Made by a program: the position numbers and the translations under genes | Part shown: one piece after another, positions 1-64,000 of the stretch | Layout: every line of letters begins with the position of its first letter | Position numbering within the stretch: the stretch's first letter is position 1 | The notes under the pieces: model-generated | The model's database searches: none | Told to the model about the DNA's origin: nothing | What the model saw: the letters and a program-made list of their open reading frames with translations, nothing else | Source of the DNA: Rhodohalobacter sp. SW132 | GTDB lineage: Bacteria; Bacteroidota; Rhodothermia; Balneolales; Balneolaceae | Assembly: GCF_003390325.1 (NCBI RefSeq) | Contig: NZ_QUOK01000009.1 | Span: forward strand, 62,001 to 126,000 | DNA: 64,000 nucleotides | Direction of reading: 5' to 3'

Positions 1-397
1 TATAAGCATAGATAGCAAAAGCCTGGGCATAGGCGTGTTTTTTCGTGTCGACCGGCGTTCCTTTAAAGTCGACCGACCAGTAGAACCCGCGGAATTCAGA
101 ATCATAAAAGTGATTTTCCAGGTAGTGAAACGACCGCGTTGCCAGCTCCAGGTAGTGCTCATCGTTCATCACCCTGTAGGCGGCAGAAAACGTCCATAAC
201 AGCCGGGCGTTTAAAATGACCGCTTTATCCGCCTCTTTGTACAGATGGCCTGAATTATCCAATCGCCCGATAAAACCACCGAACTCCGGATCGACCGCAT
301 TTTTAATCCAGAAGGGTAAAATTTCATTCTGAAGTTCGCTTGCCATTTCGGTGCGTAACTGCTCCACCTTGGTATGATTCGAAGAATTTGGTTTCAT
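1..397 (-). CDS. Cellobiose/mannobiose 2-epimerase (AGE family), N-terminal part, cut by the window edge
   Basis: The ATG at 397 opens a frame that runs off the left edge, giving about 132 residues. The visible part matches the start of N-acylglucosamine/cellobiose 2-epimerases: an amphipathic first helix, then FWIKNAVDPEFGGFIG, a run containing KAVILNARLLWTFSAAYR, and HYLENHFYDSEFRGFYWSVD with the conserved aromatics of the (alpha/alpha)6 barrel. The catalytic histidines would lie beyond the window. These enzymes convert the reducing glucose or mannose of beta-1,4-disaccharides to its C2 epimer. The gene starts four bases after the stop of the GH130 gene, so the two are almost certainly co-transcribed. 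Epimerase, GH130 phosphorylase and symporter together form the classic bacterial mannobiose pathway, so mannobiose to mannosyl-glucose is the likely reaction. Cellobiose epimerisation is the alternative. Confidence 0.85.
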   Translation of the reverse strand, partial: MKPNSSNHTKVEQLRTEMASELQNEILPFWIKNAVDPEFGGFIGRLDNSGHLYKEADKAVILNARLLWTFSAAYRVMNDEHYLELATRSFHYLENHFYDSEFRGFYWSVDFKGTPVDTKKHAYAQAFAIYAY

Positions 398-401
398 ATG
401 A

Positions 402-1586
402 TCAAACTCCCCTGTTTTTTTGGATCAGTTTCAGTCTGTCCTCCACGGAAGCTGCAGATCGCAGCCGGTCTTCAGGCGTATTAAGGCAGTAGTTTAGAAG
501 TCTGTCGATCGTTGTTGTTGCCACATGGCAGCGGGTGTCTGATGAGGCGTAGTAAATAAAAACTTTATCGTCATCATCCCGAATCCAGCCGCTGCAGAAC
601 AGTACGTTTGATACATCACCAATTCGCTCCTCTCCTTTGGGCGCCATAAAATATCCGCCAGGCTGATGGATCACTTTCCACGGTTTTTCCAGGTCTGTCA
701 CAAACATGTAAAGCACATAGCGCAACCCGGCTGCCGTATTTCGAACCCCGTGCGCCAGGTGCAGCCATCCTTTGTCTGTTTTGATCGGCGGAGGTCCCTG
801 TCCGTTTTTCACCTCTTTGATGGTGTGATATTCGCGGGTTTCAATCACCTCTTCCTTTTCGGCTACCGGGTTTTCGATATCATCCACCAGCGCCCAGCCA
901 ATCCCGCCGCCGGATCCTGCACTGATAAATCCATCCTGCGGTCGCGTATAGAAACCGTATTTTCCGTCAATAAACTCCGGGTGCAGTACCACATTTCGCT
1001 GCTGGGGTGACGGGGATTTGAAATCGGGCAGCCGCTCCCAGGTTTTGAGGTCTTTCGTTCGCGCAATTCCCGCCTGCGCTTCAGCGGCCGATGTATCGTA
1101 TTCGGGGGCATTAGGATCTTTTCGTTCCGTGCAGAACACGCCGTAAATCCATCCATCCTCATGTTTTGTCAGACGCATGTCGTACACATTTATATCGGGG
1201 CGATCGGTTTCCGGCATCACAAGCGGTTCGTCCCAAAACCTGAATCCATCAATCCCCGTTTCACTCTCTGCGATGGCAAAGAATGATTTCCGGTCGTACC
1301 CTTCCACACGGGCAACCATCAAATATTTTCCTTCCCATTTTATCGCGCCGGGATTAAAAACTGCGTTAATTCCAAGCCTCTCCATCAAAAACGGATTGGA
1401 TTCACGGTTCAGATCAAACCTCCACTCGAGCGGCGTATGCCGGGCAGTCAGAACCGGATGTTTATACCGATCGACCCATCCCCGGCCATCTCCGGAGATT
1501 TTGTTCATTTTATTCAGGTATTTCTCGTGCTCTTGTTTCCGCTTCTCAATCCCCTTTTTAAATTCATTTTCTTTCATCTTTTCCAT
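402..1586 (-). CDS. GH130 family 4-O-beta-D-mannosyl-D-glucose phosphorylase
   Basis: This is a cytoplasmic phosphorylase that would split mannosyl-beta-1,4-glucose with phosphate into mannose 1-phosphate and glucose. Its length (about 394 residues) fits GH130 subfamily 1. Family hallmarks include NPFLMERLG and AVFNPGAI near residues 64-81, VARVEG near 91-96, and NVYDMRLT, whose Asp (about residue 136) aligns by eye with the catalytic Asp of characterised enzymes. Further matches are [16 protein letters not shown] and [14 protein letters not shown] near the C-terminus. The ATG at 1586 is preferred over an in-frame TTG at 1592. The TTG would overlap the symporter stop by four bases; the ATG leaves two. 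The tight packing between the symporter and the 2-epimerase supports the mannan role. Other beta-mannoside phosphorylases of GH130 are possible but less likely in this context. Confidence 0.9.
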
Positions 1587-1588
1587 AC

Positions 1589-3505
1589 TCAATTATTTTT
1601 TATTTCTGATGAACCGGCGAAATGATCCAAATCACTGCCACTGCTTCCGGTTTCTGTATCGATCAGGCTTTCTGCATTCTTTGCATGTTCGTCGGGATAA
1701 TCTTCGAGATTATCGTACCAGTTGGTTTTCAAAAATGCCATAGACGCGAGCACCACGGCAACACACATCATAAAGTAGGTGTACTCCTGAATCACCAGGA
1801 ATATTCCGGTGGCGGTGAGGGCGGTTTGCCAGATTATTCCTACTACTACGTTTACCATGTCGCGCTTAAAATCTTTGTTCCGCTCGATGCCTTCATATTC
1901 TGCCGCTACTTTCTCATGAATCGGGCCCCAGAATCCCCAGGGACGAACTTTTAGATAGAAATTCTTCAATACCTCTTCATCGTCCGGAGGAGTGGCCAGC
2001 GTTCCCCAGATACATCCGACAACCGAAATCAGGAAGATATACGGAAATGTGTAGAGCGGGGTAACATCTGAGAAAATGGCTGGAATGATCATCGCCGCAA
2101 TAATCCCGCCCAGCATGCCCCAGAAATAACCGTAGCTGTTAAACCTCCACCAGTACCATTTCAGCAGGTTTGATGCGGTATAGCCGCCATAGAGTGCCGC
2201 AACGATCCATTGAATCAGGTCGTTGATGGTTCCCACCATAAAACCAAATGCCGTTCCCACAATCACAACAAGGATCGATGTTCCGTAACTCCAGTAGACG
2301 TATGTTTTTTCATCCGCGTCCGGGTTGAAGTATCGCTTATAGATATCGTTTACGATGTATGCTGGTGCTGCATTGACAGTTGCTGCATAGGTGCTCATAA
2401 ATGCGGCAAAGAGTGCTGCAATCAGCAGGCCAAGCAGGCCCATCGGAATAAAATTGGCCATGGCAAAGGGCAGCACAAGTTCAAAGTCTACATTTTCGCC
2501 CATGAGGTTTAGCTGATCGCTGAAGAAAACCAGTGCGAGGATGGTTAATCCCGTAATTAGCATATAGCGGGGAATAAGAAGAACAAGACTTACAAGGCCG
2601 CTCATTTTTGCCGCATCTTTAGGAGATTCAGCCGATAGCACACGCTGCATATCATAATTTGGCGCCGGCCCCGCTGCCGACTGAAGCCATCCTTTAAAGA
2701 GCATCATCATGAAAAAGATGGTGAACAGATTCCACCCATCCTCGGCGATTTTCAGATTGGCGGTTTCCATAATTCCGGTCCAGTCGAGATCAAGTTCCCA
2801 TCCAAAAAACGGGTTTTTCCACCCATCTGGGATAACCGCTTCAAGCATCTCCGGAGAGACCGCTTGCATAGCGATAATTCCAACCCAGACACAGGCAATC
2901 GTCATAATCACAAACTGCAGTACTTCGGTGAATACCACGCTGAACATCCCTCCTTTCACCACATAAAGCGTGGTGATGGCGGTAATGATCAAGCCGTAGT
3001 AGTACACATTGTTCTGGGGATCAGCCGACAATTCATACGGCAGGAAAGCCGCCGCGAACTTACCAATTCCGATAAATCCGTAGGCGATAAATCCAATCAC
3101 ATTAAAGAGTGCAAAAACAACCACAATGATATGCGAAAGGTGGGCTCCGCGACTTTCGCCAAACCGGAACTTGATCCATTCGGCGCCGGTCATCACCCCG
3201 GAACGCCTCAGCCAGATCGACAGGAAAACCATCATAAAAATCTGGTTGAACACCGGCCAGAGCCAGGGAATCCAGATGCTGTTCAGTCCGTAGATAAAAA
3301 GCAGGTATACCATCCACATGGTACCGCTGATATCGAACATACCGGAGGCGTTTGACAGACCGAGGTAGTACCATTTGATCTTGTTTCCGCCCAAAAAGTA
3401 GTTCTGGATGTTTTTTCCTGCGAGATGTGAGATCCAAAAGCCTATGAAAACAGTTGCTACAAGGTAGAGCCCGATGATCAGCAGGTCAATAAAGTGTAAA
3501 CTCAT
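1589..3505 (-). CDS. Sodium:solute symporter (SSS family), probable mannobiose/mannosyl-glucose transporter
   Basis: This 638-residue inner-membrane protein has about fourteen hydrophobic segments. It has the SSS-type start ([21 protein letters not shown], then [24 protein letters not shown]) and a helix rich in small residues ([33 protein letters not shown]) that is typical of sodium-site regions. The C-terminal tail of about 40 residues is hydrophilic and acidic/serine-rich. It should import disaccharides with Na+. It is the first gene of the run symporter, GH130 phosphorylase, epimerase; its stop nearly touches the phosphorylase start. A terminator-like hairpin lies just upstream (3551-3580), so the run probably has its own promoter, or is attenuated from the upstream TonB operon. 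Substrate is inferred from the neighbours. Confidence 0.88.
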
Positions 3506-3548
3506 GAAGCGAGATGAGTGAGGGCAGAGATTCTAATTATGTATCAAA

Positions 3549-3580
3549 AAAATAGAGCGGCAGGTTTCACCCGGCCGCTC
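3549..3580 (-). terminator. Rho-independent terminator after the beta-helix protein gene
   Basis: On the minus strand a 7-bp GC-rich stem (GAGCGGC at 3580-3574 paired with GCCGCTC at 3561-3555), with a 12-nt loop, is followed by TATTTTTTTG. It lies 25 bases past the stop of the 876-residue gene and upstream of the symporter start. Confidence 0.75.
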
Positions 3581-3604
3581 AGATTAAACATCACAACATG
3601 AAAC

Positions 3605-6235
3605 TTATTTGATAAGCATCATTTTTCTCACGGAGGAGAAATTGTCTGTCTGAAGTCTGTAGAGGTACATACCGGATGCAAGGTTGCTTGCATCAAATGA
3701 GTAGGTATGCTGACCGCTTTGCAGAACTTCATTTGCAAGAACCGCTACACGCTGCCCTATGACGTTATAAACAGCCAGCGAGACATTGCCGGATTGCGGC
3801 AGGGTAAAGCTGATCTGCGTCGTTGGGTTAAACGGGTTCGGATAGTTTTGCTGTAGTTCGTAGCCTTCTACGATTTCATTCTTTTCAATATCTGTAATCG
3901 TACCGCCTGATTGAGAATAAAGAATAAAATAATCTACCCTTGCATCATCACCGGTTATTGAGAAATTGATTTCTCCGGCAGAATCCAGTTGAAAATGGTA
4001 TGTGGTTAAGCTTGTCGTTGAATTTGGACTGGATTGGAATCCGCCAAAAGTTCCAACATCTTCTCCATTTACCACTACCTCTGGGAAATTAGCAGAACCA
4101 CTATTTTCATAATATACTTCCACAAAATAGTTACCGGCTGGGAAAGGAGAATCATCATCCATTGTTTCAAATGTATAATTAATCGTTCCTCCGGTGCCAA
4201 GCGCTACTGAGCGTAATCCGCTTGGGACCCATCCTTCAGCATCATCTCCGGCTGAGGGATCCACACCTGCCCAGGATGTGGCATCAGATCCTGTTAAGTT
4301 TATCACTGAACTGCCTCCTGACATCATTTCCACACCAGAAAATGTATACCACCCCCATCCCGGAGTCCAGCGAAGCGTATGTTCACCTGCTTCTAAATTT
4401 AACGCATCAATGGATTCCTGGGTTAGATTATTCACAACATAACCATCTGGCCTGTCATCGTAATCATTTGTTAACCCTGTAAATAGAATTCCTCCATCAT
4501 CACCCGTAGTAAGCTGAAATTCATCATCTGTATCCGGATTAATTATCAGGTTTGCACCTCTATCCGCGTCGTTACTTCGGATTTGAATTACGAGTTCATC
4601 AATTGAAGCAGGCTCATCGAGTTCAAATGTCCACTCAACATACCCGCTTCCGCCCATAAAAAACTCTACAAAACCATCATAGGTTTCAGCTTCAGCTCCA
4701 TTACTTACTTCACCATGTTCAGCTTCTACATAGGCTAACTGGTCAATGTTGACTTCTTCACCAGCTTTTGCTTCGATATCTGCCATGTAAGATTCTCTGT
4801 TGGCTAACCAGTTGTCTTTTGCAGAACTGTCCTGCCAATTCAGATCACCCAGTGGCAAGCCATTGGTACCTGCTGATAGAAATTCGCTGTTAGTATAAGA
4901 GAAATCACCCGGAATAGGCCACATGATCGGCTGTATGCTGTATGTGGTAGGCGAAGGATCTCTACCTGGATCCCAGGTCCAATCCGTTAATGGATCTTGT
5001 CTAACTTCACGAAGATCCCGAATATTCGCGATTTGTAATGGCACCAATTCTTCCAGTGATATTTCGGTATCAGGATAATTTGAACCCAGGTCAGGTGCGT
5101 TATAGTAACTATAAAGGTTAGGGTCCTGCCCTACCCAGTTATCACCACGATAAATAGCTTCAAAAGTATTAAACATGGAGTCAGTTTCTGCATTGAAAAG
5201 CGGTTGAGCCCTCAATGTATCTGCATAATAATCCGCAAACTGGGGATCTCTCCAATGGGCATTATGTGAATAAACAATTCTACGTCCTGCATCAGTAACG
5301 CCCGCACCCGGTCCAAGGGGCTCTACATTTATATATCCGGTATAAGGAAAATCTCGGGTAGGAGGATCATTATTAATTCCATCCGCATCTCCTTCACCAT
5401 GCCAGTAATGATTAATATGTAAATTATTAGCGATATAAGATTCAATGAAGAAATTACCAGCATTAAACATTCGTCCAACATTCATAACCGTATTATGCAC
5501 GAAACTTACATAATTAATCGGAGCTGCTTCTGATTGAAGAACAGTCATGCCTAAGTTCATAAATGTATTATTCTCAACGATAAGTGAGTCCGCTCCATTT
5601 TCAAAGCGAAGACCCCGTCCTTCCCACTGTTGTGATCTGTTGATATGATTTCTAAATAAGCTATTTGTTATATAGACCTTATTATCACTACTATCGAAAC
5701 CAAATAACGAGAAATCACTACGTTCAAAAACACAGTTATCTACAACTACTCTCGATCCATTTCCTGTTATGCGAATTGGAAGGTAATTTCCGGTACCACC
5801 CGCGTCGTGCTGACCAGTTATCCAAAGGTTTTCGAAAGTAACATCACCCGTTGTGGTAAATAATCTACCGGCAGTATTCCCTTCAGCATCTGTTTCAAGT
5901 TGTATTTTTGCAGGACCAAAATATGTATCAACCTCATCTTCTCTTTGGCCACGAATATGCAGATGAAAATCTTCATTTAGAATTTCATCCACTACAAAGT
6001 ACATGCCACCACTTCTCAAAACATATACGCGATCATCGGGTCTGTCTGTATCATTTGCGATTGTGTTTCTAAGTGCGTTTGATATAGGTTCAAAATCATC
6101 ACCTTCATACCACTCCACTAAACACTCAGCCTCATCCGTCGGGCACTCTGTATACGCCTCCTGTGCGAATGTTTTTAAAGGCAATAACAGAATAGCCCCA
6201 AGGATTAATAGTAGGATATTGTATTTATGTATCAT
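3605..6235 (-). CDS. Secreted parallel beta-helix protein with carbohydrate-binding-like modules and T9SS sorting domain
   Basis: This 876-residue protein starts with a signal peptide (hydrophobic core residues 7-19, likely cleavage after KTFA at 24). Residues about 70-330 look like a right-handed parallel beta-helix, with short repeated strands such as VVDNCVF, VYITNSLF, LIVENNTFMNLG and VSFVHNTVMNVG. A module at about 500-640 (from YVEAEHGEVSNG) resembles a CBM35/CBM6-type beta-sandwich, and a second sandwich-like module follows to about 775. The last 85 residues are a T9SS type A sorting domain (QNYPNPFNPTT, YNVIGQRV, LASGMYLYRL, KMMLIK). It should be exported and anchored at or released from the cell surface. 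Many beta-helix proteins are polysaccharide lyases or hydrolases, but I see no decisive catalytic motif and cannot name a substrate. It lies just downstream of the TonB receptor, probably in the same operon. Confidence 0.82.
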   Translation of the reverse strand: MIHKYNILLLILGAILLLPLKTFAQEAYTECPTDEAECLVEWYEGDDFEPISNALRNTIANDTDRPDDRVYVLRSGGMYFVVDEILNEDFHLHIRGQREDEVDTYFGPAKIQLETDAEGNTAGRLFTTTGDVTFENLWITGQHDAGGTGNYLPIRITGNGSRVVVDNCVFERSDFSLFGFDSSDNKVYITNSLFRNHINRSQQWEGRGLRFENGADSLIVENNTFMNLGMTVLQSEAAPINYVSFVHNTVMNVGRMFNAGNFFIESYIANNLHINHYWHGEGDADGINNDPPTRDFPYTGYINVEPLGPGAGVTDAGRRIVYSHNAHWRDPQFADYYADTLRAQPLFNAETDSMFNTFEAIYRGDNWVGQDPNLYSYYNAPDLGSNYPDTEISLEELVPLQIANIRDLREVRQDPLTDWTWDPGRDPSPTTYSIQPIMWPIPGDFSYTNSEFLSAGTNGLPLGDLNWQDSSAKDNWLANRESYMADIEAKAGEEVNIDQLAYVEAEHGEVSNGAEAETYDGFVEFFMGGSGYVEWTFELDEPASIDELVIQIRSNDADRGANLIINPDTDDEFQLTTGDDGGILFTGLTNDYDDRPDGYVVNNLTQESIDALNLEAGEHTLRWTPGWGWYTFSGVEMMSGGSSVINLTGSDATSWAGVDPSAGDDAEGWVPSGLRSVALGTGGTINYTFETMDDDSPFPAGNYFVEVYYENSGSANFPEVVVNGEDVGTFGGFQSSPNSTTSLTTYHFQLDSAGEINFSITGDDARVDYFILYSQSGGTITDIEKNEIVEGYELQQNYPNPFNPTTQISFTLPQSGNVSLAVYNVIGQRVAVLANEVLQSGQHTYSFDASNLASGMYLYRLQTDNFSSVRKMMLIK

Positions 6236-6344
6236 ATGTATCTCCAGTTTAGTTTATGTATGATTTCAATCATTATTTTATATAATGATATGTTTAAGAA
6301 AACAAGCATTGTATATTATAATACTTTAAAAAGGTTTAGATCCA

Positions 6345-9300
6345 TCAAAGCCTAAATCTTAATCCCAGATCCATTGTGAAACCGTAATACTCTACAAATG
6401 TTGGGCTGCCAAAACCAAGACTTCGATCACCATCCCCTCCAATTAAATTTCTGTCAGGTGTACTTGTCAGGTTACTAAAGTTGGCAAATAACTCTAAGTT
6501 TGCGTTTTGTAAAAACCCTGCTTGAATACGTTGTTTTACAGTCAGATCCCACCGCCTGTAAGCTGCAGAATAACTGTCACGTACAGGCTCGGTAGCACTT
6601 GCAACGCCTGTCAATCTATCCCCCTGGTACAAATACGATAACCTAGTAGAAAATCCTTTATAGTCATATCCTACGGTGATATTTGCCAGGTGTGCCGGCT
6701 GATCAAATGCACGTGCCCCTGTTCTTAATGTATCTTTATATATCCTTTCAAAAGTTGCAAATGGTGTTCCACAGTTGTTTACACATTCTCGATGAGATGT
6801 AACTGTAGTCAAAAATGATGTATCGGAAAACATTCTTGTATAGTTTATATTCAGAACAAGTCCCTGAAACACAGATGGCAGGTACCAAAAATTCGTCTGC
6901 CAATCGAATTCTATGCCCCAATATTCGGAATCAAAAGGCGCATTGATGTAGGTAGTGATACGGGGATCATTCCATGTCCAATCAGGTTCATCAGGTGTTC
7001 CATCACCGTTAATGTCTCTTCCTTGTGGAATATTAAGTCCATCGGGCAACGGATCCTGAGTGCGCTGATGTGAACGCTTCCATAAAGGGAGGTCTTCTAC
7101 AGTTTTATGAAATCCTGAAACGGTAAACAGTCCAACATGATTTTGATAAACAGACACAGACGCATCATAGTTGTTTGATTTTGCAGGCCTCAGATCGGTA
7201 TTGTTCGCGTTGATCTCAGTAAACATTGAATTTACATTGGTTCGCGGTATGTATTGGGTATAGTCAGGTCTGGCGATGGTTTCAGTTCTTGCTAATCGAA
7301 TTTGAAGCCAATCAGTTGGAGCAATTTGTAAATGAACCATTGGCAGAATAAAACTATAGTTTCTAGTCACATCAAGTTCTGTGACATCTTGTGGCGGTTG
7401 TTCCACATTATTCGTTACCACTTCTCTGAATCTTTCAGTAACATATCGGGAATATTCATGCTCCCACCGCACTCCAGGTATGAGTTTCACATATCTTCCA
7501 AGGTTAACTTCACTCATAATGTAAGCTGCGTCAATTCTCTCTTCACCAGAGTAGTCATTATTTCTCGAAGCATTTACATTTTCGAAAATCCCTCCTCTGC
7601 CATCTCTCCCTACACAATTATCAGCCGCATCTGTGAAAGCTTTTGCATCTTCGGGAGAAATATTATATCCGATTGGAAACCCACCCTCTCCTGAAAGGAA
7701 ATCATTTCTGGAATATCCTGAGTCAAAATATACAATCGGGATGTATTGATAGTCTGAGTCATTTACAACCTGTTCCTGATACACGTTATACCCATTTAAT
7801 TCACCATTTGGGAACTGATTGTAAATACATCTCAATAAATCAGCTTCATATCCTGTTGGTTCGCCCGTTTGTTCATTATATGCTAAACCGGCATATGCCC
7901 AGCTTCTGCCAAATTGATTTTGCTCATTGGATTTATTAAACCACCGTACCTTACCCCCAGTCTTAACTTCACCGTCTATACGTGAGCCTATATTGAATGG
8001 AAATGTAGCATTTAACTGCACCGTATAGTTTGTCTCATCTCGTCTGGTCTCATTGATATTCGTATTATCGAGCCTCATTGCGTCATTAGGCTCATAATAG
8101 TTCAAAACTCCTGCAGGTGTCATTCCAACCGAATCGGACGGAAACCCAGGCGCACCAGCTCCCTGAGTTTCAAGCCTGAAATTAGTGTAATAATTTCTTG
8201 GACTTTCACTTGCAGAGTGGGTTCTTGACGCACCCGCATCGAATTGAACCCATCCATAATCCTGTTCGACACTTATGGCAGAGGTTAAAATAGTTGTAGT
8301 TCCAGAGAATATATTAATCTCACTGCCAGGCCGGTCTGCTAAAATATTATTGGTTCTTCTTACCCCCTCATTTGATAACTCATTATAAAATGTATTGGCA
8401 GCTATCTTTCCATTTGGCAATCTGTAATCAAGTAATAAACTACCACCTTGTCTTCCTCTGATTGTATTGTGTTCCTGTGCATTTACACTCGTTAGCCTTA
8501 CACCAATGTCATCTGAATCGGGAAAATCATACCGTGCATAACCGGCATTTAACTGATCTGCACTCCGATCGTGTTCATCTACATTTACAGTTGCAATAAC
8601 ACCCAGTCTATTGTCTAAAAATCGATTACTGACTGACCCGGAAATTTTATAATTACCATAATAATCCTGCAGCTGGTTGTACCCCCCCTGTCCCTGAATA
8701 TCAAATAACAATCCCTCAGGAGCATCCCTCAGTCTGAGATCAACAGATCCTGCAATAGCATCTGCATCCATATCAGGTGTGTTCGCTTTTTTTACTTCAA
8801 TTCCATCAAGCATATTTGATGAAATCAGTGAAAGGTCAATACTGCGATCATCCCCACCGGTAGATGGAACTCTTACTCCATTAACTGATACCGTGCTGAA
8901 TTTTGGAGACATCCCTCTAATCAGCACTTTATTGGCTTCACCACCACTTCTTTGAATGGCAATCCCAGGTAATCGGCCAATAGATTCAGCTGCATTTACA
9001 TCTGGAAGTTCTCGAATTCTGTCGCTAGATACGATGTTTGATATTGTATTTGATCTGAGTTGTTCATTTATAGCTCGTGTTTGGCCCAGCGCTTGTGCAG
9101 TTATGCTGACTTCATCACCTTCTACGCTATCCCACCTCAATAAAATATCGAGATCTACAACTTCACCTGCTTCAACCTCCACTTCAATTGTTCGTCTCTG
9201 ATAACCGATATATGAAACCTGTAGCTGAATTGATCCAGCAGGGACATTTACCAAATTATATCTTCCGTTTTGATCTGTAACAACCCCTCTCGTTGTGCCA

Positions 9301-9455
9301 GCTATCTGAACTGTGGCACCTGCTAATGTTTCTTCTGTTACCTGATCTGTGATAACCCCGGTAATTCTTCCCGTATTTTGCGCAAATACATCAATTGTTA
9401 TTAACAGCGTGACCAGAGTCATTATACTTACTGAGGATAGTAATCTATTCTTCAT
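6345..9455 (-). CDS. TonB-dependent outer-membrane receptor with carboxypeptidase-regulatory-like N-terminal domain
   Basis: This 1036-residue protein has a signal peptide (cleavage near FAQN, residue 25-26). Residues about 27-115 form a carboxypeptidase-regulatory-like domain (GRITGVITDQVTEETLAGA, then NGRYNLVNVPAG). A plug domain follows with ELPDVNAAESIGRLPGIAIQR, KVLIRGM and a VNGVRVPSTGG segment, and the rest is a long beta-barrel ending in alternating aromatics and LGLRFRL. The plug resembles the proteobacterial-type receptors used for oligosaccharides rather than SusC, and no SusD partner is present. It should move an oligosaccharide across the outer membrane with TonB energy. It is the first gene of a run with the beta-helix protein (109 bases between them), followed by the mannan-type catabolic genes. 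The substrate is inferred from those neighbours. Confidence 0.88.
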   Translation of the reverse strand: MKNRLLSSVSIMTLVTLLITIDVFAQNTGRITGVITDQVTEETLAGATVQIAGTTRGVVTDQNGRYNLVNVPAGSIQLQVSYIGYQRRTIEVEVEAGEVVDLDILLRWDSVEGDEVSITAQALGQTRAINEQLRSNTISNIVSSDRIRELPDVNAAESIGRLPGIAIQRSGGEANKVLIRGMSPKFSTVSVNGVRVPSTGGDDRSIDLSLISSNMLDGIEVKKANTPDMDADAIAGSVDLRLRDAPEGLLFDIQGQGGYNQLQDYYGNYKISGSVSNRFLDNRLGVIATVNVDEHDRSADQLNAGYARYDFPDSDDIGVRLTSVNAQEHNTIRGRQGGSLLLDYRLPNGKIAANTFYNELSNEGVRRTNNILADRPGSEINIFSGTTTILTSAISVEQDYGWVQFDAGASRTHSASESPRNYYTNFRLETQGAGAPGFPSDSVGMTPAGVLNYYEPNDAMRLDNTNINETRRDETNYTVQLNATFPFNIGSRIDGEVKTGGKVRWFNKSNEQNQFGRSWAYAGLAYNEQTGEPTGYEADLLRCIYNQFPNGELNGYNVYQEQVVNDSDYQYIPIVYFDSGYSRNDFLSGEGGFPIGYNISPEDAKAFTDAADNCVGRDGRGGIFENVNASRNNDYSGEERIDAAYIMSEVNLGRYVKLIPGVRWEHEYSRYVTERFREVVTNNVEQPPQDVTELDVTRNYSFILPMVHLQIAPTDWLQIRLARTETIARPDYTQYIPRTNVNSMFTEINANNTDLRPAKSNNYDASVSVYQNHVGLFTVSGFHKTVEDLPLWKRSHQRTQDPLPDGLNIPQGRDINGDGTPDEPDWTWNDPRITTYINAPFDSEYWGIEFDWQTNFWYLPSVFQGLVLNINYTRMFSDTSFLTTVTSHRECVNNCGTPFATFERIYKDTLRTGARAFDQPAHLANITVGYDYKGFSTRLSYLYQGDRLTGVASATEPVRDSYSAAYRRWDLTVKQRIQAGFLQNANLELFANFSNLTSTPDRNLIGGDGDRSLGFGSPTFVEYYGFTMDLGLRFRL

Positions 9456-9488
9456 ATAATTACGTTTTACTAATAATTACGTTTTACT
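9456..9488. repeat. Two tandem copies of a 16-bp sequence abutting the receptor start codon
   Basis: ATAATTACGTTTTACT occurs at 9456-9471 and again at 9473-9488, a 17-bp period. On the coding (minus) strand the copies form the last 33 bases of the 5' leader and end directly at the ATG of the TonB receptor, where a ribosome-binding site would sit. No Shine-Dalgarno motif is visible there. Confidence 0.8.
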
Positions 9489-9527
9489 GATTTTGAGAGT
9501 GTATTAGAATAAGTGTAATAGTAAACT

Positions 9528-9564
9528 GGAAATAGCCTCATCTATACTTAAACAAAGCGCTTCC
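9528..9564 (-). promoter_or_regulatory. Possible promoter and LacI-type palindrome upstream of the TonB receptor
   Basis: Read on the minus strand, GGAAGCGCTTTG (9564-9553) contains the perfect 8-bp palindrome AAGCGCTT (9555-9562), the core shape of many LacI-family sugar operators. The TTTG at its end could serve as a Bacteroidota -33 element, followed 18 bases later by TATTTCC (9534-9528), a partial match to the -7 consensus TAnnTTTG. A transcript would start near 9520, about 65 bases before the ATG. No LacI gene is in the window, and an 8-bp palindrome can arise by chance. Confidence 0.3.
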
Positions 9565-9899
9565 AATATTTTATATTTAAAACCCACCTTTATCATCATT
9601 TACTTTGCTTTTAGACTCTCCCTACAATTAATCAATTTGATTTATCTAATGCAAGCACAAAGTAAAATGTTTTTAAAAATTGAATCCGGAGATAATATTT
9701 CAGGCTTATTTAGATAGCTAAACCAGAAGTTTTGGCTTGCATTATTTACAAGAGAATTTCTTCCTTTTATAAATCTAAATGATATTTGAGAAATATCAAT
9801 TGAGGAGAAGCTTTCTTATCTATTTAAATATTGCTGAATAAAAGATGGGCTTATATCAGAATATTTGTCAGCTATGCTAAATAGCATTCGAATACTCCC

Positions 9900-11111
9900 T
9901 CACACCGGAATATTTACCTCAAACCGGCTCCCTTTTCCCGGTTCGCTCTTAATATCAAGTGTGCCGCCGAACAGATCCACAAAATGCGTGACAATACTTA
10001 AACCGATACCTGTACTTTTTTCGCCGCTGGTTCCTTTTCCCGGTACCTCCGCTCTTTTTCCTGAGAGCAGTCTTTGAACCAGTTCCGCCTCCATTCCCAC
10101 ACCCACATCACTCACAACAAGCTCGAGATGATCTGTTTTGGGCGTTTTTTCACGAATTAAAGAGAGTGTTACGCTTCCCCCTTTTTTTGTGTATTTAATG
10201 GAATTTGACAACAAATTCCCCATGATTTGCTCGAACTTCTCGCTATCAAGAGTAACCGGTTTTTCTAAATTTTCTGTATAAAATTGAAGGTCAATCTCTT
10301 TTATTTTCGCCGCCGCTTTGTAGAGCTTTTGCATGTCTTCAGCTACCTTTTGCAGATCTGTCTCTTTCGGTTCGAGCTGAAGCCCGTCAGACTCTATGAT
10401 GGTGTAGCTCATCACCTCGTCTATCATCTGGTTCAATTGATTTGAACTTTGTTCTATAATATTCAGAAGTTCGAGATGTTCGCTGTTCCCGTTTTTATCC
10501 ATCTCTTTAAGCATGCTTGAAAGACCGATAATGCCGTTAAGAGGCGAGCGCATATCGTGACTCAGCATCTTCATCAGCCTCATTTTATATTCGTTCAGCT
10601 CAACAAGCTTTTTGTTTTGTCGTTTCAGTTCAAGATGGGTCATCACCTGTTTGGCAATGATTTTGAGCTGACGAACCTGCGTTTCTGAAAGTTCTCTCTC
10701 CTGGTAGTCCAGTATGCAAAGTGTGCCAATAGGATACTTTCCTTCACTCAGTAACGGTACCCCAATATAATATCGTAATCCTTTATCGCCTTTGATACTA
10801 TCAATGTGATCAAAACGGGAATCTATAGAAAGGTTTTTAATTTCAAGAATATCGGTATCCTTGATGGTATACTGACAGACCGTTGATTCCCTGGAACACT
10901 CCCTGTTTTTCAGTTCAATTCCGGTTGCTGATTTCGTCAGCTGGGTATCGCGATCAATCAGGTTGATCAGAGAAATGGGCGCATTTGCAATTTCAGCAGC
11001 AAGGGTCGTGAGGTCATCAAACTCCTCTTCGGGATCTGTACCCAGTATATTGTATGAATAGAGAGCTTTTAGCCTGTCTTCTTCTTTTATCTTTTTATCA
11101 GCGTGAATCAT
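9900..11111 (-). CDS. GAF-domain sensor histidine kinase
   Basis: This is a cytoplasmic kinase of 403 residues with no membrane segment. Residues about 15-170 form a GAF domain like those in phytochrome-type kinases (LTTLAAEIANAPISLINLIDRDTQ, YYIGVPLLSEGKYPIGTLCILD). A HisKA dimerisation domain follows, with the phospho-accepting His in LSHDMRSPLNG. The HATPase domain is intact: N-box EQIMGNLLSNSIKYTKKGG, G1 DVGVGM and G2 GEKSTGIGLSIV. It is the last gene of a run in which a PAS kinase with a degenerate ATP-binding domain and a lone receiver precede it, with gaps of only 14 and 28 bases. In that operon it is the only protein that clearly can bind ATP, so it may supply phosphoryl groups to the other two. 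The stimulus is unknown. Confidence 0.85.
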   Translation of the reverse strand: MIHADKKIKEEDRLKALYSYNILGTDPEEEFDDLTTLAAEIANAPISLINLIDRDTQLTKSATGIELKNRECSRESTVCQYTIKDTDILEIKNLSIDSRFDHIDSIKGDKGLRYYIGVPLLSEGKYPIGTLCILDYQERELSETQVRQLKIIAKQVMTHLELKRQNKKLVELNEYKMRLMKMLSHDMRSPLNGIIGLSSMLKEMDKNGNSEHLELLNIIEQSSNQLNQMIDEVMSYTIIESDGLQLEPKETDLQKVAEDMQKLYKAAAKIKEIDLQFYTENLEKPVTLDSEKFEQIMGNLLSNSIKYTKKGGSVTLSLIREKTPKTDHLELVVSDVGVGMEAELVQRLLSGKRAEVPGKGTSGEKSTGIGLSIVTHFVDLFGGTLDIKSEPGKGSRFEVNIPV

Positions 11112-11139
11112 TGCAGGCCCTGGTTTTAGGTATCTATGG

Positions 11140-11520
11140 TTATCTTTCGTCGGACACCAGGTGAGTATTCAGCACTTCATTCAGTTCGCGATAGGTGATC
11201 GGTTTAATGAGGTAATCGAGAAATTGAGTCTCTTCCGCCTGAGCCCTGAAAAATGTATCGGAGTTTCCGGTAATGTACAGTGCAGGAATTAATGCAGTGT
11301 TTTGTATTTTTTTTACCGTTTCAATTCCGGTCATCCCCACACCAAGCTGAATATCTACCAAAAGCAGGTCCGGCTTAAATTGCGCTAAAATCTCGAGAGC
11401 TTCTTCACCGGTTTCGGCTTTCTCTATATGTGTAAACCCAATTCGTTTCAACATCATTTCCAAACTCAGCGAAAGAATCAGGTCGTCTTCAATAATCAGT
11501 ATTTTTTTATCCATTTCCAT
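11140..11520 (-). CDS. Single-domain response regulator (CheY-like receiver)
   Basis: This 126-residue protein is one receiver domain and nothing else. It has the acidic pair in IIEDDLI, the phospho-acceptor Asp in LLLVDIQLG, the Thr of YITGN, and the Lys-Pro of YLIKPITY. It has no output domain, so it probably acts as a phosphate shuttle or by protein contact. It lies between the PAS protein with the defective ATPase domain (14 bases upstream) and the GAF kinase (28 bases downstream), which suggests a dedicated three-protein relay. A second in-frame ATG two codons in (MDKK) is an alternative start. Confidence 0.88.
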   Translation of the reverse strand: MEMDKKILIIEDDLILSLSLEMMLKRIGFTHIEKAETGEEALEILAQFKPDLLLVDIQLGVGMTGIETVKKIQNTALIPALYITGNSDTFFRAQAEETQFLDYLIKPITYRELNEVLNTHLVSDER

Positions 11521-11534
11521 TATTCGCTCTGTTA

Positions 11535-13727
11535 TTAACTAAAAAAAGCATTACTTGAACCTTTCGATTCATTTTTGCTGAATGAAACTATTACCATTTC
11601 ACGATCTACATCTACATCAATGGTTCCATCGAGCTGTGCCACTAATATGTCAACCAGCTTGTACTGAAATTTTTCAGATGCCAGATTCTCTTTGAAATTT
11701 TGCACTCGTAACCCGGCTCCGCACAGACTAATTGTCACCGACTTATCATCCGATTTCAGATCCAGCATCAGGTTGCCTTTTCCTGATTCCGGGAGCAAAA
11801 CATTAATCAATTCATTAATCATTAAACCTGCTGGCACGGCCTGATTCAGGTTTAGAACCGTTTCATCACAATTCAGGTTCAGTTCTGATATAATTTCGTT
11901 AGTGAAGCCCTGCTGCGGCAGGAAATTGATGAAGGATTTCAGATAACTGTTGAATCGAATATGAACTACATTTTTTTCCTGGTAGAGTGTTTCATGAATT
12001 TTTGCAATTGAAAAGATACGGCTCTGTACTTCGCTCAGTTTTTTAAATACCTCTTTGTCCGTCTCTTCAAGAAGCTGCAGATCCAGCAATCCGGCAATAA
12101 CCGCAAGATTGTTTTTTACCCGATGATGAACTTCCTGAAGCAGAATCTCTTTCTCTTTCAATGAATTCTGCGCTTTTTCGCGGGCTTCCCGCTCCCTGCA
12201 CAGCAGATCAGTAATTCGTTCTTCAAGCTCTTTTTGCGGTGTAAGATCTACGTATATGCCGTAAGCTGCAGTCACCTTTCCTTCTTCTGAAATGGGCACC
12301 GTACTCACAAGAACAGGAACTTTCTCTCCATTTTTTGTATATCTTACGCTTTCAAACTGAGATAAGGCACCGTCAAAAGCGTCCACAGCTGCCTTTTCCG
12401 CTTCTTCACGTGTATCGGCTTTTGTGATCAGATCGTTTAGATTCGTCCCGATTACGTCACCGTTTTTAAATCCAAAAAGCTTATTGAAACCCTCATTTAT
12501 CCTTATGATTTTGTTTTCCTGGTTGATCATCACAATTCCAATCGGGGCATTCTCGAAAAGCTGACTCATCATTTGGAAGTGGCGGTCACTCGCTGATTTG
12601 GCATCAACCAGTTCGGTGATGTCCATCCCGGTACCCACTATGTAGGTGGCGTTTTCATTTTTGAATGAACGGGCATTAAGTTTAAAAACCCGAACATCAC
12701 CATTTTTAGCCTTCACACGAGCCACCGTTTCAGCGGCGCCCTCTTTTAGTGCTTCATTTAGTTTTTCAGATACAAGCTCCTGATCTTCTTCCACAAAAAA
12801 GTCGATCGGTTTCAGGCCGAACATATCCTGCTGTGAATATCCAAGATCATTGAAAAATGCTTCATTCCATTGCAAAAAAGTACCGTCTGTGTCTAATACA
12901 TAAAATGTTCCGGGAATACTTGCAATAGCTGTTCGGGCAAACTCCTGTTCATTTTTCAGTTTTTTCTGAATCTGTTTTTCCTTGGTAATATCCCGGAAAG
13001 AGTTAATTGTAGTGAGGCCCCGGTCTTTGTCCCGAAATAGCACCGATGACACCATAACAGAAATTTCACGGCCTGATTTATGGATGTATTGTTTTTCTCC
13101 TTCAAAAAACGATTTTTTCTCTCTTATTTCGGCTGCCTCTTTATTCAGGGGGTGGGTAAGGTCCAGCACGAGCCCCCGTCCGCCATCTATCAATTCCTGG
13201 TGAGTGTATCCCAATATTTTGCAGGCAGCAGGATTGGCATCATATATTTCCCCGGTTGGCGTGCCAATGATAATTCCATTTATAGAATGATCAAATTGCT
13301 GGCGGTATTTCTCCTGGGAATCGCGAAGTTCACGAATTGCTGATACATTATCGGTGATATCTTCAATAAACAGAATGGCGCCTGTATTTTCGAACGAACG
13401 AAGATTTACTTTATACCACTCATTATCTTCGGTTTTTTTATTTGAGTATGTACTCTCAAAAAAATCCTGCTCCCTGTCAAGGATTTTTCGTAAGCCAATG
13501 ATCAGTTTCAGTGCATCATCGCTTCCTTGTTCTGCGGCTTTACTGCAGTGTTCAAAAAAGTTTGTATTTTTATCTGTCTTAAAGAAAAACCCACTTGAAC
13601 AATTTTGATCCCATTCCCGATTCGTTATCACAACATCACCGGCTCCGTTTAATATCGCTGCTGCCGATGGTAGTGCATTTAGAAGGCTCATCTGGCCCTT
13701 CTCTATCTGTAGTTCTTTTGTACTCAT
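11535..13727 (-). CDS. Multi-PAS sensor protein with HisKA_2-type dimerisation domain and degenerate ATPase domain
   Basis: This is a cytoplasmic protein of 730 residues with four PAS-like units: an N-terminal one at about 10-135, and others near 140-260, 260-385 and 385-505. Their boundaries are marked by phrases such as IFIEDITDNVSAI, INSFRDITKEKQ, GTGMDITELVDAK and GIYVDLTPQKE. A HisKA_2/HWE-type helix with EVHHRVKNNLAV (His 534/535) follows. The C-terminal domain has the family's position and length, but the N-box reads NELINVLLPES without the usual Asn and Lys/His. The G1 Asp is missing (SLCGAGL), and no G2 glycines are seen. The protein is probably unable to autophosphorylate. It may act as a phosphotransfer or scaffolding partner for the adjacent receiver and GAF kinase. 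Confidence 0.8.
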   Translation of the reverse strand: MSTKELQIEKGQMSLLNALPSAAAILNGAGDVVITNREWDQNCSSGFFFKTDKNTNFFEHCSKAAEQGSDDALKLIIGLRKILDREQDFFESTYSNKKTEDNEWYKVNLRSFENTGAILFIEDITDNVSAIRELRDSQEKYRQQFDHSINGIIIGTPTGEIYDANPAACKILGYTHQELIDGGRGLVLDLTHPLNKEAAEIREKKSFFEGEKQYIHKSGREISVMVSSVLFRDKDRGLTTINSFRDITKEKQIQKKLKNEQEFARTAIASIPGTFYVLDTDGTFLQWNEAFFNDLGYSQQDMFGLKPIDFFVEEDQELVSEKLNEALKEGAAETVARVKAKNGDVRVFKLNARSFKNENATYIVGTGMDITELVDAKSASDRHFQMMSQLFENAPIGIVMINQENKIIRINEGFNKLFGFKNGDVIGTNLNDLITKADTREEAEKAAVDAFDGALSQFESVRYTKNGEKVPVLVSTVPISEEGKVTAAYGIYVDLTPQKELEERITDLLCREREAREKAQNSLKEKEILLQEVHHRVKNNLAVIAGLLDLQLLEETDKEVFKKLSEVQSRIFSIAKIHETLYQEKNVVHIRFNSYLKSFINFLPQQGFTNEIISELNLNCDETVLNLNQAVPAGLMINELINVLLPESGKGNLMLDLKSDDKSVTISLCGAGLRVQNFKENLASEKFQYKLVDILVAQLDGTIDVDVDREMVIVSFSKNESKGSSNAFFS

Positions 13728-13874
13728 CTTCTCTGTTTACAACATTTAACCCTTTGAACTTCTTTATGCTTGATAGTTACGGAGATTTTCAGGGTTTTGT
13801 AAGACGTTAAAAACGTAATTTTAAATGCGTTTTACTGCTACAAATTGCACACACAAATCATGTAGGTATAAATA

Positions 13875-14288
13875 CTAACTCAGAATATCAACCGGTAAAT
13901 ATTGCTCTCCATCCAATACAGAAGTAATCGCCTCTTTGATTTGTTCGGGAGAGGGCTCGTACGTAAGATATCCATCCACGCCAGCATCGAGCAGCGGATT
14001 TACAAGTAAGCGGGTTGTATAGATATGAATAGCCAGAAGCTTGGTTTTACTGGTCCTTTTTTTCACCAGCTTAACTGTCTGAACAGCTGAACGTTTTATA
14101 TTTGGAAGATCTAAAACTACAACAGAATTTTCTTTCCTGGATCTTTTTTCGAGAATAGAGTTCTCACTATCAATCAGCGAGATAATAGCCCTGCCATCGC
14201 ACGCTTTTGTAATTCTCTCTTTCAAAGCTGACGCTCGTGGCGTATACCCGGTATATAAAAATACGGTTATTTGTTTACTGTTATCCAT
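13875..14288 (-). CDS. Stand-alone pseudo-receiver protein
   Basis: This 137-residue protein has the alternating beta/alpha pattern of a NarL-type receiver domain with no DNA-binding part. The likely phospho-site region is VVVLDLPN (Asp 60), and the Thr-like switch is IHIYTT. Two key features are lost: the acidic pair after strand 1 is replaced by LYTGYT, and the invariant Lys of the GYLxK motif is Tyr 110 (GYLTYEPSPEQI). It therefore probably cannot be phosphorylated normally and may signal in an unmodified form. It sits between the PAS protein and the NarL-type regulator on the same strand, with gaps of about 150 and 250 bases, so it may be transcribed alone. Confidence 0.65.
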   Translation of the reverse strand: MDNSKQITVFLYTGYTPRASALKERITKACDGRAIISLIDSENSILEKRSRKENSVVVLDLPNIKRSAVQTVKLVKKRTSKTKLLAIHIYTTRLLVNPLLDAGVDGYLTYEPSPEQIKEAITSVLDGEQYLPVDILS

Positions 14289-14536
14289 AACAGGTAAATT
14301 TAGGTTGTCCCTTATTAGAAAACTATCTCTAAGAACTTAATTTTCATACCTTTGCCTGTTCAGCCCCAAATCACCATAGCGCATAAGGTTAGCGGAACAA
14401 CTTTATAGATTACAATGTAGCACTGAACGAGACGTAATTCTATGCGTCAATTACCCTAAAATGAGATAGGCTTTTTTACGTAGTTCTATTTCTGCTTTCG
14501 TTCAGAAAAAAGGTAAGGACAAATAATAATCTTGAA

Positions 14537-15190
14537 CTAACCGCCATTAACAAGCCCGTGCTGAAAAGCATATTTCACAAGACCTGCCGTATTACGGGCA
14601 CCGGTTTTTTGCAAAAGATTTCTGCGATGGGCATCCACTGTACGCGGACTGATATACAGCTTCTCAGCAATCTCCTGATTCGTATGCTCCTTCACTATCA
14701 TCTGCAAAACCTCCAGCTCTCTTTCGGTAATATGAATTGGATCCGGCACAGAAGATTTTCCCTTATTTTTAACAAGGTCCATCATAATACTTTGTGTCGC
14801 CTGATCGCTGAAATAGTGCTTTCCCTCCATAACTTCGTGAATGGCCTTGGTAAGCTCCTCACGGCCAGCACTTTTCATGATATAGCCCGAAGCACCCGCC
14901 TGCACCATCTGGCGGATATGTGAGTCATCACTGCTCATTGTTAATGCGAGGACCTTTATATTGGGATATTGATCTTTAACCAGTTTCGTTGTAGCTATTC
15001 CATTCATATCAGGCATGTTGATGTCCATGACAATGACATCTACCGGGGTGTTTTTCAAAAGGTTCTTCACCTTATTGCCATTTTCTGCTTCAGCCACTAC
15101 ATCGATTCCTGCCTGCGGTTCAAGCATCAGTTTAATTCCATCCCGAACAATTTTATGGTCGTCTACCAGAAGTACCTTTATATTCGCCAT
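14537..15190 (-). CDS. NarL/FixJ-family response regulator
   Basis: This two-domain transcription regulator has 217 residues from the ATG at 15190 (MANIKVLLVDDHK). An in-frame upstream ATG at 15220 would overlap the kinase gene and add ten residues before strand 1, so it is less likely. The receiver has the DD pair, phospho-Asp 56 in VIVMDINMPDMNG, and the Lys in GYIMKSAG. The C-terminal LuxR-type helix-turn-helix is complete (TERELEVLQMI, then NQEIAEKLYISPRTVDAHRRNLLQKTG). The gene starts seven bases after the stop of the eleven-PAS HisKA_3 kinase, the usual partner type for this family, so the two form a cognate pair. The target genes are unknown. Confidence 0.92.
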   Translation of the reverse strand: MANIKVLLVDDHKIVRDGIKLMLEPQAGIDVVAEAENGNKVKNLLKNTPVDVIVMDINMPDMNGIATTKLVKDQYPNIKVLALTMSSDDSHIRQMVQAGASGYIMKSAGREELTKAIHEVMEGKHYFSDQATQSIMMDLVKNKGKSSVPDPIHITERELEVLQMIVKEHTNQEIAEKLYISPRTVDAHRRNLLQKTGARNTAGLVKYAFQHGLVNGG

Positions 15191-15197
15191 AGCTTTT

Positions 15198-18100
15198 TTA
15201 CCCGTTTTGAAGTGGTACAATAATGGTTATTAATGTACCTATATTAATTTTAGAATCAATATCTAAATTCCCTGACATTGCCGCAACCCGGGTCTTTATG
15301 CTTTGTAAGCCAAGACCTTCCCCCGGCGGATTCTCCGGATCAAACCCTACCCCGTCATCTTCTACGGTGCAGATAAGTTCATTATCGGAGAAAACCAACT
15401 GAGCATTAATAATACTGCAGTTAGCATGTTTAATAGAATTATTCAGTGCTTCCTGCATGATTCTGTAGATATTGATCTGAATATTATCTGGCAATTCCTC
15501 ATCATCATATTTTTGGAACAGATGAAACTGGATATCCATTGACTGCTTCAGATCATTTATAAGAGACTCAACCGCAAGTTTGAGCCCATAATCCTGGATT
15601 GATTTGGGCAGCAAATTATGCGAAATCGATCGTGTTTCCGATATCGCATACTGAAGCATTTGCAGTCCGGTTTTAAATGCCTTCTCCTCTGCGTCGTGCA
15701 GATTTTCAACATCGGAATAAACGGTACTCAGGTGCATATTTGCTGCTGATAGATATTGACCCAGTCCATCGTGCAGTTCATTGGCAATACGGTGCCGCTC
15801 GCGCTCTTCACCTTCCACTATCGACTTGATGGCAAGTTCTTCTGCTTTTTTCTGCTCCGTAACATCTACTGAAACCACCAGCCTCTGCTGCTCCCCGCGG
15901 AAATAGATATTCGACCCTGAAAGTTCACAAAATATAGTCTCACCGGATTTTACTTTTTGTTCCCAAACATCGAACGACGTACGCGGCTGCTTCAGGTTTT
16001 CTGCGGCTTCTTTGCGAATCAGATCTTGCTTTTCCGGGAGAAAAAGGTCAAAGATTGTCATTTTTAAGAACTCCTTCTCGCTGTAACCATACGTCTCCAT
16101 GGCCGCATCATTAACCGAAAGGAACCGGAACGTTTCTGTATCGTAAATCCACATAGGAAGCGGGCTTTGCCGATAGAGCAACCGGTACTGCTGTTCTGAC
16201 CGCCTTAGTTCTTCTTCAGCTTCTTTCTGAACGGTAATATCGTTCATCGCCCCGATCACACGCTCAATTTCGCCTTCTTCATCCCGTACAATAAACGCGC
16301 TGTCGTTCACATGTGCCACCTTTCCATCGCCCCTGATGAATCGATATTCGTACCTCCACTCGGTTTCCCCTGAATCTTCATCATCCTTCATCTTCCGAGT
16401 AATCTCATCCCGATCTTCGGGATGAATATGATTTACCCACAACTCATGCCCGTCTTCCAGGTCGGGTATTGCATGTTTATAGTGCGTTTCCAATCCCTCA
16501 CTCCACCATACAGTGCCCTCTTTTGGGTTATAATCCCAAATCACATCACTGACAACAGATGTTACATATTCGAACCGTTTCTGTTCGTAGTCGAGCCGTT
16601 TCTGAATTTTCTTCAGAGCTGTAATATCTTTATTCACTGCCACGGCGCCAGTAAATTCATCGTTGCTGTCTGATAACATCCGCACGGTACTCAGAATCTG
16701 AATCGCATTACCTGATTTGGTATACTGGATAACTTCACCGCTCCACTCCCCTTCTGATTTGAATACTTCACGTGTTTCATTCCGCGATATGTTTTCAAAT
16801 TCTGTTACTATTACTCCTTCAATCGGTTTTCCAAGCACTTCTTCTTCACTCCAGCCGTATAGTTCTTCCGCTGCTCGGTTCCAGCTCGTAATTTTCATTT
16901 CATCATCCGTGGCAACTACGGCATCCGATATGTCGGTCAGTAGTTTAGCCTGGTACCCCAAAACCATTTCTGCGTGTTTTGATTCGGTTTGATCAATCAT
17001 GGCCCCGATGATCCGAACCGCTTCTCCCTCTTTATTCCTGTAGATGTATCCCTGATCGAGAATGTAACGGATTTCTTCAGAGTGGTCGAAAAATCTGTAT
17101 TCCTTACTCCAAAAACTTTTCCCGCGATCCAGGGCTTTATCAATACTCTCCAGAACACTGTCCACATCTTCCGGGTGAATTCGGCTAATCCAAAATTTCT
17201 CCTCATCTGGGATTTCTTTTCGATTGAAACCAAGAACAGTTTCTATGCCTTCACTCCAATTAATTTCTTTTTTCTCCAGGTCCCAGTCCCATACAACATC
17301 ACTCACCAGGCTGGTGATAATTTTCAGGCGTTTTCTTTCATCTTCCAATTCAGACTCCATCTCCTTAAATGAGCTGACATCCATAGAAACACCTTTGAGT
17401 ACGCGATCGCCGGTATTCTGATCGGTAACAATATCGGCTTTTTCACTAATGGTGAGATACGTTCCATTTGATTGCTTATAACGAAATGAAACATCAAGCG
17501 AACCGTTTTTTTCTGCGTTTTCATACGCCTGAAGTGTTGCCTCTTTATCGTCCGGATGAATCTTTTCGAACAGATCTTTTCTTGACAGAGGCCCCATTGA
17601 TTTATCAGCATCCAGCAGTCTGTACTTATTATCCCCCCAGAATACCCGTCCTGTTTCCAGGTTTTTTTCCCAGTACCCGATACCGGCAATTTTCTCAGCC
17701 ACACGCAGCTGATCGAGCGTTCGACGAATTCGAATCTGCTGCTCTTTCGTGCGTGTCACATCGAGCATCACACCGATCATGCGTTTCGGATTACCATTCC
17801 TGTCAAATTCAACATCCGCTTTTTCGTAAATCCACTTCTCCTGTTTATTTTTGTGGTTCCGTATTTTGTATTCCGCTTCAAACGTTTCCCCTTTTTCCAT
17901 CGCTTCAGCAAAATTTACGGCTACATACCGGAAATTGGGATGCAGGCTGTTTTCCCACAAATCAAGTGATACGTTCTTATCTTCCGCGACCCAAAACATC
18001 TGCCTCAACAGATCAGATGATTTCACATAACCGCTTTCAATATCAAGTGTATACGTAGCAAGGTTAGCAACGCGCTGTGTTTCCCTCAGAAACCGCTCGC

Positions 18101-20186
18101 TCTCTTCCAGTTCCTCTTCTTTCTTTTTTCTTGCCGTTATATCCACGTGGGTTCCCACCATTCGCACCGACTCGCCATGTTCGTTCCATTCTACAGAACG
18201 GCCGCGGTCAAGAATCCAAACCCAGTGCCCATCTTTGTGGCGCATACGAACTTCACATTCATACAGGTCGCTTTCACCTTCAAAATAACGCTCAACGGTT
18301 TCGGTAAACAGCTCCAGGTCATCCGGGTGAACCAGTTGATTCCAGGTTTCGATACTGATCGGTTCCAGTTCTTCGATTGTGTAACCTACAAGCCGGGCCC
18401 AAATCTCATCAAATACAACATCCCCGGTTTGCGGGTTCCACTCCCAAAGCCCCACATTCGCGCTGTTTGTGGTTAATTTCAGGCGCTCCCTGCTTTTTTT
18501 AATTTGCCGTTCGAGCTCTTTTATATCTGAAATATCAACGTGCGTACCGGTCATACGAACAACATTTCCTTCACTGTCGCGCTCAGTAACTTTTCCACGG
18601 TCAATCATCCACACCCAGCGACCATCTTTATGGCGCATGCGAATTTCGGTGTCGTAAACTGGTATTTCACCTGAAAAATGTTGCTCCAGAAGCTGCTTTG
18701 TCTCATTAACATCATCGGGATGGGTGAGGGATTCCCATTTTTCAAATGTTATTGGCTCAAGTTCTTCACGAGTATACCCGATCATTTCCGCCCACTCATC
18801 ATTACACTGAATAGTTCCATCTGCCGGGTTAAAATCCCACAACCCAACACCGCCACTTTCAACCGCCAGTTTAAGCTGCTCCTCAAGACCTTTCACTTCG
18901 GTCAAATCGATTCCCACACCAATCTTCAGATCATCCGAAAGTTCCATGTTCATCCAGGTTGTGTTGAGCACTTCTCCATCCCGGGCACATATTCTGAAAT
19001 TTTCCCAGCTGTGATCCGCCTGCTGCATGTGTTCAACAGCTTTCTTGTAATCTTTTTCATCAGCCATAAGCCGATGAAGGAAATCATCCCGCCTCAGATC
19101 TTCCTTGGTGTATCCAAGCCGCTGGCCTGCAAAATCATTGAAATTAATGACATTTTTTTCTTCATCGTGGATGTTAATAAACACCGGCAGGTTGTTGAAA
19201 ATCTCCAGGAGCTTTTCTTTATCCTTCAGGTTCTCCTTCTCGAGCTTTTCCCTTTCAGTAATATCGTGACCAATTCCTACAATTGTGTTGTCAGACAGTT
19301 TTACGTTACTCCAAACCTGTGTTCGAACTTCACCTGATCTCGTTGTGATCTGGAACTCCTTCCAGCCGGTGCCCGGTTTTTGCATAAATTCAACAGCTTT
19401 TTTTCGCTCTTCAGGATTGGGATAGCACACCTCAACAAGATCTATATCGTCCTTTTCATCCACCGACCAGCCGATGACTTTTTCAAACTCCCGGTTTACC
19501 TCTGTTACTTCAAGGTTTTCATTAAATACCGTTATAAGAATCGGAATTTCATCAAACAGACTCTCAAATTTTTCTCTTTCTAAATCGAGTTTTTTTCTCA
19601 GGTTTTTACTTTCCGTGATGTCCGATGTAATTCCAACTACCCGATTTACGCTCCCATTTTCCTGTATCGAATTTCCCTTGGTCCATAACCACCGTTCTTC
19701 ATCATTGCTATCCAGAATCCGGTATTCAACATTAAAATTGTCGCCGTCTTCAATGGTCCGCTTCGCATTTCTTGTAAAATAATCCAGATCATCCGGATGA
19801 AGCCTTTTGTACACATGCCTGAGCGTCATTTCTTCCGAGGCAGGGTAATCGAAAAATCGATTGTGGTTTGATGATGTGATATAGGAGTCGGTGTCTATAA
19901 AATACTCCCAGGTAGCTGTTTTTGCCGTTTCGAGAGCCATGGTAAGACTTTGGTCAACCCGCTGCAGTTTTTTCTTATCTGCTGTAATCTGTTTTTGATA
20001 CTCATTAATCAGGTAATAGAGGCCAAATGCCGTTGCAAGTACATAAAACCACCCTTTTGCAATTTGCAGATTCGTCAGTAGTGAAACATCATCCACAAAG
20101 TATTCAAGGATTGTATCCGTTGTGGTAATCCAGATCAAAGCAATGACCAGGTAGATTAATGCAATGCGTAAGGGAGAAAATTTCAT
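15198..20186 (-). CDS. Membrane-anchored HisKA_3 histidine kinase with about eleven PAS domains
   Basis: This 1662-residue kinase has two N-terminal transmembrane helices (about 7-25 and 43-60) with a short loop between them. About eleven consecutive PAS/PAC units of 110-130 residues follow. Their ends are marked by GITSDITESKN, GIGHDITEREK, GVGIDLTEVKG, GTHVDISDIKE, GTHVDITARKK, GVMLDVTRTKE, GVSMDVSSFKE, GAMIDQTESKH, AVNKDITALKK, GAMNDITVQKE and VSVDVTEQKK. Units 4 and 5 are very alike (MRHKDGRWVWMIDRG and MRHKDGHWVWILDRG), as are 8 and 10, which suggests internal duplication. The HisKA_3 site is RIANELHDGLGQ (His 1472), and the HATPase is intact (QEALNNSIKHA, DDGVGF, GEGLGLQSIKTRV). It should phosphorylate the NarL-type regulator encoded seven bases downstream. 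Signals are unknown; such arrays can integrate redox, light or small-molecule inputs. Confidence 0.9.
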   Translation of the reverse strand: MKFSPLRIALIYLVIALIWITTTDTILEYFVDDVSLLTNLQIAKGWFYVLATAFGLYYLINEYQKQITADKKKLQRVDQSLTMALETAKTATWEYFIDTDSYITSSNHNRFFDYPASEEMTLRHVYKRLHPDDLDYFTRNAKRTIEDGDNFNVEYRILDSNDEERWLWTKGNSIQENGSVNRVVGITSDITESKNLRKKLDLEREKFESLFDEIPILITVFNENLEVTEVNREFEKVIGWSVDEKDDIDLVEVCYPNPEERKKAVEFMQKPGTGWKEFQITTRSGEVRTQVWSNVKLSDNTIVGIGHDITEREKLEKENLKDKEKLLEIFNNLPVFINIHDEEKNVINFNDFAGQRLGYTKEDLRRDDFLHRLMADEKDYKKAVEHMQQADHSWENFRICARDGEVLNTTWMNMELSDDLKIGVGIDLTEVKGLEEQLKLAVESGGVGLWDFNPADGTIQCNDEWAEMIGYTREELEPITFEKWESLTHPDDVNETKQLLEQHFSGEIPVYDTEIRMRHKDGRWVWMIDRGKVTERDSEGNVVRMTGTHVDISDIKELERQIKKSRERLKLTTNSANVGLWEWNPQTGDVVFDEIWARLVGYTIEELEPISIETWNQLVHPDDLELFTETVERYFEGESDLYECEVRMRHKDGHWVWILDRGRSVEWNEHGESVRMVGTHVDITARKKKEEELEESERFLRETQRVANLATYTLDIESGYVKSSDLLRQMFWVAEDKNVSLDLWENSLHPNFRYVAVNFAEAMEKGETFEAEYKIRNHKNKQEKWIYEKADVEFDRNGNPKRMIGVMLDVTRTKEQQIRIRRTLDQLRVAEKIAGIGYWEKNLETGRVFWGDNKYRLLDADKSMGPLSRKDLFEKIHPDDKEATLQAYENAEKNGSLDVSFRYKQSNGTYLTISEKADIVTDQNTGDRVLKGVSMDVSSFKEMESELEDERKRLKIITSLVSDVVWDWDLEKKEINWSEGIETVLGFNRKEIPDEEKFWISRIHPEDVDSVLESIDKALDRGKSFWSKEYRFFDHSEEIRYILDQGYIYRNKEGEAVRIIGAMIDQTESKHAEMVLGYQAKLLTDISDAVVATDDEMKITSWNRAAEELYGWSEEEVLGKPIEGVIVTEFENISRNETREVFKSEGEWSGEVIQYTKSGNAIQILSTVRMLSDSNDEFTGAVAVNKDITALKKIQKRLDYEQKRFEYVTSVVSDVIWDYNPKEGTVWWSEGLETHYKHAIPDLEDGHELWVNHIHPEDRDEITRKMKDDEDSGETEWRYEYRFIRGDGKVAHVNDSAFIVRDEEGEIERVIGAMNDITVQKEAEEELRRSEQQYRLLYRQSPLPMWIYDTETFRFLSVNDAAMETYGYSEKEFLKMTIFDLFLPEKQDLIRKEAAENLKQPRTSFDVWEQKVKSGETIFCELSGSNIYFRGEQQRLVVSVDVTEQKKAEELAIKSIVEGEERERHRIANELHDGLGQYLSAANMHLSTVYSDVENLHDAEEKAFKTGLQMLQYAISETRSISHNLLPKSIQDYGLKLAVESLINDLKQSMDIQFHLFQKYDDEELPDNIQINIYRIMQEALNNSIKHANCSIINAQLVFSDNELICTVEDDGVGFDPENPPGEGLGLQSIKTRVAAMSGNLDIDSKINIGTLITIIVPLQNG

Positions 20187-20464
20187 AAGCTCTGAGTTAC
20201 TGCTGTTTACAGATCCGGTAATTATAAATTTTGGATGAAGCCAAATTTCCTGATACTAAAAATCATACCGGTGTGGAATAAATCCTGTATCAAATATAGT
20301 TAAGTACCACTCTGAAATCTGCCAAAATACCTGTGAATCCGATGTAAGATCAATTGGGTGAATCATAAAAAATGACGAAGCCCTCATTTCACCCGTTTTG
20401 GATCCAATCAACTTTCAATTCAATAAAGATCGTTTTTCCACTTCACGACGTCATCCGTAAACAC

Positions 20465-21613
20465 CTACCATTTGCCTTCACGTACCGGATAGCTTCCTAA
20501 AATTTTCACGTATTGAGCCCGTTTTTTCAGTTTTTCAAGCGCATCGGCAACTCGCAGTTCTTCTGTATTTCCTTCCAAGTCGAGATAAAAAAGAGATTGC
20601 CAGGGGTGATGGGGACGCGGCCGTGATTCCAGCTTAGTCATATTAATTCCATGATCACCGAGCAAGTTCAGGCAGGAAAGCAACGCTCCTTTTTCATCGG
20701 CAGTCGCAAAAATGAGCGAGGTTTTGCAGTTCAGCTGCGGGTCGCACGAAACCTCATCGGTACTTACCACAACAAATCGCGTATAATTCTCTTTCTGATT
20801 CGCCAGATCGTGTTTCAGAATTTCCAGATCATATAGTTCGGCAGCGTAAGCACTTCCGATCGCAGCCTGGGAAAGATCCCCGTCGTTTCGCACTTTTCGG
20901 GCGGCCATCGCGGTGTCAAAATAACTTTCAACGTGGCAGCGCGGTAGTTTTGCCAGAAAATGGCTGCACTGAGCGATCGCCTGCGGATGAGAAAGCACCC
21001 GGCGGATATTATCAAGCTCCACTTTTTGGGGTGCCATCAGGCAGTGGATCACCCGTAAAATTTCTTCCCCGATAATGAAAAGATCTTTTTCTGCCAGCAG
21101 ATCGTAGGTGTCGTTTATGGATCCGGCCGTTGTGTTTTCAATCGGCAGCATTGCCACATCGGCATCACCTTTTTCAACCGCCTCAGCCGCCTGGTCGAAT
21201 CGCGTAAACCCTACACACACCACCTCATCGTAGCGCTGCTTGAAGTGACGCATGGCCACCTGGTGGCTAAACGCACCGTCGGTTCCCTGGTACGCCACTT
21301 TGATGCTTGAATTCTCAGCTTTTTCATTTTGATGATCCACCAGTGCGTTGGTCTGGTAGCGAACAGAGTGATGGATCACCTCCCGAAAAAGCTGCTCCAG
21401 AAAATAGGGATCCATCCCGGCAGCCGACGCCTTCTTTCGAATCGACTCCATCATTTTCTCTTCGCGGCCCGGATCGCGAATCTCTTTGGAGTTTTCCATT
21501 TTATTGGCAAGAACATTGCGCACAATACGCTGGCGTTCTCCAAGGGCGTCTATTATGGTTTGATCAAGCCGGTCGATCGTTTGTCTGATCTCTTCCAGGG
21601 AGTCGTTTTTCAT
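20465..21613 (-). CDS. pheA: Bifunctional chorismate mutase / prephenate dehydratase
   Basis: This cytoplasmic enzyme of 382 residues belongs to phenylalanine synthesis and converts chorismate to prephenate, then phenylpyruvate. Residues 1-90 are an AroQ-type mutase (EEIRQTIDRLDQTIIDALGER and RxxxVRNVLANK). Residues about 100-285 are the dehydratase, with VAYQGTDGAFSH, LPIENTTAGSI and NYTRFVVV carrying the catalytic Thr-Arg-Phe motif. A C-terminal ACT domain has GALLSCLNLLGDHGINMTKLESRP, whose ESRP motif binds phenylalanine for feedback inhibition. The length is normal for a P-protein. Neighbours are unrelated, and the gene is probably monocistronic with about 280 bases on its 3' side. Confidence 0.95.
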   Translation of the reverse strand: MKNDSLEEIRQTIDRLDQTIIDALGERQRIVRNVLANKMENSKEIRDPGREEKMMESIRKKASAAGMDPYFLEQLFREVIHHSVRYQTNALVDHQNEKAENSSIKVAYQGTDGAFSHQVAMRHFKQRYDEVVCVGFTRFDQAAEAVEKGDADVAMLPIENTTAGSINDTYDLLAEKDLFIIGEEILRVIHCLMAPQKVELDNIRRVLSHPQAIAQCSHFLAKLPRCHVESYFDTAMAARKVRNDGDLSQAAIGSAYAAELYDLEILKHDLANQKENYTRFVVVSTDEVSCDPQLNCKTSLIFATADEKGALLSCLNLLGDHGINMTKLESRPRPHHPWQSLFYLDLEGNTEELRVADALEKLKKRAQYVKILGSYPVREGKW

Positions 21614-21789
21614 CTTTAGTAAAAAAATTCCAGATTCTAAATATTCGTAAACGGTTTACCGCCCAGCTGCAAAAATAATGTCGAACTGAGACGGAAAAAC
21701 CGACTACTGCAATGTAGTAAATCAAGAAGTTCTCTGCATCTTGTCCGGCATGTTATTTATCACCCGGATTCAGCCATCAACAGATGACC

Positions 21790-22548
21790 TTAACGGTTAA
21801 ATGCAGGGCGTCCCGGCGGTTCCGGCAGATAGACCGGTGAGGTTCCCGATCCGATAATAGCAGCAGCTGCACTACCCGCCATCACTGCAGCTGTTCCTGC
21901 AACCCAGAACCGGTTCCGGTAGAAAAATGAGCCTCTTACCCGTTCTTCATTTTTGGGATTATGGAATGCAACCGGATTCAATTCACGCATATTCACTGAA
22001 GAATAACTTTTTACCAGCGACGGGTGAACGCTGTTTTTACTGATGAGATCTTTGCCCTCTATCCGCGTATTGAACGAAATCGAAATCACGTGGTTTTTCC
22101 CGGGAAAAATCGAGAGTTCTGCTGATTGATCCGTCACGCCTTCCACTCCTCTTACTTGAAAAGAGCTTTTCAGATATGATCCGCGGACAGTTTCCGTGAA
22201 ATCTGCCAAAAACCGAATTTCTCCGGAATGTTTGATCGCTATCGATTCTGTATGGATCTGAACTCCCCGAATTCTAATGTTTCCATCTTTCATCCACTCT
22301 GCCAGGGAATCTGCATTAACGCGCTTCAGGTCTGAAATAGAAGTTAAAATCGTGATCGATACCTGGTTTTCACCAGTTCGGTCAGCTGTAAGATTATGAT
22401 GGATATTACCATCAATCCAGAGCTGATGAATACTCATCTCACCCGGTTTGAGACTTTGATCCGCCCGGTTCTGCATTGCTGATACACTCTCGGGCACAGC
22501 AATGCTAACTATCCCGATCAGAACTACTGCAATTCCCAACTGTTTCAT
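21790..22548 (-). CDS. Exported protein of unknown function downstream of the giant MBG protein
   Basis: This gene product has about 252 residues from the ATG at 22548, or ten more from an in-frame ATG at 22578. A signal peptide (KQLGIAVVLIGIVSIAVPES, cleavage near VSA-M) is followed by a beta-rich region with no family I recognise. Near the C-terminus is a hydrophobic stretch (FWVAGTAAVMAGSAAAAIIG) that could be a transmembrane helix, then a short proline-rich tail (SPVYLPEPPGRPAF). The start lies 41 bases (or 11 from the upstream ATG) past the stop of the 3,000-residue T9SS protein, so the two are probably co-transcribed. A role in anchoring or handling that surface protein is possible but only inferred from position. 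Confidence 0.65.
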   Translation of the reverse strand: MKQLGIAVVLIGIVSIAVPESVSAMQNRADQSLKPGEMSIHQLWIDGNIHHNLTADRTGENQVSITILTSISDLKRVNADSLAEWMKDGNIRIRGVQIHTESIAIKHSGEIRFLADFTETVRGSYLKSSFQVRGVEGVTDQSAELSIFPGKNHVISISFNTRIEGKDLISKNSVHPSLVKSYSSVNMRELNPVAFHNPKNEERVRGSFFYRNRFWVAGTAAVMAGSAAAAIIGSGTSPVYLPEPPGRPAFNR

Positions 22549-22588
22549 GATTCCGGTGTTTATAAAATTAATTTTCATTTTGCGCCCC

Positions 22589-25500
22589 TTATTTGATTAA
22601 TGTCATTCGTCCGACTTTCATCGCCTCACCCGCAGTGAGCCTGTAGAAGTACACTCCGCTGGCAAGACTGCCGGCATTAAAATGAACATTGTGCCAGCCG
22701 GCCTGCTGAATGCCATCCTGCAGCACCATCACCCGCCTGCCCATTATATCATAGACTTCAAGACGTACATGCTCCTGGCCTGGTACCGAGTAGCGAATAT
22801 TCGTGGACGGATTGAACGGATTCGGATAGTTCTGTTCCAGGGCAAATTCCACCGGCATCAGTTCCTCCTGTTTCTCGAGCAGGAAGTTCATCTCGCCTAC
22901 GTAGAGTTCATACGTTGTATGCGGTTCGGTCAGCGTGGCTTCCGCTTCTTCACCGCTCTCAAGCAGCCAGGTAAGTTTGGTTACCGGGTTCACCAGAAGC
23001 ACACCTGCGCTGCTGCTTAAACCGCTGATTTCTGCCTTCCAGCTGAATGTGGATCCCACTTTTCCTTTTAGCTCCAGGTCGTACCTGCTGCCCTGTGCAT
23101 CAAACCTCGTTTCATCGCGCAGATACCCGCCGCGATACATTTCGGTATCGGAAAGCATCATACCATACCGGCTCATTTCGAGCGATGGGAACGGACGTTT
23201 ATAGGTGCCCCGATCTTCATCAGACACCGAATAAACCAGTTCCACACCAAATGAAAGATCTGCCCCAAAATCTGCCGTTACGTTTGCCACTTCCGGTGAT
23301 TTGCTCATTGCTGCCCCGGAAAGTTTGTTGTTTTCCCGGTTATTTTCACCCCTGCGCTGCTCCATTCGGCTATAGGGAATATCAATCCCGTCCAGCGGAT
23401 TTTGCACGTTGTTGTAGTAGTAATATCCAAGCACGGGATGGAGGCTGTCTGCGGGAATGAACTGTTCTTCATATCCGAACAGGTCACCGCTGATGTTATT
23501 CAATTCCTGTACCTCACTCCAGCTTACCACTCCGCGATGCGGGTTGGAGATGATATTCCATCCGGGCTGTAGTTCGATTGTATACGCATCCCGTTCGTTG
23601 GTTTTTACGCTCGTTGTTTGCAGTTCAATATCGAGAACGTCTTTGCTGAGCACCCAAAATCCGCGTCCCGGTGCAAAAACGAATCGTTCATCATCGGGAT
23701 GATACTCTTCATAATACTCGGTGACTGATCCGATATCAAAGAACGCTTTCCAATCCCGACCGTACCGGCCATCAAAGAAACTGTCTACACGCAGGTTATC
23801 ATTGCCCGGCAAGCCGATGAGGCGATAATCCAGGCTGGTGATTTCACGGTTTTGAGCCGGGGCATCCGGATTGTGACCGAAATTCACTTTGTTTTCTACA
23901 ACCTGTTCGTGATCATTCTCAGATGACGCTTTCCGCGTTCGAAACTGCATCGTATCACTCCAATCGCTCGTCGTTTGATCGCTTTCAATCCGAAGCCGCC
24001 AGTAGTAGGTGTGATAATCCTCAAGCCCGGTAATCTGTGCAGATGCTTCCGCAGAAACCGAATCGGCCAGCAGCTCCACAAAGTTTTCTGATGTGGAAAG
24101 CTGCACGCGAACCGGCGATTCACTGTACGCTTTTGTCCATTGAAGAACAGGCGCTGTGCTGATCTCTTCCGACATCATCGCGGGAAAACCGTGTACAGGC
24201 GTTTTAGCCACGGTTACAAAATGCCCGCTTTCCGACCATTCAGAGCTGCCGCTGCTGTTGGATGCCTGAACACGCCAGTAGTAGTGCGTATAATCCGAAA
24301 GTTCTCTGTTGATTTGGAATGAAAGTTCTGTGTGATTTTGTACGTCACTCAGCAGTTCGCCAAATTCCGGATCACCGCTCAGCTGCACCGAATAATGAGT
24401 GGCGTTTTCGGAAGGATTCCAGCTAAGTTCCGGGTGAACGCTCACACTTCCCTCATGTTGATAAGGTCCCACCAGTACTACCGGTTTTGGAACTTCCACT
24501 TGTGTAGTGAAGCTCGAGCTCACCGCCCGGTTTGCCACACCATCCCGGTTCGTTACCGCACCCTCTTCAATATCAAGCCGGTAGCCGGTAACATACTCAA
24601 GTGTTTCATGGTTGATGATCAGGCTGTTTTCATCAATTGAAAGCTCAATCGGCAGATTCACGCCGTTATGATTTTTCAGCGTGATACGATCAAAATCGGC
24701 CTCAAGCACCGGCTGGTCGAAATCAATCGTAACCGGACCATCAACATGCGATTTCTCTTCACCATCAGCTGGGAAAATCTGCACTGCCATCGGTGGCGTC
24801 ATCAAAACAGAGAAAACACTTTCTTCAAATACGATGGAGTAGTTTTCACCGGCATTGATTGTTCCTGCTGTAATCAGGTAATCCCCGGTTTCTTCTCCCG
24901 TTTCGCGTGAAAGTGTACCGGTCAACAGATCCGTGCCGTCATCGAATGCAAACCCTTCAGCACTGAATGTAAACTCAGGATCATCCTCGCCTATAATTTT
25001 TGACTGGCCTTCATCAGCTGTGATTTTCAGCTCTTTCGCCTCGATCGTAAAGTCGGCTGCGCTGTATTCGATGGTGTAGTCACCGCTGACGGTAAGCTGA
25101 TCACCCAGAATTGCGTACGTTCCCGCATCTTTACCCGCCTGGCGGTAAAGTTCGCCTGAAAGAATGGATTCGTCATCATTAAACCCAAACCCGGTGGCGG
25201 TGAAGCTTAATTCAGGATCTGCATCTCCATAAACCTTTGAAACTTCTGCAGCTGAAATCTGAAGACTTCTCACCTCAATTTCAAAAAGTGCAGATTCAAA
25301 GTCGATTTCATAATTCGAACCGGCTTCGAGCGAACCGACAAGCAGCTCGTATGTTCCGGTCGATTCCCCGCCTTCGCGAGTGAGGGCACCGGTGATGAGT
25401 TCATTTCCGTCATTCCAGCCAAAATTATCGGCCGTAAATGTAAACAGCGGGTCATCTTCACCAAATGTTTTATGCTGATCCCCATCGGCTGAAACCGTCA

Positions 25501-28500
25501 GGGTTCTCTTTAATATTGAAAAAGTGTCTGATTCAAAGTCGATGGTATAATTTTCACCTGCATCCAAATGGCCCGCTTTGATGGTATACTGACCGACGTC
25601 CTCCCCAGCTTCTCTGGAAAGTGATCCGCTGAAAATCTCGTACTGATCTCCGAGTTCAAAACCTGAGGCAGTGAATGAGAGCTCGCCATCGGTTTCGCCA
25701 TACACTTTTTCCTGTCCGGAAGCCGCTGCTACCGCAAGCACTTTCGGGGTGATGGTAAACGGATTGCTTTCGAGCGTAATCGTATAGTTATCACCTGCGG
25801 AAAGCGAGCCTGTGGTGATGGAGTATTCACCGATATTTTCACCGGATTCACGTGACAGTGCACCGCTAAATACCTGCTCATTATCGGTAAACTCAAACCC
25901 GGAAACCGCAAAGGTGAGCTCCGGATCAGTTTCACCGTACACTTTCTTCTGACCGCCATCAGCCACCACCAGAAGCTCTTTCGGGGTGATGGTGAAGTCG
26001 GCCGGGGTGAAGTCAATCGTGTAGTTTTCGCCGGCATCCAGATCGCCCGGAGTGATCGAATACGTTCCCACATTCTCGCCGGGATCCCTGTCAAGAGAAC
26101 CCGTCAAAATCATTTCTTCATCATTCCAGCCAAAATTGGACGCTGTAAACACGAACTTTGAATCCGCATCACCATACGTTTTGCCCTGACCAGGCTCCGC
26201 CACAATCGTCAACACTCGCAGAGTGATCTCAAAATCAGCCGTTTGATAGGTGATCTCGTAGTTGCTACCCGCCGAGAGTGTGTGCTGTTCGATGGAATAC
26301 ATTCCAGCATCCAACCCCGCCGTTCGATTCAGCTCTCCAGTAAACACATCACCGTCAACCAGGCTGCCGGATGTAATTTTGTAGGTCAGGGTTGGATCAT
26401 TATCTCCGTAGATTACTATCGCTTCATCCGCCGCAATAGTGATTGGTCGTGGGGAAATATTAGCAGAAGCCTGTCCGGCGGTTGTCTGCAGATCGTAGTT
26501 ATTCGCATCTGCTCCGCCGCTGATTGCAATGCTGCTGAAGGCAACCGGTTTATCGGTATCTGCATCTGAGTCCACAAATGCAGACTCAAAGCTAAAGGTA
26601 AGTTCATCACCGCCGATGCGATCATCCTCAAAACCTGCACCACTTACATCACTTGAGCCATCGTAGATTTTATCCTCAGCTGTGAAGTTACTCAGTGCTA
26701 ACGGACGAGGAGTGATTTCAAAATCAACCGCCGTAAAGCTGATGGTGTAGTTATCACCGGCGTCTAAATTGCCAGCCTCGATTGCATACGTTCCTGCATC
26801 TTCTCCTGCGGCACGATTAAGCGTACCGTTCAGAATGTTTTCATTATCATCGCCTTCAAAACCCGTGGCTGTAAACGTCAGCACCGGATCCGCATCACCA
26901 TAAACCTTGGACTGATCGCTGTTGGCAACGATCGATAAAGCTTTTGGTGTGATTTCAAAATCGGCGGATGTAAAATCGATCGTATAATTATTACCCGCTT
27001 CTAAAGTCCCCTGACCAATAGCGAACTGACCAACATTCTCTCCCGCCTCACGATCAAGAGCTCCTGTTATCAGTGCTTCACTATCATTCCAGCCAAAGTT
27101 GGCGGCTTCATAGGTGAAGGAAGGATCGGCTTCGCCATAGGTTTTGTCTTGATCGGCGTTAGCGGTTATTGCCAGCACTCTCGGGGTGATTTCAAGATCG
27201 GCCTCAACAAAGCTCAAATCGTAGTTTGATCCGGCAGTCAGATCGCCTTGCTCAATAGCATACGTTCCAACATTCTGGCCTGCCGTTCGGTTTAGCTCTC
27301 CTGAAAGCCCGTCACCGTCAACCAGGCTGCCGGTTGTAATTTCGTAGGTCAGGGTTGGATCTTCATCTCCATAAGTCACCTGTTGTGCACCTGCACTAAC
27401 GATAATGGGGCGTTCTGTGATATCTGCGACGGAATGCGGGGCATTGGTCAGCGATATTGTATATCTGTCCACATCTAGTCCGGACAAAGTGACCGATTGT
27501 ATCGAAACCTGCTTATCAACGTCGGCATCAACATCCGTAAATGCAATTTCCAGAGTACCAATCTGAACATCATGACCGTCATACACTCCATCAAGAGTCA
27601 AGCTATTCTGATCAATCATTGCAGCTGATTCTCCATCATACACTTTATCCTGCACCGTAAAAGAACCGGTCAGCAGAAGCTCCCCCGGTTCGGTTTCAAA
27701 GGAGACAAGGTTTCCGTATGCCGTTCCAATCATATTAGTTGCAAATGAACGAACATTCAGTGCCGTAGCCGGAGGAAGATCACTGATCGTCTCCGTAAAT
27801 GTATCATCGCTTGAACCTGACCACACAATCGTGGTGTCGTCCGGAGCGGCATCTGTTGCCCAGACAAATCCCCGATGGGTGATCTCCACATTGCCATCAT
27901 GCGTTACCTGCCCGGTTACATCCACCGATTCAGAAGTCAGATTGGCCAGGTTCTCTTGTGTAGTGATCGCTGGCGGGGTTAGCTCCAGGAATCCCGGGGC
28001 AGGATTCTGTTCATTACCTGTTAAGTAAGGACTTGAAAATGTGGTGCTGGTTTCAACAATCTGCCAAACACTATCAAAATTCCAACCGGCATCAGTGAAA
28101 GTGGTCCTTGTTCTCATCTCGGCGGTGGTTTTTCCGGTACCGCCAAATGAAGTAAGTTGGCCTGTAGTTTCAGTATCCCAGAAACTTTCGGTAGCTGAAC
28201 CGCTGCCGGTACCAACCAGTCCGCCGGCACCATTTTGGTTTACGACCATAATACCACTTGCATAACTATTGCTAATGGCGCCGAAGTTCTGACCAACAAG
28301 TCCACCGAAAATATTCTGGTTGAATTGATTACTTGTAACATCGACCGAACTGTAAGAATTGGAAATAGTGCCTGTACCATCATTTGATCCAACAAACCCA
28401 CCAAGCCGGTTCGAACCGAGCAAACTGCCCAGCGCATAACTACCCTCTATGGCTCCTCCATTCCTTCCTACCAGACCACCTACGTGACTGCTACCGCCCA

Positions 28501-31500
28501 CAATTACGTTCACATAGCTGTCCGTGATTGTGCCGGCGCTACTTCCAACCAGCCCACCGATGTCATTACCGCTATTGGTGTTTTGGTTGACCTGCCCTAT
28601 GACGTAGCTGTTGCTGACGGTACCATCCAGAAGGTATCCCACCAAACCACCGACAGTATTGCGCCCCCTAATACTCACATCAATCAGACCCAAATTCCGG
28701 ATTATAGCACCGGTGTTCGTGTAGCCAAACAGACCTACATTGTCGGTTGACCGGTTGATGGTGAGGCCGCTTATCGTATGCCCTTGACCATCAAAGGTGC
28801 CGGTGAACGCATTTCCATTCCCGCCGATGGGTTCCCAGCCGGAAACATCATTCCAGGGTGAAACACCCAGATCGATATCGGCCGTTTGTATATAATGAAC
28901 GTCTAAATAATTCCGAACCGAATTGAGCTGTTCAGCGGTTTCTACCTGGTATGGATCGGCTTCAGTTCCGGTGCCCCCGGCAAATATTGGAATAGTGGTA
29001 AAGCTTTGTTCAGTTCCATATGTTGTGCCCTCCGAATTAATCGCATAGGCTCTTATGTAGTATGTTATGCCGGGATTTAACCCGGAAATTGTTTCTGTGA
29101 ATTCACCCATTCCGCTTCCAACCTGAATTTTAGTGTCGTCTGTGGTGGGGTTGGAGCTAGTGGCATACACAAAACCGCGTTCGTTTACTTCAATTCCTTT
29201 ATCATCAATTACTTCACCGCTCACCTCGGCCGAGCCGGATGAAATATTTTCAATTGTTGAATGGGTAACAACTTCAGGGATCTGAGGCTCGAAATAACCC
29301 GGAGCCGGAAACTGTGCATTCGATTGCAGATAGGGATAGGAAATGCTCCCGGAAGATGGTTCTTCAATCTGCCAGACTGTATCAAAATCCCAGCCGGCGT
29401 CGGTGAAGGTGGATTTGGTTTTCATTTGGGCGATTGATAGACCTGTACCGCCGTCTGAATTGACTGAACCAGAAGTTTCTGTGTCCCAAAAGGAGTTTTT
29501 AATCTCCCCACCGGAACCCCTATTTCCAACCAATCCACCAACATCTGTACCTCCCTCAACAATGCCAATCGAATACGTTTTATCGTAATAGCCCTGTGTT
29601 TGCCCTACCAAGCCGCCAACTGCATCCCCTCCACTTACAGAAACATTTGCATAGGAAGAACTGACATTGTCATTTAGACCACCCCTCCCCACCAGGCCTC
29701 CAATCTCTCTGGCTGTGCCATGAACTGTGCCGGTAACATAAGAGTTGGATATAGTACCATTTGAATTACCTACCATTCCACCAACATGTCCATTACCAGT
29801 AACGTCGACATCAATTAGGCCCAAATTACTGATAGTAGAGCCTGTTGATGTACTACCAAAAAGGCCAACTCCATAATCACTCTCGCGGTTAATCGTCAAT
29901 CCTGAAATCGTGTGACCGTTACCATCATAACTACCTGAAAATGGACTTCCTCCGCCACCAGGACCCTCATCCCCACCCTCAATCGGCTCCCAGCCTTCGC
30001 CAACATTCCAGGGTGAAACACCCAGGTCGATATCGGCAGTTTGAATAAAATGGGAATCTGCATAATCTCTAACCGAGTCGAGATGTTCAGCTGTTTCTAC
30101 CTGGTATGGATCGGCTTCAGTTCCGGCGCCTCCGGCAAATATTGATAGCGTAGTAAAAATTTGCTCACTCCCATAACTTGTTCCCTGGCTGTTGATGGCG
30201 TAAGCCCGCACATAGTAGGTGGTTTCTGCGCTAAGTCCGGTTATAGCTTCCTCAAATGCGCCCGTTCCGCTTCCAACCTGTATTTTAGTATCAGAGGTGG
30301 TGGGACCTGAAGTGGTCGCATACACAAAACCACGTTCGGTTACGAAGTCTCCGCCATCGTCGGTTGCGTTACCGCTAAAGGTAGCTCCGGTCGTGGTGAT
30401 GGATGATACGAGTGAGGTGGTAACTGTTGGACTACTGCTTATAACAGGCGATGAAACCTGAATATTATTGATACTGTGATTTGTGGTGCCATCTCCATTC
30501 CATCCGGCATCACTGATATAGATCCTTACATCATCTACATTAGAAAATGACGCATCTAAAGTAACCGTTATGGGAACGTAGCCCGGATCAAAACCTTCGA
30601 ATATCATCGAGGCAACTTCGGTGCCATTACGGTACCCTTTTATCGTATTTGTAAATGGCTCGGTTTCTGCCCAGTTATAATAGATAAACTGAATAAGACG
30701 AAATTCACTGCCGTCTGCAGATTTAACAGACATACCTTTATTGCCTTCATTGATGTAATCATAGGTTAGCGCTATATAATCTGTGTCAGCGCTATAAAAA
30801 AAGTCGTTGTCTTTCCATGAAAGTGAATTTAAAAATGACCCTTCCTCATCTGAAATATTGAAAATCTCAATATCAATATCAGAAATGGCTTGAGAGCCGC
30901 CTTCGCCGTCAGATGCGATATTGTCTCCGGTTATGTCGGCAGAATTTTCTGTAAAAGTCAGAGTGGGGCTAGTGCTTAATAACACTCCTGCACTTTCAGT
31001 CGTAAAACTCTGTTCACCCCCATAACTCGTGCCCTCTCCATTAATTGCATAAGCCCGTACGTAGTACGTGGTTTCTGCGGTAAGGCCGGTAATGGCTTCT
31101 GAAAATGAACCTGTTCCGCCTCCAACTTGCAACCGAGTAGAACGTCCATCTCCTATTTCAGGAGTGATATTTGTGCCATACACAAACCCACGTTCGGTTA
31201 CGGAGTTTCCGCCATCGTCGGTTACGTCACCGCTGAACGTGGCTCCTGTAGTGGTGATGGATGCAGTAGCTGATGTTGATACGGTTGGAGTCGTTGCACT
31301 GGGAACATCGGAATAAACAATGTTATCAAATAGGAAAGAAACATCTTGTGAGCTGATTTCAACCTTATCCACATCATTCCAATTAAGAGAAATTGTGCCT
31401 GTATACAAATATGTATTTTGACTTTTTGAATAAACTTCAGATCCATCCCGATATCCTTTAAAGGATAAGTTAGCATCTCCAAAGCCATCGACTAAATAAA

Positions 31501-31834
31501 AACTAAATAGATTGAAGTGGCTATTATCCGATTTCTGAATGGTAAACATAGTAGCACCACTACTATGCATGTCAATTCCGGGAGTTCCTGATTCTCCCAA
31601 ACTTGTGCTAACAGAAAAATAGGTCGTTCCCCCTATGAGAGAAAAGCTTAAACCTTGGCTACTAAAGGAATTTCCAAGATTCTGATCTTGGGTAGTATAA
31701 CTATTAAAATCAACGGTGGTTGTTTGTGCCTGAATACCTATTGGAATCAGGGTAAACAAAATGCCTATCAAAATAGTAGCTACTTCACCAACTAATTTTG
31801 TGGAAATATCAAAAGAACGTATCAATCTTGTCAT
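22589..31834 (-). CDS. Giant T9SS-exported surface protein with GLUG and MBG/YDG repeat arrays
   Basis: This protein has about 3,080 residues. From the ATG at 31834 it begins with a signal peptide (VATILIGILFTLIPIGIQAQ). An upstream in-frame ATG at 31900, preceded by GAGGGG, would add 22 polar residues. Four fibronectin-like repeats (RGFVYAT...TYYVRAYAIN...GTSYG) alternate with two GLUG-repeat blocks (AGGTGTEADPYQVETAEQL, GGLVG). From roughly residue 1,390 to 2,345 runs an array of two YDG and ten MBG_2 units, each with a variant of QxKxYGDADPxLTF. An SbsA-type Ig domain, two fibronectin-type domains, a domain containing GWNIISNPH and the T9SS tail (QNYPNPFNPST...GRMTLIK) follow. It is probably a long adhesin or surface filament. 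The later half is paralogous to the 1687-residue protein upstream. Confidence 0.88.
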   Translation of the reverse strand: MTRLIRSFDISTKLVGEVATILIGILFTLIPIGIQAQTTTVDFNSYTTQDQNLGNSFSSQGLSFSLIGGTTYFSVSTSLGESGTPGIDMHSSGATMFTIQKSDNSHFNLFSFYLVDGFGDANLSFKGYRDGSEVYSKSQNTYLYTGTISLNWNDVDKVEISSQDVSFLFDNIVYSDVPSATTPTVSTSATASITTTGATFSGDVTDDGGNSVTERGFVYGTNITPEIGDGRSTRLQVGGGTGSFSEAITGLTAETTYYVRAYAINGEGTSYGGEQSFTTESAGVLLSTSPTLTFTENSADITGDNIASDGEGGSQAISDIDIEIFNISDEEGSFLNSLSWKDNDFFYSADTDYIALTYDYINEGNKGMSVKSADGSEFRLIQFIYYNWAETEPFTNTIKGYRNGTEVASMIFEGFDPGYVPITVTLDASFSNVDDVRIYISDAGWNGDGTTNHSINNIQVSSPVISSSPTVTTSLVSSITTTGATFSGNATDDGGDFVTERGFVYATTSGPTTSDTKIQVGSGTGAFEEAITGLSAETTYYVRAYAINSQGTSYGSEQIFTTLSIFAGGAGTEADPYQVETAEHLDSVRDYADSHFIQTADIDLGVSPWNVGEGWEPIEGGDEGPGGGGSPFSGSYDGNGHTISGLTINRESDYGVGLFGSTSTGSTISNLGLIDVDVTGNGHVGGMVGNSNGTISNSYVTGTVHGTAREIGGLVGRGGLNDNVSSSYANVSVSGGDAVGGLVGQTQGYYDKTYSIGIVEGGTDVGGLVGNRGSGGEIKNSFWDTETSGSVNSDGGTGLSIAQMKTKSTFTDAGWDFDTVWQIEEPSSGSISYPYLQSNAQFPAPGYFEPQIPEVVTHSTIENISSGSAEVSGEVIDDKGIEVNERGFVYATSSNPTTDDTKIQVGSGMGEFTETISGLNPGITYYIRAYAINSEGTTYGTEQSFTTIPIFAGGTGTEADPYQVETAEQLNSVRNYLDVHYIQTADIDLGVSPWNDVSGWEPIGGNGNAFTGTFDGQGHTISGLTINRSTDNVGLFGYTNTGAIIRNLGLIDVSIRGRNTVGGLVGYLLDGTVSNSYVIGQVNQNTNSGNDIGGLVGSSAGTITDSYVNVIVGGSSHVGGLVGRNGGAIEGSYALGSLLGSNRLGGFVGSNDGTGTISNSYSSVDVTSNQFNQNIFGGLVGQNFGAISNSYASGIMVVNQNGAGGLVGTGSGSATESFWDTETTGQLTSFGGTGKTTAEMRTRTTFTDAGWNFDSVWQIVETSTTFSSPYLTGNEQNPAPGFLELTPPAITTQENLANLTSESVDVTGQVTHDGNVEITHRGFVWATDAAPDDTTIVWSGSSDDTFTETISDLPPATALNVRSFATNMIGTAYGNLVSFETEPGELLLTGSFTVQDKVYDGESAAMIDQNSLTLDGVYDGHDVQIGTLEIAFTDVDADVDKQVSIQSVTLSGLDVDRYTISLTNAPHSVADITERPIIVSAGAQQVTYGDEDPTLTYEITTGSLVDGDGLSGELNRTAGQNVGTYAIEQGDLTAGSNYDLSFVEADLEITPRVLAITANADQDKTYGEADPSFTYEAANFGWNDSEALITGALDREAGENVGQFAIGQGTLEAGNNYTIDFTSADFEITPKALSIVANSDQSKVYGDADPVLTFTATGFEGDDNENILNGTLNRAAGEDAGTYAIEAGNLDAGDNYTISFTAVDFEITPRPLALSNFTAEDKIYDGSSDVSGAGFEDDRIGGDELTFSFESAFVDSDADTDKPVAFSSIAISGGADANNYDLQTTAGQASANISPRPITIAADEAIVIYGDNDPTLTYKITSGSLVDGDVFTGELNRTAGLDAGMYSIEQHTLSAGSNYEITYQTADFEITLRVLTIVAEPGQGKTYGDADSKFVFTASNFGWNDEEMILTGSLDRDPGENVGTYSITPGDLDAGENYTIDFTPADFTITPKELLVVADGGQKKVYGETDPELTFAVSGFEFTDNEQVFSGALSRESGENIGEYSITTGSLSAGDNYTITLESNPFTITPKVLAVAAASGQEKVYGETDGELSFTASGFELGDQYEIFSGSLSREAGEDVGQYTIKAGHLDAGENYTIDFESDTFSILKRTLTVSADGDQHKTFGEDDPLFTFTADNFGWNDGNELITGALTREGGESTGTYELLVGSLEAGSNYEIDFESALFEIEVRSLQISAAEVSKVYGDADPELSFTATGFGFNDDESILSGELYRQAGKDAGTYAILGDQLTVSGDYTIEYSAADFTIEAKELKITADEGQSKIIGEDDPEFTFSAEGFAFDDGTDLLTGTLSRETGEETGDYLITAGTINAGENYSIVFEESVFSVLMTPPMAVQIFPADGEEKSHVDGPVTIDFDQPVLEADFDRITLKNHNGVNLPIELSIDENSLIINHETLEYVTGYRLDIEEGAVTNRDGVANRAVSSSFTTQVEVPKPVVLVGPYQHEGSVSVHPELSWNPSENATHYSVQLSGDPEFGELLSDVQNHTELSFQINRELSDYTHYYWRVQASNSSGSSEWSESGHFVTVAKTPVHGFPAMMSEEISTAPVLQWTKAYSESPVRVQLSTSENFVELLADSVSAEASAQITGLEDYHTYYWRLRIESDQTTSDWSDTMQFRTRKASSENDHEQVVENKVNFGHNPDAPAQNREITSLDYRLIGLPGNDNLRVDSFFDGRYGRDWKAFFDIGSVTEYYEEYHPDDERFVFAPGRGFWVLSKDVLDIELQTTSVKTNERDAYTIELQPGWNIISNPHRGVVSWSEVQELNNISGDLFGYEEQFIPADSLHPVLGYYYYNNVQNPLDGIDIPYSRMEQRRGENNRENNKLSGAAMSKSPEVANVTADFGADLSFGVELVYSVSDEDRGTYKRPFPSLEMSRYGMMLSDTEMYRGGYLRDETRFDAQGSRYDLELKGKVGSTFSWKAEISGLSSSAGVLLVNPVTKLTWLLESGEEAEATLTEPHTTYELYVGEMNFLLEKQEELMPVEFALEQNYPNPFNPSTNIRYSVPGQEHVRLEVYDIMGRRVMVLQDGIQQAGWHNVHFNAGSLASGVYFYRLTAGEAMKVGRMTLIK

Positions 31835-31900
31835 GGTTATACTATTTTTAGATAGAGGTAATTTTTGGTCTTGTTGCCTTGAATGGAAAGCTTGATACAT

Positions 31901-32612
31901 TCATCCCCTCATAGAAATCTGGGCTCTGTTTAAAATTACTGAAAGAAAGTTAGACCCCGACTGCGGAAACCCCGATATAAATTGGACGTGTGCTTTTTGA
32001 TTTTTCAACGTGTCGTTTTTTGGATGATATCACCTGGAACACGGCTGGGAAGGAAGAATACTATCTATCATTTTTAATGCCACCGAGACGGGTTTAATCC
32101 CTTATTCCCGGTTTTCAGCATGTAGTTAGCTATTAATAATCCCCAATCAGTAACCCGTAGTTCGTACCTTTCTTAGGGCTTATCGGCCATTATAAATCTT
32201 TGCGTAACTGTTTGACTATAAATAATTTATAGAAGTATATAACTTCAGTGTTTTCACCTATCTATTTGTCTCATATTCATGTATAAGCACCTATAAAAGG
32301 AGCAGGCCTCTTTTTCCTCCCTGAATTCAACCAAAACACTGCATCAACAAAAATCGGACGGTCCATTGAGGAGATCTGATATAGCTTTGTTCTCAAGATG
32401 AAGGCACATGGATTACAAAAAGAAAGGGTGGCGGCACTCGGTAATTGGGGTAAAGCCTGTTGGGCTCGGCATTACTTTTTTAGGAGAAGCGATCATCATC
32501 GAATGGTTCAGCCCGGCGGAATTCAATCTTGGCCATGCTGTTCTATGGTTTTGAATTGGCCTTTCTTATATAGAGATGGAATAAGCAGAGGTGGATAGGA
32601 ATATGACCGGGC
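31901..32612. other. Intergenic region between the two giant MBG protein genes
   Basis: About 710 bases separate the stop of the 1687-residue gene from the first start of the 3,000-residue gene, so the two paralogues are unlikely to be one transcript. The region is AT-rich near 32200-32300 and probably carries the promoter of the larger gene. No clear terminator, riboswitch or RNA gene was recognised. The only coding candidate is a 48-codon frame on the plus strand at 32408-32554. Confidence 0.55.
32408..32554 (+). CDS. Possible small membrane peptide (48 residues), perhaps frameshifted at its end
   Basis: An ATG at 32408, preceded by GAAGG three bases upstream, opens a 48-codon frame. The peptide has a basic start (MDYKKKGWRH), a hydrophobic helix-like stretch (VGLGITFLGEAIIIEWF) and an ending of FNLGHAVLWF. 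Near 32540 a shift to another frame would give LFYGFELAFLI before a stop. That reads like a natural second membrane segment and hints at a frameshift or decay. It is the only gene candidate on the plus strand between the two giant genes. I know no family for it, and it could be a chance reading frame. Confidence 0.25.
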   Translation: MDYKKKGWRHSVIGVKPVGLGITFLGEAIIIEWFSPAEFNLGHAVLWF

Positions 32613-35600
32613 TTATTTCACAATCGTCATTTTATGGGAACTCACGTTGTTCTCGGTGGTCATCCGGTAGATATAGACACCACTGGCCAGGCGGCTCGCA
32701 TCAAACTGCACGGTATGCCAGCCAGCAGGCTGTTCATCATTGATGAGCACCTGCACGCGCCGGCCGATCACATCATAGACTTCAAGGCGTACCTCCTGCT
32801 TTTCCGGGAGGGAGAACCGTATATTGGTAGTCGAATTAAACGGGTTGGGATAGTTGGGGTATAATGCAAAATTTTCCGGCAAGTATTCCCTCTGTTTCTG
32901 CTCAAGCCAGTAGCGGTCACCCGTGAATAGCGTATACACGGTGTTTGATTGCTCTGCAACTGCTTCTACGCTCTCTCCATTCTGCAGCAGCCATGATTGA
33001 TCACTCTCTTCATCTACCATTAAAAGACCGGTATTTGCAGGCATATCGGTGAGTTCCGCACGCCAAGTAAAAACGGTTCCTTCCTCTGCTTTCAGATGAA
33101 GATGATATTCACTCCCCCGGCGATTATATGCGGCTACATCTCTGATCAATCCCTGTCGGTTTTCTGCTTCAGGTCTTGTCATCATCATGCCGCTGCGAAT
33201 CATCTCCATAGGTGGATGATACTTCCGGTACCGGTTCGTATCTCCCTCAAAATCTGTCTGTTTCTCAGCAAGGCCGGGAAAAAGAAGCTCCGTGGTTAAT
33301 CTTTTTTTCTCATCAAATTCGGCGTGTAATTTTACCGATGGCTGAGTTTCCCGGGATGCTGCAAGCAAGAGTTCACCCTCATTATCCGTTTTCCGCCGGT
33401 ATTCCATTCCCGAGTATGGAATTTCGAGTGCATCGAGTGCCGTTTCCGGCGGATTGAAATAGTAATACCCGTGAACCGGTCGAAGAGAATCCGCTTCTGT
33501 AAAACGACTATTGTAGCTATATGCCTCGCCCTGAATGCTGTTCATCATCTGAACATCCCGCCAGCTGATACTGCCGGTGTGCGGATTGGAAATAATATTC
33601 CAGCCCGGGTTCAGCGGAATCGTGTAGGCGTCATTCTCATTCGTTTCTACATTGGTTACAGGCAGCTCCAGGTTCAGATTTCCGTTTCCGGATACCCAGA
33701 AACCACTCCCCGGCGTAAAGGTAAAATTTCCGTCACCCTGCCTGAATTCGCGGTACTCATCTTCCGAACCATTCTTCCGAAGTGCTTTCCAGTCTGTCCC
33801 GTAATTTCCTTCAAAAAGATCGCTGACCAAATACCGATCCTCACCGGGCAGCCCCACCAGGCGATATTCACGCCCCGAACGCTCCTGCTGATCACCAGTC
33901 TGCGAATTCCCAAATTCAATTTGCTCACGGATAACACGATTTGCATCCGCCATTTGAGGAGCCGGCCGTGTTCTGAATGCATTTAATTCAGTCCACTCAC
34001 TTTGAGTTCTTTCATTTTCTACCCTCACGCGCCAAAAATATTGCTGATCTTGCTCCAATCCGGTTAACTGAACCGATGTTTCGTTTGTCAGCCTGTCTGT
34101 CACCGGGGCGTTGAAATCTTCAGATTTTGATAGCTGGACCCTGTAAGTGGTATTGTAGGCCGAACTCCATTCCACTAACGGAGCGATACTGATCTGACCT
34201 GCATCCGCAATTGGAAAGACAGAACCGGGCGCTTCGGCAACGGTTATGAAAGACCGCAAATTTGACCATTCAGACCGCCCTGTGCTGTTTTTCGCCCTGA
34301 TACGCCAGAAATAGCGCTGATTATGGTCCAGATTTCCAGGCAGCTCATATCTTATTTCCTCCAGAACCTCCTCATCAACGAGCGGATTCATAAACTCTCT
34401 GTCCCGACTCACCTGTACCTGATAGCTATCAGCATGCAATGCGGGTTCCCACTCCAATGTGGGCTGAACGGCAACCGATCCTACCCGATCAACCGGGTAC
34501 TGAAGAGCAACCTGCTCCGGCAGAGCCCAGATCGTTGTAAACGACCAGGAGTAGGATTCATTCCCAACTTCATCCGCATTGCGAACCACGTTTGCCGGAA
34601 TGGTTACCCGGTAATCTGCAAACTGTTCAAAACGGCCATGCTCAATCACAAGCTGATTATTCTCAAGCTCTGACTCAACATCCAGTACCGATCCGTCAGC
34701 AACCCTGGTGATGGTGATATCAGCTAAATCTCCGGCATCCACATTCTGGGTGAATGAAATAACCGGTGGCCGGGAAAATCCAACCCCCACAGCTCCATCA
34801 GACGGAGAATGGGAGTCTACCACCGGTGGTGACATAATGGTAGTAAATTGCCAGGAAAATTCTTCATTCGGTATTCCATCCAGGTTCTCAACGGCTCCGT
34901 CTCCTATCATTACAGAATACGTGGTTTGATGAACGAACTCACTCTGAATTAACGTCATCCGGTTGCCTTCAACGTCGATCCTGAAATCAATTTCCCGGTT
35001 TTCCGGATCGGTCACCGTAATCTGATCCGCATCCGCGAGCGTAATGGAGTGATCAAATTCAACCGTAACCGGGGCGTTGGGTTCAATCCGTGTCTCATCC
35101 GGCGCCGGTAACTGCTGAACCGCTACAGGCGGTGTTCGAAGAATCGAAAACTCTGCCTGCCTCAGTCTGATCTCGTAATTCGGTCCGGCATCCAGATTTC
35201 CCTTCACGATGCTGTACTTACCGGGCATCTCTCCCGGCTCTCGTTCCAGGGAACCGTCTACGATCGAGCGATCATCCCCATATTCAAATCCATTTACCCT
35301 GTACGTTATTTCCGGATCGTTTTCTCCTTCAAATTTCCATTTCTCCCCGGTTGCGGTTACAGTCAGTGCTTTTGGTTTGATGATAAACGGTGCCGGCCTG
35401 AATGCGATCTCATAATTCTCCCCGGCTGTTAGTGTCCCCTGCCGGATTTCATACCTGCCGGCATCCAGAGTACCGGTGCGCTCAGGCATCCCGCGCAGCT
35501 CATCCTCCTCCAGCAGCGATCCTCTTGTGATTCTGTATTCAAGCAGCGGCTCCTCATCACCATACTCAATTTCAACCGGACGCGCCGATACCGATAACGG

Positions 35601-37676
35601 TCGCGGATGGATATCGGCAAGTACCGACCAGCTTGTGGTTTGCAGCTGGTAATTGTTTTGATCCGCTCCACCCGTAATTTCGATATCTGTAAAGTGGACG
35701 ATCCTGTTTTGACCGGCATCCGGGGTCTCAAATGCCGCATTGTAATCAAATTCCAGGCGATCCCCTTCCACCCGGTTATCCCGAAAATCTGATCCTGATA
35801 CATCCGTTGTGCCATCATACCTTTTGTCGCTGGCCGTAAAATCGGTCAGCATCAGAGGGCGCGGCATGATTTCAAACTGAGCCGGTTCAAAAATGATTTT
35901 ATAATTCTTGCCGGCATCCAGAGAACCTTTTCTGATCTCATAAAATCCAACATCATCACCTTGTTCCCGGTTCGGTGATCCCGTCAGCACACCTTCGTTA
36001 TCATTGAACGCAAAGCCTTCTGCCATGAACCGGAAATCCGGATCACTGTTTCCATACATCTTAGTCTGGTGGCGGGTCGCTTCAACCTGCAGCTCTTTTG
36101 GTTTGATCTCAAAATCGGCTGATGAAAAGTCGATCTCATAATTTTCACCGGCGCTCAATGTATTTTGGTGAATCTGGTATTTGCCTGCATTTTCGCCTTC
36201 CTCCCTGGTGAGTGAACCATTCAGAATCTCAATATCCTCACCCGGTGCAAAATTCTGCGCTTCAAATCTTAATTCAGGATCAGCGTCACCATAGGTTTTG
36301 GATTGGCCGCCATTCACAACAACCTGCAGTGTTCGCGGAAGGATGTTAAACTCAGCCGGTTCAAACGTAATTTCGTAATTTTCGCCGGCATCCAGCGATC
36401 CCTGCTGAATTTCATACTCTCCGGCATTCTGCGATCCGGTTCGGGACAGCTGACCGGAAATCCGATCCCCATCCGCCACTGATCCATCGCTGATGTTATA
36501 CTCCAGGCCGGGCACTTCATCACCATAGATCATCTCAGCTGATTGAGCCTGAATCGTAATCTGACGCGGATAAATATCAGCCTGCGCAATTCCCCATGTG
36601 TAATCCAGAGTATAATTTTGTTGATCAGGACCGCCTGTTAATTCAATATCGCTGAAGAAAACGGTTTTGCCCGTTCCGGCATCCGGATTCTCAAATTGTG
36701 CGGTATAAGTGAACTCCAGCTCATCCCCGGAGAGACGATCATCTCCGAAACTGGTCCCGTGCGCATCAGAAGTACCATCATATATTTTGTCATCAGCCGT
36801 AAAGCTTTCCAGGATAAGCGTTCGTGGCTGAATCGTAAATTCAGCCGGCTGAAAACTGATATTGTAGTTTGTACCGGCATCAAGATTCCCCCCGGTAATC
36901 GCGTACACACCGGCATCCTCGCCCATCTCGCGCTCTAACTCCCCTGAAAGGATCGATTCGTTGTCACCATCTGCAAAATTGGACACGCTAAACTGCAGCT
37001 CCGGGTCCGGCTCACCATAGATTTTAGATTGTTGACTCTCTGCCGTTACAACCAGGTCACGCTGCGTAATTACAAAATCGGCAGATCTGAATTGAATTGA
37101 ATAATTGCTGCCTGCAGATAAATCACCCTGAGTGATTTCGTACCGGCCTGCGTTTTCGCCCCCTTCACGGGTTAGCGAACCGGTAAACAGATCGGGGCTA
37201 TCATCATACACGAATCCCTCCGCATTGTAGGTAAGCTGAGGGTCATCTTCGCCAAATACTTTGGTTTGATTTTCATCCGCAATGATCTCAAGCTCTGCGG
37301 GATGTATCGTGATGACCTGTTCTGAATGTTCACCTTCATCTCCCTCATCGGTTCCGGCCGGCCTTGCTGTCACGGTCGCAGTGCCAGCTCCCCGGATCGC
37401 AGCGATATTTCCATCGATGGCAAGCAGATCCGGATTATCCGTTGTATAGATAATTTGTACCCCATCGGAAGTGCTTTCCGGGCCAAGTTCAAACGGTTCT
37501 TCACCATACGTTTTATCCCGGAGTGATGCGATTTCGTTATTATCGCTGGAATCTGATTCATCAGACAGATGGATCACAGCATACGGATTCTCTGCAGATC
37601 GGAGAAGATCCGGTGAAAACATCATCACATAAAAAACCAGAAAGAATAGAAAAAAAGTACTTTTACGGAGCATCAT
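32613..37676 (-). CDS. Large T9SS-exported MBG/YDG repeat protein
   Basis: This 1687-residue protein has a signal peptide (residues 1-27, core FFLFFLVFYVMMFS). A short Ig-like segment (YGEEPFELGPESTSDG...GTATVTARPAG) comes first. An array at about 115-850 has seven MBG_2 units (QSKTYGDADPELRF and variants) and two YDG units (DDKIYDGTSDA, SDKRYDGTTDV). Two SbsA-type Ig domains (about 855-1060) and two fibronectin-type domains (about 1065-1250) follow. Last come a domain with GWNIISNPH and a T9SS sorting tail (NYPNPFNSTTN, YDVIGRRV, LASGVYIYRM, KMTIVK). It is probably cell-surface attached and adhesive. Domain order matches the second half of the downstream 3,000-residue protein, so the two arose by duplication, followed by gain or loss of repeats and of the GLUG-rich front half. 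Confidence 0.88.
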   Translation of the reverse strand: MMLRKSTFFLFFLVFYVMMFSPDLLRSAENPYAVIHLSDESDSSDNNEIASLRDKTYGEEPFELGPESTSDGVQIIYTTDNPDLLAIDGNIAAIRGAGTATVTARPAGTDEGDEGEHSEQVITIHPAELEIIADENQTKVFGEDDPQLTYNAEGFVYDDSPDLFTGSLTREGGENAGRYEITQGDLSAGSNYSIQFRSADFVITQRDLVVTAESQQSKIYGEPDPELQFSVSNFADGDNESILSGELEREMGEDAGVYAITGGNLDAGTNYNISFQPAEFTIQPRTLILESFTADDKIYDGTSDAHGTSFGDDRLSGDELEFTYTAQFENPDAGTGKTVFFSDIELTGGPDQQNYTLDYTWGIAQADIYPRQITIQAQSAEMIYGDEVPGLEYNISDGSVADGDRISGQLSRTGSQNAGEYEIQQGSLDAGENYEITFEPAEFNILPRTLQVVVNGGQSKTYGDADPELRFEAQNFAPGEDIEILNGSLTREEGENAGKYQIHQNTLSAGENYEIDFSSADFEIKPKELQVEATRHQTKMYGNSDPDFRFMAEGFAFNDNEGVLTGSPNREQGDDVGFYEIRKGSLDAGKNYKIIFEPAQFEIMPRPLMLTDFTASDKRYDGTTDVSGSDFRDNRVEGDRLEFDYNAAFETPDAGQNRIVHFTDIEITGGADQNNYQLQTTSWSVLADIHPRPLSVSARPVEIEYGDEEPLLEYRITRGSLLEEDELRGMPERTGTLDAGRYEIRQGTLTAGENYEIAFRPAPFIIKPKALTVTATGEKWKFEGENDPEITYRVNGFEYGDDRSIVDGSLEREPGEMPGKYSIVKGNLDAGPNYEIRLRQAEFSILRTPPVAVQQLPAPDETRIEPNAPVTVEFDHSITLADADQITVTDPENREIDFRIDVEGNRMTLIQSEFVHQTTYSVMIGDGAVENLDGIPNEEFSWQFTTIMSPPVVDSHSPSDGAVGVGFSRPPVISFTQNVDAGDLADITITRVADGSVLDVESELENNQLVIEHGRFEQFADYRVTIPANVVRNADEVGNESYSWSFTTIWALPEQVALQYPVDRVGSVAVQPTLEWEPALHADSYQVQVSRDREFMNPLVDEEVLEEIRYELPGNLDHNQRYFWRIRAKNSTGRSEWSNLRSFITVAEAPGSVFPIADAGQISIAPLVEWSSAYNTTYRVQLSKSEDFNAPVTDRLTNETSVQLTGLEQDQQYFWRVRVENERTQSEWTELNAFRTRPAPQMADANRVIREQIEFGNSQTGDQQERSGREYRLVGLPGEDRYLVSDLFEGNYGTDWKALRKNGSEDEYREFRQGDGNFTFTPGSGFWVSGNGNLNLELPVTNVETNENDAYTIPLNPGWNIISNPHTGSISWRDVQMMNSIQGEAYSYNSRFTEADSLRPVHGYYYFNPPETALDALEIPYSGMEYRRKTDNEGELLLAASRETQPSVKLHAEFDEKKRLTTELLFPGLAEKQTDFEGDTNRYRKYHPPMEMIRSGMMMTRPEAENRQGLIRDVAAYNRRGSEYHLHLKAEEGTVFTWRAELTDMPANTGLLMVDEESDQSWLLQNGESVEAVAEQSNTVYTLFTGDRYWLEQKQREYLPENFALYPNYPNPFNSTTNIRFSLPEKQEVRLEVYDVIGRRVQVLINDEQPAGWHTVQFDASRLASGVYIYRMTTENNVSSHKMTIVK

Positions 37677-38327
37677 TTTTATTACAAAATCTGTAGATGA
37701 TCTAAAATAAGCGGAATACTTGTTTGTAGATTTTAGGTGTTGTAAAAAATCTATTTAAAGGGGGATATGTCTCTGTCAAAAGAACAACCATTAATCGGAC
37801 AACGGCCTTATCACATTTTTCGTCTGATATCTTTTTAAATATATCCGAATAACCGGATTTTGTTGCATCACAATAGATAACAGTCTTTTGAATGACCTGA
37901 TCAATCCTGTTAACCGGTTCATGATTCTTCTCAAATCACATTCAACGGACCTTGCAGGACTGCCCCGTCTGCACGCTGTTTCTGCGGGCTGATGGGTTAG
38001 CACCTATAACACAAAGCCTTCTTTGGGTACACTGCAATTTATTTGACTTACAATGAAGCTAAATCGATGAGTTATCTGCTGTGCAGAATTGGATTATGGG
38101 TTACTCATTTGATCAGTTTGTACGGACAAAACCCCTCTGTCTGTACCCCTTTTATCGGCAATTTACTGGAAAGGGTTAACTGTTTTTGGCGAGATTTTTT
38201 TATGGATTTTTTGGGTGAAATTTCTTGTGCAGTTTATGACGTGTCAAAAGAGTGTGCACCTGTTTCAACTTCCGGTCTTTTCGGTTCGGCGAACCGGGTT
38301 ATGCAGGAAATCAGTTCAACACACCTA
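37677..38327. other. Intergenic region upstream of the MBG protein gene
   Basis: About 650 bases lie between the start of the 1687-residue gene and the stop of the AAA+ ATPase gene, both on the minus strand. The part next to the MBG gene should hold its promoter. Open frames on both strands here (for example plus 38043-38348) look random in composition. No terminator or RNA gene was recognised. Confidence 0.55.
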
Positions 38328-40031
38328 TCAACGGATCTCTCTTTTTAACGCTTCCACTCGTTTAAGTACTTCATCGCGTGATAAATTCCGGAATCGTTCC
38401 GGGAGCAATCGCCGGGAGGTACATTCCGAAACCGCAACCAGGGCCTGCAGCTCAATCTCTTCGGGATAGGTGGGCGGGAGAAAATCGTATAGTACATCGT
38501 CCAGAATTTGCGGGGTAACCTCCTTGAGGCCTTCTGCCGCGGCGTGAAATTTTGCCCGCGTAAGAGCCGCTTCCATATCAGCGCCGGAATATTTTATCGT
38601 CCCTTTTTTGATCGCTTTCGGCAGGTACTCTTCGGTAAGTTTTAGCCCGGTCTTTTTTTTCATCACTTCAAAAAGCTCCACCCGTTCCTCCTCCGTTTCC
38701 GGGTGAAACAGGGCGATGTGCTCTTCTGCACGGCCCTGACGCTTCAGGTCGACTGGCATCAGGTCCGGACGGGCTGTCATCAGGAACCAGACAATTCGTC
38801 CGCGGTGATCGGTATTGCTCATAAACGTGGCAATTTGCGAAAACACCCGGCTCGATACTCCGCTGTCGCCCGATGCACTTCGATCTCCCAGGTAGGCATC
38901 GGCCTCATCAATCATCACCGCAACCGGGCTCATCGCGCGCAGCAGGCTCAAAATTTTCTCCAGGTTTCCTTCGGTTACACCCTGCCACTGGCTTCTGAAA
39001 TTTTTCAGCTTCACCATAGGAATTCCCACTTCGCCTGCAAAACTGGTCACCAAAAACGTCTTTCCGGTTCCAACAGGCCCGCAGACGAGATATCCCATCG
39101 GAATCACATCACGCCGACCTGATTTGAGGGCATCGGCCGCCAGGCGCAGATGTTTTTTTACCTCTGAATGACCGGCCACCTGGTCAAGCGTGTTGGTCGC
39201 AGGTACAAACTCCAAAAGACCATACGCCTCCTCTTCGATCATTCGCTTTTTAATCTCTGAGAGGGAATCAAACGTGATCGGCTCCTTATGCTCACTTGAG
39301 TTGGAAAGTATGCTGCGGATGCGCACCAGCCCCAGGCCGGCCGTCATCTCGGTAATCATCTCCATAGGTAAATCAGAATGAATTCCTTCGTTCTTTTTAT
39401 GCTGGGCAAGATAGGCAGAACGTTCCTCTTCATCAGGCAGCGGCACATGAATATCTGCAGTGTAGGGATGCTGAACCAGCCGCCGGTTCAGATCCGCCAT
39501 ATTTTCCGTAAGCAGAACAGTGGTGAAATCCCCGGCGAGAAAGAGTGGATCATACGCCCATTTAAGCAGGTAAACCAGTGCGTTCCGGTCTTCGGTTCCA
39601 GAGGCACCGGCGTCATTCATCGGAACAACCGTTTCGGCGTGATCGATAATCAGCGCCACGCTTTTTTTATCATTCAGCCGGGTCCGGATATACTGTTCAA
39701 GTACCGAAAATGCACCAACCGGATCTTTCGGAAGTTTTTTGCTGTAATCGGTTCCCAGGATTGTATCACGGCCGGAAAGCGCGCGGTTAAAATCAGTTTG
39801 AGATTTCTGATCCCGAAAATAGATTCCCGTTGCTCGGTCGTAGAAAAGCACAAAATCCCTGGAGCCGAAAAATTCATCGGCCAGAAACGTCTTCAGCCGG
39901 TCGAACCGGTTGGGAGAACTCTTCACCCTCACCATATCGTGTACATTGCCATGAACGATAAACTGGTTCAGCGTACGGCTGAGGTATTTCTTGGCAAAGC
40001 GGGACGCCCATTCGGGATATTGTTCCAGCAT
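38328..40031 (-). CDS. Two-domain AAA+ ATPase, Ycf46-like, with degenerate first domain
   Basis: This cytoplasmic protein has 567 residues. The N-terminal half keeps traces of a AAA fold (VALIIDHAETVVP at about 125-137 as a Walker B relic, TTVLLTEN at 170-177) but has no Walker A. This is the arrangement known from Ycf46-type proteins. The C-terminal domain looks active: Walker A GPVGTGKT (318-325), Walker B VAVMIDEAD (370-378), sensor TAR (419-421) and an arginine finger in KRQGRAEEH (Arg 434). A helical lid follows. The gene is the last of a minus-strand run (PspA, two coiled-coil proteins, enoyl-CoA hydratase, CNNM protein, this). Snf7/PspA-family proteins are ESCRT-III relatives and often work with AAA ATPases, so a remodelling role on PspA polymers is attractive but inferred. 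Confidence 0.82.
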   Translation of the reverse strand: MLEQYPEWASRFAKKYLSRTLNQFIVHGNVHDMVRVKSSPNRFDRLKTFLADEFFGSRDFVLFYDRATGIYFRDQKSQTDFNRALSGRDTILGTDYSKKLPKDPVGAFSVLEQYIRTRLNDKKSVALIIDHAETVVPMNDAGASGTEDRNALVYLLKWAYDPLFLAGDFTTVLLTENMADLNRRLVQHPYTADIHVPLPDEEERSAYLAQHKKNEGIHSDLPMEMITEMTAGLGLVRIRSILSNSSEHKEPITFDSLSEIKKRMIEEEAYGLLEFVPATNTLDQVAGHSEVKKHLRLAADALKSGRRDVIPMGYLVCGPVGTGKTFLVTSFAGEVGIPMVKLKNFRSQWQGVTEGNLEKILSLLRAMSPVAVMIDEADAYLGDRSASGDSGVSSRVFSQIATFMSNTDHRGRIVWFLMTARPDLMPVDLKRQGRAEEHIALFHPETEEERVELFEVMKKKTGLKLTEEYLPKAIKKGTIKYSGADMEAALTRAKFHAAAEGLKEVTPQILDDVLYDFLPPTYPEEIELQALVAVSECTSRRLLPERFRNLSRDEVLKRVEALKREIR

Positions 40032-40069
40032 GATTCTTTCGCTTTAATTTTTGGGTTGATTTCCGGCTG

Positions 40070-41350
40070 CTACTCAGGATCTTTCAGCATCAGTTTCACC
40101 GTATCCAGCCGGTTTGGAGTAGCTTTACTGATGATAAATTTATTTCCCTGGATAAAAAGCTCTTCATTCACCTTTGGAATCCGCCCGATGTGATTGATGA
40201 TATAACCTGCAACCGTTTCAAACTCATCACTGTTTTCTTTCAGGTTAATTTCGGGAAATTTCTCCTGCAGTTCTTCCAGGTCAACGTTTCCACTCAGAAC
40301 AAAGGTGTTTTCGTTGATTCGTTTCACATATTCATCTTCCTGATCGTACTCATCCTGAATATCCCCGACAACCTCTTCAATCAGGTCTTCAATTGTAACC
40401 ATGCCGGCGGTTCCGCCATACTCATCAATCACAATAGCTACGGAGCTATTGCTCTGCCGGAATTCCGCAAGCAGATCTTTCGATTTTTTGCTGGATGGAA
40501 TCAACTTAACCGGGCGGATAATGTCGGCAATCGTCTTTGGCGAATCGAATAAATCATAGGCAAACACCACCCCGGTTATGTCATCAATATTATCCTGGTA
40601 GACCGGAATTTTGGAATAACCTGACGCGATAAATGTTTTTTGAATTTCATCAATAGTGGCGTTCTGATCAATTGCAACCATCTCCGTACGCGGTACCATG
40701 GTCTCCTTCACACGCTTGTTTGAGAGTTCCAGTACGTTATGCAGAATCTGTGAATCTTCCTGGTCGAAATTCTCACCGCCTCCTGTATCGCGGAGCTCTT
40801 TGAGGATCATCTCTACATCCTGCCTACGGAATACTTTTTCACTTCGCTCGGTGCCGCTTTTCAGCATACGGATTAAAAAGCCTGATGCGGAGTTTGCAAG
40901 AGAGATAAGCGGACGCAAAACAACGTTGAGAAACCGAAGGGGTACGGCAACCACTTTTACCATAAAATCGGCCTGGATCCGGAAAATCGCCTTCGGGATA
41001 ATCTCGCCAAAAATCATAATTACAAGCGATGCGATAATCGTCTGAATAAGAAGAACAACAGCTGTTGACGGATATACGCCAGCCCAGGATTCATAAAAAG
41101 TGCGGACCGGTTCAAGCAGGTAAATTGCCATCAATGTTGCATAAAGAACATTAATGATGTTATTGCCTACGAGTGTTGTGGTGAGAAAGGTTTCCGGCTT
41201 TTCGTTAAAAAAAGCAAGTGAACGGGAGACCAGCGAGCCTTTGCGGCTTTCAATCTCAAGTTTTAGCCGGTTTGCCGAAACGAAGGCAATTTCCGAACCC
41301 GAGAAGAACGCGCTCGCCATGATTGTCAGTATGATGATCAGGAATTCCAA
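40070..41350 (-). CDS. CNNM/CorC (HlyC) family transporter-associated membrane protein
   Basis: This 426-residue inner-membrane protein has an N-terminal CNNM (DUF21) domain with about four hydrophobic segments (ASAFFSGSEIAFVSANRLKLE, then TTTLVGNNIINVLYATLMA and MIFGEIIPKAIFR). Two CBS domains come next (VKETMVPRTEMVAIDQ, YSKIPVYQDNIDDITGVVFAYDL). The C-terminal CorC/HlyC domain starts near VAIVIDEYGGTAGMVTIEDLIEEVVGDIQDE. Family members take part in Mg2+/Co2+ efflux or homeostasis. The start is a TTG at 41350. The next ATG, ten codons in, would remove part of the first membrane helix, so the TTG is preferred. It precedes the AAA+ gene by 38 bases and follows the enoyl-CoA hydratase gene after 130 bases. 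Confidence 0.88.
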   Translation of the reverse strand: MEFLIIILTIMASAFFSGSEIAFVSANRLKLEIESRKGSLVSRSLAFFNEKPETFLTTTLVGNNIINVLYATLMAIYLLEPVRTFYESWAGVYPSTAVVLLIQTIIASLVIMIFGEIIPKAIFRIQADFMVKVVAVPLRFLNVVLRPLISLANSASGFLIRMLKSGTERSEKVFRRQDVEMILKELRDTGGGENFDQEDSQILHNVLELSNKRVKETMVPRTEMVAIDQNATIDEIQKTFIASGYSKIPVYQDNIDDITGVVFAYDLFDSPKTIADIIRPVKLIPSSKKSKDLLAEFRQSNSSVAIVIDEYGGTAGMVTIEDLIEEVVGDIQDEYDQEDEYVKRINENTFVLSGNVDLEELQEKFPEINLKENSDEFETVAGYIINHIGRIPKVNEELFIQGNKFIISKATPNRLDTVKLMLKDPE

Positions 41351-41480
41351 AAATCGGTATCAGGCAACGTGAATATTAATACATACGAAACGGTTAAGAT
41401 AAAAAGAATTCGCCCCAACTCTCTGCCCGTTTTACGGTTTAGAATGCACGGGTAGATTCTTTTCAAAATTTCTTGTTGGA

Positions 41481-42257
41481 TCACTTTCCTTTGAAATCAG
41501 GTTTCCGTTTTTCGAGGAATGCAGATGTTCCTTCTTTAAAATCTTCTGTTTCGCATAATTTTCCGAATATTTCCGATTCTTTTTTAAATCCCGATGTGGA
41601 GTCTGCCGCATGAATCGCCTCTATCGCTCCTGAAACGGCAACCGGGCCATTTTTGAAAATTTTCTTCAATAGTTCTTCGGCTACAGAATCCGCATCCTCA
41701 TCAACACGGTTCAGCAGGCCAAAATTGAGTGCCTCCTCGGCTTTAATTTGTCTTCCGGTAAGAATAAGATCTGCAGCACGCGCCTGACCGATCAATTTTG
41801 TCATCCTCTGGGTGCCGCCATATCCGGGAATCAGCCCCAGGGAAACTTCCGGCAGGCCAAAAACGGCATTTGGTGTTCCCACTCTCATATGTGCCGAGAG
41901 CGCGAGTTCTGTTCCGCCGCCCAGTGCATATCCATCCACCACGGCAATTACCGGTTTGGATGAGCTTTCAATTTTCTGAAAAATCTGCTGCCCTTTTTCC
42001 GATGCCGCGGTTCCGCTCTCCCGGTTCAGCCCTGACAGCTCCGAGATATCAGCTCCTGCAACAAACGCTTTATCCCCTGAACCATTCAGGACTACACCTT
42101 TCACCGCTTTATCACCGGCAATCTGATCAAAGGCCCGATCCAGCTCATCCAAAACTGCGTTGTTGAGAGCATTCAGTTTTTTGGGACGGTTGATTGTAAG
42201 GTGGGCAATTCCGTTTGAATCCGTCGATAGTTCAATCGTTTCGTAATTGGCAGACAT
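41481..42257 (-). CDS. Enoyl-CoA hydratase/isomerase family protein
   Basis: This cytoplasmic crotonase-fold enzyme of 258 residues should hydrate trans-2-enoyl-CoA in fatty-acid or amino-acid breakdown. The oxyanion-hole segments are visible (KAFVAGADISEL and GYALGGGTELAL). Both catalytic glutamates of true hydratases are present, one in GGGTELAL and one in FGLPEVSLG, followed by PGYGGTQRM. The length is standard for the family. It starts seven bases after the membrane coiled-coil gene of the PspA cluster, so it is likely co-transcribed with it. That is an unusual neighbour for a beta-oxidation enzyme and may be simple read-through linkage, or a link to membrane lipid turnover. Confidence 0.88.
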   Translation of the reverse strand: MSANYETIELSTDSNGIAHLTINRPKKLNALNNAVLDELDRAFDQIAGDKAVKGVVLNGSGDKAFVAGADISELSGLNRESGTAASEKGQQIFQKIESSSKPVIAVVDGYALGGGTELALSAHMRVGTPNAVFGLPEVSLGLIPGYGGTQRMTKLIGQARAADLILTGRQIKAEEALNFGLLNRVDEDADSVAEELLKKIFKNGPVAVSGAIEAIHAADSTSGFKKESEIFGKLCETEDFKEGTSAFLEKRKPDFKGK

Positions 42258-42264
42258 AGAAAAT

Positions 42265-43143
42265 TTATTTTACGTTTTGTTCCGTTCGTTTATGAAGTTC
42301 TTCCGCCTCTTTTCGCAATTCGGCGAGTTCCAGCTCCTGGTCGAGCTCCTCAAAACCGGGCAGAAGGCTGCGGTCCAGCTCTTCAATAATCGTTGTGGCT
42401 TCCTCCATCTCCTCAAGCAGATGATCGAGTTTGTTGCCCACATCCTCCGCATTCGGCATGGTCATCGACTGTTCGTAGATAAACCGCGTGGCATCCTCGA
42501 TGGTTTCGAGATGAGTTTCGCAGATGAGATATTTTTCTTTGGCTACATCAAACTTATTCAGCCGCTTGCGTAAAATTTTCACTCTTCGCTCTTTCGTATC
42601 ACGCAGCCGTTTCGACTCAATTTCGCTGATCTGATCCTCCTGCAACTTCACTTCATTTTTCAGCTCTTCCTCCACTTCTGAATTCATGTAGATCTGGTAG
42701 CGGCGGTACATATCCAGCAGCGTAAGGTACGTATTCAGTAAATCATCAAGTTTCTTTTCGATATGTTCAAGAACTCCCTGCGAACTGTAGGGCAGCGACT
42801 GAAAATTACTTTTCACCTCAGAAGCGATGTGTTTAAGCACCAAAAACCGTTTTTGTGAACGCACATCCAGCTGATAGAAAATGGCTTTATCGCCTTCATC
42901 GTCCAGCTTCTCTTTCTGTTTTTTGCGGATAACCGACTGCCGGTAAGAGTTCAGGTTTGGCACAACACCCAGATAGAGCAGCTCCGCTCCAAACGTAAGT
43001 GTGAGAATGGTATGCGGGGCAAGTCCGGCATCTGTGAACACAAGGGCTGAAATCGTTGCCAGAAGCAGAGATACCAGGTTTACAGGATGCAAAAACGCTT
43101 CCCGTGTAAAATTTATGGAGGATGATTTATCGTCTTTTGCCAT
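42265..43143 (-). CDS. Membrane-anchored coiled-coil protein of the PspA locus
   Basis: This 292-residue protein belongs to no family I can name. Near the N-terminus are two adjacent hydrophobic segments (PVNLVSLLLATISALVFTDAG and ILTLTFGAELLYLGVVP, about residues 20-65), a likely membrane hairpin. The rest is highly charged and helical, with long coiled-coil stretches (SEVEEELKNEVKLQEDQISEIESKRL and an acidic C-terminal region rich in Glu and Leu). The cytoplasmic part may dock PspA or the small coiled-coil protein to the membrane, a role comparable to PspB/PspC but without sequence similarity that I can see. It is third in a tight run: 12 bases after the 143-residue gene and 7 before the hydratase gene. 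Confidence 0.7.
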   Translation of the reverse strand: MAKDDKSSSINFTREAFLHPVNLVSLLLATISALVFTDAGLAPHTILTLTFGAELLYLGVVPNLNSYRQSVIRKKQKEKLDDEGDKAIFYQLDVRSQKRFLVLKHIASEVKSNFQSLPYSSQGVLEHIEKKLDDLLNTYLTLLDMYRRYQIYMNSEVEEELKNEVKLQEDQISEIESKRLRDTKERRVKILRKRLNKFDVAKEKYLICETHLETIEDATRFIYEQSMTMPNAEDVGNKLDHLLEEMEEATTIIEELDRSLLPGFEELDQELELAELRKEAEELHKRTEQNVK

Positions 43144-43155
43144 GATTTCGCTTTT

Positions 43156-43587
43156 TTATTGCTCCCGGTTTTCACTGTCTTCACGGTCGGGTCCAACCGT
43201 TTTCTTTACCTGCAACTGCTCTGCCTGTTCTTCCAGATCATCATAGAGCATCCCCATTTCCCGTTTAATCTGTTGCAGCGACTCTTTCGCTTTCTGCTTT
43301 TTGAGCTCTTCATCTCGCTCCGCCTCCAGTTCAGCGTCGGAGTTGATCAGGTCGTCCATCGCCAGATCAAGCCGGGCTTCGATGGAAGCCATTTTGTATC
43401 GCACTTTTCCGAGAAATTCATCTACTGAACCAAGCAGTTCATCTGACTGCATCTGCCGGAGGGCATCTGATGCTTTTTTAGCATACCGGGAGCTTCGAAG
43501 TTTTTCGCTCGTATCACGGATTTTGCGATAGTGATCTTTGTACTCCTCCTTTAAACGCTCCCGTTCTTCACGGCTCGACTCACTCAT
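43156..43587 (-). CDS. Small coiled-coil protein of the PspA locus
   Basis: This 143-residue, almost entirely helical, highly charged protein has no signal peptide and no membrane segment. An arginine/lysine-rich first third (REERERLKEEYKDHYRKIRD) is followed by a central part with MASIEARLDLAMDDLINSDAELEAER, whose pattern recalls the later helices of PspA (EARMEIALDSVD in the neighbour). A glutamine/glutamate-rich C-terminus ends in acidic residues. It may be a shortened PspA/Snf7 relative or a binding partner of one. The gene lies six bases after the pspA stop and twelve before the membrane coiled-coil gene, so the three are surely one operon. No function is established. Confidence 0.7.
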   Translation of the reverse strand: MSESSREERERLKEEYKDHYRKIRDTSEKLRSSRYAKKASDALRQMQSDELLGSVDEFLGKVRYKMASIEARLDLAMDDLINSDAELEAERDEELKKQKAKESLQQIKREMGMLYDDLEEQAEQLQVKKTVGPDREDSENREQ

Positions 43588-43593
43588 GGCGTG

Positions 43594-44355
43594 TTACGAT
43601 TTGGTTCGGTCTTTTTTACCAACCGTTTTGCCTGCTTCAGGCTCCTGGGTTGACTCCTCATCAATAGAGATACTTTTTTCGCTGCTTTTCACACTCTTGC
43701 CCATCTCCTGCTTAAACTGGTTAACAAGCTCCTGTGCTCGCAGTTTTTCGGCATTAGCCTCGATCTCCATCGTTTCGGTATCCACGCTGTCGAGCGCAAT
43801 TTCCATCCGGGCCTCATTTTTGGCCGTCTGTTCATTCAGTCGGTTCAGCATCTCACTGTGGGTCTGATCCATCCCGCCCATTTCGAATGATTCGAGCGTA
43901 TCGGCAACTTTGGCCTGCCACTCTGCCCGTTCACTGGCTCGCAAGGCTTCCCGTGCCTCCTTAATTTTCCTGTCTTTTTCGCGCATAAACGCTTTTTTCA
44001 CCTTTTGCGCTTTCTCATACGCCTGCTCGGCAAATTTCAGCTGCTCGTGTGAGTGCTCCAGGTTTTCACGCGTTTTTTCGAGCTGAAGCGCATACCCCTG
44101 CGCCAGGTCATCGCGGTCGGCATTGATCGCCGATTTTATCTTTGATGTGATATCCGATATCGCCTTTTCGTAGCGGTCCACCTCTTTTCGAAGCATCACC
44201 ACGTTGGCCTTCACCGTTGCGATATTTTCATTCATCTGCGGTATCTGATCATTCAGCTCCCTGATGTTCTGTTCCAGGATCAGCTTCGGGTTCTCCATGG
44301 AATTTACCATACCGCCAAACATCGATCGTATTGCTCTTATTAATCTGTCAAACAT
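43594..44355 (-). CDS. PspA/IM30 (Vipp1) family protein
   Basis: This 253-residue helical protein belongs to the PspA/IM30 family, bacterial relatives of ESCRT-III that form rods or rings and bind stressed membranes. The N-terminal amphipathic helix (FDRLIRAIRSMFGGMVNSMENP) is characteristic, followed by KLILEQNIRELNDQIPQMNENIATVKANVVMLRKEVDRYE and a long alpha-helical hairpin. The C-terminal 40 residues form a polar, Ser/Lys/Glu-rich tail. It is the first gene of the run with two coiled-coil proteins and an enoyl-CoA hydratase; a CNNM protein and an AAA+ ATPase follow on the same strand. No sigma-54 promoter or PspF gene was seen, so control probably differs from the enterobacterial Psp system. 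Confidence 0.9.
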   Translation of the reverse strand: MFDRLIRAIRSMFGGMVNSMENPKLILEQNIRELNDQIPQMNENIATVKANVVMLRKEVDRYEKAISDITSKIKSAINADRDDLAQGYALQLEKTRENLEHSHEQLKFAEQAYEKAQKVKKAFMREKDRKIKEAREALRASERAEWQAKVADTLESFEMGGMDQTHSEMLNRLNEQTAKNEARMEIALDSVDTETMEIEANAEKLRAQELVNQFKQEMGKSVKSSEKSISIDEESTQEPEAGKTVGKKDRTKS

Positions 44356-44479
44356 AGTACTTTTTTATTTGTGCCCGTTATTGTGTGACAATCCACTGAC
44401 TTCTCAAATTCTGCTGTCTGCTGGTACAGATTACAGCTCGGATTTATAAACACGTTTACTTTTTTAAAGGTTTTGTATC

Positions 44480-44502
44480 AGATGCAACGAATTGCACATC
44501 TG
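44480..44502 (-). terminator. Hairpin directly after the nucleoside phosphorylase stop codon
   Basis: Immediately past the TAG stop, the minus strand reads CAGATG-T-GCAA, TTCG, TTGCATCTG. This gives a nine-pair stem with one bulged base and a TTCG loop. No uninterrupted T-run follows (GATACAAAACC), so it may be a weak or Rho-aided terminator, or a 3' stabilising structure. Confidence 0.4.
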
Positions 44503-45861
44503 CTATCTTGTTATATAATCGTGAACACCGTCTTTATCAACCCTGTTCGCTATTTGAGTAATTTTTTCCGGGGATGTTTCAGACAACGTGATCGCGCGGA
44601 TCATTTCATCCTTACATTCGGGGATCATCGACTTCTTGTTCGTGTGCAGCTCTGCTAATGTTTCATTTTCTTCAATATAATCCCCAACTTTTTTGTGAAG
44701 CAGGAATCCTGCGGCTGGATCCACGTCATCATCTTTAGCCCGGCGGCCTGCTCCAAGTTCGAGTGACACCATCCCCATCGCAAAAGCATCCATTTCCTTA
44801 ATATAACCGCTTTTTGATGAAATCACCGGTTCGATATGATCCGCTTTCGGATACGTTTCCGGGTTTTCAATCACACCGGTATCCCCATCGTGCGCCTTCA
44901 CAATGCTTACCCATTTTTTAAACGCAGAGCCATCTTTCACAGACGCCCGGCTTTTCTCAATACCTTCTTCAACGGTTGAAGCTTTCTTGCCAAGGTAGAT
45001 CATCGTACCTGCCAGCAGGTGCGTGATTTCCATCGCATCGTCAGGTCCGTTTCCCTGCAGCCCGTCGATGCTCTCTTTCACCTCAAGCCAGTTACCAACA
45101 GCGTACCCGAGCGGCTGCTCCATATTGGTGAGATAGGCGATGGTTTCTTTGCCAAACTGTTCGCCAATACCGACCAGCGTTTCAGCGAGGCGGATGGCAT
45201 CCTCTTTTTTCTTCATAAATGCGCCCGATCCAAATTTCACATCCAGCACCAGCGCATCAATTCCTTCAGCCAGTTTTTTGCTCATAATGCTCCCGGCAAT
45301 CAGCGGAATCGATTCCACCGTTGCAGTCACATCGCGAAGAGCGTACAGCCTTTTATCAGCCGGGGCGATCTCTTCTGTCTGCCCCGCAAGCACCATCTGC
45401 TCTTGTTCCAGGATTTCCCGGTATCGCTCAAGGGTGATATCAACGGTGAATCCCGGAATGGATTCCAGCTTATCGAGAGTTCCGCCGGTGTGCCCCAGTC
45501 CGCGTCCGGAAATCATGGGAACGGGAACGCCGCATGACGCCACAATGGGGGCAAGAATCAGCGACAATTTATCTCCAACGCCGCCGGTGGAATGTTTATC
45601 AACTTTTACGCCGGGAATATCGCTCAGATCAAGCACGATACCGCTGTGCAGCATGGAGCGGGTTAAAGCCGCCGCCTCCTCATCGTTCAACCCGTTCAGA
45701 AATGACGCCATCAAAAAAGCGCTCATCTGGTAATCGGGCAGCCGGTCTTCCGTATAAGCTTTTATTAAATCCTGAATTTCCCCATCCGTGAGTTCAAGTC
45801 CATCTCTTTTTTTGCGAATCAGTGATACCGGGTTGATATCTTTTACGCTCATATCGTTCAT
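44503..45861 (-). CDS. Pyrimidine-nucleoside / thymidine phosphorylase
   Basis: This 452-residue cytoplasmic enzyme cleaves thymidine, or pyrimidine nucleosides in general, with phosphate to the base and (deoxy)ribose 1-phosphate. Family motifs are clear: the N-terminal alpha domain (LIRKKRDGLELTDGEIQDLI, MSAFLMASFLNGL) and the signature VDKHSTGGVGDKLSLILAP. Further on are SGRGLGHTGGTLDKLESIPGF, SLPLIAGSIMSKK-like text and LDVKFGSGAFMK. The C-terminal barrel-sandwich region ends normally. The length and the KHSTGGVGDK form fit both DeoA and Pdp, so I do not choose between them. The gene is on the same strand as pspA, with a 147-base gap and a hairpin between, and is probably separately transcribed. 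Confidence 0.93.
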   Translation of the reverse strand: MNDMSVKDINPVSLIRKKRDGLELTDGEIQDLIKAYTEDRLPDYQMSAFLMASFLNGLNDEEAAALTRSMLHSGIVLDLSDIPGVKVDKHSTGGVGDKLSLILAPIVASCGVPVPMISGRGLGHTGGTLDKLESIPGFTVDITLERYREILEQEQMVLAGQTEEIAPADKRLYALRDVTATVESIPLIAGSIMSKKLAEGIDALVLDVKFGSGAFMKKKEDAIRLAETLVGIGEQFGKETIAYLTNMEQPLGYAVGNWLEVKESIDGLQGNGPDDAMEITHLLAGTMIYLGKKASTVEEGIEKSRASVKDGSAFKKWVSIVKAHDGDTGVIENPETYPKADHIEPVISSKSGYIKEMDAFAMGMVSLELGAGRRAKDDDVDPAAGFLLHKKVGDYIEENETLAELHTNKKSMIPECKDEMIRAITLSETSPEKITQIANRVDKDGVHDYITR

Positions 45862-46488
45862 TTCATTCGAGTTTTATGCACTACGGAAAGGTAGTATTTC
45901 TGATGATTAAAAAAGAATGAAGAATAGCACCAGTCACGCTTCCTGAATATGCTCAAAACCTTAGTTCGCTTCTAAAATCAGGACCTCAAATTTCCCCCCT
46001 TAATAGAGGCTATGAGAAAATTGTTTTCCAAAGAAAATGCACGTAAATAAAGTAAGATTTCTGCCATTTTCTCAGCTCTCAAACTTTCTGACCCTCCCCC
46101 GTCCGCTCCCTATCGGGCCCTAACCGGACTTGATAGGGAGGGGAGCTTCAATACAAGCTTTCATACCTTAAAAAATAATGAATACCAACGAATGAGAGTG
46201 TAAAATCTCACAGCCTCAATAAAGGGGATCTTCATTAGAGACAAGATCCCTATGTACGCAAAGAATATGAATATACAACCTCCGCGGCTTTGCACCTCTT
46301 GCGGTAAAAAATTATTGTTACCGATTATTTGACTCTGCTTCTCTCAATTTCGGCACCACACCCTCCCTTTTCAATAGATAAATCCGGTAGAAGTTTGATT
46401 TCAAAGTTAGTACCATCCATGTAATTCATCGAATATTTTCAGGATTGAAGAAAAAATTCCGTCCGTTCTATCCATCTACTGCCCGACT
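45862..46488. other. Divergent intergenic region between the nucleoside phosphorylase and pdxB
   Basis: This 627-base region should carry both divergent promoters. It also holds a GC-rich inverted repeat at 46101-46140 in otherwise AT-rich DNA, and at 46279-46310 a stretch resembling the widespread intergenic 'CTCTGCG' repeat family. No RNA gene or reading frame was supported. Confidence 0.55.
46101..46140. repeat. GC-rich inverted repeat with possible pseudoknot layout
   Basis: A 9-bp perfect inverted repeat, CTCCCTATC (46106-46114) and GATAGGGAG (46132-46140), encloses 17 bases. A second pair, GTCCG (46101-46105) and CGGAC (46125-46129), interleaves with it in the order S1, S2, S1', S2', the topology of an H-type pseudoknot. 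It is far (about 240 bases) from the phosphorylase start and about 350 from pdxB. Function unknown; it could be a mobile intergenic element. Confidence 0.5.
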
Positions 46489-47598
46489 ATGAAAGTTTTA
46501 GCGAATCGATACCTTTATAAATTCCGGGAATTACTCCCCGATGGCATTGATCTCGATCTTTTTGATCCCGAAGAGCTCCCAAAAAATGCCCCGGAGTATG
46601 ATGCTCTTTTTGTAAACACCACCACGCCCATTAACGAACAGTCGCTGCCGGATACCGGCAATCTCTCATTTATCGCCACCGGTTCGTCCGGCACGGATCA
46701 TCTCGACCTCAAATACCTCAAATCCAAAGGGATTCGATATGGCGATGCGGCCGGATGCAACGCCGTTACGGTTGCGGAGTATATCATCACAGCACTGTTT
46801 CTTTTTCAGCAGAGATCCCGCATTCCGATGATAGACTTTAAAGTGGGAATAATCGGGAAAGGACATGTGGGCACAGCAGTTTCCCGGATGCTCACACGAT
46901 TCTCTATTCCTCACCTCGCATACGACCCTCCACGGTCCGATCACGACACCGATTTTCATTCTGCCCACTTCGAAGAGATTAAAGAGTGCAATATTCTCAC
47001 CTTTCACACTCCGATTACGTATAGCGGAGCGTATCCTACTCATCAGCTACTCAACCGAAGCTGGTTTCAAGGCTGCAATTACCATTTGATCATCAACTCC
47101 TCACGTGGTGAAGTGGTGGACGAAGAGTTGATCCTGGATGAAATGGAAACCGGCCGTCTGAAAAGTGCAATTATTGATGTATGGAAAGGCGAACCCGGTT
47201 TTAACACCCGCCTGGCGAAAAAAGCGAAGATCGCCACCCCTCATATAGCAGGATATTCCGTGCAATCAAAATTGCGGGCTTCACAGATGATCATCGATCA
47301 GTTTTGCCGCCATTTCGGTCTGCCGGTTCAGCCGCCGGAACCAGTTGAAAAAGTTGATCTCAACCTGACCAAAACCTACGAATCACTCGGCCAGGTTCTG
47401 GAAGATATCCATCCGATCTGTACATTCGACACCGAACTCCGCAAACTGATTGAATTGCCATCAGGCGAGCGAAAAAAGGCGTTTAAAACGCTCCGTTCTG
47501 AATCAGAACTCCGTCACGAATACACCAATATGCGCGTGGACAGCAAACTCCTGAATCAGTTTCCTGAACTCGGATTACTCGGTATCGATCCGAAATAG
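46489..47598 (+). CDS. pdxB: Erythronate-4-phosphate dehydrogenase
   Basis: This 369-residue NAD-dependent dehydrogenase of the D-2-hydroxyacid family acts in the DXP-dependent pyridoxal phosphate pathway, oxidising 4-phosphoerythronate. PdxB-type motifs are GSSGTDHLDL, AAGCNAVTVAEYIITAL, the nucleotide-binding VGIIGKGHVGTAVSRML, HTPITYSGAYPTHQLL, NSSRGEVVDEE, IDVWKGEP and TPHIAGYS with the catalytic His. A C-terminal dimerisation extension of about 110 residues distinguishes PdxB from SerA or lactate dehydrogenases. The start is the ATG at 46489. Its 3' end overlaps the convergent tatD gene by 24 bases. Confidence 0.92.
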   Translation: MKVLANRYLYKFRELLPDGIDLDLFDPEELPKNAPEYDALFVNTTTPINEQSLPDTGNLSFIATGSSGTDHLDLKYLKSKGIRYGDAAGCNAVTVAEYIITALFLFQQRSRIPMIDFKVGIIGKGHVGTAVSRMLTRFSIPHLAYDPPRSDHDTDFHSAHFEEIKECNILTFHTPITYSGAYPTHQLLNRSWFQGCNYHLIINSSRGEVVDEELILDEMETGRLKSAIIDVWKGEPGFNTRLAKKAKIATPHIAGYSVQSKLRASQMIIDQFCRHFGLPVQPPEPVEKVDLNLTKTYESLGQVLEDIHPICTFDTELRKLIELPSGERKKAFKTLRSESELRHEYTNMRVDSKLLNQFPELGLLGIDPK

Positions 47599-48348
47599 TT
47601 GAAATGCGTTTTTCGTGGTGATGGCGGCGATTTCATCCAGTGAAACTTCTTTCAGACGGGCAAGGTTTTTTGCCGTATACGCCATGAATGCCGGCTCATT
47701 TCGTTTGCCGCGTTTCGGTGCCGGAGAGAGGTAGGGCGCATCCGTTTCGAGGATCAGGGAGTCGAGCGGCATTTTTTGAACGGTGGCATCTACTCCCGCA
47801 TTTTTGAAAGTTGATACACCTCCGACTCCAAGATAAAGCCCGAGGTCGAGCGCGCGTTTCCCTTCATCTTCCGTGCCCGTAAAACAGTGCCAGACGCCGG
47901 TCAGCGATCCGTCCTGCTCCTCTTCAACAATATCAAGCAGATCAGCCGTACTGTCGCGATTATGCAGAACAACCGGTTTCTGCACCGCTTTCGCCACTCG
48001 GCAGTGCATCCTCAGGCTCTCTTTCTGTTCGGCGATATGATCGGTGCTCCAGTAATAATCGAGGCCGGTCTCTCCCACTCCCACATACTCCGGTGATGCG
48101 CAGGTTTCAGCAAGTTTCTCTTCTTCGCTGAGCCGTGAGGATTTCACATCACACGGATGAACCCCCATCATTTTATAAAATGAAATGGTGCTGTGTGAAA
48201 GATGATCCATCTGGCTGAGGGAGTTCCAGTCGATCGCGGGAAGAAATATATGACCAATTCCGGCTTCTTCAGCACGGGAAAGCACCTCATCAAGATCATC
48301 CGTAAACTGATCAAGATAGAGGTGTGAATGTGTGTCGGTGAGTTTCAA
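47575..48348 (-). CDS. TatD-family metal-dependent hydrolase (DNase)
   Basis: This 257-residue cytoplasmic TIM-barrel metalloenzyme belongs to the amidohydrolase superfamily. Metal ligands and motifs are all visible: THSHLYLDQF at the N-terminus (His-x-His), MGVHPCDV, GVGETGLDYYW, VVLHNRDS, GVWHCFTG and ILETDAPYLSP. Family members act as 3'-5' exonucleases on DNA or RNA and in DNA repair or RNA quality control. No ATG is available in a suitable place, and the first codon appears to be a TTG at 48348, directly before KLTDTHSH. The gene is convergent with pdxB and shares 24 bases with its end. The GlcNAc-kinase-like gene lies 84 bases upstream. Confidence 0.9.
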   Translation of the reverse strand: MKLTDTHSHLYLDQFTDDLDEVLSRAEEAGIGHIFLPAIDWNSLSQMDHLSHSTISFYKMMGVHPCDVKSSRLSEEEKLAETCASPEYVGVGETGLDYYWSTDHIAEQKESLRMHCRVAKAVQKPVVLHNRDSTADLLDIVEEEQDGSLTGVWHCFTGTEDEGKRALDLGLYLGVGGVSTFKNAGVDATVQKMPLDSLILETDAPYLSPAPKRGKRNEPAFMAYTAKNLARLKEVSLDEIAAITTKNAFQLFRIDTE

Positions 48349-48432
48349 AGGGGTGTGATGATCTGTTCTGTTTTCAATTCACATCAAAACTAAGAAGAAT
48401 TGCGGTCATTCCTGAACCCGGTTTTTGATCGT

Positions 48433-49272
48433 TTACCTTTTCGCGTGATACTCAACAAGTCCGCCGATTACACCGGAGGAAACGGAGTGTGAGGTAAAAC
48501 CTCTTTGAGTGAGGAGTGCAGATAGCAGACTGGAATGTTTGTTAGCAACCGTGCCGGTCAGCACAATTGGCTCTTGTTTGTCCGGTTTGATGGAGGAAAG
48601 CTGCTGATCTAAAAAACGCTCGAAACATCCGGTTATAATACGCAAAAGCTGTTTTGAACGGACTTTTTCCAAAACTTTTCCGGCCACAGAAGCAAGTTCC
48701 CGGTTGGGATGCGGGCTTTTGTAAATTTTATCCATCCAGTATGCGTACTCTCTATTCTGCAGTACTGAGGCCACCCGGGATGAGGTTTCTTCACCCATTT
48801 CATCCCTGAAAAATGCTTTCAAGATCGCACGGCCGATATCCGCTGCACTTCCCTCGTCACCGATTGCAAAACCGAGAGCGGCCGACCGGCGCACAATCTC
48901 ACCATTTTTATACCGTCCGCAAATGGAACCGGTGCCCATCGCACAGATCGTTCCGTTTCTGTTTTGAAGATGCGCACGCGCTGCCCCGGTGAGGTCATCA
49001 AACACATTCACCGCAGATTCCGGAAACACACGAATAATTGACTGTTTGATTTTTGATACCGGTTCCGATCCATAACATCCCGCTCCGTAAAACCATATAT
49101 GATCGACCTCACCAACATTTTTAAGCACGTTTTTTCGAAGTTCATCACCTATTTGCCCCGATGAATTGTACGCCGGATGGAGACCTTCACCCGAAAAGTA
49201 GTTTATTCCAGACGGTGTGATATATGCCCAGTCTGTTTTCGTGCCGCCGCTGTCTGCTATTAAGAGTTTCAT
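48433..49272 (-). CDS. BadF/BadG-type ATPase, N-acetylglucosamine kinase-like
   Basis: This 279-residue cytoplasmic protein has the ASKHA (actin-like) fold. The phosphate-1 loop is LLIADSGGTKTDWA and the phosphate-2 region is FDDLTGAARA. The adenosine-region motif is ICAMGTGSICGRY, then ALGFAIGDEGSAADIGR, typical of the BadF/BadG/BcrA family and of N-acetylglucosamine kinases in Bacteroidota. The likely role is phosphorylation of GlcNAc or a related amino sugar from peptidoglycan recycling or chitin. The C-terminal part (IVLTGTVANKHSSLL, then VSSGVIGGLVEYHAKR) closes the second lobe. The start codon lies 149 bases from the divergent tryptophan dioxygenase start. Confidence 0.82.
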   Translation of the reverse strand: MKLLIADSGGTKTDWAYITPSGINYFSGEGLHPAYNSSGQIGDELRKNVLKNVGEVDHIWFYGAGCYGSEPVSKIKQSIIRVFPESAVNVFDDLTGAARAHLQNRNGTICAMGTGSICGRYKNGEIVRRSAALGFAIGDEGSAADIGRAILKAFFRDEMGEETSSRVASVLQNREYAYWMDKIYKSPHPNRELASVAGKVLEKVRSKQLLRIITGCFERFLDQQLSSIKPDKQEPIVLTGTVANKHSSLLSALLTQRGFTSHSVSSGVIGGLVEYHAKR

Positions 49273-49421
49273 ACTATCGGTGTTGCGTGCATCTGCTCCA
49301 TTTATATTCTGTGCACGATCCTGTATTTTTTATTCAGAATCAATTTTGTTTTTCACTGCTCCACATAATGTTGCGCGCTTTTGTACCTTTCATGCGTAAA
49401 TTGAACCGAACGAAATTCCCC

Positions 49422-50204
49422 ATGAGTTTAACCTACACAAATTACCTGAATGTTGATAAGCTACTGAAACTGCAGGAGCCGAAATCGGAACCTGAAGAGC
49501 ATGATGAGATGCTTTTTATCATCATCCATCAGAGCTACGAACTCTGGTTCAAACAAATACTGCACGAATTCGACAAACTCAGGACCGATCTTGAAAATGG
49601 CAATACCTGGGCGTCTGCCAAAACGATGAGGCGGATTTTAACAATTCTCAAAACCATGGTCTCCCAGATCGATATCCTGGAAACCATGACGCCGCTGGAA
49701 TTTAACAGCTTTCGCGGGTTTTTGCAGCAGGCGAGCGGGTTTCAGTCGGTTCAGTTTCGTGAGATGGAGATCATCTGCGGAATGCGTTCGGAGCATATCA
49801 TTAAAGTTCACGCCGATCAGCCGGAACTGCAGCAGCAGCTCATCGACAGGGAAAAAGAGTCTACTCTTTGGGAGAGTTTCTGCAAATACCTCCAAAAGAT
49901 GGGGCATCCGATAAAGGATCCCAAACGCGTTAATGAGCAGGGACTTGTGCATAATTCGTCTGAGGAGAACCAGAAAACGCTCGTGGAGATTATGAACAAT
50001 GATCCCGAAGCGGCACTGCTCTGCGAACTTTTTGTTGATTATGATGAAGGGCTGCAGGAGTGGCGATACCGGCATGTAAAAATGGTTGAGCGCACGATTG
50101 GGACAAAAAAAGGGACCGGCGGATCGGATGGTGCTAAATACCTCCGGCAAACGTTGAACAATCCTATCTTTCCGGATCTTTGGGCAATACGGACACAGTT
50201 TTGA
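49422..50204 (+). CDS. kynA: Tryptophan 2,3-dioxygenase
   Basis: This 260-residue haem enzyme opens the indole ring of L-tryptophan to give N-formylkynurenine, the first step of the kynurenine pathway. Diagnostic features are LTYTNYLNVDKLLKLQ at the start and FIIIHQSYELWFKQ, which carries the distal His of the family. Others are LEFNSFRGFLQQASGFQSVQFREME and WRYRHVKMVERTIGTKKGTGGSDGAKYL, with the proximal haem-ligand His in YRH. The ATG at 49422 gives the usual family start. The same frame stays open upstream to 49224, including an ATG at 49392, but those residues look non-native. No other kynurenine-pathway gene is in the window. Confidence 0.94.
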   Translation: MSLTYTNYLNVDKLLKLQEPKSEPEEHDEMLFIIIHQSYELWFKQILHEFDKLRTDLENGNTWASAKTMRRILTILKTMVSQIDILETMTPLEFNSFRGFLQQASGFQSVQFREMEIICGMRSEHIIKVHADQPELQQQLIDREKESTLWESFCKYLQKMGHPIKDPKRVNEQGLVHNSSEENQKTLVEIMNNDPEAALLCELFVDYDEGLQEWRYRHVKMVERTIGTKKGTGGSDGAKYLRQTLNNPIFPDLWAIRTQF

Positions 50205-50258
50205 ACGGTTCATTCGATCACTCCGTTACTTGAACAGCCTCACAGAAAGCTATTTAAT

Positions 50259-50627
50259 ATGGGCAGTACAGAACTCAGCGAAAAAAATTATCTGCGTATT
50301 TGTTTTATCAATTGGGCGCTCTCCGTGCCTTTGCTCCTTATTTTTTCGTGGCCTTACTTTATCATAACTCAGCTTTTAGGCATCCCGAAAATCATGGCAC
50401 TTCCCGGGTCTATTTTCTTTGCGCTTCCGTTTATGCTTACGCTGCTTCATGGACATGTAACGATGGCGGTAGGCGTGGTTCACCGGATCCACTATTACGA
50501 CTGGCTACAGAGCTACCCGTTTACGTATGGGCTGCTTTTCCATCCCATCATTGTAAAAACACGTTTTCGCCTTTCGCTTTTCTTTGCAAGCGTGCTTCTG
50601 TTTCTGGTTGGGTTGTGGATGAGCTGA
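50259..50627 (+). CDS. Small integral membrane protein of unknown function
   Basis: This 122-residue protein has three or four hydrophobic segments: about 15-40 (FINWALSVPLLLIFSWPYFI), 46-68 (MALPGSIFFALPFMLTLLHG) and 104-121 (LFFASVLLFLVGLWM). Between them is a segment rich in His, Tyr and Trp (VVHRIHYYDWLQSYPF). I recognise no family. It starts 54 bases after the tryptophan dioxygenase stop on the same strand, so co-transcription is likely. A functional link is not shown. Confidence 0.65.
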   Translation: MGSTELSEKNYLRICFINWALSVPLLLIFSWPYFIITQLLGIPKIMALPGSIFFALPFMLTLLHGHVTMAVGVVHRIHYYDWLQSYPFTYGLLFHPIIVKTRFRLSLFFASVLLFLVGLWMS

Positions 50628-50703
50628 GTTATATTTTTCTCAAATGAATGAACGTGTGTTATACAGACTGTTTTTCTTGTCAAGGAAGAGCTATCAAAAA
50701 TCA

Positions 50704-50778
50704 GTCATCGGATGAGTCATCCATGAATAATATGTTGATTCAGGGTGTCTCGATTTTTCGAATAATTTATCCGATGAC
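50704..50778. repeat. Inverted repeat GTCATCGGAT ... ATCCGATGAC
   Basis: Ten-base perfect arms at 50704-50713 and 50769-50778 flank 55 bases in the gap between two convergent genes. The arm sequence is closely related to the arms of the two hairpins at 54516-54546 and 54607-54639. Confidence 0.55.
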
Positions 50779-50827
50779 CTACTTGAAAATTTTATCGATG
50801 GCACAACAGTTATCTATCAGATGAATT

Positions 50828-51547
50828 CTAAACAAATGCCCTCACCGCTAACCCTGTGAGCAGTGCCAGAAGCGCTGAAAGCAGTGTCCCGATCAATACA
50901 TATTCCGCAAACGTCCTGTTTTCGAACTCTTTGTAGCGCACTACTCCTTTTGCCGTTAAAATAAACCCGATCGCCGCATACTGCCCGGCAATCGTAAACA
51001 GAAATATAAAAATCCGCTCCAGCATCCCGATCACACGGCCGGTATTGTATTCCCGATCCGTTACCGTTGAGTTGATCTCCCCAATCGGGTCCAGTTTCAG
51101 AAGCTTTAATATATGGCGGAGAAGTGTGTTCATTTCGTTCATCACCAGGAGAATCCCAAACAGTAACATCATCACCGATAATGCCATTTCTACAGCGCCC
51201 GGGCCGGATTCATACAGAAAATCCACAATTGTTCGATCCATTTCTGCATTCAGCAAGGGACTAAACATCAACCCTGTCAACCCAATATACAACAGCAAAC
51301 CGAACAGACGATTTCTGTAGATTTTCTCCCCATTACGCTCCAGGTAAATGGTGGCAATCGGGAGCAGCAGAAGAGTGATCAGCAGTAGAACCCAGGTCAG
51401 GTTCACTTCCATCAGCAGCAGGACAATCAGCGGTATGGCCGCCATTTTCAGGATCGTACCGCTGGTAGCACCGTCATCTTCAAACGTCAGCCGCAAACGG
51501 GAAATCAGCACCAGGTTCAGCGTAATAAAAAAGAGCAGCAGATTCAT
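50828..51547 (-). CDS. Membrane protein partnered with the SatD-like gene (resembles the C-terminal part of DUF3307 proteins)
   Basis: This 239-residue protein has about seven hydrophobic segments, beginning LLLFFITLNLVLIS. The C-terminal third (VIGMLERIFIFLFTIAGQYAAIGFILTAKGVVRYKEF, then AEYVLIGTLLSALLALL) resembles, from memory, the end of DUF3307 membrane proteins. The usual DUF3307 N-terminal segment is not seen, so this may be a divergent or rearranged relative. The gene overlaps the end of the SatD-like gene by four bases (stop and start share ATGA), a sign of translational coupling. DUF3307 and SatD proteins are often neighbours, which supports a common but unknown task. Confidence 0.7.
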   Translation of the reverse strand: MNLLLFFITLNLVLISRLRLTFEDDGATSGTILKMAAIPLIVLLLMEVNLTWVLLLITLLLLPIATIYLERNGEKIYRNRLFGLLLYIGLTGLMFSPLLNAEMDRTIVDFLYESGPGAVEMALSVMMLLFGILLVMNEMNTLLRHILKLLKLDPIGEINSTVTDREYNTGRVIGMLERIFIFLFTIAGQYAAIGFILTAKGVVRYKEFENRTFAEYVLIGTLLSALLALLTGLAVRAFV

Positions 51548-52191
51548 GATGATTCCAGGTTTTCCAGGTACCGATTCATCAACACCGTGATATTGCCGGT
51601 CATTTCCATGATGATATCGATGCTTCCGTCTTCCCGATTTTTATAGACGGCTGTTTCTGAGATATCAAGCTCTGCCGCGATTTTCTTCACCGGCAGACCA
51701 CTGTTTAATTTATTCACTATCATGTATCGCGTTTTTTTCCACTTTTTTATTCCATCTGACATCAGCCAGAGCGAACTGTTTGCCAGGGCAAGCTCGGAGC
51801 CCTCTTCGGCTCCCTCGGCGTCTACTCCAAACAGGTACCCGGTTTTTTTCAGCTTTTCGATTCTTTCTCTCGCCGCATAAAACGCCGGGCCATCCATTCC
51901 GATCGCCTGTTTTGGGTTTATCGGGGTGACAATCGTGCCGATCGAAATCGCAAAACGAACCGAAACCGGGTGCAGCTCGGCGAGAATCCGCCAAATATCT
52001 TTCCAAATACCTGAAGTATCGCCATACACCGCCTGGAATTCATCTCCCAGCGTGATGGTGTAGGGAGAGGCAAGAGACTCCGATTCTTTGCTGATCGTTT
52101 CCAGCAATCGCTCCAGCTTCTCCTGCAGTTCTTTCCGGCCGGAAGAGCTCAGCTTTCTCGACTCTACAATATCACCTATAATCACAATCAT
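51544..52191 (-). CDS. SatD-family protein with C-terminal helix-turn-helix
   Basis: This gene product has about 215 residues from the ATG at 52191 (MIVIIGDIVESRKL). An in-frame TTG at 52230 would add 13 polar residues and is less likely. The N-terminal domain has features reminiscent of nucleotidyl-cyclase folds (IIGDIVESR, YTITLGDEFQAVYGD, RFAISIGTI). The C-terminal part contains a predicted helix-turn-helix (GLPVKKIAAELDISETAVYKNRE). SatD was named from a streptococcal acid-tolerance locus; its biochemical activity is not established to my knowledge. The gene is translationally coupled to the membrane gene downstream. Three palindromes at 52233-52307 lie 42-116 bases upstream of the ATG, so autoregulation is plausible. 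Confidence 0.8.
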   Translation of the reverse strand: MIVIIGDIVESRKLSSSGRKELQEKLERLLETISKESESLASPYTITLGDEFQAVYGDTSGIWKDIWRILAELHPVSVRFAISIGTIVTPINPKQAIGMDGPAFYAARERIEKLKKTGYLFGVDAEGAEEGSELALANSSLWLMSDGIKKWKKTRYMIVNKLNSGLPVKKIAAELDISETAVYKNREDGSIDIIMEMTGNITVLMNRYLENLESS

Positions 52192-52230
52192 ACAAGCACC
52201 ATCTCGATTCGAAGAATCTGTGTTCTGCAA

Positions 52231-52314
52231 AATTCAACTGAATCAGTTTAATTTTTGAATTTCAACCAAAATAGTTGAAAAAATACAATTAAACCAATAT
52301 GGTTGAATTTAAAC
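52231..52314 (-). promoter_or_regulatory. Three evenly spaced palindromic operator-like sites upstream of the SatD-like gene
   Basis: Three related palindromes of the form TTCAAC-N7-GTTGAA lie at 52233-52251 (TTCAACTGAATCAGTTTAA), 52261-52279 (TTCAACCAAAATAGTTGAA) and 52289-52307 (TTAAACCAATATGGTTGAA). Their centres, 52242, 52270 and 52298, are exactly 28 bp apart. The core arms are conserved while the spacers differ, as expected for protein-binding sites. They lie in the promoter region of the SatD-like gene, whose product has a helix-turn-helix, so that protein is the first candidate to bind them. Confidence 0.7.
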
Positions 52315-52334
52315 ATAAATAGTGCCATTCAATG

Positions 52335-52366
52335 AAAAAGCCGGGGATTCAGAACACCGGCTTTTC
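52335..52366 (-). terminator. Rho-independent terminator of acs
   Basis: On the minus strand AAAAGCCGG (52365-52357) and CCGGCTTTT (52344-52336) form a 9-bp stem with a 12-base loop, ending in CTTTTT. It lies 32 bases after the acs stop and separates it from the SatD-like operon. Confidence 0.82.
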
Positions 52367-52397
52367 ATGGATTTCGCGCAAATCTGCGGATCGGCCG

Positions 52398-54296
52398 TTA
52401 GTAGGCTTTACCATTTTTGATATCGTCAACCACGGACGGATCCAGAAGTGTGGATGTGTCCCCCAGGTTTTCGAGATCGTTTGCCGCAACTTTCCTGAGA
52501 ATTCGCCTCATGATTTTCCCTGATCGGGTTTTCGGCAAACCGGCAACAACCTGAATTTTATCCGGCTTGGCAATCGGGCCGATGATTTTGGTTACCAGAT
52601 CATGAATCTCTTTTTTAAACGCTTCCGGATTTTCGGGCTCTTTCTCGCAGATCATAAAGGCGTAGACACCCTGCCCTTTCACATCATGCGGATACCCAAC
52701 AATGGCCGTTTCTACGATGTTTTTATGCTCATCGATCGCGTTTTCAATTTCTGCCGTTCCCAGCCTGTGTCCGGAAACGTTGAGCACATCATCCACACGG
52801 CCGGTAATTCTGTAGTAGCCGTCATCGTCGCGCCGGCAGCCATCACCCGTGAAATAGTATCCTTTATAAGCGCTCATGTACGTTTCCAGGTATCGGTCGT
52901 GATCTCCCCATACCGTGCGCGCGATACCGGGCCACGGATGTTTAATACAAAGATTTCCATTCACGCCGTTGCCGTCAATCTCTTTGCCTTCCTCATCCAT
53001 TAGCACAGGTGTGATTCCGGGCAGGGGAAGTGTTGCGAAACCCGGTTTGGTTGGAGTGATGCCTGCCAGCGGGGAGATCATAATACCTCCCGTTTCGGTT
53101 TGCCACCAGGTATCCACAATCGGGCAATTTCCGCCGCCGATGTGATCGTTATACCAGTTCCAGGCCTCTTCATTGATCGGTTCACCCACGCTGCCAAGTA
53201 CTTTCAGCGAGCTGAGATCGTATTTCTTCACATAGTCGATATCGTAGCTCATCAACGCGCGAATGGCGGTTGGTGCCGTATAAAAATGAGTGACTTTATA
53301 TTTTTCAACAACTTCCCACAGACGGCCGGCATCGGGATAGGTTGGCGTTCCTTCAAAAATAATCCCGGTGGCGCCGGTAAACAGCGGTCCATACATAATA
53401 TAGGAGTGGCCCGTGATCCAGCCCGCATCAGCCGTACACCAGTAGATATCCTCTTCTTCAACCTGGAACACGTTCCGGAACGTGTAGCTGGTGTAGACCA
53501 TATATCCGCCGCAGGTGTGCAAAACGCCTTTTGGCTTGCCGGTGGAGCCGGATGTATAGAGAATAAAAAGCGGGTCTTCCGCATCCATTTCAACCGCCGT
53601 ATGTTTTTTAGAGGCGTTTCGGATGAGCATATGCCACCATTCGTCACGCCCTTCCACCCAGTCGATATCGCGGTTGGTACGCTGACAAACAATTACACTT
53701 TTAACATTCGGGCAGCTTTCAAGGGCTTCATCAGAAATATCTTTCAGCGGAACGTGCTTATCGCCACGGCGAAGACCGTCGTTGGTGATCAGCATTTTGG
53801 CATCGCAATCTTGAATCCGCTCAGAAAGTGCCTGGGCTGAAAATCCTGCAAATACGATAGAATGCACCGCACCAATACGCGCACAGGCAAGTGCCGCAAT
53901 AATCAGTTCCGGCGTCATTGCCATATAAATGCACACCCGATCGCCTTTTTCTACTCCTTTACTTTCCAGGACATTAGCGAAGCGGCAGACATCCTCATGA
54001 AGCTGACGGTAGGTTATGGTTCGCCGAAAACTGTCGGGGTGATTCGGCTCAAAAATGAACGCCGTTTTGTTACCAATGGTATTCAGATGGCGATCAAGCG
54101 CATTTTCGGTGATATTGAGCTTTCCGCCTTCAAACCATTTAATATCCCCTTTTTCAAATCCGCCGGAATGAACTTTGTCCCAGCTCTTTCTCCAGTAAAA
54201 CGTCCCGGCTTCGTGCTCCCAGAACTTCAGGCGATCCTTTTCACTCTGTTTATACGTTTCTTTGTACTCATCAAAAGATTTAATATTCAGCCACAT
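52398..54296 (-). CDS. acs: Acetyl-CoA synthetase (AMP-forming)
   Basis: This 632-residue cytoplasmic adenylate-forming ligase makes acetyl-CoA from acetate, ATP and CoA. Motifs are the N-terminal Acs-specific region (WFEGGKLNITENALDRHL), the P-loop LFILYTSGSTGKPKGVLHT, and WCTADAGWITGHSYIMYGPL. Also seen are VDTWWQTETGG, GDGCRRDDDGYYRITGRVDDVLNVSGHRLGTAEIE and the C-terminal PKTRSGKIMRR, whose Lys is the conserved acetylation site that regulates this family. Length is normal. It is a single-gene unit with a clear terminator at 52335-52366. Confidence 0.95.
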   Translation of the reverse strand: MWLNIKSFDEYKETYKQSEKDRLKFWEHEAGTFYWRKSWDKVHSGGFEKGDIKWFEGGKLNITENALDRHLNTIGNKTAFIFEPNHPDSFRRTITYRQLHEDVCRFANVLESKGVEKGDRVCIYMAMTPELIIAALACARIGAVHSIVFAGFSAQALSERIQDCDAKMLITNDGLRRGDKHVPLKDISDEALESCPNVKSVIVCQRTNRDIDWVEGRDEWWHMLIRNASKKHTAVEMDAEDPLFILYTSGSTGKPKGVLHTCGGYMVYTSYTFRNVFQVEEEDIYWCTADAGWITGHSYIMYGPLFTGATGIIFEGTPTYPDAGRLWEVVEKYKVTHFYTAPTAIRALMSYDIDYVKKYDLSSLKVLGSVGEPINEEAWNWYNDHIGGGNCPIVDTWWQTETGGIMISPLAGITPTKPGFATLPLPGITPVLMDEEGKEIDGNGVNGNLCIKHPWPGIARTVWGDHDRYLETYMSAYKGYYFTGDGCRRDDDGYYRITGRVDDVLNVSGHRLGTAEIENAIDEHKNIVETAIVGYPHDVKGQGVYAFMICEKEPENPEAFKKEIHDLVTKIIGPIAKPDKIQVVAGLPKTRSGKIMRRILRKVAANDLENLGDTSTLLDPSVVDDIKNGKAY

Positions 54297-54515
54297 ACGA
54301 ATTCAGTTTATTTATAATTATTTCCATCATTCAGAAGACATCAAAAGCGCTTCTATGTTGATGTTTTTTAGGCGGTTTTTCAAGTCTTTTTTGATAAAAG
54401 TTTTAATACGGAGAATATGCGAATGTCAAAATCAAAAACCTCCCCCCTCTGACCACCACTGCAATGGATAAACTACTGTCAAGTCAATTTTGATTTGTCG
54501 GGTTAATGAAATACC

Positions 54516-54546
54516 CTCATCCGCTGACTCCACGTCACCGGATGAG
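54516..54546. repeat. Hairpin repeat CTCATCCGcTGA / TCAcCGGATGAG
   Basis: Twelve-base arms at 54516-54527 and 54535-54546 pair with a single C-C mismatch around a 7-base loop. The arm core matches the perfect hairpin 60 bases downstream and the inverted repeat at 50704-50778. Confidence 0.6.
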
Positions 54547-54606
54547 TGGATAGGAGTAAGAAATTACTCTATAAGATTATGCACTGGATAATGTAAAGTC
54601 AGGACA

Positions 54607-54639
54607 ATTCACCGGATGAAGCGAATTCATCCGGTGAAT
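54607..54639. repeat. Perfect 14-bp inverted repeat with 5-base loop
   Basis: ATTCACCGGATGAA (54607-54620) and TTCATCCGGTGAAT (54626-54639) surround GCGAA. There is no T-run on either side and no gene ends nearby, so it does not look like a terminator. It could be a protein-binding site or a REP-like intergenic element. Confidence 0.65.
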
Positions 54640-54746
54640 ATTTACACAAACACGCCTATTAAACAGAATACCAAATTTAACTCTATATCATTCAAACGAT
54701 TCCGCGGAATAATTCTGTTTGGCAAGCAGATATTGATTCATTAAAT

Positions 54747-57206
54747 ATGAAAAGTCCAGGCTACAATAAAATAGAATCGTGGTTCGATGAGCGCGAATGG
54801 AAACCGTTTTCGTGGCAGAAAAACGTGTGGGATGAGTGGCTCTCCGGGAAAAATGGTCTGCTGAATGCTCCTACCGGAAGTGGTAAAACGTTCGCACTTT
54901 TCATGCCCCAGCTGATAGAATGGATCGATCGCTACCCCGAAACGTATCAAACTAAAGAGAAAAACGGCCTGCAATTGATCTGGATAACCCCGCTGCGAGC
55001 CCTGGCCAAAGATCTTGAAAAGGCCATGCAGAAGGTTGTGGATGAGCTTGGAATTCCGTGGCGGGTTCAGCGCCGTACAGGTGATGTATCATCATCCCAA
55101 AAACAAAAGCAGAAACGCCGCATGCCTGAAGTGCTGATTACCACGCCGGAGAGCCTTCACATTCTGCTCGCTCAGAAAGGGTATTCAAAACGGTTTCAAT
55201 CCCTCTCCTGCGTGGTTGTGGATGAGTGGCACGAACTGATCAGCTCGAAACGAGGAACACAGACCGAGCTTGGGCTGTCGCGACTTACCGGGATGCTGCC
55301 AGACCTAAAAATCTGGGGTGTTTCCGCCACAATCGGAAACCTGGAAGAGTCGCGCGATGTTTTGCTGGGCGTTCGGCCAGATCGCAGGGATTCTGTGATC
55401 ATCCGCGCCAGGCAGGACAAAAAAATTAACGTTCACACTGTTCTGCCTGACGATGTAGAGCGCTTCCCATGGTCGGGCCACCTGGGGACCAATCTCCTGC
55501 ACAAAGTTTTACCGATACTTGATAAAAGCGGCTCCACACTGATTTTCACCAATACCAGGGCACAATCGGAAATCTGGTTTCAGCAGCTTTTGGAAGCCAA
55601 TCCCGACCTGGCCGGAACCATTGCGCTCCATCACGGATCGCTCGACCGGAAAATCCGGGACTGGGTTGAGGATTCTCTCCACAGCGGATTGATCAAAATT
55701 GTGGTCTGCACCTCAAGCCTCGATCTTGGCGTTGATTTCGCACCGGTGGATACCGTCATCCAAATCGGCAGTCCAAAAGGTGTGGCGCGATTTCTGCAGC
55801 GGGCCGGACGCAGCGGCCATCAGCCCGGAGCGGAAAGCACCATCTGGTTTCTTCCCACAAACGCACTGGAGCTGATTGAAGCTGCCGCTCTGAAAGATGC
55901 GGTGCACGATCAGAACATGGAGAGCCGTGACCCGATTCTAAAACCGTTTGATGTACTCATTCAATACCTGATTACACTCGCTGTTTCTGAAGGTTTTCGA
56001 CCGGATGACATTTTTGAAGAGATCAAACATACATTCGCCTACCAAACGCTCAATCCTGATGAATGGAGCTGGATTCTCGATTTTATCCAGACCGGCGGAC
56101 AGTCGCTCGCCCGGTATGATGAATACAACAAAGTAGAAATAGATGAGGATGGAATCTGGCGCGTATTTGACCGCAGGATTGCACGGAGGCACCGAATGAG
56201 TATCGGCACAATCGCAAGCGATTCGATGCTGCGGGTGAAATATATGAAAGGCGGAACGCTCGGGCGGGTTGAAGAGTGGTTCATCTCTCAGCTGAACAAC
56301 GGAGATACATTCTGGTTTGCCGGGCGCAATCTTGAACTTGTGAAAATGAAAGATATGACCGCCTTCGTCCGGCGGGCAAAAGGTTCAAGCAGTAAAGTGC
56401 CAAGTTATATGGGCGGAAGAATGTCCCTCTCATCCAATATGAGTGAACGGCTGCGGAATAAATTGGAGGAAGCGCGCAGCGGCAATACAAATTCCATCGA
56501 CCTGAAGACCATTCAGCCGATTTTTAAGATTCAGAAAGAGCGCTCTCTCCTGCCCGGCCCCGGACAGTTTCTCATCGAAAAATCGTGGTCAAAAGAGGGC
56601 TGTCACTGTTTTTTCTTTCCGTTTGAAGGACGATATGTTCATGAAGGGATGTCGGCCCTGGCAGCGTACAGAATCTCAAAAATCACTCCGATCACATTTT
56701 CCATAGCCATGAATGATTACGGGTTTGAACTTCTCAGCGATCAGGATATACCGGTTCGTGAGGCGATTCAACAAAACCTCTTCTCAGAAAAAGACCTTAT
56801 CCGCGATATTATGGGGAGCCTGAACGAAGCGGAGCTGGCGAAACGGCGGTTCAGGGAAATCAGTCAGATTGCAGGATTGGTATTCCAGGGTTTCCCCGGA
56901 AATCAGAAAAAAGGAAAACATCTGCAGATGTCATCCGGACTATTTTTTGATGTCTTTGTGGAGTACGAGCCGGGAAATCTGCTGATCCGCCAGGCGTATG
57001 ATGAAGTCCTAAGCCGCCAGCTTGATGAGGCCCGTTTGCGAAAAGCGCTGCAGAGAATTCAGACGCAGGAGATCATCGTACAGGATGTAGACCGGTTTTC
57101 CCCTTTTGCCTTTCCAATCTATGTGGACCGGCTTCGCGAACGGTTATCATCAGAAAAATTACTCGACAGAATTAAAAAAATGCAGAAACAGCTTGAAGCC
57201 GAATGA
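54747..57206 (+). CDS. Lhr-like DEXH-box helicase of the ligase-associated DNA-damage module
   Basis: This 819-residue superfamily 2 helicase is of the Lhr-core type. Motifs are Walker A LNAPTGSGKTFALFMP, Ia TPLRALAKDLE, TTPESL, the DEXH box VVVDEWHEL, motif III VSATIGN, TLIFTNTRAQSE, IALHHGSLDRK and motif VI FLQRAGRSGHQPG. The Lhr-specific winged-helix and C-terminal beta regions follow. It should translocate on single-stranded DNA and unwind duplexes. Its stop overlaps the start of the metallophosphoesterase gene by four bases (ATGA), the arrangement of the module known as ligase-associated DNA damage response. The ATP-dependent ligase and the beta-lactamase-fold exonuclease of that module are not in the window. 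Confidence 0.92.
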   Translation: MKSPGYNKIESWFDEREWKPFSWQKNVWDEWLSGKNGLLNAPTGSGKTFALFMPQLIEWIDRYPETYQTKEKNGLQLIWITPLRALAKDLEKAMQKVVDELGIPWRVQRRTGDVSSSQKQKQKRRMPEVLITTPESLHILLAQKGYSKRFQSLSCVVVDEWHELISSKRGTQTELGLSRLTGMLPDLKIWGVSATIGNLEESRDVLLGVRPDRRDSVIIRARQDKKINVHTVLPDDVERFPWSGHLGTNLLHKVLPILDKSGSTLIFTNTRAQSEIWFQQLLEANPDLAGTIALHHGSLDRKIRDWVEDSLHSGLIKIVVCTSSLDLGVDFAPVDTVIQIGSPKGVARFLQRAGRSGHQPGAESTIWFLPTNALELIEAAALKDAVHDQNMESRDPILKPFDVLIQYLITLAVSEGFRPDDIFEEIKHTFAYQTLNPDEWSWILDFIQTGGQSLARYDEYNKVEIDEDGIWRVFDRRIARRHRMSIGTIASDSMLRVKYMKGGTLGRVEEWFISQLNNGDTFWFAGRNLELVKMKDMTAFVRRAKGSSSKVPSYMGGRMSLSSNMSERLRNKLEEARSGNTNSIDLKTIQPIFKIQKERSLLPGPGQFLIEKSWSKEGCHCFFFPFEGRYVHEGMSALAAYRISKITPITFSIAMNDYGFELLSDQDIPVREAIQQNLFSEKDLIRDIMGSLNEAELAKRRFREISQIAGLVFQGFPGNQKKGKHLQMSSGLFFDVFVEYEPGNLLIRQAYDEVLSRQLDEARLRKALQRIQTQEIIVQDVDRFSPFAFPIYVDRLRERLSSEKLLDRIKKMQKQLEAE

Positions 57207-57865
57207 GTAAACTCGAGATCGAAATCAACGGACATGAATTTCAATTGCTCCCGGAGCGTGCCCTTTTCTGGCCGTCCCGGCAGACGCTGATCATTGCGGA
57301 TCTGCATCTAGGAAAATCGGGACACTTCAGAAAGCATGGGATTGCCGCACCCCAACAGATCAATGAAAAAAACCTGGCTCGCCTTGATAAGCTGATCAGC
57401 CGAGTGAAGCCAAAACGTGTTTTTATCCTGGGTGATCTGTTTCACAGCAGCGCCAACAGAGAGTGGTTGCGGCTGGAGAATTGGCTTACTGATCACGCAA
57501 ATCTGGATTTCCACCTGATTACAGGAAACCACGATATCCTGCACGCCTCATTCTATAAAAAGGCCGGACTCACAACACACGCCACTTATTTTGAAGGTGG
57601 ATTTCGTTTTGTGCACGATATTGAAGATGTAGAAGCGGATGATTCTCACTTTACATTTTCCGGGCATATTCATCCCGGAGTGCGCCTGAAAGGGGCTGGG
57701 CGTCAATCTATACGTCTACCCTGTTATTATCAGAAAAAACACCATTTAATTCTTCCCGCATTCGGAGAATTTACAGGACTTTTTCTGTTGGCAATGAAAG
57801 ATGCGGAACAGATCTATGCGATTGCAGAGAGCAGTGTATGTTCTATAAAAAAATATAATTATTAA
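57203..57865 (+). CDS. pdeM: Ligase-associated metallophosphoesterase (PdeM-like)
   Basis: This 220-residue calcineurin-fold phosphoesterase has all metal-binding motifs: LIIADLHLGKSGHFRKHG, VFILGDLFHS, LITGNHDIL and FSGHIHPGVRL. The family is annotated as the nuclease component of the ligase-associated DNA repair set. It overlaps the helicase stop by four bases and is translationally coupled to it. The ATG at 57203 gives a normal N-terminus. Confidence 0.9.
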   Translation: MSKLEIEINGHEFQLLPERALFWPSRQTLIIADLHLGKSGHFRKHGIAAPQQINEKNLARLDKLISRVKPKRVFILGDLFHSSANREWLRLENWLTDHANLDFHLITGNHDILHASFYKKAGLTTHATYFEGGFRFVHDIEDVEADDSHFTFSGHIHPGVRLKGAGRQSIRLPCYYQKKHHLILPAFGEFTGLFLLAMKDAEQIYAIAESSVCSIKKYNY

Positions 57866-57879
57866 ATCATTCTAATATT

Positions 57880-58479
57880 TTGAGATTTTCTATTACGCCA
57901 CTCATTGCACTCTACCTGATTTTGGTACTTCCCTGCGCAGGTTCAAGTCAGTCTTTTTCGGAAGATTTAATTGAGATAAATGAGCAGAGATTGCAGCTCA
58001 ATCAAAGCGGAATGACCGTGCTTGGAAGCTGGGCTGCAGCAAACATTATTGCGGGCGGAGTTGGGATGACACAAACTTCCGGGCGGGTCCGCTATTTTCA
58101 TGAAATGAACGTGGCGTGGAATAGCGTAAATTTAGCAATTGCGGGGATTGGATATTTCGGTTCCCGAAATGATCCTGCAGCCTATTCGTTGTCGGAAACG
58201 ATCCGGGAATTCCAGAGCTTTCAAAAGCTGCTGCTATTTAATGCCGGACTAGATATTGGGTACATGGCATTTGGGGCGTGGTTGTGGGAGCGGGGAATCC
58301 GAACCGGAAGTGACCGGTCGATTGGATATGGCCGCTCGATGATACTTCAAGGCGGATACCTGTTTCTTTTCGATATTGTGCTATATGCACTCAGCAGAAA
58401 TCAGAGCGGGCCGCTAATCGAATCGCTGGACCGTATTTCTCCGGCACAGAATGGCATCGGCCTGCGAATTCGCCTTTAG
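57880..58479 (+). CDS. Hypothetical exported/membrane protein
   Basis: This 199-residue protein starts at a TTG at 57880 (RFSITPLIALYLILVLPCAGSSQ), the only start that keeps its N-terminal signal or anchor sequence. Several further hydrophobic stretches follow (MTVLGSWAAANIIAGG, VNLAIAGIGYFG, LLLFNAGLDIGYMAFGAWLW, ILQGGYLFLFDIVLYAL), giving about four membrane helices. From memory it resembles the uncharacterised family DUF6992; I could not check this. It begins 14 bases after the pdeM stop and may be read with it. Its end overlaps the convergent sigma-factor gene by four bases. Confidence 0.65.
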   Translation: MRFSITPLIALYLILVLPCAGSSQSFSEDLIEINEQRLQLNQSGMTVLGSWAAANIIAGGVGMTQTSGRVRYFHEMNVAWNSVNLAIAGIGYFGSRNDPAAYSLSETIREFQSFQKLLLFNAGLDIGYMAFGAWLWERGIRTGSDRSIGYGRSMILQGGYLFLFDIVLYALSRNQSGPLIESLDRISPAQNGIGLRIRL

Positions 58480-59045
58480 TTTGACATTTTTCGCTTGACG
58501 GAGTGATGCAACCGGTGAGTAAGGCGTGATTTCTTTGTTCGGACATTTGCACCAGAAATCCCGAACTTCTTGCTAACCTGTTGTGTGGTAGCATCCGGGT
58601 GTGCAAGTAAATAATTCATCAGGTCCCGATCATCAGGATCAAGCTCTTCCAGGCACTGCTCCAGGATCTGCATTCTCTCTTCATCTATTAAAGACTGCAT
58701 CTGATCTGCCGGTTCTACATGATGATTATACTGTTCGTCATCTGATGTAAACCGATGCTGCGATTTCTTGTAATGTAAAAAAGTGTGTCTGGATGTAGTG
58801 ATAAGGTAACTGAAAATGTATTTACTCTCATTAATTTTATCATCGCGTATCCTTTCAAATACATCAAGGAACGCCTGGTGGGCACACTCTTTGGCTTCAA
58901 TTGGAGAGGCGTTCATCACAACACGCAGATAGTCTTCCAGCCTCGGCATCACTTCTTTTAAAAGTTGATTGGCAGTCTCCTCGTCTCCATCCCTGAGGGC
59001 TTCTACTAAATCTGAATAATCGACACGTTGCACGGAAGTTTCCAA
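58476..59045 (-). CDS. ECF-type RNA polymerase sigma factor
   Basis: This 189-residue sigma factor has region 2 (about residues 20-90, with ASPIEAKECAHQAFLDVFERIRD and YIFSYLITTSRHTFLHYKKSQHR) and region 4 (about 130-185, with LEELDPDDRDLMNYLLAHP and a helix-turn-helix TTQQVSKKFGISGANVRTKKSRL). The gap between the two is short, as in ECF factors. The first codon is a TTG at 59045. No anti-sigma gene is adjacent. The gene is divergent from the lipoprotein array across 510 bases. The array plus the CHAT gene could be its regulon; this is inferred from position. Confidence 0.85.
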   Translation of the reverse strand: METSVQRVDYSDLVEALRDGDEETANQLLKEVMPRLEDYLRVVMNASPIEAKECAHQAFLDVFERIRDDKINESKYIFSYLITTSRHTFLHYKKSQHRFTSDDEQYNHHVEPADQMQSLIDEERMQILEQCLEELDPDDRDLMNYLLAHPDATTQQVSKKFGISGANVRTKKSRLTHRLHHSVKRKMSN

Positions 59046-59555
59046 ATCAAATTATATATGCGTGAATAGAAAAAAATGGGAGTGCACCGAAGGACAAATG
59101 AATCACTATATCATATGAATCATTCATTAAAAAAGATATTCGATTTCCATTAATCAATTAAAAATATTAAAATAGCGCAGATCTTATAGACCATTACGTT
59201 TGAAAGACTTATAAATTATTTTGTAACAAAACTACGTTGAAATACTCTTGTTATTGAACAGCACATTATAAGTTTAATATCATCTTTATTGCTATACCCA
59301 ATCATAGATCTGCGGTTAAAGATTTTTAGAGACTGCAATACGATATGGTTATTCACTTTGATCTGTATTGCTATTAAAAATAACTAACCGCAATCATTCC
59401 TGATTGATTCTATCTTTGACGGCAAAAATTGATTACTACGTTGATATTATCATTGGGTGTAAATTTTTACACCCTTGCGTAAAACACCTACGCCGTCTTA
59501 GATATTCAAATATATTATCGGCTCAAGCTAACAAACACTTAAACTACCTCTCGTT
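59046..59555. other. Divergent control region between the sigma factor and the lipoprotein array
   Basis: This is 510 AT-rich bases. The only strong element is the perfect palindrome at 59455-59474. A weaker GCGTA/TACGC pair follows at 59476-59492. I see no reading frame or RNA gene. Confidence 0.6.
59455..59474 (+). promoter_or_regulatory. Perfect 20-bp palindrome upstream of the lipoprotein array
   Basis: GGGTGTAAA and TTTACACCC flank a central TT. The site lies 81 bases upstream of the first lipoprotein ATG. It has the size and symmetry of a dimeric repressor or activator site. As RNA it would form a hairpin with a very tight loop and no T-run follows, so an operator is more likely than a terminator. 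Confidence 0.6.
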
Positions 59556-59783
59556 ATGAAATCTCTCAAATCAATTACCTCGAAACTTTTTACAATTTCA
59601 TTCGCTCTCATTTTCGCAGCAGGCTGCGCAACCGTTACCGATGCCAATATCGATCTGCCTGAAACCGAAGAAACCGTGACATCCACCAACGCTCCCGATG
59701 GCTCTTTCTGGGACAACCGCGCAGGCGACAGCATGGATCCAATCATTGACCGGCCACAAACCGGCGGCGGAATGCTCGACTAA
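59556..59783 (+). CDS. Small lipoprotein, array copy 1
   Basis: This 75-residue precursor has a signal peptide MKSLKSITSKLFTISFALIFAAG and a lipidation site at Cys 24 (FAAGC). The mature part is a 52-residue, acidic, proline- and glycine-containing chain (about 11 acidic against 3 basic residues) with a middle segment NAPDGSFWDNRAGDSMDP and the end TGGGMLD. It differs from the other three copies in the signal peptide and in one mature residue (Gln instead of Lys before TGGGMLD). It has its own leader sequence, while later copies share a spacer, so it is likely the founder copy next to the promoter. I recognise no family. Confidence 0.85.
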   Translation: MKSLKSITSKLFTISFALIFAAGCATVTDANIDLPETEETVTSTNAPDGSFWDNRAGDSMDPIIDRPQTGGGMLD

Positions 59784-59840
59784 TCCAATGCAACTCACTG
59801 CGTCTCTCAATCCAACTTCACTTTCTTAAAAATTACTGAT

Positions 59841-60059
59841 ATGAAATCTCTGACAAACAAACTTCTCGCTTTCTCTTTCGCTCTCATCTTCGCAGCAGGC
59901 TGCGCAACCGTTACCGATGCCAACATCGACCTGCCTGAAACCGAAGAAACCGTGACATCCACCAACGCTCCCGACGGCTCTTTCTGGGACAACCGCGCAG
60001 GCGACAGCATGGATCCAATCATTGACCGACCCAAAACCGGCGGCGGAATGCTCGACTAA
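59841..60059 (+). CDS. Small lipoprotein, array copy 2
   Basis: This 72-residue precursor has a 20-residue signal peptide (MKSLTNKLLAFSFALIFAAG) and Cys 21 as the lipidation site. The mature 52 residues equal those of copies 3 and 4 exactly. The coding bases appear identical to copy 3, so the duplication, or a conversion event, is recent. The mature chain has no other cysteine and no predicted fold that I can name. It may be an envelope structural peptide, a signal, or a target of the downstream protease. Confidence 0.85.
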   Translation: MKSLTNKLLAFSFALIFAAGCATVTDANIDLPETEETVTSTNAPDGSFWDNRAGDSMDPIIDRPKTGGGMLD

Positions 60060-60116
60060 TCCAATACCACTCACTGCGTCTCTCAATCCAACTTCACTTT
60101 CTTAAAAATTACTGAT

Positions 60117-60335
60117 ATGAAATCTCTGACAAACAAACTTCTCGCTTTCTCTTTCGCTCTCATCTTCGCAGCAGGCTGCGCAACCGTTACCGATGCCAAC
60201 ATCGACCTGCCTGAAACCGAAGAAACCGTGACATCCACCAACGCTCCCGACGGCTCTTTCTGGGACAACCGCGCAGGCGACAGCATGGATCCAATCATTG
60301 ACCGACCCAAAACCGGCGGCGGAATGCTCGACTAA
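60117..60335 (+). CDS. Small lipoprotein, array copy 3
   Basis: The protein is identical to copies 2 and 4. The following spacer has one change (CAACCCAAC for CAATCCAAC) relative to the spacer after copy 2. The conserved bases before the ATG (AAAAATTACTGAT) carry no purine-rich Shine-Dalgarno motif, in line with Bacteroidota translation starts. Confidence 0.85.
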   Translation: MKSLTNKLLAFSFALIFAAGCATVTDANIDLPETEETVTSTNAPDGSFWDNRAGDSMDPIIDRPKTGGGMLD

Positions 60336-60392
60336 TCCAATACCACTCACTGCGTCTCTCAACCCAACTTCACTTTCTTAAAAATTACTGAT

Positions 60393-60611
60393 ATGAAATC
60401 TCTGACAAACAAACTTCTCGCTTTCTCTTTCGCTCTCATCTTCGCAGCAGGCTGCGCAACCGTTACCGATGCCAATATCGATTTGCCTGAAACCGAAGAA
60501 ACCGTGACATCCACCAACGCTCCCGATGGCTCTTTCTGGGACAACCGCGCAGGCGACAGCATGGATCCAATCATCGACCGACCCAAAACCGGCGGCGGAA
60601 TGCTCGATTGA
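60393..60611 (+). CDS. Small lipoprotein, array copy 4
   Basis: The protein is identical to copies 2 and 3, but the coding DNA carries synonymous changes. Some (AATATCGAT, GATGGC) match copy 1 rather than copies 2 and 3, while its signal-peptide part matches copies 2 and 3. It ends in TGA instead of TAA, and the shared spacer is lost after it. The CHAT protease gene begins 121 bases downstream on the same strand. Confidence 0.85.
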   Translation: MKSLTNKLLAFSFALIFAAGCATVTDANIDLPETEETVTSTNAPDGSFWDNRAGDSMDPIIDRPKTGGGMLD

Positions 60612-60732
60612 TGATTATTCAGATATTACTTTTTAACTTGTAATGATTCTTCCGTGCTTATTAACTATTTTCAAATTACGGACGATAAAACTACTTAATT
60701 ATAAAAGTTAAGTTTGACTTTAAGTGAGTGCC

Positions 60733-63700
60733 ATGGCAAAAAAAGTATTCATACTGCTTATTACTTTTTTTGTATCGATTGCCACCTATTCTCCTGCACA
60801 ATCTCAGATTACTGACATAGAGGTATTCGATTCCAGTCCATTCATAAATGGAGAACCTATTGAGTCTGATTTACTGTGGACTTTTGCGATTTTATTTCAC
60901 TCCTCCGATAAAAACCTACAGGAATCTCTTCTTCAACGAGTAAATAATCAACAATTATTAGATGCATTAGATACCTCCTCCACCCGTAATTCCATATTGA
61001 ATATTGCTTTCGAATATATGGACGAGAAGATGCTGCTTATTTACCTATTGAATGAACCTTCAGAATCTGAGAGAATTTCAAAATTTGATGAATTCTATTC
61101 AAAATATGAAGCTAATCCCCTTTTAAATGACATAAATCATTCAATTTCAAAAAACGTTAAGTTAAATCTGGATGAAGTCAAATTCTCTGATTTTCCTTCA
61201 GTTTTTTTCTATTTATTAGAATATAACCAGTTTACTGATGTCATCGGCCGCGAAATTTATTCACATATTATCGAATTTTATGAGAATGAATTTCATCAGC
61301 TTCAACTCTCTAAAATAGAAACGGAACTCTACTTATCTGCACTTTTTTACGCTTATTATAGTACTGATCAATTCGGTCCCATTGCTGATATCTTTCAAGA
61401 ATTAATTGCCTTCGAAAAATTTCCTATCTCTCATTCTAAACTCAATCTCTTCTGGAGCCTTGACTATGCAATGTATAGCTTGGGCTATTTAGACAGAAGT
61501 CTTGAAGTCCAAAGAGAGTTCTCACTTCCAATCTCTGATTACTTAGGAGATGAAGGCAGCATACACGCAATCTACTCAAGCCATGGCGGATACCTCTATA
61601 TGCTGGGAAAATACAGGGAAGCGCGTGAAGTGTTTGAATCTACTCTTCGAAGGTCTGACAATTTGAGCGATCAGAATTTAACACGGCTCTACAATAATCT
61701 GAGTCTTGTGTATTTCAGTACAGGAGAATCCGATAAGTATATAGAAACACAGCTTAAAGCGCTCGAGCATTCGCAATCTTACAATAATTTTGATCACCAG
61801 ATCGGCATACACAGAAATCTGCATATTTTTTATAGAAAAAACCAAAATTTTGAGCTCGCAAGTACCTACATCGATCGCGCGGCTGATTTAGCCGAACAGT
61901 TAGAAAACCTTGAAGACTTGATTTCTATTCTGATATCAAAATCAGTTTTTGAATCAACATATTTGAATAATATATATGAGGCAGATCAATACCTATTAAA
62001 AGCTGAAGCCCTGCTTAATGATGATATAAATAGTAGGTTTGTTATTAGAATATTTAGTGAACGTGCTGAATTACTTCAGTCGCAAGATAGAATTGATGAA
62101 AGTATTAATTATTGGAAGGAAGTCGCTAATATTGCGTTATCTCAAAATAACACCCCCATTTATCTTGAAAGTCTTGTTTCAAGGGCAAATCTAAACTTTA
62201 AACTTGGTAATTATACAGAAACTTATGATTTACTTAAAAAATTCAGAGCTCATGATATAACTGTCGTGGACTTTTCAGTTTTGACACTCTCCCGTATTGT
62301 TCAAGCAATGCTTTATCATCAGAATGGTGAATTAACTAGGGCCAAGGATTTATTTGCTGAAACAACAGAATTGGTACTTGAACGCGCCCGCTACTCTGCA
62401 GATCTAGAAACGGGATATTGGACGGTTGAAGGGGAGTATATGCAGCTTTTTGAAACCTATGCGGATTTTCTGATTGAGCGAAATATGACCACCGAAGCTG
62501 TTCAGATGCTGGATCGAATTAAAACGATAAATGATGCTTCCATGCTTCAAAACCCGCTCATCACCTCATCCCAGCTTTCTGAGGAACAGCTCAGCAGAGA
62601 TCAGCAGATTACCCGTGAAATGGAAACGCTCAGGCGAAAACTTTTTGTCGCATCAAATAACGAAAGACTTCAATTAAACAATCAGATTGAAAGGCTCCAG
62701 GCTCAAAAAAGAGAGCTGTTTCGGGACCAGCGTTCCATGCCAGTCAATCAACGGGAAATTCCAATCTGGAGCATTCAGCGGTCACTTGGCAGCGACCAGG
62801 TTATGATGCACATCACAAGCATAAACGACAGTTATTACATCAGTCAGGTCACCCGCGATGACATTGATATACGAAAAGTCAACATTGATGAGGATCTGAA
62901 ATCTGTTTTTGAAACTGCGATTCAAGGGATGATATCCGGCCGAACGGATCTTAATGCCCTCTATGAAATTGGTCAGATGCTAAATATCAATGATTTATCA
63001 AAGTCCTACTCATCGCTGATTTTGATTCCGGATGGATACCTTCATCAACTCCCACCCGATGTAATCCCACTGAATAAACCTGTTTCATCACACAGCTACG
63101 GTGCAACAACATTTTTAATTGAACACATGGATGTGAGAACTCTGAATCGACTGGACGACATGCGACAGCGACGTCAGAGTATAGATTTTGAATACGATTT
63201 CACCGGGTTTGGTGTAGCTGATTTTCAAAACAGTACAACCAACCGTTCGCTGATGCCGCTTCCACAGGCGCCGGGTGAGGTTAGTAAAATTCAACACAAT
63301 CTGCAGAGGTTTCCAAAACGAACAGCCTTCATAGAACATGATGCTACCCCTCAAAGATTTAAAGAGATTGCTGGAAACAGCCGAATTCTGCACATGGCCA
63401 CACACAGTGAAATCTCTGAGAGTGATCCGCTTTTCTCAAGACTGCACCTGCTTCCGGATCAATTTTCGGATGATCCCGATCCCGCAAATCAAATTTTTGC
63501 ATATGAATTATTCGAACTGAATCTTCAGAACGAATTGATTATGCTTAATTCATGCGAATCAGGCGGTGACCGTGCAATACAGGGCAGCGGAATTATGGGA
63601 TTAAGCCGGGCACTTCATTATGCAGGTGCTCAAAGTTTGATCTTAAATGCATGGTCGGTAAACGACCAGTTTGCAGCAGATTTTGCAGAAATGTTCTATC

Positions 63701-63933
63701 ACCACATAAATGAAGGTGAAACCAAATCAAGAGCACTCCAGCTTACTAAAATTGACTTTATTAAGAACAAAAATGCCAACCCGCACTTTTGGGGGCCATA
63801 TATTCTGAACGGTAACAATGAGCCATTGATTCAAAAACGCGGAGCAAACCTTGGTAACTGGCTCATCGCACTAATTTTCATCGCAGGATTTTTCGTAGTC
63901 ACAAGAACCCGAAACAGTTCACTTGCTGCCTGA
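60733..63933 (+). CDS. Exported TPR-CHAT (caspase-like) protease with C-terminal membrane anchor
   Basis: This 1066-residue protein starts at the ATG at 60733 (a GTG three codons upstream is less likely). A signal peptide (KKVFILLITFFVSIATYSPAQSQ) is followed by a long helical region of about 500 residues with tetratricopeptide repeats (YREAREVFESTLRRS, LTRLYNNLSLVYFSTGESDKYIE, TRAKDLFAETTELV). A coiled-coil segment lies near 620-680. The C-terminal CHAT domain has the catalytic pair: His 891 in LHMATHSEIS and Cys 941 in IMLNSCESGG, then SRALHYAGAQSLILNAWSV. A last hydrophobic helix (NWLIALIFIAGFFVV) precedes a short basic tail. The predicted site is the periplasmic face of the inner membrane. 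TAAGTTTG at 60709-60716 fits a Bacteroidota -7 element. CHAT proteins are caspase relatives; the substrate here is unknown, with the adjacent lipoproteins as candidates. Confidence 0.88.
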   Translation: MAKKVFILLITFFVSIATYSPAQSQITDIEVFDSSPFINGEPIESDLLWTFAILFHSSDKNLQESLLQRVNNQQLLDALDTSSTRNSILNIAFEYMDEKMLLIYLLNEPSESERISKFDEFYSKYEANPLLNDINHSISKNVKLNLDEVKFSDFPSVFFYLLEYNQFTDVIGREIYSHIIEFYENEFHQLQLSKIETELYLSALFYAYYSTDQFGPIADIFQELIAFEKFPISHSKLNLFWSLDYAMYSLGYLDRSLEVQREFSLPISDYLGDEGSIHAIYSSHGGYLYMLGKYREAREVFESTLRRSDNLSDQNLTRLYNNLSLVYFSTGESDKYIETQLKALEHSQSYNNFDHQIGIHRNLHIFYRKNQNFELASTYIDRAADLAEQLENLEDLISILISKSVFESTYLNNIYEADQYLLKAEALLNDDINSRFVIRIFSERAELLQSQDRIDESINYWKEVANIALSQNNTPIYLESLVSRANLNFKLGNYTETYDLLKKFRAHDITVVDFSVLTLSRIVQAMLYHQNGELTRAKDLFAETTELVLERARYSADLETGYWTVEGEYMQLFETYADFLIERNMTTEAVQMLDRIKTINDASMLQNPLITSSQLSEEQLSRDQQITREMETLRRKLFVASNNERLQLNNQIERLQAQKRELFRDQRSMPVNQREIPIWSIQRSLGSDQVMMHITSINDSYYISQVTRDDIDIRKVNIDEDLKSVFETAIQGMISGRTDLNALYEIGQMLNINDLSKSYSSLILIPDGYLHQLPPDVIPLNKPVSSHSYGATTFLIEHMDVRTLNRLDDMRQRRQSIDFEYDFTGFGVADFQNSTTNRSLMPLPQAPGEVSKIQHNLQRFPKRTAFIEHDATPQRFKEIAGNSRILHMATHSEISESDPLFSRLHLLPDQFSDDPDPANQIFAYELFELNLQNELIMLNSCESGGDRAIQGSGIMGLSRALHYAGAQSLILNAWSVNDQFAADFAEMFYHHINEGETKSRALQLTKIDFIKNKNANPHFWGPYILNGNNEPLIQKRGANLGNWLIALIFIAGFFVVTRTRNSSLAA

Positions 63934-64000
63934 ATTGATTAATAAGTTCCAGAAGGCCATCAGTATATTCTTACCTTAACGGGCAATCGTTTCCCCAAAT

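Follow-up and report, generated by a model that had tools for sequence, protein, structure and literature searches.

We propose that PspA, a polymer-forming protein of bacterial membrane repair, is served in Rhodohalobacter sp. SW132 and its relatives in the class Rhodothermia by a dedicated ATPase that takes the polymer apart or remodels it. This ATPase would dock on a short tag in the tails of the PspA-family proteins and extract subunits from the polymer; judged from the sequences, the probability of this reading is approximately 0.55. The docking on the tag is suggested by three features: the ATPase and the tag are lost together, the tag also occurs in genomes in which the ATPase gene is not linked to that of PspA, and the tag is doubled in a paralogue where PspA itself has lost it. 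The genes were found in a window of 64,000 nucleotides (NZ_QUOK01000009.1:62001-126000), this being the whole stretch of DNA that was analysed; coordinates given as window positions below refer to it.

The locus and its proteins

According to the gene calls in the window, the block is encoded on the minus strand in the following order: the PspA/IM30-family protein (253 aa, 43594..44355), a 143-aa protein (43156..43587), a coiled-coil protein with a hydrophobic hairpin (292 aa, 42265..43143), an enoyl-CoA hydratase (41481..42257; PF00378, 2.8e-62), a CNNM/CorC-type membrane protein (40070..41350; PF01595, PF00571 and PF03471; its best NCBIfam match, GldE, is below the cut-off) and a tandem AAA ATPase (567 aa, 38328..40031). 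PspA stands in tandem with the next two genes, and the intergenic gaps between the first four genes are 6, 12 and 7 bases, followed by 130 bases between the hydratase and CorC-type genes and 38 bases between the latter and the ATPase gene. An earlier note on this DNA had given correct coordinates for PspA, the two coiled-coil proteins and the ATPase, as well as the 6- and 12-base gaps; its description of the ATPase as closing a same-strand run is right as to the strand, but omits the intervening hydratase and CorC-type genes. These two genes are probably syntenic passengers, as both stay in place when the module is lost in one of the relatives (G007).

PspA is preceded by a 452-aa gene resembling pyrimidine-nucleoside phosphorylase (window 44503-45861, minus strand), and in many relatives a gene of comparable length and start occupies the place before PspA. 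The window also contains, on the minus strand, a gene of a 1687-aa repetitive secreted protein (32613-37676), which, as read from its translation alone, probably has MBG-type repeats and a C-terminal sorting-like end (GVYIYRMTTENNVSSHKMTIVK), and an adjoining 3103-aa open reading frame (22589-31900).

The 253-aa protein scores 61.1 bits with PF04012, the curated Pfam cut-off being 33.9 (E = 1.6e-16), and hence is a member of the PspA/IM30 family; matches of the family profile to the solved Vipp1/PspA structures are weak (best E = 0.0015). Residues 17-116 of the 143-aa protein align with residues 125-223 of PspA (hhalign probability 98.3%, E = 1.2e-14), and used as a query in the search of relatives, this protein also matches PspA proteins; for the 143-aa protein alone, a Pfam PspA match was not found. 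Since it aligns to this part of PspA, we regard the 143-aa protein, on the strength of the alignment, as a truncated PspA paralogue that has no N-terminal half, in agreement with the earlier suggestion of a shortened PspA relative.

The 292-aa protein has a conserved N-terminal hydrophobic hairpin (approximately residues 20-63), followed by long helices or coiled coil; the mean pLDDT of its predicted model is 79. The protein from the window has no Pfam match, a Snf7 match in Pfam was observed in one of the 33 members of its family (E = 0.021), and the comparison with PspA by hhalign gave a probability of 1.8; profile similarity of the 292-aa protein to ESCRT-III/Snf7 or PspA was not obtained. 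A Foldseek search with the model produced generic long helical bundles and no PDB match at E 0.001 or better, and VIA-align produced generic helical bundles and BAR-like rows only. The possibility that this protein is an ESCRT-III relative is thus supported neither by Pfam and hhalign, nor by the PDB sequence profile and Foldseek. In two relatives the 292-aa gene is broken by an in-frame stop (G043:C1:2082570-2083381 and G063:C35:22379-23191), due to either decay or a sequencing error.

In the ATPase, the Pfam AAA domain (PF00004, 2.5e-25) covers residues 315-440 only, and a P-loop motif is absent from the N-terminal half, yet the predicted model can be superposed on the two AAA domains of Cdc48/p97 (TM reaching approximately 0.57), hence having their tandem two-domain arrangement; Cdc48/p97 are also the best PDB matches both by sequence and by fold. 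The Walker A motif GPVGTGKT (residues 318-325, 39057..39080), the presumed pore loop KNFRSQWQG with W349 in the aromatic position (residues 343-351, 38979..39005) and the Walker B motif VMIDEAD (residues 372-378, 38898..38918), all encoded on the minus strand, are conserved in the alignments, and the pore-loop segment aligns with SKWVGES and SMWYGES in proteins of the Cdc48 type. Thus, the view of the earlier note that one AAA domain is dead and the other active is borne out, the second domain being complete, and this second domain is predicted to be active and suited to threading.

Judged by its domains, the ATPase is not a Vps4. The MIT and Vps4_C domains yielded no Pfam match in it at E 1; the score with the NCBIfam cell division protein CdvC is 55.2 bits against the cut-off of 650, and the fold is of the tandem Cdc48/p97-like type. 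The score with the CDC48 family TIGR01243 is also below the cut-off (93.7 vs 802.65 bits). The term Vps4-like, applied previously to this set of genes, can therefore be retained as an analogy only.

Distribution, linkage and losses

Among 97 relatives, the named ones being Balneolales and other Rhodothermia, we found PspA in 88 genomes and the 292-aa protein in 87, and the ATPase search matched 74 at the threshold, a few of these only through partial matches or weaker ones to paralogues. Of the 345 Bacteroidota genomes sampled, 87 had the ATPase, 87 PspA and 87 the hairpin protein. All three were confined to Rhodothermia with the exception of one genome outside the class (G336), and the members of the class with each of the three proteins form identical sets, save for G007. 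Several small genomes have neither PspA nor the rest of the set.

PspA is located upstream of the ATPase on the same strand in 63 of the 65 genomes where both are on one contig, the distance being most often approximately 3.4-3.8 kb (range 2.8-5.4 kb). This linkage exceeds what chance would give, and all 63 linked pairs belong to the order of the window. In G095 and G096, which belong to other orders of the same class, PspA and the ATPase are far apart on one contig, and in G094 each lies on a contig of its own.

The genes of the ATPase, the 143-aa protein and the 292-aa protein are absent from G007, where PspA, the hydratase and the CorC-type gene are kept side by side (locus L055). Fifteen genomes of one family (f3), probably constituting a single clade, have no ATPase but keep PspA and the 292-aa protein; the 143-aa gene was not found in them. 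The tree of the PspA core shows two independent losses of the ATPase, and both lineages also lack the 143-aa gene and the tail motif described below. The shared losses, together with this motif, point to a functional tie between the ATPase and the PspA set, as had been supposed. The further supposition, that the hairpin protein recruits the ATPase, is not supported: the 292-aa protein is retained in the 15 genomes without the ATPase, and the tail motif is absent from this protein, being found on PspA and the 143-aa paralogue.

In G336, the gene of a hairpin-protein homologue immediately precedes that of the ATPase, with a gene of a 242-aa coiled-coil protein coming next (L208), and on another contig (L216/L218) PspA with the tail KKEIGPQ is found near a second copy of the latter gene. 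This arrangement, seen in one genome of 420 contigs, resembles the longer operons in the available part of Ravi et al. 2024 (PMC11237479). The ATPase was found in one of 98 genomes of the class to which G336 belongs, namely G336 itself. Homologues of the ATPase (approximately 25-27% identity, 76-97% coverage) were also observed on large plasmids of Aneurinibacillus, Brevibacillus and Paenibacillus (L209-L212); near the full-length homologues on these Bacillota plasmids no PspA was found.

The tail motif and the ATPase

The tails of PspA contain K[T/S][V/I/L/M]G followed mostly by basic residues; below, the tail motif is K[T/S][V/I/L]G. In the window, as read from the sequence, it is represented by K243-T-V-G246 in PspA, 7 residues from the C-terminus (43618..43629, minus strand), and by K129-T-V-G132 in the 143-aa protein (43192..43203, minus strand); across the relatives, the 143-aa paralogue has one or two copies.

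PspA carries the motif in 86 of the 90 ATPase-positive genomes with a distinct PspA, and in the remaining four (G108, G176, G289 and G388) the 143-aa paralogue has two copies. Hence, the motif is present in PspA or in the 143-aa paralogue in all 90 ATPase-positive genomes vs none of the 16 ATPase-negative ones. G011, where the motif is present and the ATPase was not found, was set aside as a probably incomplete genome (71% complete). The background frequency of the motif is 30 per 1861 other reading frames, a value inflated by several 143-aa genes missed by the filter. As the regular expression was chosen after the tails had been viewed, conservation inside the motif is in part built in; 49 of 52 PspA tails have K, R or N as the next residue, which the expression does not cover, and the preceding linker positions are variable.

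The motif in PspA is present in G094, G095 and G096, whose ATPase gene lies elsewhere, and also in G090, G092, G094, G096 and G350, where the 143-aa gene was not found between PspA and the 292-aa gene. Thus, the motif tends to follow the ATPase rather than the neighbourhood or the 143-aa gene. In PspA it has changed three further times with the ATPase kept. Since only two independent losses are available, the link between the motif and the ATPase is not statistically strong when the phylogeny is taken into account (sign test, p = 0.5).

Interpretation and comparison with known systems

There are several ways in which these patterns could arise. The motif might be read by some other factor, such as a phosphothreonine-binding protein, a protease adaptor or a kinase, the ATPase and the motif being lost together as the pathway decays. 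The second position of the motif, nearly always T or S, is compatible with phosphorylation, and the loss events number only two; however, 15 of the 16 genomes that lack the ATPase still have the 292-aa gene next to PspA, and hence the pathway is not wholly gone there, so that we consider this explanation unlikely. It also seems quite improbable that the ATPase encounters PspA at the membrane but does not remodel the polymer, acting instead as a stress regulator or as a Cdc48-like unfoldase in quality control. Such a function would agree with the best sequence and fold matches being Cdc48/p97 and with the plasmid homologues that have no PspA nearby, but not with the occurrence of the ATPase in nearly every PspA-bearing genome of the sampled class, nor with the position of the tag on the PspA-family proteins.

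The ATPase and PspA could also simply have inherited a common neighbourhood with no functional link, the hydratase and CorC-type genes of the block being equally conserved in position within the order. However, the co-loss in G007 is selective and leaves these two genes in place, and the motif is kept where the ATPase is unlinked, making such inheritance a very improbable account.

In the reading that we prefer, with an ATPase dedicated to the PspA polymer, PspA would form a membrane-bound polymer, the 143-aa paralogue, which consists of the C-terminal part of PspA and the tail, might serve as a cap or adaptor subunit, and the 292-aa hairpin protein could be a membrane-embedded partner. The tandem ATPase would bind K[T/S][V/I/L]G in the tails, presumed flexible, of both PspA and its 143-aa paralogue and, presumably by threading, pull subunits out of the polymer, thus recycling or reshaping it.

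The central idea of the earlier note, an association of PspA with the ATPase in an ESCRT-like role, is not new, as the available passages of Ravi et al. 2024 (PMC11237479) already pair PspA with a protein of two AAA copies, the N-terminal one being inactive, report PspA/Snf7/third coiled-coil neighbourhoods in Bacteroidetes (including an example with a third PspA-like coiled coil, CBH24266.1), and suggest ATP-dependent membrane remodelling comparable to that of Snf7/Vps4. The ATPase of the window, with its two AAA domains, the N-terminal one inactive, and its gene near PspA, is likened to these proteins by architecture and neighbourhood (examples AEY64321.1 and CBH24266.1); judging from the same passages, the gene partners are of the same kind and the proposed role is the same. 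Both the tail motif and its correspondence with the ATPase are new here: they were not found in the papers searched, where nothing on point was seen regarding a known PspA tail motif, and a tail motif is not among the passages extracted from the main text of Ravi et al. 2024 (PMC11237479).

The proteobacterial Psp system (PspA and PspF) also combines PspA with an AAA protein, but of a type different from the ATPase of the window, PspF being an NtrC-type transcription activator according to the part of Ravi et al. 2024 (PMC11237479) available. A 2024 structural study of PspA leaves the disassembly factor open, suggesting only chaperones or PspF (PMC11746142). For the question of what disassembles bacterial PspA polymers, the present set provides candidates for the ATPase and for its docking tag, besides a truncated adaptor; each of them is of a size that permits in vitro work, and named isolates of the window's order are among the relatives.

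In eukaryotes, Vps4 pulls on ESCRT-III. The ESCRT-III/Vps4 systems of eukaryotes and archaea, including CdvB/CdvC, and the set described here are alike in that the polymer belongs to the PspA/ESCRT-III superfamily and is accompanied by an AAA ATPase, and in that its subunits carry a short tag at the C-terminus, in our case a candidate docking tag. By this analogy, the presence of the tag with the ATPase and its absence where the ATPase is gone suggest that the ATPase may pull on the polymer in the Vps4/ESCRT-III fashion. Unlike Vps4, it is a tandem protein with a dead first domain and with no match to MIT or Vps4_C. It is similar to Cdc48/p97/VCP in the tandem AAA architecture and in the best PDB matches, but differs from Cdc48 in that its first domain has no P-loop and that the protein starts at the first AAA domain, without an N domain. 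We give even odds to the broader proposal that Rhodothermia have a dedicated ESCRT-III-like disassembly machine, in which a Cdc48-type ATPase would read K[T/S][V/I/L]G on PspA and on the truncated adaptor, thus paralleling the recognition of MIM motifs by Vps4 with different parts.

What the first reader, a model, noticed from the sequence alone, without database searches (positions are those of the whole stretch)
52231..52314. Three palindromic sites with exactly 28-bp spacing upstream of a SatD-like gene
The three TTCAAC-N7-GTTGAA type sites have centres at 52242, 52270 and 52298. Arms are conserved but spacers are not, as for protein-binding sites. SatD proteins lack a known mechanism; a cyclase-like fold plus a helix-turn-helix and a coupled membrane partner hints at a ligand-sensing autoregulated pair.
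Basis: seen in the sequence. Interest (0 to 1): 0.65.

Follow-up and report, generated by a model that had tools for sequence, protein, structure and literature searches.

The report
SatD's own triple DNA-binding array
A poorly understood bacterial and archaeal protein family, SatD, very probably controls its own gene by docking on a row of usually three mirror-image DNA sites set 28 or 29 letters apart, which gives the family a first testable job.

Summary
Three 19-bp palindromes (TTMAAC-N7-GTTKAA) lie exactly 28 bp apart just upstream of satD (ATG at 52191). They are the only three exact matches in the 5.08-Mb genome.

The pattern is a property of the SatD family. Of 154 non-redundant satD genes, 121 have an upstream palindrome pair that beats all 60 shuffles, against 4 and 1 of 154 control windows. 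The best spacing, free to be 22-35, is 28 or 29 in 135 of 154. Four plasmid genes searched afterwards, two of them haloarchaeal, all have it.

The arm sequence differs between SatD clades and tracks SatD's predicted recognition helix (60 pairs; partial rho 0.49, p 0.0002, given the N-domain). The same genome's second satD has its own three different sites.

SatD is modelled as a cyclase/GGDEF-like palm plus HTH. It is usually followed, often overlapping by 4 bp, by a membrane protein gene.

Best reading: SatD dimers bind the array side by side and repress satD and the membrane partner gene. Binding by SatD is strongly supported. Repression, ligand and partner function are inferred or unknown.

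The parts
52233..52251 (.). operator 1 (nearest satD), TTCAACTGAATCAGTTTAA, centre 52242
   Evidence: one of only three exact matches in the genome
52261..52279 (.). operator 2, TTCAACCAAAATAGTTGAA, centre 52270
52289..52307 (.). operator 3, TTAAACCAATATGGTTGAA, centre 52298
51544..52191 (-). satD, 215 aa, SatD family PF16264; ATG at 52191
   Evidence: Pfam SatD E 2.4e-30; AlphaFold model pLDDT 97
51808..52191 (-). codes for the N-terminal cyclase/GGDEF-like palm domain (residues 1-128), with D7, D50 (GDEFQ) and R108 invariant in 61 sequences
51628..51657 (-). codes for the predicted DNA recognition helix, residues 179-188 (ETAVYKNRED)
   Evidence: helix 179-188 in the model; columns covary with operator sequence
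50828..51547 (-). partner: 239-aa polytopic membrane protein, start overlaps the satD stop by 4 bp; no Pfam family passes its cut-off
50876..51040 (-). codes for the conserved C-terminal core of the partner (residues 170-224, ER...K...R...EY.L.G...S)
   Evidence: invariant G170, G174, E177, R178, K200, R204, E215, L218, G220, S224 in 36 sequences; motif in 121 of 141 complete downstream ORFs
52336..52365 (-). GC-rich inverted repeat followed by a T run on the - strand, likely terminator of the upstream acs gene, separating acs from satD

Best explanation
The three palindromes are operators for SatD itself. SatD is a one-component regulator: an N-terminal palm domain of the class III cyclase/GGDEF fold followed by a helix-turn-helix. 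A SatD dimer binds each palindrome, and neighbouring dimers sit 28 or 29 bp apart (about 2.7 helical turns), close enough to touch, so that the array fills cooperatively. Because the array occupies the promoter space in front of satD, filling it most likely represses satD and the overlapping membrane-protein gene, a private negative feedback loop. SHOWN here by computation: the array, its family-wide conservation, its fixed spacing, its uniqueness in the genomes searched, the match between recognition helix and operator sequence, the fold prediction, and the coupled membrane gene. INFERRED: that SatD is the protein that binds (strong), that it binds as dimers and adjacent dimers contact each other (from the palindromes and the constant spacing), that the outcome is repression (from position). 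UNKNOWN: whether the palm domain binds or makes a nucleotide, what signal releases SatD, and what the membrane partner does.
For: Array beats all 60 shuffles in 121 of 154 nr satD upstreams and spacing is 28/29 in 135 of 154, against 4 and 1 of 154 control windows of the same loci with spacing 28/29 in 23 and 14 of 154. Not used to set up the test: 4 of 4 plasmid satD genes (2 haloarchaeal, 1 Agrobacterium, 1 Sphingomonas), 0 of 500 shuffles each, spacing 29, 29, 28, 28. Operator sequence tracks recognition-helix identity: 60 approximately independent pairs, rho 0.73; partial 0.49 given the N-domain (p 0.0002), 0.58 given the rest of the C-terminal part; the reverse partials are 0.15 (p 0.15) and 0.015 (p 0.45). 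In a scan of 190 columns, 6 of the 10 helix columns are among the top 14. Two satD genes in one genome carry two different triplets, each unique in 5.08 Mb. In 7 other genomes where the double-site patterns were found (1 of 6, 6 of 12), they occur only upstream of satD (positions compared). HTH by Pfam; palm fold by AlphaFold/Foldseek.
Against: No binding data. 16 of 154 loci show no array by the score (more than 3 of 60 shuffles as good) and 17 are borderline; some of these may lie inside longer operons or have a single site. Repression rests on position alone: the sigma-70 scan finds no satD promoter in the window (1 hit, 0.9 expected, on the strand opposite to satD). The family-wide promoter scan has no control. 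The covariation test uses palindromes chosen by program, with the dyad phase wrong in some loci.
Confidence: 0.85

Rival explanations
1. Another transcription factor, encoded elsewhere, binds the array and controls satD.
For: Nothing here shows SatD touching DNA; many regulators use 19-20-bp palindromes (general knowledge).
Against: Operator sequence follows SatD's own recognition helix across phyla; in 6 of 8 genomes with two satD genes inspected, the two carry clearly different arrays, which would need two foreign regulators per genome; the sites are private to satD; the array is there in Bacteria and Archaea.
Confidence: 0.06
2. SatD binds the array but activates, or switches between activation and repression, rather than simply repressing.
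For: Position alone does not fix the sign; arrays with a distal and a proximal site can do both; distance from the last dyad to the start of the SatD domain varies (median 41, quartiles 29 and 54.5 bp).
Against: In Streptococcus moroccensis (L188) TATAAT lies inside the spacer of all three sites, so bound protein would cover a -10 box; TATAAT or TAnnTTTG fall near dyads in the loci that have them (33 and 34 of 127, no control).
Confidence: 0.2
3. The palindromes act as nucleic-acid structures (RNA hairpins, terminators or recombination sites), not as protein sites.
For: They are inverted repeats in an intergenic region.
Against: Short arms with a 7-nt loop and changing sequence but constant 28/29-bp spacing; no Rfam match; no terminator-like site listed; archaeal and bacterial arrays alike; recognition-helix covariation would be unexplained.
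Confidence: 0.02
4. Chance or low-complexity artefact of AT-rich intergenic DNA.
For: The region is AT-rich; loose matches are common.
Against: 0 of 500 shuffles; the AT-richest windows of the same loci give 4 of 154.
Confidence: 0.01

Closest known systems
SatD family (Pfam PF16264), named after the Streptococcus mutans secretion-and-acid-tolerance gene
   Same: Member by Pfam cut-off; relatives across phyla are likewise followed by a membrane protein gene.
   Different: No operator or DNA-binding role was found in the papers seen: only annotation-level mentions, one reporting satD as essential yet accessory in S. pyogenes (PMC11323703, passages).
Class III nucleotide cyclases / GGDEF domains / minimal CRISPR polymerase (palm fold)
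   Same: Fold of residues 1-128; Foldseek best hit adenylyl cyclase 4wp9 E 4e-4; VIA-align Z 8.5-10 to cyclases, GGDEF, GTP cyclohydrolase III and mCpol; D7 and D50 invariant; TLGDEFQAV aligns with the cyclase TIGD motif, weakly.
   Different: Fused to an HTH; catalytic activity untested; sequence similarity only marginal.
PucR/CdaR-type regulators (GGDEF-like domain plus HTH, family name recalled; Rv2242, BAD_0249)
   Same: A cyclase/GGDEF-like fold combined with an HTH in one regulator (recalled); both proteins appear among the Foldseek hits (prob 0.57-0.93).
Phage lambda right operator (three adjacent operators; recalled, not tested)
   Same: Three near-palindromes in a row, read by a self-encoded HTH protein, with cooperative binding.
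   Different: SatD spacing is 28/29 bp and uniform; no opposing Cro-like protein is known here; found in bacterial genomes and on haloarchaeal plasmids.

Membership tests
SatD family (PF16264) | score above the curated Pfam cut-off over most of the protein | tested here: met
   106.2 bits against 29, residues 2-194
HTH transcription regulator | tri-helical HTH with a recognition helix | tested here: met
   Pfam HTH_23 E 2.5e-4, below that family's own cut-off, HTH_23 in 31 of 61 members at E up to 0.5; helices 153-163, 168-175, 179-188 in a pLDDT 97 model
HTH transcription regulator | sequence-specific binding to the operator | not testable with these tools
   only indirect: helix-operator covariation
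Class III nucleotide cyclase | palm (cyclase homology) fold | tested here: met
   (shared with GGDEF and other palm proteins; not specific to cyclases)
Class III nucleotide cyclase | two metal-binding aspartates | tested here: inconclusive
   D7 and D50 invariant in 61 and in 31 sequences; the hhalign register covers D50 only and is weak, E 0.035
Class III nucleotide cyclase | Pfam Guanylate_cyc match | tested here: inconclusive
   not among the 25 families listed of 100 for 61 members at E up to 0.5; a missing weak match is not proof
Class III nucleotide cyclase | cyclase activity | not testable with these tools
   needs an assay
PucR/CdaR-type regulator | PucR-type C-terminal HTH | tested here: inconclusive
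   not among the listed Pfam matches

The most novel reading that the evidence does not exclude
SatD and its membrane partner form a self-contained nucleotide-sensing module found in Bacteria and Archaea: the palm domain binds (or makes) a nucleotide signal, the signal state sets whether SatD polymerises along its private 28/29-bp operator ladder, and uncontrolled expression of the membrane partner is harmful. This would explain why satD is reported as essential where present in S. pyogenes although many strains lack it, and would make it a regulator-guard of a membrane effector rather than an acid-tolerance gene. It would resemble in logic, not in membership, palm-domain plus membrane-effector systems such as Panoptes (mCpol; its membrane effector is recalled).
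Probability: 0.15. Interest if true: 0.85.

Novelty: new variant of a known kind. Interest (0 to 1): 0.72.

Why it matters
SatD is an annotated family for which no mechanism was found in the papers searched, present across Bacteria and on haloarchaeal plasmids. A private operator array, readable by eye upstream of most satD genes, gives it a concrete, cheap-to-test function (autoregulation by DNA binding), a predicted specificity code in the recognition helix, and a clear candidate target (the coupled membrane protein, whose conserved C-terminal core is outside the Pfam family DUF3307). It also offers an approach to why satD is reported essential in S. pyogenes while being present in only 178 of 249 complete genomes (PMC11323703, passages).

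Tried and rejected
Motif-based scan of relatives with TTMAAC-N7-GTTKAA found only the closest orthologues and would have missed the family-wide pattern; it was replaced by a motif-free score. A first three-site statistic without a shared-arm model was poor and the script stopped with an error. Single loose sites in the window are at chance level. The one-mismatch excess in the own genome (116 forward against 67 control matches) is in part a dispersed repeat (TTTAATCATAAGTGGTTTAATTCCCCGAC...) unrelated to SatD; a near-match to site 1 at G000:C2:61390 is a lone site. Chance, terminator or RNA structure: rejected. Phage SatD: no match in 50,697 phage records. Defence-system library: no SatD match; a 2TM effector model hits the partner only at E 0.0077, not pursued. 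Partner fold: no PDB match at E 0.001 or better. Two pattern searches were mis-specified in gap or arm length and gave uninformative zeros; the corrected one is (6 of 12 genomes with one place each, all upstream of satD; 6 of 12 without a match, since the pattern is strict). The exact double-site pattern in 6 other genomes hit 1 of 6, for the same reason. Literature: SatD/DUF3307/PF16264 searches are limited to the open-access library; most SatD hits mean other things.

Rows dropped before counts: of 180 distinct satD proteins (100, 80), 177 with a domain over 150 aa were aligned and 154 kept after the 90% identity and upstream-length filters. The covariation set is 121 of those 154, chosen for a clear array, so it cannot speak for loci without arrays. 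The dyad phase chosen by program is visibly the mid-way one in some loci (for example L028, L033, L105), so its counts of 2, 3 or 4 sites (34, 97, 23 of 154) are approximate. The 60 pairs come from repeated cherry-picking of sister tips on one tree and are only approximately independent. The Y-R versus W-K reading was counted partly by script and partly by eye. The structure alignment A2 held 60 of the 79 usable SatD proteins, and A3 held 35 of the 53 usable partner proteins, plus the window's own in each.

Full report
WHAT IS IN THE SEQUENCE. Three palindromes lie at 52233-52251, 52261-52279 and 52289-52307, centres exactly 28 bp apart. They sit between the acs gene (52398-54296, - strand, followed by a likely terminator at 52336-52365 read by eye) and satD (51544-52191, - strand). 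Allowing the one variable arm base (TTMAAC-N7-GTTKAA), they are the only exact matches in the 5.08-Mb genome. A motif-free palindrome-pair score of the 180 bp upstream of satD exceeds all 500 dinucleotide-preserving shuffles (20.0; largest shuffle 13.8).

A FAMILY-WIDE RULE. SatD genes were collected from relatives (43 of 97 genomes), from the phylum by Pfam model (79 of 394 genomes; regions fetched) and from named genomes (80 loci), in all 180 distinct proteins, 154 after filtering. For each, the 180 bp upstream were scored for two palindromes sharing one arm sequence, with the spacing left free between 22 and 35 bp. 121 of 154 beat all 60 shuffles and 138 of 154 are matched by at most 3. The best spacing was 28 in 53, 29 in 82, anything else in 19 of 154. 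Control windows from the same loci gave 4 of 154 (the AT-richest window) and 1 of 154 (a random window), with spacings spread broadly (28 or 29 in 23 and 14 of 154). Split by source, 66 of 82 (genome search) and 55 of 72 (named genomes) beat all shuffles. The named set covers Bacteroidota, KSB1, Aminicenantes, Gammaproteobacteria, Spirochaetes, Chloroflexi, Clostridia and others by their record titles. Four plasmid satD genes found later were an independent test: two haloarchaeal plasmids, Agrobacterium pAt and a Sphingomonas plasmid (the four read of the seven plasmid hits, three more being near-identical Agrobacterium records). All four have arrays, spacing 29, 29, 28, 28, with 0 of 500 shuffles as good. 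Archaeal promoters are built differently (established knowledge), so the spacing is more easily explained by the protein than by the promoter.

WHO READS THE SITES. Arm sequences differ by SatD clade: TTMAAC in the window clade, TTTCA or TTGCA in a second clade, TATCG, TATCTGC, TATATGC or TATAAG in a third, and others. Across 121 loci with clear arrays, operator similarity correlates with recognition-helix similarity beyond N-domain similarity (partial r 0.33; there N-domain given helix is also 0.31, as expected when relatedness is not removed). In a scan of 190 alignment columns, 6 of the 10 columns of the predicted helix 179-188 are among the 14 that track the operator best (two of the three top columns, M99 and P43, are not in the helix and may be clade markers). 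On 60 approximately independent pairs the partial rank correlation of operator with helix given the N-domain is 0.49 (p 0.0002), while N-domain given helix (0.15, p 0.15) and the rest of the C-terminal part given helix (0.015, p 0.45) add nothing clear. In the second clade the pair at positions 183-184 goes with one base of the site: W-K with TTTCA-type sites and Y-R with TTGCA-type sites in most loci, with mixed sites in L027, L050, L055 and L199 (partly read by eye). The window's genome holds a second SatD with its own triplet TATCGT-N8-ACGATA, spacing 29, again the only three exact matches in the genome. In 6 of 8 genomes with two satD genes inspected, the two carry clearly different arrays. 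These results make SatD itself by far the likeliest reader.

WHAT SATD IS. AlphaFold2 on 61 aligned sequences gives pLDDT 97, pTM 0.92. Residues 1-128 form a palm of the class III cyclase/GGDEF type (Foldseek 4wp9 E 4e-4; VIA-align Z 10.4 to GTP cyclohydrolase III, about 9 to cyclases, GGDEF domains and mCpol, with 105-130 residues aligned in most of these rows). D7, S11, T45, T47-Q53 (TLGDEFQ), G85, G101 and R108 are invariant in 61 sequences, consistent with a kept metal/nucleotide site, though the direct profile comparison with cyclases is weak. Helices 153-163, 168-175 and 179-188 form the HTH. No solved relative of the whole protein was found by sequence, only weak HTH matches.

THE PARTNER. 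Downstream of satD, often overlapping its stop by 4 bp, lies a membrane protein gene: 136 of 154 loci have a downstream ORF that belongs to one similarity cluster containing membrane proteins (membrane proteins can be chained by composition, so this is an upper view), and a shared C-terminal motif (ER...EY.L.G...S, with K and R between) occurs in 121 of 141 complete downstream ORFs. Two of the five partners tested carry DUF3307 in their N-terminal half; the window's partner, one from its clade and a short one of about 106 aa do not. The window partner is modelled with pLDDT 93 and has no PDB match at E 0.001 or better. Its function is unknown.

MECHANISM. Most likely SatD dimers occupy the palindromes, touch their neighbours at 28/29 bp, and shut the satD-partner operon: private negative feedback, tunable by whatever the palm domain binds. 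Repression is inferred from position (for example TATAAT lies within the spacer of all three sites of L188; the broader promoter scan has no control). Against it: 16 of 154 loci lack a detectable array and 17 are borderline, and no wet evidence exists.

LITERATURE. In the open-access library, only one listed paper holds the phrase 'SatD family' and none was listed with PF16264; three papers join SatD with acid tolerance and S. mutans. Passages of PMC11323703 say satD was found essential in emm1, emm28 and emm49 S. pyogenes strains yet is present in 178 of 249 complete genomes. PMC10326533 (passages) gives only an annotation in Fusobacterium nucleatum. DUF3307 appears in one paper on a jumbo phage (search listing). 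PMC4886424 (outline and passages) concerns another cyclase-like family (DUF2652) and does not mention SatD. No paper seen describes SatD operators or DNA binding; most subscription papers and all preprints were not searchable.

Noticed in passing
G000:C5:67391-68039 (locus L105): Second SatD paralogue of the same genome with its own exact triplet TATCGT-N8-ACGATA at 29-bp spacing and a DUF3307-type membrane partner.
   Followed up: yes
L217-L223 (unnamed own genome, several contigs): Dispersed repeat beginning TTTAATCATAAGTGGTTTAATTCCCCGAC (one copy with a base changed), seen in seven places fetched, often followed by runs of C and G in inverted order.
   Followed up: partly
window 50828-51547 and partners of other loci: The conserved C-terminal core of the SatD partner (ER...K...R...EY.L.G...S) is not covered by Pfam DUF3307, which matches only the N-terminal half in some clades.
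   Followed up: partly
L212, L213 (haloarchaeal plasmids): SatD-DUF3307 gene pairs with 4-bp overlap and four GTTCG...CGAAC palindromes upstream (two pairs, each at 29 bp; second pair read by eye).
   Followed up: yes
PMC11323703 (S. pyogenes; paper, not a locus): satD reported essential in three emm types but present in 178 of 249 genomes; an accessory yet essential gene could be an antitoxin or a repressor of something harmful.
   Followed up: no
window 49365-50204: Tryptophan 2,3-dioxygenase gene near the satD operon on the opposite strand; no sign that it is connected.
   Followed up: no

Follow-up and report, generated by a model that had tools for sequence, protein, structure and literature searches.

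A tandem lipoprotein gene array in a conserved module with an ECF sigma factor and a TPR-CHAT protein

The stretch of DNA analysed here, 64,000 nucleotides in length and called the window below, contains four tandem lipoprotein genes at positions 59556–60611, all on the plus strand and with a repeat unit of 276 bases. The array belongs to a conserved module, which is composed of a divergent ECF sigma factor gene, the lipoprotein array, a TPR-CHAT gene with an intact His/Cys pair and a convergent, probable anti-sigma gene. The likeliest cause of the uniformity of the array is concerted evolution under purifying selection. As the last step of the argument, we infer that the lipoprotein most likely works with the TPR-CHAT protein, as a dose-sensitive partner, in a circuit that responds to envelope stress. 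A literature search over titles and the starts of abstracts, mostly of open-licence papers, returned no prior description of the array or the module.

The four lipoprotein genes

Copy 1 (59556–59783, +) encodes 75 residues, and copies 2 (59841–60059, +), 3 (60117–60335, +) and 4 (60393–60611, +) encode 72 residues each; the array has a score of 1909 in Tandem Repeats Finder. The protein of copy 1 differs from those of copies 2–4 by a distinct, longer signal peptide of 23 residues and by one change, Q for K, near the C-terminus. Because this signal peptide is longer, the first start-to-start distance is 285 bases. The unit of copy 3 equals that of copy 2 except for one intergenic base. Copies 2, 3 and 4 encode one identical protein and their genes differ at silent sites only, as a sequence-only reading of this DNA had stated. 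The same reading had described copy 4 as carrying silent alleles of copy 1 inside a body otherwise like copies 2 and 3. The alleles are there, with T at unit sites 84, 90 and 135 of copies 1 and 4 and C in copies 2 and 3. In addition, copy 4 has private changes at sites 91, 183 and 216 and in the stop codon, which is TGA instead of TAA. No copy beyond these four was found in the genome of the window (G000; 5.08 Mb, 45 contigs) at E values up to 0.001.

We compared the mature parts of copies 2 and 4 by the NG86 method, which gives six synonymous changes, three of them common to copy 1, and no non-synonymous change. Under neutrality, the probability that all six are silent by chance is 1.6e-4. 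The coding sites at which copy 4 sides either with copy 1 or with copies 2 and 3 number 21, and the three copy-1-like sites are consecutive among them (P = 0.014, by order alone). This run hints at a conversion tract in copy 4. The three shared silent sites by themselves do not prove gene conversion, because the array contains only three distinct unit sequences (1, 2 = 3 and 4) and every two-allele site fits without it. There is nearly an even chance that copies 1 and 4 have these alleles in common as retained ancestral states or through parallel changes; no site is in conflict given the three units, and there are just three such sites, all of them C/T third positions. Their consecutive order argues against this reading, and so does the nearest outgroup, G003, where two of the three carry C and the remaining one is mixed; its silent sites are near saturation and too diverged to decide. 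When G003, G083, G085 and G103 are used together for polarization, the silent sites are likewise too diverged to orient the three alleles.

Judged by its signal peptide and lipobox Cys, the array product is predicted to be a bacterial lipoprotein. The Cys is invariant and followed by Ala in all 24 aligned proteins, and it is preceded by G, A or S. The protein has no match to a Pfam or NCBIfam family at E values up to 0.001. Its mature part is acidic (net −8) and varies between genera except for C-A-S-V-T-D after the Cys and a C-terminal P-I-[IV]-x-[KR]-P. This pattern of conservation points to binding rather than to bulk structure, and would be as expected for a tethered peptide that is bound by TPRs or cut by CHAT.

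Copy number, homogenisation and selection across species

With a lipoprotein profile, 69 of the 92 genomes of the family, taken to be Balneolaceae, gave matches at E values up to 0.01, some of them weak; a broader profile found 78 of the 128 genomes of the order, taken to be Balneolales, at E values up to 1e-4. The TPR-CHAT alignment retrieved, among others, loci of Gracilimonas, Balneola, Fodinibius/Aliifodinibius and Rhodohalobacter. Each species is represented by a single genome, and copy number is therefore compared between species; the sequence-only reading had spoken of array length varying between strains. The sigma factor and CHAT genes lie on one contig in 40 stretches, of which 32 are free of N runs near the array and eight have N runs in the array or within 200 bases. 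These 32 closed, gap-free loci carry one copy (nine loci), two (14), three (five), four (three) or six (one), so that the range is 1–6 and 23 of them have more than one copy. Arrays are also present in two single-contig genomes, G059 with three copies and G082 with four.

In many relatives, contig ends and N runs fall at the array, which would favour the view that the four copies are a single gene mis-assembled. We rejected this explanation as extremely improbable: the copies differ at fixed sites, and 23 of the 32 closed, gap-free loci are tandem, including those of the single-contig genomes G059 and G082. Breakage at the array was assessed on contigs longer than 30 kb from the TPR-CHAT search. 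Seven of these 22 contigs (L116, L125, L126, L127, L130, L132 and L143) have their start no more than 1 kb upstream of the match to TPR-CHAT, and none of the 22 ends within 3 kb downstream of it; this is the count that we use for contig breaks. Of the 69 genomes, 16 have lipoprotein matches that start 110 bases or less from a contig start, on 18 contigs in all; four of these matches are weak, with E values of 4e-4 to 1e-3 (G084, G072 C9, G086 C216 and G073 C2). Anti-sigma matches are an unfair comparison for this edge count, since their stricter E value loses short edge pieces. As arrays tend to break assemblies, copy numbers in draft genomes may be underestimated. In G010, two large contigs break at the array: one, of 2.1 Mb, has its start within a lipoprotein copy, and the other, of 415 kb, ends just upstream of the TPR-CHAT gene (L190, L191), and the array can thus limit the assembly of otherwise good genomes.

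To compare the copies between species, trees were built with FastTree, without a support test, from 96 complete copies; partial or gapped copies were excluded from the trees and from the substitution sums. The mature parts of all complete copies form one clade per genome in 29 of 31 genomes, and the signal-peptide parts do so in 22 of 31. The signal-peptide clade of the window copies also includes the first copies of G083, G085 and G103, which belong to another genus. The first copies of G000, G083, G085 and G103 carry a signal peptide of 23 residues, against 17–20 residues in the later copies. For G083, G085 and G103, the first-copy signal peptide is nearer to the first copy of another genome than to its own later copies; that of G000 is nearest to its own genome (0.74 versus 0.68). 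Among the 30 arrays in this comparison (G013 was skipped for a gap in its first copy), the best match of the first copy lies within its own genome for 26 by the signal peptide and for all 30 by the mature part. The signal peptide of the G093 first copy has a slightly better match elsewhere (0.87 versus 0.86), and G014 gives a tie at two decimals. Differences in the signal peptide affect 7.9% of positions in pairs with the first copy and 1.6% among later copies, and the corresponding values for the mature part are 4.8% and 2.7%.

The simplest reading of the group of G000, G083, G085 and G103 is an old array with a homogenised interior and a 5′ edge that escapes homogenisation. The copies would also cluster by genome if each species had recently built its own array, with likeness arising without conversion, and duplication does look fresh in the window, for copies 2 and 3, and in G059, for its three identical coding copies. 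We nevertheless regard recurrent independent duplication as unlikely. The first copies of G000, G083, G085 and G103 have a long signal-peptide type in common across two genera, and the tandem state therefore seems older than the split in that group; at the same time, the mature parts of these first copies match the later copies of their own genomes. Recent independent duplication may hold in other lineages, which lack the edge signal. With its edge left out of homogenisation, the array offers a clear natural example of concerted evolution acting on a protein-coding gene of bacteria.

Selection was measured on neighbouring complete copies by NG86. The sum covers 29 usable arrays of 31 listed, with pairs of unequal length skipped (three in G107 and one in G103), and gives pS = 0.094, pN = 0.0077 and pN/pS = 0.08; the pooled binomial test rounds the counts of 34.5 and 129.5 and treats pairs as independent. 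Replacement differences are present in 11 of the 29 usable arrays, most of them in G065 (10) and then in G085 (7.5), and G071 has more replacement differences (two) than silent ones (one). The divergence that had been called synonymous-only is so in copies 2–4 of the window, but not in those 11 arrays. Replacement changes are removed overall, and the copies are therefore useful or are continually overwritten by useful ones. The earlier proposal of gene conversion or unequal crossover combined with selection on the protein is well supported by the relatives, although not by the three shared alleles of copy 4 on their own.

Genes and promoter sites of the module

Gene order was counted in 68 annotated stretches, obtained from lipoprotein matches plus one from an anti-sigma match; weak lipoprotein matches inside long unrelated frames were left out. 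The lipoprotein is upstream of and codirectional with the TPR-CHAT gene in 52 of 52 loci holding both, the loci having been chosen by lipoprotein matches. The sigma factor gene has a divergent orientation in 55 of 55 loci, and in 50 of 50 the anti-sigma-like and CHAT genes converge. A DUF6992 gene (57880–58479, +; PF22503, 3e-43), which lies behind the sigma factor gene here and in many relatives, is probably outside the module.

The TPR-CHAT gene (60724–63933, +; PF12770, 1e-43) has a GTG start at 60724 and an ATG at 60733. Its product has a signal peptide-like start, a TPR array, a CHAT domain and a hydrophobic C-terminal segment, the two ends being assigned by hydropathy only. His891 and Cys941 of the CHAT domain, numbered from 60733, are invariant in 23 of 23 aligned proteins. 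The predicted model has a pLDDT of 84, and its best fold matches are Csx29, separase and DdvA. Superposition gives Z = 26.1 with an rmsd of 8.8 over 565 residues for Csx29/Craspase (7y9x_B) and Z = 24.6 with an rmsd of 3.6 over 307 residues for separase (5fby_A). Residues 253–1027 of the model match 8rw5 with Z = 21.5 and an rmsd of 4.5 for 485 aligned residues (Foldseek rank 4). This entry and 8rot are DdvA, a transmembrane anti-sigma factor known from Myxococcus xanthus, where it pairs with DdvS, an ECF sigma factor. Chains with TPRs alone score about as high in Z, but align over shorter stretches (22.1 over 232 residues for 7ai4_A). The PDB-chain matches to the TPR-CHAT sequence or alignment were TPR-type proteins with no CHAT chain among them, and Csx29 was not among the profile matches to PDB chains at E values up to 0.001. 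From these features, the product looks like an exported and membrane-anchored protein of the caspase/separase fold. Five proteins tested against PADLOC gave no match to anti-phage defence.

The anti-sigma-like gene, convergent with the TPR-CHAT gene, lies just outside the window (G000:C9:126501–127238, or 64501–65238 on the window scale). Its product has a helical N-terminus, one hydrophobic segment and a TPR part, and is a probable membrane anti-sigma factor with TPRs. The N-terminus has a weak NCBIfam match, LIMLP_03685 (8e-6, 25 bits against a cut-off of 200 bits), which ranks below TPR-type families. The model is modest, with a pLDDT of 71; Foldseek returned no match at E = 0.001 or better, and the weaker matches listed were for the most part to TPR or designed repeat proteins. 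In four of four loci (G000, G082, G059 and G014), a paralogue of the anti-sigma gene immediately follows a paralogous sigma factor gene in the same orientation, and a second TPR-CHAT gene is near this pair in G082, G059 and G014. The paralogous pair in the genome of the window, sigma and anti-sigma with TPRs, is at L178:6789–8194 (G000:C1, about 104.8–106.2 kb). Anti-sigma homologues (E up to 1e-10) were found in 51 of 394 genomes of a phylum sample, and all 51 are labelled as belonging to the same order as the window.

The sigma factor gene (58476–59045, −) is divergent from the array and, by its profile scores, encodes a predicted ECF-type sigma factor: TIGR02937 matches with E = 9.6e-15 and 54.6 bits (cut-off of 42.9) and PF07638 with 6e-6 and 26.6 bits (cut-off of 21.1). 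Upstream of the array is an ECF-type promoter-like site, TGTAACA-N15-ACTCTTG (59222–59250, +), the only strict plus-strand site in the window. A second site at about 65449, outside the window, precedes the anti-sigma gene. The strict motif, TGTAACA-N13-17-ACTCTTG, occurs at nine sites in the genome of the window, and the reversed pattern at none; among the eight genomes searched, G082 has no site and G064 has one match to the reversed control. Upstream of the array, 27 of 50 genomes have the strict motif, with 0.00 expected, and 37 have the relaxed motif, with 0.02 expected; two or more relaxed sites are present in 22. The relaxed motif is absent from this region in 13 of the 50 genomes, including G003, the closest relative in sequence. 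Upstream of the anti-sigma gene, the strict motif is found in 17 of 43 genomes and the relaxed motif in 30 of 43 (0.00 expected for the latter); upstream of the sigma factor gene, it is found in none of 48. In the six genomes with the most diverged sigma factors among the 50 (27–29% identity), the −10 element is changed to give TGTAACA-N-CATC-type sites. This fits the sigma factor and its promoter changing together, and the six may represent one event in one lineage. The variant site is upstream of just one of 43 anti-sigma genes. Between the promoter-like site and copy 1 lies a perfect inverted repeat, GGGTGTAAA-TT-TTTACACCC (59455–59474), which is a possible operator.

A possible circuit and its relation to known systems

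We propose that homologous recombination between copies, by unequal crossing-over, conversion or both, keeps the array uniform together with purifying selection. The array would open an apparent operon whose last gene is the TPR-CHAT gene, and the divergently encoded ECF sigma factor probably reads the operon promoter. With the same promoter type at the anti-sigma gene, sigma output would raise the lipoprotein, the TPR-CHAT protein and the anti-sigma factor together. Most likely, the lipoprotein is abundant outside the cytoplasm and serves the TPR-CHAT protein there as ligand or substrate, at a dose that array length would set. When the envelope is disturbed, the TPR-CHAT protein may act on the lipoprotein, the anti-sigma factor or both, so that the sigma factor is released. 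If true, this would supply a candidate ligand or substrate outside the cytoplasm, and an output through a sigma factor, for the caspase-like TPR-CHAT proteins of bacteria that include named species of Gracilimonas, Fodinibius and Rhodohalobacter. It would also show that a signalling module can be adjusted through the copy number of one of its genes, as with a dial.

We consider this combination of a homogenised array, an operon and a lipoprotein that serves the TPR-CHAT protein in a sigma circuit to be evenly balanced between true and false. The computations bear out the array itself, its concerted evolution under purifying selection, the constant gene order, the common promoter motif and the CHAT fold with its His/Cys dyad; co-transcription, the pairing of sigma factor and promoter, anti-sigma and protease activity, protein location and the partnership of the lipoprotein are inferred. 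The lipoprotein and the TPR-CHAT protein are linked solely by constant adjacency and orientation. High dose is not essential, as nine of the 32 closed, gap-free loci have a single copy; the need for dose that the sequence-only reading had suggested is plausible. The replacement changes in 11 of 29 arrays, up to 10 in G065, also count against the proposal, as do the weak N-terminal match and modest model of the anti-sigma protein, the 13 of 50 upstream regions that lack the relaxed motif, the motif sites elsewhere in the genome and the reversed-control match in G064. A somewhat unlikely alternative is that the lipoprotein is an abundant envelope component, for which the tandem copies only raise output, and that the TPR-CHAT gene is an independent passenger. 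The copies are indeed kept alike (pN/pS = 0.08), and csa1 is a known example of tandem lipoprotein genes for which more copies give more protein (PMC7360770). However, the lipoprotein gene lies upstream of a homologous TPR-CHAT gene in 52 of 52 loci with both, a constancy that a passenger would not need, single-copy loci exist, and the mature part is poorly conserved between genera except for the residues after the Cys and P-I-[IV]-x-[KR]-P. Our proposal could be taken further, to an extracytoplasmic counterpart of the Csx29–Csx30–sigma switch in which the signal of a periplasmic, caspase-like TPR-CHAT protease would be read through the array-encoded lipoprotein with its C-terminal P-I-[IV]-x-[KR]-P, and changes in array length driven by recombination would tune the threshold of an ECF sigma factor stress response; we judge this version improbable.

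The closest parallels are DdvA–DdvS and Csx29–Csx30. In DdvA, an anti-sigma domain, a membrane segment and TPR-CHAT are combined in one chain, and the TPR-CHAT part is periplasmic. The present module shares with DdvA the TPR plus CHAT-like fold and the link to an ECF sigma factor. It differs in that the functions look split, with a signal peptide-like start on the TPR-CHAT protein and the likely anti-sigma domain in a separate small TPR protein, and in the addition of the lipoprotein array. DdvS is described as active once DdvA is inactivated, by a signal given there as unknown (PMC4374960).

Csx29 of the type III-E CRISPR Craspase has the TPR-CHAT fold with catalytic His and Cys in common with the protein studied here. 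No frame larger than the TPR-CHAT gene, as a Cas7-11/gRAMP gene would be by its size, was found in 17 stretches, several of which end at contig edges. The TPR-CHAT protein here also looks exported and membrane anchored, in contrast to Csx29. According to PMC10028731, Csx29 cleaves Csx30, the inhibitor of an ECF-like sigma factor (CASP-sigma), and TPR-CHAT, sigma factor and inhibitor are encoded together, as they appear to be in the present module. Because the one-chain layout of DdvA and the neighbourhood of Craspase are both absent, the parallel with the two systems is one of functional resemblance and not of membership.

The csa1/lpl genes of Staphylococcus aureus, a 'gene accordion', vary in number, and the amount of protein follows the copy number (PMC7360770). 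The likeness is in tandem, similar lipoprotein genes that vary in number, here between species; the present lipoprotein differs in having 72–75 residues and a tie to a sigma/TPR-CHAT module, and the lack of a Pfam or NCBIfam match noted above places it outside that family. In the ECF54 group, CHAT-domain proteins are reported to be encoded in the neighbourhood of an ECF sigma factor gene, and control without an anti-sigma factor is proposed (PMC8999054). The present module contains a probable anti-sigma gene in contrast, and the likeness is by gene context.

Seven of the nine strict motif sites in the genome of the window lie outside the module. Several of the other motif sites have no convincing downstream gene. 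Three kinds of downstream frames recur, as judged by eye, in G006, G064 or both, with the motif before them in more than one genus: a response-regulator receiver (L149, L155 and L159), a membrane protein of 194–199 residues followed by a cold-shock-like protein (L150 and L163), and a pilin-like protein (L153 and L162). The genes that share the motif across genera are possible members of a candidate regulon.
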